A DNA stretch of 19,831 nucleotides, from positions 23,123 through 42,953 of the forward strand of contig JAHFAK010000005.1 in NCBI GenBank assembly GCA_023250585.1, in the 5' to 3' direction. Positions 1-19,831 of this stretch are shown here, in pieces; the first letter of the stretch is position 1; the number at the start of each line of letters is the position of its first letter. Both the position numbers and the translations under genes were made by a program. Source of the DNA: Deltaproteobacteria bacterium. Lineage in GTDB: Bacteria; Bdellovibrionota_F; JAHFAK01. The notes under the pieces are model-generated. The model did no database searches, was not told where the DNA came from, and was given only the letters and a program-made list of their open reading frames with translations.

Positions 1-1
1 G

Positions 2-784
2 ATAAATAATTATCTTAAACGTCAGGTGATTTACATAGGAGAGCTTGGGGCATTCTTTTTATTAATACTCAAGGCATTCTTTACGTTCCATTTTATAAAT
101 CCATTTTCGTTCCGCCAAATAATGCGTCAGTTTTATTTTACTGCAGTTATGGCAACGCTCTTTGCTTCTATATTATCCATTTTTTTAGGTGCAGTAACAA
201 TTTTTGAATCTTTAACTTTTTCGAGTCATTTTGGAGTGAGCGAGTTTGTCAGCAGAATTCTTGTTGTAATAATTATACGTGAGCTTGGTCCACTCTTTAT
301 TGCATTGATCATTATTGGACGTTCAGGAACTGCTATTGCTACAGAGCTTGGCAATATGAAGGTCAATGGCGAAATTGATTTCCTTGAAGATCAAGGCGTT
401 GATCCGATTGATTTCATTGTGCTTCCACGAGTTATAAGTGTGGCGCTTGCAACATTTTCTCTCGCAATTTATTTTTCTTTTATTGCTGTTCTTGGTGGAG
501 TATTTGTTTCACATATTGTTCTTTCGATTCCATTATCTGATCTCATTCATGAAGTATTAAATGCACTGTATATAAATGATATTATTATTAATATGGCCAA
601 AGGAATTCTTTTTGGAGGAACAATCGCAGTAGTCAGTGCATTCAATGGGCTCAGTATTAAGCGTTCATCGATTTATGTTCCCCAAGCCACAACAAAATCA
701 GTCGTCGAAGCAATTATGATATGCTTTCTTATTGATGGCATTATAGCAATTCTAACTTTTGATAGTAGCATGCTCGAAATATGA
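2..784 (+). CDS. mlaE: MlaE-type ABC transporter permease (5'-truncated)
   Basis: Inner-membrane permease of the Mla/MCE phospholipid-transport family. The frame is open to the left edge; a GTG at 26 could be read as a start, but residues before it (NNYLKRQ) continue plausibly, so the gene probably begins outside the window. Family hallmarks, numbered from GTG26, are ELGP near residue 86, the GRSGTAIATELG stretch near 98-109, then MKVNGEIDFLEDQGVDP and a conserved PRV. About five hydrophobic segments are visible. Its stop overlaps the next ATG as ATGA (781-784), so translation is coupled to the ATPase-like gene, and an MCE protein follows. The order permease-ATPase-MCE is that of Mla operons. 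Family assignment is firm; the transported lipid and its direction are not shown by sequence. Confidence 0.9.
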   Translation: MNNYLKRQVIYIGELGAFFLLILKAFFTFHFINPFSFRQIMRQFYFTAVMATLFASILSIFLGAVTIFESLTFSSHFGVSEFVSRILVVIIIRELGPLFIALIIIGRSGTAIATELGNMKVNGEIDFLEDQGVDPIDFIVLPRVISVALATFSLAIYFSFIAVLGGVFVSHIVLSIPLSDLIHEVLNALYINDIIINMAKGILFGGTIAVVSAFNGLSIKRSSIYVPQATTKSVVEAIMICFLIDGIIAILTFDSSMLEI

Positions 785-1410
785 TTAGCTTAAAAAACAT
801 AACCCATATCGAAAATGATGATAAAATATTTCATAATTTTTCATTACATATTTCTCATCCTCTTGTATTTATTGAATGTAAGCATCATGCGAAAAAAGAG
901 TTATTTCTTGATCTTATTTTAGGAAAGAAAAAGCCAACGGAAGGGACTATTCAAAGCAATAATACATCGATACTGTATGATCATTACAAATCTCTTTTGG
1001 CATATCGTAAACATCTTGCCGTTTTCAGTGAAGAACGTGTTTCGCTTCTAAGTAATTTAAATGCATATGAAAATATAATTATTTTTGGAGAATATTTTTA
1101 TAAAGCGAGACAGAATAATGTATATGCAGAAGCAATGAATTATGTTCGGAAGTGTAAAGTAGAAAATCTCCTTACAAAGCTTCCCTATGAAATGAGCCAC
1201 GATGAGCAGTGCCTTGTTTATTTTATTATGATGCTCATGAAACATCCAAAAGTTTTTATTATTGATTTTGAATTTTCCAAGCTTCATTTGAGTACAAATA
1301 TAATTACTGGTATAATAACAGAAAAAGAAACACAGAGGTGTAGTTTTATTATTTTTGGAAATTCTGAACTACGTAAAGAATTTCATACCAAAGAAGAATA
1401 TAGTTTTTGA
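781..1410 (+). CDS. Degenerate ABC-type ATP-binding protein of the Mla operon (MlaF position)
   Basis: Intact 209-residue ORF, shorter than a usual MlaF (about 250-270), with the ABC ATPase layout but eroded motifs. The Walker A position reads ECKHHAKKEL instead of GxxGxGKST. The segment after the Q-loop (LSNLNAYENI) is recognisable. The signature is MSHDEQ instead of LSGGQ. Walker B is VFIIDFEFS, keeping Asp but with Phe in place of the catalytic Glu. The switch His position looks like Asn (IIFGNSEL). It overlaps mlaE by 4 nt and lies 15 nt before the MCE gene, so it occupies the place of the operon's ATPase. No stop or frameshift interrupts it, so it may be a pseudo-ATPase kept for assembly, or an early-decaying gene. 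Motif alignment was done by eye. Confidence 0.75.
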   Translation: MISLKNITHIENDDKIFHNFSLHISHPLVFIECKHHAKKELFLDLILGKKKPTEGTIQSNNTSILYDHYKSLLAYRKHLAVFSEERVSLLSNLNAYENIIIFGEYFYKARQNNVYAEAMNYVRKCKVENLLTKLPYEMSHDEQCLVYFIMMLMKHPKVFIIDFEFSKLHLSTNIITGIITEKETQRCSFIIFGNSELRKEFHTKEEYSF

Positions 1411-1425
1411 GATATACATCTATTT

Positions 1426-2364
1426 ATGCTTATTCGATTTAAAAATATAGATAGACTCGTGGGAATATTTGTCATCGTTGTGATATTTATTCTCATCGTT
1501 CTTCTTTCTTCCATTGGTCTTAATAAAGAATGGTTCACACCTAAAAAATATTTTTATACAATTATTGATCGTACGATGGGAATTCGCAGTGGAACAAAGG
1601 TTCTTATCTCAGGCATGGAAACGGGACAGGTCACCGATGTGTTATTCAATGAGCAAAATAAAATTCAAATTACATTTTATATTAAAAAAGCGCATGAACG
1701 ATTAGTTCGTAGCGACACTCGAGTTATTGTAAAAAATCCTACATTGATTGGGAGAAATTTATTGGAGCTCACCATTGGTTCTCCTCGCGAACCTCTCATG
1801 CAAGAAAAAAACGAAATTCCAGGAGAAATCTACGGAGGCCTGTCAGAGCTTATTGAAAAGCTAGCAGTGAGCGATATCTTGCAGCTCATAAATCAGTCAT
1901 TTATGAAATTTCAAGATATGACAGGAACGGCAAAGGATTCATTTGTAAAGCTCTCCAATACTTTAAATTACGCTGACGATGATTTTGTTGAATTTAAAAC
2001 TACGATTGAAAATATCGATCGATTAGTTGCAACGATGAAAGATGAAAATAACAGCATTGGTAAACTTCTCAATGATCGTGGAAAAATTTATAAAAATGTT
2101 GAAGGTGCAAGTGCTGACATGAAAGAAGTCGCCCATGCGCTCAATACTTCAAAAGATAAAATGCTTCACGATGTTGATACAATAATAGCAGATCTCAAAG
2201 TGCTTCTTACAAAATTCAATACAGTTGGAGATGATGTATCAAAAGCATCTCCGCGTATTCCTCAGTTATTGAATGAGTTTGAAAAGGTGGCACTTGAAGC
2301 AAAGAAAGTCTTGCAGGCACTTGAACGCCATTGGCTCTTACGGAAATATGTTGAGGAAGAGTAA
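1426..2364 (+). CDS. MCE-domain substrate-binding protein (MlaD-like)
   Basis: Single-pass inner-membrane protein of 312 residues. A hydrophobic anchor at about 10-32 is followed by one MCE domain at about 38-118 (YFYTIIDRTMGIRSGTKV, then ISGMETGQVTDV, ending near LLELTIGS). A long, mostly helical periplasmic tail with heptad-like character follows (about 130-300), ending HWLLRKYVEEE. MlaD-type proteins bind lipid in the periplasm as hexamers and work with the permease encoded upstream. It starts 15 nt after the ATPase-like gene, with no strong Shine-Dalgarno sequence. The stop lies 3 nt from the convergent lipoprotein gene, with no visible terminator between them. The tail is longer than in E. 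coli MlaD, as in many delta-type MCE proteins. Confidence 0.88.
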   Translation: MLIRFKNIDRLVGIFVIVVIFILIVLLSSIGLNKEWFTPKKYFYTIIDRTMGIRSGTKVLISGMETGQVTDVLFNEQNKIQITFYIKKAHERLVRSDTRVIVKNPTLIGRNLLELTIGSPREPLMQEKNEIPGEIYGGLSELIEKLAVSDILQLINQSFMKFQDMTGTAKDSFVKLSNTLNYADDDFVEFKTTIENIDRLVATMKDENNSIGKLLNDRGKIYKNVEGASADMKEVAHALNTSKDKMLHDVDTIIADLKVLLTKFNTVGDDVSKASPRIPQLLNEFEKVALEAKKVLQALERHWLLRKYVEEE

Positions 2365-2367
2365 ACG

Positions 2368-2856
2368 TTACAGCCCAATCCTTGTTGAAAAATCAAACGA
2401 CAGATCGCCTTCGGCAAATATACAGGATCCAGAGCCGCTTACATGATCACCGTTGTATGGGCTAATTTCATCGAAGAATACCTCCCCGGCTATTGCTTCT
2501 GATGTATACATTTCTCCATTTACATTATAATAGAAAGTGCAGGTTACGTTTCCTGGCACAATTTGCGTTCCTTCATAGAGGACCGTATTAACATCTTGAA
2601 CCGTAAGGACGATTCCCTCGCAGGTATTTTTTTCTTTTCCCATGGTTTTACACACGTAGATGATAAGCCCGCCTGAGACAACAACGGGATAAACCGAATC
2701 GCTATATACAGAACTACTTCCACCAGAAATAGCTTTAACATTATTCACATTAACTCGATAAGGAGTGCCCTGAAATACTCCTTCAACAAATCCCTCATTG
2801 CCACACCCAATTGTCAAAAATGATAATATTCCAATTGCTACGAAGAATTTCTTCAT
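2368..2856 (-). CDS. Putative lipoprotein, unknown function
   Basis: 162 residues beginning MKKFFVAIGILSFLTIGC: lysines, a hydrophobic core and a good lipobox (LTIGC, Cys18), so an exported, lipid-anchored protein. The mature part is rich in Gly, Ser and Val with alternating hydrophobics, suggesting a beta-sandwich. It has further cysteines (VCK, NTC, VTC, GSC) that could form disulfides. No family recognised. The start is supported by AAGGAGC about 6 nt upstream (2861-2867) and by a sigma-54-type promoter about 27 nt upstream. It is convergent with the MCE gene and is probably a single-gene transcription unit. The size, lipobox and promoter type resemble the lipoprotein at 6229-6819, but no convincing sequence similarity was seen by eye. 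Confidence 0.75.
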   Translation of the reverse strand: MKKFFVAIGILSFLTIGCGNEGFVEGVFQGTPYRVNVNNVKAISGGSSSVYSDSVYPVVVSGGLIIYVCKTMGKEKNTCEGIVLTVQDVNTVLYEGTQIVPGNVTCTFYYNVNGEMYTSEAIAGEVFFDEISPYNGDHVSGSGSCIFAEGDLSFDFSTRIGL

Positions 2857-2882
2857 GATAGCTCCTTCTAAGAACTTAGTAC

Positions 2883-2898
2883 TGCAAAATCCATGCCA
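2883..2898 (-). promoter_or_regulatory. Sigma-54 (-24/-12) promoter of the 2368-2856 lipoprotein
   Basis: On the minus strand the site reads TGGCATGGATTTTGCA, matching TGGCAYR-N4-TTGCW with GG and GC separated by exactly 10 nt. The predicted transcript starts near 2872, giving a leader of about 15 nt containing the Shine-Dalgarno sequence. The same 16 bases occur at 14673-14688 before another exported protein. Nothing else was recognised in 2899-2997, which is very AT-rich. Confidence 0.8.
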
Positions 2899-2997
2899 AT
2901 ATATAAATATTATAACTTATTGAAACTATGTATATTTTAATATTTCCAATTCATGACACCTATACAGTTAATCGAAAATAGAGGAAATTGTGCCGCA

Positions 2998-3774
2998 CTA
3001 GAAAAATCGATAATAGATAAGCCCAAAACCTTTTTCAGAAATCAGGGGTGTAAGAAAAGCAGTCCTTTCTTTTGATTTTTTATGGTACTGCGCAGTTCCG
3101 ATTCCAATAGCTGTTCCTATGGTCATGCCTAATAACACGTCGGTCAGGTAATGTTCATTTTGATCGAGTCTTGTCAATGCGGTCAATGAAGCCAACAAAA
3201 AAGCCGGTACGCCAACCTGATATCCATAAAAGCTCGTTAACACGCTAGCCGTTGAAAATGCTGCAGTAGTATGCCCACTAGGAAGAGAATGATCTTCACC
3301 GTTAGGTCTTTCTCGATCAACTCCATATTTTAGTCCCGTTGCTATGGTCATAGATAGAACAAATGATTCAATAGATGATTCCATTGCACGTGATAATGTA
3401 TCATCTTGAAGCAGTATAGCAAGACCCCATGTGGCTATTGTTCCGCCAGCGATTATGAGAGGCTCAGTTGCTTTGCCCCATGTTTTGTCAAAGCTTTGGG
3501 ATAATAGGGGATGTTGTGATAAGTAATGTGAAACAGTATGGTCGAGTGGGTAGAAAGCTAAAGATCCACCGGCTGCGCTTACGAAATATACAGCCTGCGT
3601 TCCTCCAAATGATTCATAGAGATCATATACAAGATGCTTCGGCAATTGACGGACTTTCAACGTATTATTCTTTTCATCAGCTCTATTTTGATCGTGCGTT
3701 TGAGCTTGGAGAGGAAAGAAGAGATACACAATAAGACACATGATAGGACATACTCTGTCCATTAATTTCGCCAT
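2998..3774 (-). CDS. PAP2-family phosphatase
   Basis: 258 residues with all three PAP2 acid-phosphatase motifs: KX6RP (K149 to RP156-157), PSGH (165-168) and RX5HX3D (R202, H208, D212). The catalytic residues are therefore present. There is an N-terminal hydrophobic segment (about 9-24, possibly a signal peptide or anchor) and several further hydrophobic stretches. The family dephosphorylates lipid phosphates such as undecaprenyl pyrophosphate, phosphatidic acid or lipid A; which one is unknown here. The gene begins 7 nt after tsaD ends and is last in the pal-coiled coil-tsaD-PAP2 series. No clear Shine-Dalgarno sequence precedes ATG3774 or the internal ATG at 3762. The C-terminus FGLIYYRFF ends in aromatic residues, reminiscent of outer-membrane proteins, but this is weak. 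Confidence 0.85.
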   Translation of the reverse strand: MAKLMDRVCPIMCLIVYLFFPLQAQTHDQNRADEKNNTLKVRQLPKHLVYDLYESFGGTQAVYFVSAAGGSLAFYPLDHTVSHYLSQHPLLSQSFDKTWGKATEPLIIAGGTIATWGLAILLQDDTLSRAMESSIESFVLSMTIATGLKYGVDRERPNGEDHSLPSGHTTAAFSTASVLTSFYGYQVGVPAFLLASLTALTRLDQNEHYLTDVLLGMTIGTAIGIGTAQYHKKSKERTAFLTPLISEKGFGLIYYRFF

Positions 3775-3781
3775 ATTATTT

Positions 3782-4774
3782 TTAAAGTTTCAGATTCGCA
3801 CAAGCATCTATCGTGAGAGGGTCGAAAAGATTCCTTCTCGCCTTTTCATAAGCGACATGGCCAATCATAGCGGCATTATCGGTACAAAGAATTTTACTCG
3901 GAAAATAAACATCAACTGTTAATTTTTTTCCTTCATGTATGAAACGCTCGCGAAGTGTATTGTTGCTTGCAACCCCACCAGTTACAACGAGGCAATGTAT
4001 ATTTTTTTCTTGTGAAGCTCTGAAGCTTTTGATGCATAAGGATTCTATAAGCGATTTTTGAAAACTGTAGGCAATATTATTGATGAGCGCATCGGTTGGA
4101 TTAGATGCTTCTTTTTTCAGATAATTTACTACACAGGTTTTTAATCCGCTAAAACTAAAATTATATGATGGATCATCTTTCATGGGAATTGGAAAGCGCA
4201 AATCAACGGTGCCCTCGCGTGCTCGTTTTTCAACAATAGGACCACCGGGGTAACCAAGATTTAAAAGCCGTGCGACTTTGTCAAAAGCTTCTCCTGGCGC
4301 ATCGTCGAGTGTTGATCCTAATGTACTATAGTTTCCAAAATCTTTAACTTCATAGAGAATGCAATGACCGCCAGAGATAATGAGTCCTAAAAAAGGAAAT
4401 GAAATATCATGCTCAAAAAGAGCGGAAAGTAAATGTCCTTCAATATGATTAATGCCAATGAGGGGTTTTTTATACATAAGTGCAAGAGCTTTTGCGGTAA
4501 CAAGTCCCACGAGCAGTGATCCCAAAAGTCCTGGTCCATGTGTAACAGCAAAGATATCAATGGCTGAGATGTTGAGAGAAGCTTCATGAAGCGTTTTTTC
4601 AATTAATGAAAGAATTATTTTTTCATGATGCCGAGATGCGATTTCAGGTACAACGCCACCAAAGGGTTTATGGATATCTATTTGCGATGCAATCGTGTGA
4701 GCTAATAATTTTTTATTCTCAAGGATGGCAATGCTGGTTTCATCGCATGATGATTCGATGGCAAGAATGATCAT
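3782..4774 (-). CDS. tsaD: tRNA N6-adenosine threonylcarbamoyltransferase TsaD
   Basis: 330 residues, close to the usual 335-340. The N-terminus MIILAIESSCDETSIAILE is typical. The metal-binding NHIEGHL (H110, H114) is present, as are ISGGHC near 134-138, FSFSGLKT and a GGVASN ATP-binding loop near 266. It transfers the threonylcarbamoyl group to A37 of ANN-decoding tRNAs in the cytoplasm, with TsaB, TsaE and TsaC. The start overlaps the stop of the upstream coiled-coil lipoprotein gene as ATGA (4771-4774), so translation is likely coupled. A housekeeping gene sits here inside an envelope-protein operon. Assignment is firm. Confidence 0.97.
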   Translation of the reverse strand: MIILAIESSCDETSIAILENKKLLAHTIASQIDIHKPFGGVVPEIASRHHEKIILSLIEKTLHEASLNISAIDIFAVTHGPGLLGSLLVGLVTAKALALMYKKPLIGINHIEGHLLSALFEHDISFPFLGLIISGGHCILYEVKDFGNYSTLGSTLDDAPGEAFDKVARLLNLGYPGGPIVEKRAREGTVDLRFPIPMKDDPSYNFSFSGLKTCVVNYLKKEASNPTDALINNIAYSFQKSLIESLCIKSFRASQEKNIHCLVVTGGVASNNTLRERFIHEGKKLTVDVYFPSKILCTDNAAMIGHVAYEKARRNLFDPLTIDACANLKL

Positions 4775-5286
4775 GATTTTTTTGTCTTTTCATGTGCGGC
4801 AGATTTAAGTAGGGCATCTATCTTTTGTTTTATAGTAGCAAGCTGATCGGTATAATTCTTTTTTAATGTCGCAATATCATTTTTGAGAGATTGTATCGAT
4901 TCTTCGACATTCTTTTTTTCACTACTATGTTCATCGGATGATTCTTTATTTTTTTCATTTTCTACGACGAGTTTTGCGATTTCTCTTTCAAGAGGTTCTA
5001 TTCTTTTGGTGAGTTTATGTTCAAGCTCTTCAAAAGAACCCTTGAGATTTTCCATTTCTGTTCGGATATCTGTTGCGAGTGCTCCTCTATCTGCAGCGTT
5101 TTTCTGAGTATCTTCCCTATTTGCTGAAGCAATTATTTCAAGATTGTGTATTCTTGCTTCAAGGCTTTCATTCATGTGATTGAAATCCTGTCGTAACGAG
5201 GAGACTTCATTATTTAAATAATTAATTTCTTTATAGTAACAAGAAGTAAGAAATAATATTGGCAGGATCAAAAATGATTTTCTCAT
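4771..5286 (-). CDS. Coiled-coil lipoprotein downstream of Pal
   Basis: 171 residues. The signal MRKSFLILPILFLTSC has lipobox LTSC (Cys16), so it is an exported lipid-anchored protein. Almost the whole mature part (about 20-165) is charged with heptad-like spacing, such as the ELEHKLTKRIEPLEREIAKL region, and is predicted as a long coiled coil. It follows pal by 2 nt, the position of ybgF/cpoB in tol-pal operons. CpoB also has an N-terminal trimeric coil, but the C-terminal TPR repeats of CpoB are absent and this protein is lipidated. It may therefore be a functional counterpart or simply an envelope spacer. The stop overlaps the tsaD start. No enzymatic motif is visible. Confidence 0.75.
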   Translation of the reverse strand: MRKSFLILPILFLTSCYYKEINYLNNEVSSLRQDFNHMNESLEARIHNLEIIASANREDTQKNAADRGALATDIRTEMENLKGSFEELEHKLTKRIEPLEREIAKLVVENEKNKESSDEHSSEKKNVEESIQSLKNDIATLKKNYTDQLATIKQKIDALLKSAAHEKTKKS

Positions 5287-5288
5287 AG

Positions 5289-5828
5289 TTATTTCTGCGC
5301 GGTAAATTCGCCTCGTCGATTGAGAGCGAACGCTTCTTCGCTTTTTTCAAGTTTTATTGGTTGTTCTTCGCCAAGGCTTTCAGTAATGAGTCGAGCAGAA
5401 TCCACACCTAAATTTGCTAAATAATTTTTGATTTCTTGTGCACGCTTATTGCCTAATGCAAGATTGAATTCATTGCTGCCACGTTCATCGCAATGACCTA
5501 CAATTTTCAATTTAATCCTAGGATATTTTTTCAGTAATTCTGCGTGATGATCGAGAATAGCTTTTGCCGTAGCGGTTAAACTAAATTGGTCATATTCAAA
5601 GTGAATACGTGAAAAATCGAGTTTATCGATTATAGCATCTTCGCTTTCTTCTATAGCTCCATTCTCTCCTTCGCCGTTCTTTCCATCACCTTCCAATGAA
5701 GATGAGTCACCGTCTGCTTGAACTCCCGGACCTTTTTCTATGTGATCAGCCTTTTTTGCACATGAAATACCCATACTCATTAATGAGATTACTACAAAGA
5801 ATCCATATAGTTTTTTTCGTAGCGACAT
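5289..5828 (-). CDS. pal: Peptidoglycan-associated lipoprotein Pal (OmpA-like)
   Basis: 179 residues from ATG5828. An earlier in-frame ATG at 5840 exists, but GGAGG (plus 5834-5838) is well placed only for 5828. The signal peptide ends at MGISC, a relaxed lipobox with Cys23. An acidic Gly/Ser/Glu linker (about 30-65) leads to an OmpA C-terminal domain. That domain contains IHFEYDQFSLT, IVGHCDERGSNEFNLALGNKRA (peptidoglycan-binding Asp and Arg positions present) and the closing NRRGEF. It anchors the outer membrane to peptidoglycan. First gene of the apparent operon with the coiled-coil lipoprotein, tsaD and PAP2 genes. TolB, usually next to pal, is not in the window. The pal promoter was not identified with confidence. 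Confidence 0.93.
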   Translation of the reverse strand: MSLRKKLYGFFVVISLMSMGISCAKKADHIEKGPGVQADGDSSSLEGDGKNGEGENGAIEESEDAIIDKLDFSRIHFEYDQFSLTATAKAILDHHAELLKKYPRIKLKIVGHCDERGSNEFNLALGNKRAQEIKNYLANLGVDSARLITESLGEEQPIKLEKSEEAFALNRRGEFTAQK

Positions 5829-5833
5829 AGAAA

Positions 5834-5838
5834 CCTCC
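5834..5838 (-). promoter_or_regulatory. Ribosome binding site deciding the pal start
   Basis: Minus strand GGAGG followed by TTTCT and ATG at 5828. It lies inside the extended reading frame from 5840 and so argues for the shorter protein. Confidence 0.75.
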
Positions 5839-5942
5839 ATTGTTTTGTTATACTAACTTTGAAAAATCTTTTTTACACCGTAGCAAATAGATTCAAAATG
5901 TCAACAGTCTCTATGAAGTAAGAGCTCAGTTGTATGGTGGAG

Positions 5943-6058
5943 TTAGGGTGTACGTAAGTTCCCAAAAAGTATTTCTATCGACGTCGCTTCCATAATACTA
6001 TTAAGAACAGACAGCGAGCTCGATAGAAATACTTTTTGGGAACTTACGCACACCCTAA
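5943..6058. repeat. MITE-like long inverted repeat (family B)
   Basis: Two 39-nt arms, 5943-5981 and 6020-6058, are exact reverse complements except for one base (TAC versus TGC). They surround a 38-nt centre containing GTCGCTTCCATAATACTATT. The centre and right arm recur, diverged, at 7844-7909. Size (116 bp), near-perfect arms and lack of an ORF fit a miniature inverted-repeat element. The rest of the 5841-6228 gap holds the sigma-54 promoter at 6190 and a short open stretch (6061-6150) that could be a decayed coding fragment. Confidence 0.8.
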
Positions 6059-6189
6059 TAACGGAGGGATTACTCTATGAAAAAAGGTTACAGAGGATCG
6101 AGAAGTTTTTGGACTATACTAAATTGATAGAGCTATTATTTATAACCATCTAATAATATTACCATTTTTTATTAATTATTTAAGATTTT

Positions 6190-6205
6190 TGGCATGAATT
6201 ATGCA
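6190..6205 (+). promoter_or_regulatory. Sigma-54 (-24/-12) promoter of the 6229-6819 lipoprotein
   Basis: TGGCATGAATTATGCA has GG-N10-GC spacing and one departure from TTGCA (ATGCA). The expected transcript starts near 6216, just before GGAG (6219-6222) and ATG6229. The leader geometry fits well and rules out the in-frame GTG at 6217. Confidence 0.7.
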
Positions 6206-6228
6206 CTTAAATATTTGTGGAGAAATAT

Positions 6229-6819
6229 ATGCTTAAGCAGTCTTTTATATTACTTAGTCTAATCGGTGGATTATTCGTCTTTATTAATTGTTCTACGCCA
6301 CTTTTGACTGCTCAAGGAGTAGTTAACCCAAGTGGAACGGGAGTAGGTGTAAATCAAAATTATCTCTATGCCATGGGAGGTTTACGCGAGCTTCAGGATG
6401 ATAAAGAGCAAACCGTCTATCAAGTATGGGTGCTCTTTTTTAATGATGCTACCAATCTTAATACCTTGAATCCTGAGACGTTTATTCCAGGAACTGATTA
6501 TCCATCAGGAGAGTATTTGCTCATGACCATTGCGAGTGCTGATTTGAATAGTATTGTTTCCGACAAGGGATATAGCTTTTCGGTCTATAATCCTGAGCAG
6601 CAAAAAAATGTTGTTAATTACTTTGAAATAAGTATGGATCTTGGCAGCGATGGTACTCAAGCGAAAGCAACATATCAAAGCATTGGCAAAGTTGGAACAA
6701 TCGACGCGGCCATTCATATTAATGGCACCAAACTTACGTATTTCGATGGAAGTTTTTCTATGGATTTTGAATATCCCGATTTCATTGAAGGAGACTTTTC
6801 GGTTAATTTTGAGGAATGA
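6229..6819 (+). CDS. Putative lipoprotein, unknown function
   Basis: 196 residues from ATG6229, which has GGAG (6219-6222) upstream; a GTG at 6217 lies at the predicted transcription start and is rejected. The signal MLKQSFILLSLIGGLFVFINC carries a relaxed lipobox (FINC, Cys21), so it is probably lipid-anchored. The mature part begins STPLLTAQG, has a Gly/Asn-rich linker and continues as a probable beta-rich domain with many Thr, Tyr and Asp residues (YQVWVLFFNDATNLNT; ending GDFSVNFEE). No family recognised. It is expressed from a sigma-54-type promoter, like the lipoprotein at 2368-2856. It is followed 44 nt later by the diguanylate cyclase gene, which appears to have its own -10 box. Confidence 0.72.
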   Translation: MLKQSFILLSLIGGLFVFINCSTPLLTAQGVVNPSGTGVGVNQNYLYAMGGLRELQDDKEQTVYQVWVLFFNDATNLNTLNPETFIPGTDYPSGEYLLMTIASADLNSIVSDKGYSFSVYNPEQQKNVVNYFEISMDLGSDGTQAKATYQSIGKVGTIDAAIHINGTKLTYFDGSFSMDFEYPDFIEGDFSVNFEE

Positions 6820-6850
6820 ATTCTATCTAGTATTTTCATGAACATTACGG

Positions 6851-6856
6851 TATACT
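6851..6856 (+). promoter_or_regulatory. -10 box of the FHA-GGDEF gene
   Basis: TATACT lies only 7 nt before ATG6864, with no Shine-Dalgarno sequence between, so the mRNA may be leaderless. The -35 region is poor, so confidence is limited. Confidence 0.4.
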
Positions 6857-6863
6857 TATTAGT

Positions 6864-7769
6864 ATGGATGAAGAAACAAAAGTCAGCCAGGGGCCTTTGA
6901 ATTTACCGAAATTAAGCGAAAAAAGTAGTCCGTGTCTTGTTGTAATTCATGGGAATAACTTAGGTGAAAAATATATTTTGAATCGTTTGGAGACCATTAT
7001 TGGTCGCAAAGAAGATGCGGATATACAGGTTGAAGAAGAAAATGTGTCGCGCCAACATGCAAAAATCATGCTACATGATAGTAACGTTACCATTAAAGAT
7101 TTAAAAAGCACCAATGGAACATTCATTAATACGAAACGCTTGAAAGACGAAGTCGTATTAAAAGAGGGTGATTTAATATTAATTGGAAATACGATTCTTA
7201 AATTCATTCCAAGCGGAAACATTGAACACGTCTATCATGAAGAAATGTACAAACTCGCGACCCTTGATGGCTTAACGCAAATTTTTAATAAAACTCACAT
7301 TCTTGAGAGAATCGAGGATGAGTTCTTGCGGTCGCTCAGATACAAACGTAAACTGTCTTTGCTCTTTTTGGATTTCGATTACTTTCATGAACTCAATAGT
7401 AAATATACGCATCTTGGTGGCGATCAGGTTCTAAAAAAAGTTGCATCATTGGTCTTACGAAATTTGCGGAAAGAAGATATTTTTGGGCGATACGGCGGCG
7501 AAGAGTTTGCAATAGTTTTACCTGAAACCGATGAAAAGAGTGCATTTAATATTGCCGATAAACTTCGTGCATTAGTTGAGAAAACAAAAATAGAATACAA
7601 TGATCACAATATTCCTGTAACAATCAGCATTGGTGTTGCTTCAGTTAAGTTTGACCGAAAAGGAAATCCACAACCTCCAGTTGCTTCATCAGAAAAATTC
7701 ATTGAATTGGCTGATAAAGCTCTCTTTGAAGCTAAAAACAAAGGCCGCAATCGTGTGTGTGTCGTGTAA
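6864..7769 (+). CDS. FHA-domain diguanylate cyclase (GGEEF)
   Basis: 301 residues, cytoplasmic (no signal peptide or membrane segment). The N-terminal tail (1-22) contains Thr5. The FHA domain (about 25-115) keeps its phosphothreonine-binding signature: GR47-48, SRQH 62-65 and STNG 82-85. The GGDEF domain (about 125-301) has LDFDYFHELNS, the active-site RYGGEEF (GGEEF 211-215) and an intact inhibitory I-site RKED (202-205) five residues upstream. An active, product-inhibited cyclic-di-GMP synthase is therefore expected, steered by a phosphothreonine partner. The FHA-GGDEF architecture is that of Bdellovibrio DgcB (Bd0742), which is needed for prey invasion; orthology is only inferred. The gene is convergent with the M23 peptidase, with a repeat between. 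Confidence 0.93.
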   Translation: MDEETKVSQGPLNLPKLSEKSSPCLVVIHGNNLGEKYILNRLETIIGRKEDADIQVEEENVSRQHAKIMLHDSNVTIKDLKSTNGTFINTKRLKDEVVLKEGDLILIGNTILKFIPSGNIEHVYHEEMYKLATLDGLTQIFNKTHILERIEDEFLRSLRYKRKLSLLFLDFDYFHELNSKYTHLGGDQVLKKVASLVLRNLRKEDIFGRYGGEEFAIVLPETDEKSAFNIADKLRALVEKTKIEYNDHNIPVTISIGVASVKFDRKGNPQPPVASSEKFIELADKALFEAKNKGRNRVCVV

Positions 7770-7778
7770 TAAGCAGAC

Positions 7779-7909
7779 GCATTCAAACGCTAACTTCGTT
7801 GGCTTCGTCAGAAGCTCCTCGACGTATTAGCATATACGTCTGTGTCGCTTCCATAATACTATTAAGAACGGGGTAAGCGCGCTCGATAGGAATACTTTTT
7901 GGAAACTTA
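7779..7909. repeat. Chimeric dispersed repeat (family A left part joined to family B right part)
   Basis: 7779-7847 matches 14721-14790 (GCATTCAAACGCTAACT, CGTTGGCTTCGTC, GCTCCTC, ACGTA). From GTCGCTTCC (7844) to 7909 it follows the 5983-6048 element (CATAATACTATTAAGAAC, then a diverged right arm). The switch lies at GTCGC, common to both families. It occupies the space between the convergent cyclase and peptidase genes. No terminator with a T-run was found there. Confidence 0.7.
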
Positions 7910-7934
7910 CTCCACCCATTAATTAGGCTGTTAT

Positions 7935-9203
7935 TTAATGAGATAACTTTGTCTCATTACGTGCGAGTTTGCTTACTTCGGCTAACTGAAGCGCTAATTT
8001 ATCTCGTTGTTGTATGAAGAGAGACAGAAATTCCTTTTTAACAGGTTCTGCGGAACGGAATGAAAGTGAGTTAAAGTTTACGTATTGATCATACACATAA
8101 AATGCAAAGTGAAGATGAGGACCTGTTGCAAGACCGGTTTGTCCCATGTAGCCAATGACTTGCCCTTGTTGAACATGAGAGCCAACATGTAGACCTGCTG
8201 GATATCTTGATAAATGCGAGTATGAACTATCGTATTTATCCGAATGTCTAATTTTGATAAATTTTCCTGAGCCACCTTTCCAGCCAACATATGTAACAAT
8301 ACCATTGCCGATTGCTTTAATCGGTGTACCGGTTGGACCTCCATAATCAATGCCTAGATGAGGACGTCTGATTTTTAAGATAGGATGAAAACGTCGTACA
8401 TTGAAAGCAGAAGTAATACGTGTATATCGAACAGGACTTTTCAAAAATTGTTTTCGAAGTGTTACTCCATCCGGGCCATAATAATCTTCATGACCATTCG
8501 GGTCTTTGAAGTAATACGCTACAAAATCCTTTCCGCTATTGGTAAATTTAGCTGCAAGGATTTTTCCAAATCCTGATTCTTTGCCTTTGAGATTTAATGT
8601 TTCAACCAAGAGCGTAAATCTATCATTTTTGCGAAGACTTGTTTTAAAGTCGATGTCGTATTGAAACAGGTCGACTAAATCTTGAATAACTTCCGCATTA
8701 AGCCCCGCATCTTGTGCAGCATCAAAAAGATTCGTATGTATGGTTCCGTCAAAAACTTTTTGATTTATTTCGTACGGAATTTTTTGAATATTTCCCGTAA
8801 TGGTATTTTCATGTTTGGTAAGATTCAATAAATTATATTTATCAATATAATAGGTAAGTTCAGTCAGCTCTTCATCAAAAACAGTAAGAAGCAGCGAGCG
8901 GTCTTTTCTTATTTTTGATAACGGATATACCTTTTTTGATTGTTCAATAAATGTATGAATGACATCATGTGAAAAATTGAAGCTTTGTAAAATATCAGAA
9001 ATGGTGTCATTCTTTTTGATCGTATAGGTTATTTTTTTCGTCTTATCTTTCACTACTTCTGATACAGGAAGTAGTGCATTTCGACCCTTAAGAACCGTAT
9101 CCAGATTTGCAGTCAAAGCATGCAAGGAATACAATTTCCATTGTAGGGTCACGATACCTACTATAAAAACAACAATAAGGCTTGTAGTGACTTTTTTATA
9201 CAC
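7935..9203 (-). CDS. M23-family peptidoglycan DD-endopeptidase (MepM/YebA type)
   Basis: 422 residues from GTG9203, supported by AGGAG 6 nt upstream. An N-terminal membrane anchor (7-22) is followed by a LysM/OapA-like segment (YTIKKNDTISDILQSFNFS, about 60-78), a middle domain (about 140-255) and an M23 peptidase domain. The zinc motifs are complete: H282xxxD286, H330 in YSHLSRY and HLHF (363-366). The architecture is that of E. coli MepM, which cuts peptide cross-links in the periplasm to allow wall growth. In predatory relatives such enzymes can also act on prey walls, but nothing here shows that. A good sigma-70 promoter lies about 30 nt upstream and a sigma-54-type site about 180 nt upstream. 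It is convergent with the FHA-GGDEF gene. Confidence 0.93.
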   Translation of the reverse strand: MYKKVTTSLIVVFIVGIVTLQWKLYSLHALTANLDTVLKGRNALLPVSEVVKDKTKKITYTIKKNDTISDILQSFNFSHDVIHTFIEQSKKVYPLSKIRKDRSLLLTVFDEELTELTYYIDKYNLLNLTKHENTITGNIQKIPYEINQKVFDGTIHTNLFDAAQDAGLNAEVIQDLVDLFQYDIDFKTSLRKNDRFTLLVETLNLKGKESGFGKILAAKFTNSGKDFVAYYFKDPNGHEDYYGPDGVTLRKQFLKSPVRYTRITSAFNVRRFHPILKIRRPHLGIDYGGPTGTPIKAIGNGIVTYVGWKGGSGKFIKIRHSDKYDSSYSHLSRYPAGLHVGSHVQQGQVIGYMGQTGLATGPHLHFAFYVYDQYVNFNSLSFRSAEPVKKEFLSLFIQQRDKLALQLAEVSKLARNETKLSH

Positions 9204-9233
9204 GAAAACTCCTAAAGTATTAAATAATATACT

Positions 9234-9262
9234 ATTATATAGTAAAAGAGGGCTTACCGCAA
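9234..9262 (-). promoter_or_regulatory. Sigma-70 promoter of the M23 peptidase
   Basis: Minus strand: TTGCGG (9257-9262), 17 nt, then a perfect TATAAT (9234-9239). The transcript would start near 9227, about 25 nt before GTG9203. Confidence 0.6.
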
Positions 9263-9384
9263 GGAAAATTCATCTAACATTTTGAATATATTGATTTTTT
9301 TAGAAATTAGTTAATACGTATTCCATGATTTTTATAGTTACTCCTTAATTATGTTAGACTTTAGCTATCAAAGATAGAGACTCC

Positions 9385-9399
9385 GCAAAAAGCATGCCA
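9385..9399 (-). promoter_or_regulatory. Sigma-54-type promoter facing the M23 peptidase
   Basis: Minus strand TGGCATGCTTTTTGC: full -24 box and TTGC -12 box with GG-N10-GC spacing. The transcript would begin near 9373, leaving an unusually long leader of about 170 nt to GTG9203. The rest of the 9204-9577 gap holds the two sigma-70 promoters; no small ORF or RNA gene was recognised there. Confidence 0.6.
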
Positions 9400-9519
9400 A
9401 AATCTAATAAAATATAAGTATTGAATATTATAAGAATAATGCAATGTGAGACATGCGTATTATGATTAGTATCTTATTCACTATGTGGAATCTGAATCAC
9501 AACATGCGACATTTAATGC

Positions 9520-9548
9520 TTGTAATAATGAAAGATATAGTATAAAAT
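9520..9548 (+). promoter_or_regulatory. Sigma-70 promoter of the MNT-HEPN operon
   Basis: TTGTAA (9520-9525), 17 nt, TAAAAT (9543-9548), with transcription expected near 9555. It lies inside the longest reading frame and so supports ATG9578 as the true start. A 10-nt palindrome TTTATATAAA (9550-9559) at the start point could be an operator, but AT-richness makes this weak. Confidence 0.5.
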
Positions 9549-9577
9549 TTTTATATAAATTATTAATAGTAGAGAAT

Positions 9578-10096
9578 ATGACAGAACTTGAATTAAAAAG
9601 AAGAAGACAGATGCTTGGCCTAACTCAGATGGAGCTTGCACATCGATTAGAATTCTCTGTTCAACAGATTAGCAATTACGAAACGGGAAGAGTGAATATT
9701 CCTAAGGTAGTTGAACTGGCTCTCGGTCAGCTTGATCAAAAGAAAAAACATAATGAAAAAAAACGTCACGTCGGAAAGACGAAGGAAATAATAATAATAC
9801 AGGATTTTATTGAAGCCGTAAAAAGAAAATTAAAGAATCACTTTCTCTTTGCACTGTTATTTGGTTCAAAAGCACGAGGTGATTACACCAAAGATTCAGA
9901 TAGTGATATTTTAATCGTAGTAAAAAAGATAAATCCAGGGCTTAGACAAAAGGTATTTGATATATTGTTTCATACAGATCCAGGCTACGAGTATAAAATT
10001 TCTCCTATCCTCTTTTCACTCAAGGACTATAAAAAAAATGAAGCATTACATTCCCCTTTCATTCAAAATATTAAAGCGGAGGGAACATTGCTTTGA
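9578..10096 (+). CDS. XRE helix-turn-helix / MNT nucleotidyltransferase, antitoxin-like
   Basis: 172 residues from ATG9578 (a GTG at 9485 would add 31 low-quality residues and overlap the promoter). Residues 1-50 are an XRE-type HTH (LKRRRQMLGLTQMELAHRL, then SVQQISNYETGR). A charged linker (52-70) leads to a minimal nucleotidyltransferase domain with the GSX10DXD motif complete (G96, S97, D108, D110 in GSKARGDYTKDSDSD). In MNT-HEPN modules the nucleotidyltransferase neutralises the HEPN RNase, in characterised cases by AMPylating it. The fused HTH suggests it also represses its own operon. The TGA overlaps the next gene's TTG start, so the two are coupled. Confidence 0.85.
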   Translation: MTELELKRRRQMLGLTQMELAHRLEFSVQQISNYETGRVNIPKVVELALGQLDQKKKHNEKKRHVGKTKEIIIIQDFIEAVKRKLKNHFLFALLFGSKARGDYTKDSDSDILIVVKKINPGLRQKVFDILFHTDPGYEYKISPILFSLKDYKKNEALHSPFIQNIKAEGTLL

Positions 10097-10497
10097 AGAC
10101 CGAGACACGATCCTTTGATCTTGCTTACTACCGGCTAGCACAAGCAAAAATAAAATTGAGATCTGCTCGAGTGCTGTTAAAAGTCGGAAGTTTTGAAGAT
10201 GCTCTTTCGAGGTCATATTATGTAATGTTTTGGGCCGTTAGAGCATTACTTGCAACAAAAAACCTCGATGCCAAAAGACACTCAGGAGTTATTGTGTTGT
10301 TTAATCAGTATTTTATTAAAGAGGGTATTGTAGATAAGAAACTTGGGAAAATGATTGCAGAGGCAAAAGGAATACGTGAAGAAAGCGATTATGCTGATTA
10401 CGTAACGTTTACTAGAGAAGATGCACTTACTCAAATTCATAATGCCAAGATTTTTATTGATGAAGTCACAAGAGCAGTAAAGAAATTGGACTGCTAG
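10093..10497 (+). CDS. HEPN-domain protein, toxin-like partner of the MNT
   Basis: 134 residues, starting at TTG10093 within the TTGA overlap. GGAGGG (10078-10083) provides a ribosome site. It is all-helical and fits the HEPN family: SRSYYVMFWAVRALL (39-53), the family's conserved helix, and IREESDYADY (94-103). Many relatives have His or Tyr where this one has Trp (FW), so RNase activity cannot be assumed. Immediately behind an MNT gene, this forms a two-gene MNT-HEPN toxin-antitoxin-type module, a class usually linked to phage defence or stress. It could also be a substrate-binding partner of the nucleotidyltransferase, as with kanamycin nucleotidyltransferase-like pairs. It is convergent with the secreted gene downstream. 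Confidence 0.8.
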   Translation: MKTETRSFDLAYYRLAQAKIKLRSARVLLKVGSFEDALSRSYYVMFWAVRALLATKNLDAKRHSGVIVLFNQYFIKEGIVDKKLGKMIAEAKGIREESDYADYVTFTREDALTQIHNAKIFIDEVTRAVKKLDC

Positions 10498-10591
10498 AAA
10501 ATTAATTTCGTTTAGGCTTTAGACCATCAGATAAGGCTAAAGATTGTTGATAATATAACTTATGTTCGAATGTTGTTGGTACTCTTATTCA

Positions 10592-11347
10592 TTACTGAAC
10601 AACAGGAATAACAAAGCATTTAAAATCATCAATATGGCATGTTCCTTCGGCACATCCAAATCCAACTTCTATACGGCTTGGAAGATTAACACCGTCAATT
10701 GAAGTAAGAAAAGGAACATTACCAAGATACTGAGGTTCTGAACCAACTGGGCCGTTTGCGGTTGTTTTGAGGTATGCTTCTTCATTAAAATAAATATCCA
10801 TAAATAAATATACATCAGCATAGTGTAATATTTTGTCTTCATTTTTGCCATGAAAAACCGGTAGTGCATTGGGGTCCCTTGTCCATATAAAACACTGGAG
10901 ACTTCCATTGAGAAGTACATTTTGAATATGAGTGCTTTGTTCAGAAGGAATAATGACCTGGTTAAAGCGAACAGCATTTGAGAAACATTCCGAGTCATTG
11001 ACATTACAATTTGATTGACTGCTTGTTACCTTAAATACAAGGTCGTTTTTCTTTTGGGTATCATTGGAGTAGGCGTAATCAGCAGTTCCATTGATTAAGG
11101 GCCAGCCTACGAAATTTAATTCTTTGTCATACCCTTCATTCGCATCCCAATTAAGTATAGTTAATTGAGGGAAATGAGCCTCATAGCTCTTTATTGTAGC
11201 CGTCTGAATCGGTACTAGGCGATGATTTAATCTCGCGAAAACATCAACGTCTCTGCAATTACCGGTTTGTGAATAAGCTTGCGCTTTACTCAAACTCCCC
11301 AAAAGTGCTAGTACAATACTCAAGTAACTGAATAATTTCTTACCCAT
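10592..11347 (-). CDS. Secreted Cys-containing protein, unknown function
   Basis: 251 residues with a clear Sec signal peptide (MGKKLFSYLSIVLALLGSLSKAQA, cleavage after AQA near 24). The mature part has seven cysteines (GNCRD, SNCN, SECF, LQCF, GCAEGTC, FKCF), implying disulfides. It is also rich in Asn, Asp and aromatic residues, like beta-rich extracellular proteins. No catalytic motif or family recognised. The start is backed by AGGAG 6 nt upstream. A sigma-54-type promoter sits about 110 nt upstream and a perfect 8-bp inverted repeat a further 113 nt beyond it, in the zone where enhancer-binding proteins act. It is probably transcribed alone. Confidence 0.75.
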   Translation of the reverse strand: MGKKLFSYLSIVLALLGSLSKAQAYSQTGNCRDVDVFARLNHRLVPIQTATIKSYEAHFPQLTILNWDANEGYDKELNFVGWPLINGTADYAYSNDTQKKNDLVFKVTSSQSNCNVNDSECFSNAVRFNQVIIPSEQSTHIQNVLLNGSLQCFIWTRDPNALPVFHGKNEDKILHYADVYLFMDIYFNEEAYLKTTANGPVGSEPQYLGNVPFLTSIDGVNLPSRIEVGFGCAEGTCHIDDFKCFVIPVVQ

Positions 11348-11455
11348 ACAATTCTCCTAAAAGATGGTTAGTTGAAATGTTTTCAAAGTTTGACTTTTCA
11401 AACACATCGTTATTTTTATTATCAAAACTTAAACACTCTTTCCTAATAGAGCTGA

Positions 11456-11470
11456 GCAAATTTGATGCCA
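11456..11470 (-). promoter_or_regulatory. Sigma-54 promoter of the 10592-11347 secreted protein
   Basis: Minus strand TGGCATCAAATTTGC matches TGGCAYR-N4-TTGC approximately, with GG-N10-GC. The expected start is near 11444, giving a leader of about 97 nt to ATG11347. Confidence 0.65.
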
Positions 11471-11582
11471 TTTATTAAAAAAAAATGTAACTCTTTGTAA
11501 TCATATAATTTTCATCATATTAAATACTTTTTGAATTGCTCTCTTTTTGATTTTTTTGGTATTTTATATAGCAATTATTTCC

Positions 11583-11614
11583 ACAATCTATGAAAAATCT
11601 GTTAGTTAGATTGT
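11583..11614. promoter_or_regulatory. Inverted repeat, possible enhancer-binding site
   Basis: ACAATCTA (11583-11590) and TAGATTGT (11607-11614) are exact reverse complements, centred about 130 nt upstream of the sigma-54 site at 11456-11470. Distance and symmetry fit a bacterial enhancer-binding protein site, but the arms are short and AT-rich. Nothing further is recognised in the gap between here and the IS. Confidence 0.35.
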
Positions 11615-11703
11615 AATATGTTATTTTTTTCAAGATTTAGGCAACTAACTTCGGCATTTTTCTTATTCACTTTATTCATACAAAGAAATGTCGTACCAAA
11701 ATG

Positions 11704-12041
11704 ATAATGTCACATAGAGACCAAAGTTAAAATGTCACAACATCATGTATCATATTTTTATAGATTAAATGACATATCATAGAAGATATCTTCGAAAGGA
11801 GATATCAGTATGAAGGAGACTTTGGCAATGAGTTATACAGAAAGACAACGAATGATGATCATGGAGAAAGTACAACAGAATCAGATAACGTTAGTAGAAG
11901 CAAGCGAGATGTTATGTATAAGCTATCGGCAGACGTTACGGATACGGGATCGGTACAAGGCCGAAGGTGAAAACCTGTTGCCTGTAGCTTTTTGTCGATT
12001 TTTTGTTGCCGGGCACGTTTTGGTCTTTTAGTATACATTAT
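11704..12041 (+). mobile_element. Internally deleted insertion sequence (ISNCY/IS1202-like)
   Basis: Imperfect terminal inverted repeats: 11704-11725 (ATAATGT ... GACCAAA) and the reverse complement of 12019-12041 (ATAATGT ... GACCAAA). The left end also repeats AATGTCAC twice (11706-11713, 11731-11738), as at many IS ends. Inside is only the N-terminal part of a transposase, joined to a short C-terminal-like stretch. At about 340 bp it is a deletion derivative that cannot move by itself. The family name comes from the HTH protein and is tentative. Confidence 0.55.
11810..12031 (+). pseudogene. Truncated transposase, N-terminal HTH only
   Basis: 73-residue ORF with a strong ribosome site (AAGGAGATATCAGT before ATG11810). 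Residues 1-52 (MSYTERQRMMIMEKVQQNQ, then LVEASEMLCISYRQTLRIRDRYKAEG) look like the helix-turn-helix start of ISNCY/IS1202-type transposases. Those are normally over 400 residues, so the DDE catalytic core is missing. After ENLL the sequence changes to a Phe/Val-rich tail ending AGHVLVF, which resembles the tail AGHVSV of the remnant ending at 19371. This suggests that the 5' and 3' ends of one transposase were joined by an internal deletion. If translated, the product could only bind DNA, perhaps IS ends. Confidence 0.6.
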
Positions 12042-12066
12042 GAAAAATAGTTTGACAAAATGTATA
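12032..12066. promoter_or_regulatory. Inverted repeat around the -35 box, possible operator
   Basis: TATACATT (12032-12039) and AATGTATA (12059-12066) are exact reverse complements bracketing the TTGACA box of the ATPase gene. A repressor site is possible. The left arm also overlaps the IS right end, so the symmetry may be coincidental. Confidence 0.35.
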
Positions 12067-12080
12067 TCATCCTGTAAAAT
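12052..12080 (+). promoter_or_regulatory. Strong sigma-70 promoter of the AAA ATPase gene
   Basis: Perfect TTGACA (12052-12057), exactly 17 nt, then TAAAAT (12075-12080). The expected start near 12087 lies about 5 nt before ATG12092, with no Shine-Dalgarno sequence, so the mRNA is probably leaderless. It begins 10 nt past the IS end. Confidence 0.75.
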
Positions 12081-12091
12081 AATTTTCCATA

Positions 12092-13285
12092 ATGATAGAT
12101 ACTATTCGTTTACTTGAATTAGATAAACTCGCTAAAGATGAAGGGAAGAAATATGCAAAAAAGCGTAATGTCTATACAAGTCTCATCAAAAAAACAAAAC
12201 ATTTTATTGGTATTGTTGGCCCTAGAGGTGTTGGGAAGACAATTCTTTTAAAACAAATAGCTCTCTCAATGCAAGAATCGTTTTATCTCTCGGCTGACAC
12301 ACTCGAGAATGAAGATCTATTCGAAATAGCAAAAACTTTGAAAGAACGATATAAAATTAAGTGTTTATTAATTGATGAGATACACTTTCAACAGGATTTC
12401 GATAAAAAATTAAAACAGATTTTTGATTTTTTAGATATACGAATTATTTTTACAAGCTCTGTTGCTCTTTCAATTGTGGAATCTTCCTATGATCTTTCAC
12501 GGCGAGTTGAGCTCATACATGTCAATCCTTTTTCTTTCAGAGAATTCTTACTTTTTAAATACGATAGAGATTTACCTGCTTTAACTTTTGGCGATCTTAT
12601 CGAAAAAAATTGGACAGTAGAACATCTAAAAACAGAACTCTATTTTGACGAATATCTTCGTGGTGGGCTTATGCCATTTGCTTTAGAAGAAGGAGATATT
12701 CTGCCACTTCTTTCAAATATACTGCAGAAAATTATTCAAAGAGATATTCCTCATGTGGCTAAATTGGGTATTTCAGAACTTCCCTTGATTGAAAAAATGG
12801 TACGGTTTATTGGAAAATCAGCTATTGAGGGAATCAATTATTCATCTCTTTCCCACAATATCGGTATCACGAAATATAAAGCCGAAAGTTATATGAGCCT
12901 CTTAAAAAATGCATTTGTCTTACATCCCGTATTTCCAAAAGGAACAAATGTATTACGAGAACCGAAAGTACTCATGTTTCTTCCCTATCGGTTGCTCTAT
13001 CGCGATTTTTCAGAAGCAGTAGGTGGATTGCGAGAAGATTTTTTTGCGCAAGAAATGTTTTTTCATCATAAAAATTTCTTCTATTTAAAATCAAATCGAG
13101 GAGAGAAAACACCCGACTATCTTATCCAAGATGATAATGAGGATATCGTTATTGAGATTGGTGGCAAAAGCAAAGGTCGTTCACAATTCAAAGGAATAGA
13201 CATAGAGAAAAAAATTATCCTTACTCATAGAGGAGTGAGCGACGATATCAAAAGGCCGTTATTTCTTTTAGGATTTATACGGTAG
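12092..13285 (+). CDS. AAA-family ATPase with DUF4143-like C-terminal domain
   Basis: 397 residues, cytoplasmic. Walker A GPRGVGKT (43-50), Walker B CLLIDEIH (91-98, D95 and E96) and a sensor-1-like IIFTSS define an AAA_14-type P-loop domain. A winged-helix-like middle region (about 225-285) is followed by a C-terminal module with EDFFAQEMFFHH, then TPDYLIQDDNEDIVIEIGGKSKG. The spaced PD and E-x-G-x-K residues resemble the PD-(D/E)XK-like fold of DUF4143 proteins. The family is widespread and often mobile or defence-associated, but its biochemical role is poorly known. It stands alone between an IS remnant and a convergent secreted gene, with a near-consensus promoter and probably a leaderless mRNA. 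Confidence 0.82.
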   Translation: MIDTIRLLELDKLAKDEGKKYAKKRNVYTSLIKKTKHFIGIVGPRGVGKTILLKQIALSMQESFYLSADTLENEDLFEIAKTLKERYKIKCLLIDEIHFQQDFDKKLKQIFDFLDIRIIFTSSVALSIVESSYDLSRRVELIHVNPFSFREFLLFKYDRDLPALTFGDLIEKNWTVEHLKTELYFDEYLRGGLMPFALEEGDILPLLSNILQKIIQRDIPHVAKLGISELPLIEKMVRFIGKSAIEGINYSSLSHNIGITKYKAESYMSLLKNAFVLHPVFPKGTNVLREPKVLMFLPYRLLYRDFSEAVGGLREDFFAQEMFFHHKNFFYLKSNRGEKTPDYLIQDDNEDIVIEIGGKSKGRSQFKGIDIEKKIILTHRGVSDDIKRPLFLLGFIR

Positions 13286-13327
13286 TAAGTATTCTTTCCA
13301 ACCAAGCTTCCATCTTGAGTATGCATA

Positions 13328-14620
13328 TTATTGTCTTATCCCGATAAACCATAGTTCATGAAGATCTAAGAGTTTATTGAGTTTCTCTTTAATTCTTGGT
13401 TCTACCTGAGGGAGATATTCTTTGAATTCTTTTCTTAAGAGAGCTCCGGTTATTGTTGTTTTAGAGTACAGTAAATACTGTATTTGATTTTGCGCTTCTT
13501 TTTCATTACCCTGAACCAATAGATCTACAATATGAGCTACGAAGATGGTTGAGAGAGCTTGAGGGCGGGTACGAGCATCTCCATGTATAACACTTTCTTC
13601 AAATTTTTTATACGACATCGTTTTTTCAGCGAAATATCGAAAACGATCTTGTGTTATAATTTCTAGAATAGCCACGGTTTCAGGAGCTCTCGTTGATTGA
13701 TATTGCTCTTCATTAAGTATATCAAGCTGTTTAATCATAGCATACGCAAATCGTCGCTTAAGTTCTTTGAATGATAATCGTGTAAGGGGATTAATATCGT
13801 TATACATTGGGTTTTCATTGGAGAGTTCTAATATGTCCAAGCGGATTTCGCTTGCGTGAGCTAGATCAGCAAATATATTAAGTTGTAAATCATCATCGGC
13901 ATATCGAAGAGCTAAATTAAAAAGAAGAGGATCTTTTCCATATAGATGTTTTTTTACAATATCCTTGTGTGCCTTTGCCATAAATCGAGCTTTATTTTCG
14001 AGGAACGTCGAAGAAAGGTTTTCATAAATAGTGGGAATAGTGTCTAGATATGCTTTCATTACACTAAACCCTTCTTTGTGATCTAAAAGCAGTGTACTTA
14101 TGTCAAATATAATATGGAAATCCTTTTCTTTATCTAAAAAATCAATGAGTTTTTGAGAATTATGCTCTTCTTCCATATATTTTATTACTACTGCAGATGC
14201 TATTGACAGAGGAGCTCCATCAACATCCTTCATGAGTTCATACCGTTTTCTTTGTGGTAACTCGAGAGCACGTTCGCCAAAATAATTTTGCATTTTATTT
14301 TTCTTCTGATCACCTTTTTCCATTTTCAGTACTATATTCAATGATTGTTTTATTTCGTTTATTTTTTCAGTGGTATCGAGTACCATTTCCTTTCCTTTTT
14401 TTGCAGACATTATTTCGAGTAATTCATCAACAAAAGCCTTATAATCTTTCACACTATTAGTCTTCATAATAAAGTTGAGTACAGTGTGGAGGGCTTGATT
14501 TGTATTATCAAAAATTCCTCCACAACCCTTACCTTTACGGCTCATAGCTTCTGTATGGACTGAAATTATTGATAAGAAAACTACAAAATTTATAATGATT
14601 ATGAGAATACGTAATTTCAT
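13328..14620 (-). CDS. Secreted helical protein, unknown function
   Basis: 430 residues. An N-terminal hydrophobic segment (about 4-20, followed by HTEAMS) reads as a Sec signal peptide. The mature part is strongly helical and charged, with repeated leucine-rich helices reminiscent of alpha-solenoids, such as FDISTLLLDHKEGFSVMKAY and RLSFKELKRRFAYAMIKQ. No family or catalytic motif recognised. There is one early Cys-Gly-Gly (KGCGGIF) and otherwise almost no Cys. AAGG lies 5 nt before ATG14620, and a sigma-54-type promoter lies about 53 nt upstream. A MITE-like repeat sits immediately beyond that promoter, so any enhancer sites would be separated from it. Convergent with the AAA ATPase gene. 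Confidence 0.75.
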   Translation of the reverse strand: MKLRILIIIINFVVFLSIISVHTEAMSRKGKGCGGIFDNTNQALHTVLNFIMKTNSVKDYKAFVDELLEIMSAKKGKEMVLDTTEKINEIKQSLNIVLKMEKGDQKKNKMQNYFGERALELPQRKRYELMKDVDGAPLSIASAVVIKYMEEEHNSQKLIDFLDKEKDFHIIFDISTLLLDHKEGFSVMKAYLDTIPTIYENLSSTFLENKARFMAKAHKDIVKKHLYGKDPLLFNLALRYADDDLQLNIFADLAHASEIRLDILELSNENPMYNDINPLTRLSFKELKRRFAYAMIKQLDILNEEQYQSTRAPETVAILEIITQDRFRYFAEKTMSYKKFEESVIHGDARTRPQALSTIFVAHIVDLLVQGNEKEAQNQIQYLLYSKTTITGALLRKEFKEYLPQVEPRIKEKLNKLLDLHELWFIGIRQ

Positions 14621-14672
14621 ATATACCTTACATTGAATTTGTGATCTTCAGAACACCCTCATCAAAGAAATA

Positions 14673-14688
14673 TGCAAAATCCATGCCA
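14673..14688 (-). promoter_or_regulatory. Sigma-54 (-24/-12) promoter of the 13328-14620 gene
   Basis: Minus strand TGGCATGGATTTTGCA, identical over 16 bases to the site at 2883-2898. GG-N10-GC spacing is kept. The expected start near 14662 gives a leader of about 42 nt. Confidence 0.8.
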
Positions 14689-14710
14689 TACTTCATTCAT
14701 TTTTATACTA

Positions 14711-14834
14711 ATACTAAGTTGCATTCAAACGCTAACTGCGTTGGCTTCGTCGTCGGCTCCTCAACGTACTATTACGTACGTTTGCGTCGCCTTCTCCTTG
14801 CCGCCTTGTTATCATTTTGAATGCAATTTAGTAT
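14711..14834. repeat. MITE-like repeat with terminal inverted repeats (family A)
   Basis: 19-nt ends, 14711-14729 and 14816-14834, are reverse complements with one mismatch (ATACTAAGTTGCATTCAAA). The 86-nt centre is more GC-rich than its surroundings and shares GCATTCAAACGCTAACT, CGTTGGCTTCGTC and GCTCCTC with 7779-7847. No ORF. It lies 22 nt upstream of the sigma-54 site at 14673-14688. The remainder of the 14621-14974 gap holds that promoter and a gene fragment. Confidence 0.7.
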
Positions 14835-14843
14835 AAATAAATC

Positions 14844-14978
14844 GTGAAAATACACAAAAAATATATAAATATTCACGATGATATGGACAAAATCGTGAGT
14901 GAAGTTCATCGACAAACCATTGATGCTTTTTTAGAAAAAGGCGTATGGAAAATAGGGGTGGAGAAATCACCTCTTTAA
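14844..14978 (+). pseudogene. C-terminal gene fragment next to the repeat
   Basis: A short open frame of 44 residues from GTG14844 or 31 from ATG14883. It has protein-like composition (MDKIVSEVHRQTIDAFLEKG, then VWKIGVEKSPL) and reaches a TAA at 14976-14978. It abuts the right end of the family-A repeat, as if the upstream part was lost at the insertion. No ribosome site and no family recognised. It overlaps the stop of the convergent protease gene by 4 nt. It could also be a chance ORF. Confidence 0.3.
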
Positions 14979-16204
14979 GGAATCAAAATAGTTACGGGTA
15001 TTTCATGAACAAATGTCATTTCAGTAGTATCTTTCATACGTACAAAGGTGAGCTTGACTGAATCGACACTCTCGGGAAGTGTTCGCCACCACGTTACACT
15101 TATTTTGTGTATACTTACTCCATTAATATATATGAGGTGATCCCCAATTTGTATATCAAATAGTTCTGCTTTTGTTTCTGGAATAATATCATGAACAATC
15201 CATGAATCAGGGTATTTATCGAATGCAATACCAAACGTTCGTAATGGTGGAATAGAAATGGATGCGCAGGAGTCATCACCAAAATGAACAAGATTATTTT
15301 TTTGATCAAAAGTAAGAACGAAATTCTTAATCACATGGCCCCCCATAATTCCCCAAGGTTCAGTAGTGGGTATCAAGCTAACAAGAGGTGATGTAATACG
15401 AAAATTACCTAATGTAACATCTTCTTTAACACGGCCCTGCAATTGATGAGGAATTTCTCCGCTTATAGTTACCATTGAGAAACTATCAATTGGCCCTTGA
15501 GAGAATGTAAGGTATGATCCATAGCTAAATGGAATTCTAAAATATCCTGAATTGCCTGAGTCAATGATGATTGGAATCAGGGTTCCATCAAAAAATACAT
15601 TAATTATTGGAATCCCTTCATTGGGATCATAGGGAAGAATATTTTCACTCATTGTTCGATCTAAGTTTCCTGTAATGAGTTCTAACTTTTGTTGGGGATA
15701 ATCGATCTTTAAGAGATAATCTTTAAAGAATTGAAACCCTAGAATACCATGAAGTGGTTTGCCTATAATTTTTGAAAATTGTTCCAAATCCATTGTAATT
15801 CCATCAATATTTTGAAAATTAAAATCATTGATATCTAAAGAAGCAATTTTGAAGAGAGACGCTTCTCTACTGGAATTCGAATAAGGATTGGTAATCACCA
15901 TAGTTTCAGTATGTTGTATAGAAAGTTCTTTGAAAAGAGAATCAGAGAGAACGATGCCTACGTTTACTCCTGTATCGACCAAAAACGTGTAGGGGCCTTT
16001 GTTATTTATTGTTACTTCTGCGAGAGGAGTTGCATCCATTAACTCTACTGGAATTGAGAAAACAATTTTTGATGTTCTTTGAGAAATTTCTTGTGAATGT
16101 TTTACTGCCGCTTCATTTATTTTTTCGCTACTGATTGCAAAATTAATCAATAGAAGCGGTATGAGTAGAGTAAGTAGTATAAAGAAGTATTGTTTCATTT
16201 TCAT
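14975..16204 (-). CDS. Exported aspartyl protease with C-terminal PDZ domain
   Basis: 409 residues. A signal peptide or anchor (about 4-25, MKMKQYFFILLTLLIPLLLI) precedes two retropepsin/pepsin-like lobes. Lobe 1 has FLVDTG (DTG 77-79) and the later GILGFQFFKDY; lobe 2 has IIIDSG (DSG 215-217) and GIMGGHVIKNF. Both catalytic aspartates are thus present in one chain. A PDZ domain follows (about 322-405: GIAFDK, then AELFDIQIGDHLIYINGVS). It is likely a periplasmic or outer-membrane-associated protease that uses the PDZ to choose substrates. It is last of four closely spaced exported-protein genes, 34 nt after its neighbour. AAGG sits about 13 nt before ATG16204, further than ideal; an ATG at 16198 is an alternative. 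Confidence 0.85.
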   Translation of the reverse strand: MKMKQYFFILLTLLIPLLLINFAISSEKINEAAVKHSQEISQRTSKIVFSIPVELMDATPLAEVTINNKGPYTFLVDTGVNVGIVLSDSLFKELSIQHTETMVITNPYSNSSREASLFKIASLDINDFNFQNIDGITMDLEQFSKIIGKPLHGILGFQFFKDYLLKIDYPQQKLELITGNLDRTMSENILPYDPNEGIPIINVFFDGTLIPIIIDSGNSGYFRIPFSYGSYLTFSQGPIDSFSMVTISGEIPHQLQGRVKEDVTLGNFRITSPLVSLIPTTEPWGIMGGHVIKNFVLTFDQKNNLVHFGDDSCASISIPPLRTFGIAFDKYPDSWIVHDIIPETKAELFDIQIGDHLIYINGVSIHKISVTWWRTLPESVDSVKLTFVRMKDTTEMTFVHEIPVTILIP

Positions 16205-16238
16205 GTATAGTATGTACCTTGCGGTTCGATTTTATTGC

Positions 16239-17228
16239 CTATTGATAGATTTGAAACCAGCGATCAAATAACTCAATAAAGTCTTCTGCTGTTGCTATAT
16301 CCTTACCGAGAATAAGGCATAACGAGTTTGATCGTGAGTCTAATTTTTTCCATAATTCGCAGTTATTAGTCGTAACTATTCCGATTGGAATATTGAGTTC
16401 GTGTTTCCAATATAATAAAGTTCCCATGTCTCCTCCCATGATATCATCTTCTTTCCTATTTTCTGGTTCTGTTATATAAAGAACGCTTGCAATATTCTTT
16501 TTTCCAAGAAAGCTTTCTATAAAGCCGAGATTGTGTATCGGATTATATCCAACGGGAGAAGGAGCCGCAAATACAATATTTGCCTCGATCCAATCGCTGA
16601 TAGATCTATTTCCATCTATAGGTAAATGATCTAAATCTTCACTTCTTAAAACTTCGGTTATTGACGAGTCTTTTTGTATAATAAGAAGACTTATTGGTAT
16701 CAATAATCGATTATGATCCGCTAGAATATTTTTCAATTTTGAGAACCACTGTATTAATGCATTTTTAGGAGTATTTCCGCTATATGCTCCCCGAGGACCT
16801 TGTATTACAGTATTAAGAGCTTCTGAATTACCTATGACAATGACTGCTCGTTTTCCACTTACGATGCCGTGAGATTTGTTTCTGAGCATAAAAACAATAG
16901 TGTTGTTGTCTTTGATTATTCCAGGCTCACAGTAGCTTAATTCAGTGCTATCGTTCACTACGACTTTTGCAAAACTCATTGCAGAAGCTTTGAGCTCTTG
17001 AACGGATGCTCTCGTGTACGGTCGCCAAGGTTGATTATTGAAGTTACTATTTTTTTCACAGGCTTCTTTGCTTTTAAAAATATAGAATCGAGAAAATCGA
17101 TCAAAAGCTAAGCTTTCAGTATTTTTACGAAGTTCTACCTCAACAGTATAGAGCCGATCTCCTGCAGAAATAGTGCCTGCGCAGATGCAAAGAATAAAGA
17201 GGAAAAAGGGAATATATAATCGTTTCAT
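16239..17228 (-). CDS. Exported protein, possibly a vWA-like fold with degenerate metal site
   Basis: 329 residues with a clear signal peptide (MKRLYIPFFLFILCICAGTISAG, cleavage near 22). No confident family. By eye the part after about 125 follows a von Willebrand A pattern: KRAVIVIGNSEAL at strand 1, helix LIQWFSKLKNIL, strand PISLLII, a later helix-strand IESFLGKKNIASVLYITEPEN (compare xxLITDGE), then HELNIPIGIVTTNN (compare GIPIYTIGVG). The MIDAS DxSxS would be GNSEA, so metal binding is probably lost. A few cysteines are present (ACEK, YCEP, NCEL, LCLI). It starts 3 nt after the preceding gene, with GGTGA as its ribosome site inside that gene's end, so it is translationally coupled. The fold call is inference. 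Confidence 0.7.
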   Translation of the reverse strand: MKRLYIPFFLFILCICAGTISAGDRLYTVEVELRKNTESLAFDRFSRFYIFKSKEACEKNSNFNNQPWRPYTRASVQELKASAMSFAKVVVNDSTELSYCEPGIIKDNNTIVFMLRNKSHGIVSGKRAVIVIGNSEALNTVIQGPRGAYSGNTPKNALIQWFSKLKNILADHNRLLIPISLLIIQKDSSITEVLRSEDLDHLPIDGNRSISDWIEANIVFAAPSPVGYNPIHNLGFIESFLGKKNIASVLYITEPENRKEDDIMGGDMGTLLYWKHELNIPIGIVTTNNCELWKKLDSRSNSLCLILGKDIATAEDFIELFDRWFQIYQ

Positions 17229-17231
17229 AGT

Positions 17232-18089
17232 TCACCATGTAATGAGAGACTGTAACGTAGTCGCTTGGTCTTTAGTTACAATAGGTAGGCATGCCTTAAG
17301 AGCTTTGTTTATAGATTTGAGCTCTCCAGAATATTTTACCCATGACGCAATCTCTTTTGGCAGCTCTTTTTTTCTTTCTTCTTCAGTAAGCGGAGCTTCT
17401 TCGATGTGTTTAATCTTTAGTTGTATATCTTTTACTTTCGATTCGTTAGATGTATTGAGTATAGCTCGTTCGATTTCAAAAACTGCATGCCGAGAACTTT
17501 TTACTGAATGAATAATTTTATCCTTCAAACCATTAATGCTTTCCCTGAGTTTGATAAATATTTCGTTCATAATAGAATCTTCCAATGTTTTCGTCCACGG
17601 TGTAATTTTGGCAGTCCTCAATAGTAATTCAGAAAATTCATCTCCTAGGTGTTGATAGGCTGGAGACGAAGGAGGAGGCTCATTCAAAAAAAACGTTGTT
17701 ACAGAAATATTAAATTTTTGAAGATCCTTGTTGTACACCAATGAAAGTAATATCTGAGAATTAGTCTCATCTAATGTTACGATAACATCTTTTTCACTTT
17801 CATCGAGAAAATTTGCTTCTAATGAAAAGAGAGCTTTTCGTGCAAGAATAATAAGCGTATCATCAAATGCTGTATGAATTTCATAGAGCCTTGTATTATC
17901 ATCTCCGGAATAGTCATTTTCCTTATTGTCAGTAAAGGGATCAAAAATGTCCAATTCTTTAAGGTCCTTATTAAACAAACATTTGGTTATATTTTTATAA
18001 TCATTTCTTGGTTCTTCTTCGGCATAGATGTTTCCCAAAACTAATGCGCTCAAAAAGATAGTTGCGATAACGGTTTTTATTATCTTCAT
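17232..18089 (-). CDS. Exported protein, unknown function
   Basis: 285 residues from ATG18089. GGAGGG lies 6-7 nt upstream, whereas a longer frame from 18146 would overlap the previous gene and lacks a ribosome site. The signal peptide is MKIIKTVIATIFLSALVLGN followed by IYA, cleaved near 23. An acidic N-terminal part with two Cys (KCLF, and KACLP near the end) surrounds a predicted alpha/beta middle (LLSLVYNKDLQKFNISVTTF). The C-terminal half is helical and coiled-coil-like (about 165-270). No motif recognised. Second gene of the four-gene exported cluster, with 16 nt before it and 3 nt after it. Confidence 0.75.
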   Translation of the reverse strand: MKIIKTVIATIFLSALVLGNIYAEEEPRNDYKNITKCLFNKDLKELDIFDPFTDNKENDYSGDDNTRLYEIHTAFDDTLIILARKALFSLEANFLDESEKDVIVTLDETNSQILLSLVYNKDLQKFNISVTTFFLNEPPPSSPAYQHLGDEFSELLLRTAKITPWTKTLEDSIMNEIFIKLRESINGLKDKIIHSVKSSRHAVFEIERAILNTSNESKVKDIQLKIKHIEEAPLTEEERKKELPKEIASWVKYSGELKSINKALKACLPIVTKDQATTLQSLITW

Positions 18090-18105
18090 TATAATCCCTC
18101 CATGG

Positions 18106-19119
18106 TTATCTATTTTTCTCCCCAACCCAATGAAAAGGTAAAACACTCCATATTGACCATAAATCTTTGGTCCATTGTTCTACATTTTCTGCAGTAACGT
18201 TTATTTGAAATAAAATATTATTATATAGTTTCTGATTAGATTTAAATGTTTCCAATCCAAGAATCAGAACTAAATCTTGATTAAGTTTACCAAGTTCCCA
18301 ACTTGTGGTAACAGCATCATTGTTTCCATATTTATCCGCAAGATAACTTATCTTTTCTGCTGCTTCTTTAAATTCGATAGTCATTGGATTGAGAAAATTC
18401 TTTGTATAGTGGGAAGCATTGGGATGTACCTTTTCATTTTTTACTTCTCCAAATATGAATGGTGGCTTTGAGATAATAGCGATTTCATTCCCGGCGCCTA
18501 TATTTATCATATCGGTTAGGGCTTTTGTAGTTATCCTGTTGAGGATCCAACCTACTATTGAAGCTTGATAGGGATATTCCAGAAGGTTCATAAAATCATT
18601 GCCATATAATTGTTTCATCTCCAAAGCAGTAAGCGTATGATGAGGATCAACTATAACATGCATAGGAACATTGATATAGTCAGAACAGCCCGATTCCGGG
18701 AGATCTATTAGAAAAGTTATTTGATAAGGAAATGGGTACATTTTTATCTTAAAACGAGCAGGTACTTTAACCTTCTTATGGAATTCAATATGATGAACAG
18801 CACACTGAGCATTTAAAGCACGAAGCTTTTCAACATCTTTATTGTGAAGCATTACCATGAGTTCTTGAACAAAAGGAATTTCTTCTCCCGTTGGACATTC
18901 TACGCCAGTAAAAGTCGAAAGACTTTTAATCGAAGCAAGAATCTGTAAATACTCATCGACCTTTCCTATGTTTGGGTCAAGAAAACGAGGATCATGGTTT
19001 ACATACGTTTGTACTTCTCTACATTTTGTTTGTTGAGATTGTTGAGATGCCAAACTTGCATAGGGAATAATCAAAATTACAAAGAAAAACAATAATAATC
19101 TTTTATTATTTTTTTTCAT
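18106..19119 (-). CDS. Exported protein, unknown function, first gene of the cluster
   Basis: 337 residues from ATG19119, because AGG sits 6 nt upstream; an ATG four codons earlier (19131) has no ribosome site. The signal peptide is MKKNNKRLLLFFFVILIIPYASLAS. The mature part has TKCREVQ, GVECPTGEE, NAQCAVHH and SGCSDY (four Cys, possibly two disulfides). A beta-rich stretch (FKIKMYPFPYQITFLIDLP) is followed by a largely helical second half ending FHWVGEKNR. No family recognised. It is preceded by a sigma-70-type promoter (19163-19191) that probably drives all four genes down to the aspartyl protease. Spacing to the next gene is 16 nt. Confidence 0.75.
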   Translation of the reverse strand: MKKNNKRLLLFFFVILIIPYASLASQQSQQTKCREVQTYVNHDPRFLDPNIGKVDEYLQILASIKSLSTFTGVECPTGEEIPFVQELMVMLHNKDVEKLRALNAQCAVHHIEFHKKVKVPARFKIKMYPFPYQITFLIDLPESGCSDYINVPMHVIVDPHHTLTALEMKQLYGNDFMNLLEYPYQASIVGWILNRITTKALTDMINIGAGNEIAIISKPPFIFGEVKNEKVHPNASHYTKNFLNPMTIEFKEAAEKISYLADKYGNNDAVTTSWELGKLNQDLVLILGLETFKSNQKLYNNILFQINVTAENVEQWTKDLWSIWSVLPFHWVGEKNR

Positions 19120-19162
19120 TTTTAACCTCATGAGTCTGTTATAGTCATAATTTGCTATTTTC

Positions 19163-19191
19163 TATATATAGTATTTATTGCAACTAGTCAA
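19163..19191 (-). promoter_or_regulatory. Sigma-70 promoter of the four-gene exported cluster
   Basis: Minus strand TTGACT (19186-19191), 17 nt, TATATA (19163-19168), with a start near 19156 and a leader of about 37 nt. No sigma-54-type site was found upstream of this cluster. Confidence 0.5.
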
Positions 19192-19207
19192 TATTTATTA
19201 TAAAGTC

Positions 19208-19250
19208 TGTCCAGCCAAAAGAGATATGATATTTCTCTTTTGGCTGGACA
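19208..19250. repeat. Perfect 17-bp inverted repeat (hairpin)
   Basis: TGTCCAGCCAAAAGAGA (19208-19224) and TCTCTTTTGGCTGGACA (19234-19250) are exact reverse complements around a 9-nt loop. There is no T-run on either side, so it is not a normal intrinsic terminator. It may be a mobile-element end or a palindromic repeat; it lies just upstream of the exported-cluster promoter. Confidence 0.65.
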
Positions 19251-19251
19251 C

Positions 19252-19371
19252 ATCGAGTGTAGTGCTCACCCTTCATACCAGTACATACCGACTATGCCAA
19301 TCAATGATCGCCACTCAATATATACAATATACAACCTTCGACCGAAAATTGCCGGGCATGTTTCGGTTTAA
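19252..19371 (+). pseudogene. Decayed 3' end of a transposase (IS remnant)
   Basis: An open frame ends LRPKIAGHVSV and TAA at 19369-19371. The DNA TTGCCGGGCA[T/C]GTTT[C/T]GGT (19350-19366) is shared with the right end of the IS derivative at 12006-12023. No start or catalytic part is visible. The stretch ACCGAAA (19341-19347) / TTTCGGT (19361-19367) is itself an inverted repeat. It is probably the leftover end of a related IS. Confidence 0.35.
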
Positions 19372-19379
19372 AAGGATCA

Positions 19380-19407
19380 TTGAAAGAATAAAGCGATGTG
19401 ATACAAT
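19380..19407 (+). promoter_or_regulatory. Sigma-70 promoter of the zinc-ribbon gene
   Basis: TTGAAA (19380-19385), 16 nt, TACAAT (19402-19407). The -10 box ends 7 nt before ATG19415 and there is no Shine-Dalgarno sequence, so the mRNA is probably leaderless. Confidence 0.5.
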
Positions 19408-19414
19408 AAATATA

Positions 19415-19831
19415 ATGAGAACTAAATTTGGTTTTGAGATTTCTAAATCAACAAAGAAGTGCCCCGTGTGTGATGTACATTTATTTACTTTTTTGCACAA
19501 AGAAATAGCTATCGATGCATGTAAAAAATGTGAAGGCATTTGGTTTAAGAGTGGAGAACTTCAAAAAATTGTTAATAAAAAAGTAATCAGTCCTCTAAAG
19601 TTTAGAGTCAATAGTTCCCGTGGAGAAATAAAAATATGTCATACCTGTGGACATGATAACAACACTCAAAAAACTCATTGTGAAAAATGTAGTGCACCTT
19701 TAAAGAATCTTACGTGTTTAGATTGTACAAGTTTAATGTGTGAATATACTCATAAAAACGTTCTTATTGATTTTTGCCAGATTTGTGGGGCTTATTGGTT
19801 GGATAAAGGAGAGTTAAAAAAGGTAATAGAA
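19415..19831 (+). CDS. Multi-zinc-ribbon (zf-TFIIB-like) protein, 3'-truncated
   Basis: 139 residues, frame open at the right edge. The first zinc ribbon is CPVC (15-18) paired with CKKCEGIWFKSGEL, the typical CxxC ... CxxCxGxWxxxGEL of zf-TFIIB (PF13453) proteins. A short ribbon CHTCG ... CEKC follows near 73-90. A third module has CLDC paired with CQICGAYWLDKGELKK. It is a cytoplasmic-looking zinc-binding protein with no signal peptide in the visible part. Such proteins may carry a membrane domain C-terminally, which would lie outside the window. Its function is unknown. Transcription appears to start at a promoter placed just after an IS remnant. Confidence 0.8.
   Translation, partial: MRTKFGFEISKSTKKCPVCDVHLFTFLHKEIAIDACKKCEGIWFKSGELQKIVNKKVISPLKFRVNSSRGEIKICHTCGHDNNTQKTHCEKCSAPLKNLTCLDCTSLMCEYTHKNVLIDFCQICGAYWLDKGELKKVIE

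Follow-up and report, generated by a model that had tools for sequence, protein, structure and literature searches.

Sigma-54-type promoters before genes of exported proteins and lipoproteins in an uncultured lineage of deltaproteobacterial grade

Introduction

Sigma-54 (RpoN) is best known for its role at nitrogen and flagella genes, and in most genomes these duties blur its link to the cell exterior. Such a link was put forward by Francke et al. (2011, PMC3162934), who proposed sigma-54 as a controller of the bacterial exterior, with promoters and activators tied to envelope functions, lipoproteins included, across phyla. In Chlamydia trachomatis, sigma-54 works with one activator (CtcC) and a regulon of 64 genes, 33 of them with predicted promoters; it serves membrane and secreted proteins, many of which are hypothetical and many of which are type III secretion effectors (Soules et al. 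2020, PMC7482065). Within the Rrp2-RpoN-RpoS pathway of Borrelia burgdorferi, sigma-54 controls rpoS and thus surface lipoproteins indirectly (PMC3037356). In the sigma-54 regulome of Desulfovibrio vulgaris, flagella make up the largest share (19 operons) beside metabolism and transport, and many of its promoters have upstream sites for individual activators (PMC4641369).

The genome described here (G000) belongs to an uncultured, deep lineage of deltaproteobacterial grade and was assembled to 2.24 Mb in 164 contigs with 96.7% completeness. It shares with the survey of Francke et al. the association of sigma-54 with envelope functions and lipoproteins. While that survey dealt mostly with precursor synthesis and transport, flagella and nitrogen, the promoters in G000 stand directly before genes of exported proteins, and glutamine synthetase and flagellin were not found. 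In comparison with the single activator of C. trachomatis, about 79 promoters and about 10 activators are predicted, and the products are lipoproteins and Sec-secreted proteins rather than type III effectors. Surface lipoproteins are under sigma-54 in the end in B. burgdorferi as well, but the lipoprotein genes of G000 bear their own predicted sigma-54 promoters. Like D. vulgaris, G000 has many predicted sigma-54 promoters, a subset of them with a putative upstream activator site; it is rich in lipoprotein targets, and a text search of the D. vulgaris regulome paper (PMC4641369) gave no mention of lipoproteins.

Sites and genes in the window

The window, i.e. the whole 19.8-kb stretch of DNA that was analysed (C159:23123-42953, 85% coding), contains five exact matches to TGGCAT[G/C]-N4-[T/A]TGC on its two strands (Table 1) and no sixth one elsewhere. 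The preliminary description had listed five sites with this motif, these strands and this fixed spacing, and all five were recovered exactly; its coordinates were right for the sites themselves and off by 0-1 base at their ends, each site being 15 bp long. It had also placed them outside genes and upstream of two lipoproteins, an M23 peptidase and two secreted proteins, in agreement with our results: all five are intergenic, and the gene that each one faces lies on the same strand at a distance of 24-181 bp. Their number is indeed far above casual expectation, as only 0.17 sites are expected per 19.8 kb at the genome-wide rate of wrongly spaced motifs (probability of at least five ~1e-6).

Table 1. 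Predicted sigma-54 promoters of the window and the genes that follow them (window coordinates).
Feature	Position	Strand	Context	Score or family match
sigma-54 promoter TGGCATGGATTTTGC	2884..2898	-	27 bp before lipoprotein gene 2368-2856	matrix 23.5 bits
lipoprotein, 162 aa (MKKFFVAIGILSFLTIGCGNEG)	2368..2856	-		no Pfam or NCBIfam family
sigma-54 promoter TGGCATGAATTATGC	6190..6204	+	24 bp before lipoprotein gene 6229-6819	matrix 20.2 bits
lipoprotein, 196 aa (MLKQSFILLSLIGGLFVFINCSTP)	6229..6819	+		no Pfam or NCBIfam family
FHA-GGDEF gene	6864-7769		after lipoprotein gene 6229-6819	
sigma-54 promoter TGGCATGCTTTTTGC	9385..9399	-	181 bp before M23 peptidase gene 7935-9203	matrix 18.7 bits
M23 peptidase, 422 aa, Csd3_N2 domain, N-terminal signal anchor	7935..9203	-		Pfam PF01551 3.7e-29, PF19425 3.5e-15
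sigma-54 promoter TGGCATCAAATTTGC	11456..11470	-	108 bp before secreted-protein gene 10592-11347	matrix 18.4 bits
secreted protein, 251 aa, signal peptide	10592..11347	-		no Pfam or NCBIfam family
sigma-54 promoter TGGCATGGATTTTGC	14674..14688	-	53 bp before secreted-protein gene 13328-14620	matrix 23.7 bits
secreted protein, 430 aa, signal peptide	13328..14620	-		no Pfam or NCBIfam family

A position matrix was trained on 58 promoters from other contigs, the window's own contig being left out. The five sites outscored every other position in the window; the best of the remainder (14.9 bits at 6723, + strand) lies within a gene and lacks the GC. Sigma-70-like matches were not commoner in the window than in shuffled sequence (73 vs 79.5), so they carry no information on the competing sigma-70 promoters that the preliminary description found lacking at four of the five sites.

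The five sites could alternatively be due to chance, or to a motif that has nothing to do with sigma-54, such as an operator or a repeat-borne sequence. A two-mismatch search of the window showed no excess, as such an explanation would have it, but this search was too loose to inform, and a repeat element lies near the site at 14674-14688. For the remaining four sites, the upstream sequence occurs only once in the sampled DNA, and the exact spacing, the orientation, the position before gene starts and the presence of rpoN and activator genes contradict this explanation, which we consider hardly credible.

The window has further features. A near-perfect palindromic, MITE-like repeat of 115 bp is present at 5943-6058 and 7844-7917, and over 20 copies of it, complete or partial, were seen in the sampled genome. 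The second repeat element (14711-14835), just upstream of the promoter at 14674-14688, has about eight further good copies in the sampled DNA, and a related piece is located at 7779-7848. A helix-turn-helix and nucleotidyltransferase (MNT) gene and the HEPN gene after it (9485-10497) form an MntA/HepT-type toxin-antitoxin pair. At 12092-13285, an AAA_14/DUF4143 ATPase is encoded, and two genes of similar look are found on contig C92.

The motif across the genome

Genome-wide, TGGCAY-N5-WTGC occurred 98 times compared to 12 times for the reversed pattern, while the seven wrong spacings of 6-12 gave 135 matches in total (about 19 each). The 98 sites are divided into 79 intergenic and 19 genic ones, so that the intergenic count is about the size of the excess over background. 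A gene starts within 200 bp in the direction of the motif at 63 of the 79 intergenic sites, and in the opposite direction at 10. Other spacings yielded only 0-1 intergenic matches each in 626 kb of fetched DNA, a sample that is mostly centred on sites and hence biased; the counts of 98 vs 12 and of the 135 wrongly spaced matches are free of that bias.

With the matrix at ≥16 bits, the separation was almost clean, with 77 intergenic and 4 genic sites. The motif is concentrated between genes and before those of exported proteins; an equal frequency in coding regions or before cytoplasmic genes, which the preliminary description had named as evidence against its reading, was not observed. The extended consensus is tTGGCAY-N5-tTGCwt, and about seven promoters carry AACCTATT at -37 to -55. 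The raw motif density of 44 per Mb was the highest of the 59 genomes counted, followed by about 24 per Mb. It is near certain from these patterns that the window sites represent real sigma-54 promoters.

Sigma-54 and its activators

The preliminary description had called for a search for rpoN and enhancer-binding proteins and held that a genome lacking rpoN would speak against its reading. A single, intact rpoN was found (C92:4755-6185, 476 aa, PF04552 1e-62) with the RpoN box ARRTIAKYR; its relatives share at most 58-59% identity and are spread over Bdellovibrionota, Myxococcota and Thermodesulfobacteriota. Enhancer-binding proteins are present as well, namely ten strong sigma-54 activators (PF00158, 199-248 bits), most of them with GAFTGA-type loops. 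NtrC-type activators were noted at L051, L083, L065, L047, L093, L059 and L097, many with adjoining sigma-54 sites and near contig ends, and those on C75 and C153 adjoin MFS-like and radical SAM genes, like peptide-type clusters.

An eleventh, double-FHA homologue extends from C159:21362 to about the start of the window and adjoins MlaE/ABC/MCE genes (window 122-2364). It is unlikely to drive the five sites because both its Walker B motif (LYLKNIE) and its GAFTGA motif (GYFTST) are degenerate.

No match to glutamine synthetase (PF00120) was obtained in the 96.7% complete genome, while the same search was positive in 14 of 14 control genomes. This suggests dependence on external glutamine, or else an assembly gap. 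Flagellin gave no match in the genome either. A search for ATP/ADP translocase, a possible sign of intracellular life, returned one weak, partial match, a transporter-like protein of 412 aa.

Exported targets

Genes were called with a home-made caller and export with a crude home-made heuristic, applied identically to both groups; on this basis, 48 of 63 targets (76%) were exported compared to 65 of 205 other leader genes (32%, p=4e-10). For lipoproteins, the values were 18/63 and 15/205 (p=3e-5). The enrichment of signal-peptide and lipobox genes expected by the preliminary description is therefore present. When alternative start codons and gaps of up to 320 bp were allowed, 55 of 68 targets (81%) looked exported. 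Among the 13 targets that this heuristic did not call exported are a radical SAM protein and, named from their N-termini, a NusG-like protein and a PfkB-like kinase; an activator gene is a non-exported target as well. An export-biased sigma-54 regulon across the genome is well supported by these predictions, and sigma-54 seems to serve the cell exterior above all here.

The same bias could stem from duplication of one promoter-gene cassette instead of regulatory logic. Thrombospondin type 3 repeats (TSP_3) were detected in six targets and tetratricopeptide repeats (TPRs) in four, and a lipoprotein family bearing TSP_3-type repeats accounts for 6-7 targets, as a cassette would predict. However, most targets have no similarity to any other target (mean column identity 5%), and the bias stays when six or seven targets are removed (41/56 vs 65/205, by subtraction). 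A single duplicated cassette was rejected as the cause since few of the targets are related to one another; we regard it as very improbable.

By eye, a C-x-x-[IV]-F motif recurs a short way behind the signal peptide in secreted proteins that are not otherwise alike (for example window 13328-14620, L020:432-1439 and L076:9810-12443).

In the sole comparison genome of the same class (G001), there was no clear excess of the motif (48 vs 31 reversed), and only distant M23 matches were found, so that it yielded no phylogenetic footprint. G043, which is related at domain level only, had 23 of 34 exported targets compared to 25 of 74 (p=0.001), so exported targets are not unique to G000. Judged by their N-termini, targets in G043 look like an ammonium transporter, a glutamine synthetase-like protein, a flagellar-type protein and pilins. 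For G034 with 15 targets, no significant excess was seen. What stands out in G000 is the share of lipoproteins together with the lack of classic targets.

Upstream palindrome and a candidate activator

All inverted repeats of two types with spacers of 0-12 were counted in the region from -150 to -60 and compared with 300 shuffled sets. TGNA-N5-TNCA was present at 14 of 74 promoters with 2.1 expected, above the maximum of all shuffled sets, while the same half-sites with other spacers were near background. Genome-wide, it is found upstream of about 16 promoters on many contigs, at about -68 to -133 relative to the -24 element (~70-135 bp), seven copies being located at -114 to -117. Lipoprotein genes follow 9 of 14 promoters with the palindrome and 12 of 53 without it (p=0.005), or 11/14 and 13/53 with three atypical lipoboxes added by eye. 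Split-half motif discovery was unstable and did not reliably re-find TGNA-N5-TNCA, the family-wise inverted-repeat test being the only convincing one. GAA-Nk-TTC was also considered as enhancer and was rejected with a weaker signal.

TGNA-N5-TNCA is likely an enhancer of a lipoprotein sub-group, and a shared enhancer for this subset is moderately supported by the counts. Two copies within 150 bp upstream were found for only 3 of 526 genes, namely two lipoprotein genes with sigma-54 promoters and the activator gene C3:9034-10410. In the encoded protein, HTH_8 accompanies an intact AAA+ domain, and Pfam gives no receiver match; the acidic and phosphorylation residues that mark a receiver are missing from the N-terminus (pseudo-receiver). 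This protein is a candidate activator of the lipoprotein sub-group but a lead only, because there are about ten activators to choose from and the chance that one of them shows this coincidence is ~0.06.

None of the five window promoters has a good copy of the palindrome. The preliminary description had proposed an envelope or secretome regulon, perhaps tied to one developmental or host/prey-contact programme. The former part agrees with the genome-wide excess of exported targets; a single programme for the window promoters is not borne out, because there are several activators and no good enhancer copy at these sites.

The lack of a shared palindrome at the window promoters would also fit a reading in which the sites are true sigma-54 promoters but their link to export is incidental. 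Sigma-54 would then work a large number of separate, locally acting switches for efflux, peptide clusters, competence and lipoproteins, every one tied to an activator of its own, without a regulon whose members respond together; the exported proteins would simply be accessory genes, which tend to be under such control. In its favour, sigma-54 sites adjoin the gene clusters of several activators themselves, and another palindrome, of the TGTA-N10-TACA type, is found upstream of the sites next to two paralogous activators; in addition, the export bias of G043 is similar but milder and occurs alongside classic targets. On the other hand, local switches do not readily account for exported targets at 76% vs 32%, for one putative enhancer that about 16 promoters on many contigs have in common and that is enriched at lipoprotein genes, or for 79 promoters that far outnumber 10 activators. 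We hold this explanation to be possible, if somewhat doubtful.

Discussion

The five sites are very probably -24/-12 promoters of the sigma-54 (RpoN) polymerase and part of a regulon of about 80 promoters that would serve mainly Sec-exported proteins and lipoproteins. Transcription of the sites, the pairing of activators with promoters and the signal are inferred from sequence. The sigma-54 holoenzyme would sit on TGGCAY-N5-WTGC as a closed complex, which would open once ATP is hydrolysed by an AAA+ enhancer-binding protein at an upstream site. Surface proteins would thus be switched on in batches with the signals that the activators sense, and in the lipoprotein sub-group, C3:9034-10410 may act through TGNA-N5-TNCA. 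A stronger version is rather unlikely in our view: without glutamine synthetase and flagellin, sigma-54 would have become a near-dedicated switch for surface proteins, and this unconventional activator with its degenerate receiver would drive a lipoprotein sub-regulon via a single palindromic enhancer.

The connection of sigma-54 to the cell exterior is already known; its near-exclusive use on exported proteins is new by degree and specialisation. The putative enhancer TGNA-N5-TNCA upstream of 16 promoters, mostly of lipoprotein genes, is new here. In this genome, 76-81% of the predicted targets look exported and the searches for glutamine synthetase and flagellin were negative, which makes it a clear natural test case for the idea that sigma-54 controls the exterior. 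Promoter sequence alone could predict surface proteins of an uncultured lineage.

Follow-up and report, generated by a model that had tools for sequence, protein, structure and literature searches.

Do four adjacent genes for putatively exported proteins, the last of which encodes an aspartyl protease with a PDZ domain, form one periplasmic or secreted machine, or are they unrelated envelope genes that happen to share a directon? This question is raised by a compact gene cluster on the minus strand of the window, i.e. the whole stretch of 19,831 nucleotides that was analysed. An initial annotation of this DNA had proposed the former, with the protease processing or controlling its partners.

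Layout of the cluster and predicted export of its products

The four genes, here referred to as A to D, are as follows:

18106..19119, minus strand: gene A, first gene of the cluster, encoding a putatively exported orphan protein of 337 aa
17232..18089, minus strand: gene B, encoding a putatively exported orphan protein of 285 aa
16239..17228, minus strand: gene C, encoding a putatively exported protein of 329 aa with an N-terminal beta-rich region and a degenerate vWA domain
14975..16204, minus strand: gene D, encoding a putatively exported bilobal clan-AA aspartyl protease of 409 aa with a putative C-terminal PDZ

All four genes are co-directional, with starts at 19119 (A), 18089 (B), 17228 (C) and 16204 (D). 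The open reading frames and their gaps of 16 nt (A-B), 3 nt (B-C) and 34 nt (C-D) were exactly as the initial annotation had described them, and codon usage was of the coding type. Specifically, the log-odds per codon amounted to 0.10, 0.09, 0.08 and 0.12 for A, B, C and D in the called frames, whereas the other five frames gave values from −0.27 to −0.77, such that only the called frame was positive. Shine-Dalgarno-like sequences are good for A (GAGG) and B (GGAGG-type) and weaker for C and D. D lies 34 nt behind C and has a weak ribosome-binding site, and its expression may thus be partly independent. Consensus scans for promoters and terminators at the operon gave no signal above the shuffled expectation. 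The cluster is flanked upstream by a divergent gene (19178 onwards) and downstream by a gap of ∼350 nt that contains a dispersed repeat, and its GC content is 34%, compared to 35% for the window. A mobile-element origin was considered and rejected: searches of phage records with A and B and of plasmid records with A and C gave no match, and the GC content resembles that of the window.

The claim that all four genes encode signal peptides also held, in that the N-termini are Sec-like on reading and by a crude scorer. By these means, putative signal peptides were found to end at ASLAS/QQ in A, IYA/EE in B and ISA/GD in C, while D starts with a long hydrophobic stretch ending at AIS/SE. To place this in context, the crude scorer was applied to ∼220 kb of the same genome, a non-random sample consisting of contigs brought in by earlier matches, where ∼36% of 169 ORFs looked exported. 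When the labels were shuffled over the observed directons, a within-operon exported run of at least four genes was obtained in 919 of 5000 shuffles (∼18%). The exported run was not clearly beyond chance and, because such runs are frequent in this genome, shared export is here weak evidence for a common function.

Several other elements were observed around the cluster. The next gene downstream on the same strand (13328-14620) encodes an exported-looking protein lacking a significant Pfam match, and the same applies to the same-strand gene at 10592-11347. The dispersed repeat of ∼125 bp (14711-14834) is located between the operon and the next exported-looking gene. Copies that are ∼96-97% identical are present on the same contig (C159:1008-1132 and C159:14252-14363), with a partial copy near C159:30901. 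The space between the divergent genes upstream of the operon holds a near-perfect inverted repeat (19203-19250; GTCCAGCCAAAAGAG...CTCTTTTGGCTGGACAC), and a very long intergenic inverted repeat occurs elsewhere in the same genome (L010:2790-2905; GAGTAGGCATGTTGCAAAAAAGTATTCCTATCGA...).

A protease of known architecture and a degenerate vWA protein

Gene D had been annotated as a two-motif aspartyl protease with a PDZ domain, and the following features are relevant here:

15974..15976, minus strand: codon of the predicted catalytic Asp77 (DTG, lobe 1; alignment A2)
15560..15562, minus strand: codon of the predicted catalytic Asp215 (DSG, lobe 2; alignment A2)
15095..15232, minus strand: putative PDZ region, approximately residues 325-370 (PF00595, E 0.012, sub-threshold)

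The D protein matches PF13650 (Asp_protease_2) above the cutoff with an E value of 3e-12. Both D(T/S)G motifs that define the bilobal (pepsin-like) members of clan AA are present, namely D77TG and D215SG, and each lobe contains a hydrophobic-hydrophobic-Gly motif (ILG156 and IMG288). In alignment A2, which consists of D and relatives from other genomes across phyla, the residues D77, G79, G156, D215, G217 and G288 are invariant. The PF00595 score of 16.4 bits for the PDZ remained below the gathering cutoff of 23.2, but a D-family profile showed that the corresponding region of the relatives matches the PDZ domains of DegP/DegQ. The closest structural relative of D by sequence is 9iy9, a solved exported two-lobe protein (profile match E 1e-15). 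Relatives at E 1e-8 or better were detected in 8 of 240 other genomes and, at those loci that were read, they are encoded alone or in other contexts, several of them with an extra N-terminal domain. Judged from its sequence, D is thus a member of a known protease architecture. Clan-AA matches to the Pfam family number seven in the 2.2-Mb genome, including D (L011-L017), the other six being short single-domain ORFs of 133-151 codons. A role of D in anti-phage defence was discarded, as the only hint of it, a weak PADLOC match (E 0.0016) between D and a candidate model resembling clan AA, is attributable to the protease fold.

According to the initial annotation, A, B and C lack recognisable families. 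This was correct insofar as none of them has a Pfam or NCBIfam match, the best Pfam matches (NDUFB11 for C, RNR_N for A and DUF5398 for B) being at chance level with E values of 0.09-0.5. For C, however, structural modelling was informative:

16242..16859, minus strand: predicted vWA-fold domain of C, residues 124-329 (AlphaFold2 with Foldseek and VIA-align)

The AlphaFold2 model, built from three sequences, is of modest confidence (pLDDT 59). The top Foldseek and VIA-align matches of residues 124-329 were all vWA domains, with Z values of up to 12.4 over ∼160-190 residues, while the best Z is typically 7-8 for models without a clear match. The C-terminal half of C is therefore predicted to have the vWA alpha/beta fold. 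It resembles the vWA domains of NorD (9qhg), VWF A1, TFIIH p34/p44 and Ku in overall alpha/beta fold (Z 10-12), but the identity is only ∼10% and the metal-site motif is lost. Instead of an intact MIDAS (DxSxS, T, D), C has GNSEA (133-137), YNP and ITEP (252-255), as assigned by reading the alignments. This loss would place C in the pseudo-MIDAS type, as is the case for several eukaryotic vWA scaffolds.

The same genome encodes two paralogs of C (L003 and L004), neither of which is near A, B or D. One is located behind a repetitive exported-looking ORF (L003) and the other 154 nt behind an ORF read as nuoN (L004). In the C paralog seen at L036:182-3419, the N-terminal beta domain is duplicated, and the ORF overlaps by ∼40 nt the end of an ORF for a repetitive, beta-helix-like, exported-looking protein of 651 aa. 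A profile search of 386 genomes revealed one further homolog, in the candidate division KSB3 bacterium DOLJORAL78_50_49 (G236). This 691-aa exported protein, P0007, shares 29% identity with C over 260 aa (E 1e-27), the matching part being the C-terminal 270 residues, and reads ENSQG, FQP and LTDS at the MIDAS positions when assigned in the same way. Two pattern scans with C across 84,980 genomes retrieved only the KSB3 record; they relied on a few short peptides, such that most distant relatives could be missed. Regardless of whether the four genes cooperate, C serves to define a small and so far undescribed family of predicted exported vWA proteins that have lost the metal site. This family is common to two deep lineages of which few members have been sequenced.

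Two orphan proteins, the KSB3 locus and gene co-occurrence

A search of 241 genomes, among them the set's single relative at class level, yielded no homolog of A or B at E 0.001, and neither protein belongs to a family in PADLOC or PHROGs at a significant level. Weak matches of A within its own genome fell in frames with stops, and that of B (L010, E 0.003) was a short unrelated ORF, such that both were dismissed. A single-sequence model of A was uninformative (pLDDT 38). One stretch of A did draw attention:

18868..18900, minus strand: residues 74-84 of A, ECPTGEEIPFV, a motif also found at the C-terminus of TssR-like proteins of KSB3

The KSB3 proteins in question are encoded next to the C homolog. 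At L045:8253-14375 (PDSJ01000025.1), P0007 is followed by the related exported proteins P0005 and P0006. P0005 (814 aa) has an SH3-like start, a vWA domain with DGTKS and a three-part layout, while P0006 (474 aa) is P0005-like but devoid of the vWA insert. Further on, the locus encodes a Lol/FtsX-type ABC transporter and an EACC1-type caspase, and a formylglycine-enzyme-like gene is located upstream; no T6SS genes were seen nearby. TssR, of the membrane complex of Bacteroidota type VI secretion, is likewise a three-part protein with an inserted vWA domain (PMC10781749), and P0005 has a weak TssR_VWA match that is below the cutoff (E 0.035). The motif of A was matched to P0005 by BLASTP (E 0.008, 7 of 11 residues identical) and by hhalign (P 0.0029 over 14 columns), with the consensus (E/Q)CP(T/S)GE(E/A)IPF(V/I). 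Being too short for a claim of homology, this match is suggestive only, and it serves as a lead because the motif-bearing KSB3 vWA protein adjoins the C homolog. None of the proteins A to D matched the TssR models, and a search of the window's genome, which was run without a positive control, found no P0005-like protein.

The test named in advance for a common function was whether the four genes are found together across genomes. Outside this cluster they never were: in all data searched, A-B-C-D occurred together once. The three other instances of C, i.e. the two paralogs and the KSB3 homolog, are not beside A, B or D, the D relatives in the eight other genomes are not beside A, B or C, and the only class-level relative in the set has none of the four. 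As relatives of A and B were not detectable, the result reads as lineage-specific rather than as unlinked, and with a single class-level relative in the set it is weak as a refutation. The converse expectation, that each gene would belong to an unrelated known family, applied to D with its known architecture and, by its vWA fold, to C, but not to A and B.

Possible functions of the cluster and comparison with known systems

The explanation that we tentatively prefer, at somewhat less than even confidence, is that a diderm bacterium carries a lineage-specific operon whose four products reside in the cell envelope or are secreted. These products are best read as an ordinary periplasmic protease, a vWA protein of the pseudo-MIDAS type and two exported orphans, and the compact set is probably co-transcribed. 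The tight spacing and the coding frames count in favour of this operon, as do the PF13650 match, the conserved motifs and the 9iy9 profile match for D, and, for C, the vWA fold plus the further exported homolog that adjoins another vWA protein in KSB3. Against it count the lack of co-occurrence, the frequent exported runs, the C paralogs outside an operon context, the D-type relatives that stand alone, the distance of D from C with its weak ribosome-binding site, and the pLDDT of the C model. It is nearly as likely that unrelated envelope genes became coincidental neighbours in a short directon of a genome rich in exported genes, with co-expression as their only common task. The proportion of exported-looking ORFs and the outcome of the shuffles agree with such a coincidence, and so does the occurrence of C paralogs and D relatives without the other partners. 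On the other hand, the 3-nt and 16-nt gaps in A-B-C suggest translational coupling, and the set is clearly bounded by the divergent gene upstream and the repeat-bearing gap downstream.

More specific functions appear considerably less probable. We regard it as unlikely that D processes at least one of the other three proteins into its mature form via PDZ recognition of the C-terminus. The active-site motifs, the putative PDZ, the shared export and the operon would be in keeping with such processing, and the hydrophobic C-terminus of B (...SLITW) can be read as a possible PDZ ligand, but no cleavage site or pro-region is evident, the four-gene set is on record from a single genome, and the paralogs of C are maintained with no PDZ protease encoded nearby. 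It is highly improbable that the cluster encodes a reduced TssR-like vWA envelope assembly, with A equivalent to the C-terminal part and C equivalent to the partner vWA protein, as encoded side by side in the KSB3 locus. The succession of P0007, P0005 and P0006, the TssR-like layout of P0005 and the motif CPxGExIPF common to A and P0005 point in this direction. However, the match of A spans 11-14 residues and is non-significant at database scale, the TssR match of P0005 is below the cutoff, and a P0005-like protein was not found in the window's genome. Least probable of all is a so far undescribed complex of the periplasm, where the PDZ-aspartyl protease would gate or mature C, as a pseudo-MIDAS vWA scaffold, along with two lineage-specific proteins, and where C and A would be the reduced counterpart of the uncharacterised KSB3 TssR-like vWA assembly. 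Altogether, the cluster is real, while there is no evidence that it forms a new machine which also occurs in other bacteria; a single machine whose protease controls the other members may exist, but found no support here.

In the preferred lineage-specific operon, A to D would be co-transcribed and exported by Sec. D would fold on itself into a pepsin-like pseudo-dimer that, as predicted from its motifs, is catalytically active, and its PDZ would dock the exposed C-termini of envelope proteins. C may bind a partner via a vWA domain that has become independent of metal, and D could trim or turn over envelope or surface proteins, possibly including A, B or C.

Among known systems, D and the PDZ-type bilobal proteases (two copies of Pfam Asp_protease_2 plus PDZ), as well as 9iy9 ('Exported protein'), are alike in their signal peptide (putative in D), two lobes, D(T/S)G and hydrophobic-hydrophobic-Gly motifs. 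A C-terminal PDZ is predicted in D and present in several relatives but not in 9iy9, whereas D lacks the extra N-terminal domain of 9iy9, L019, L020 and L023. The identity between D and the related exported bilobal proteases is 22-28%, and D differs in sharing its operon with A, B and C. The likeness to TssR exists only through the three-part KSB3 protein P0005 with its vWA insert, with which A shares an 11-residue motif; no TssR-like gene was found in the window's genome. A parallel for the gene arrangement is the rlo operon of P. aeruginosa, in which an exported clan-AA protease is likewise encoded beside uncharacterised envelope partners. There, suppressor genetics placed the exported retropepsin RloA in one process with RloB and RloC, which are encoded in its operon (PMC12239564), a precedent that makes a partnership of D with its neighbours plausible. 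The two systems nevertheless differ, since RloA is a single-lobe homodimer without a PDZ, while D has two lobes and a putative PDZ. Furthermore, RloB is a membrane-embedded inactive transglutaminase and RloC a cytosolic ATP-grasp protein, whereas A, B and C carry putative signal peptides and have no transglutaminase or ATP-grasp family match in Pfam or NCBIfam, and homologs of A, B or C are not named in the rlo operon paper (PMC12239564). If the four proteins do act together, an aspartyl protease system under PDZ control would be added to the small number of exported retropepsin systems of bacteria whose partners are known.
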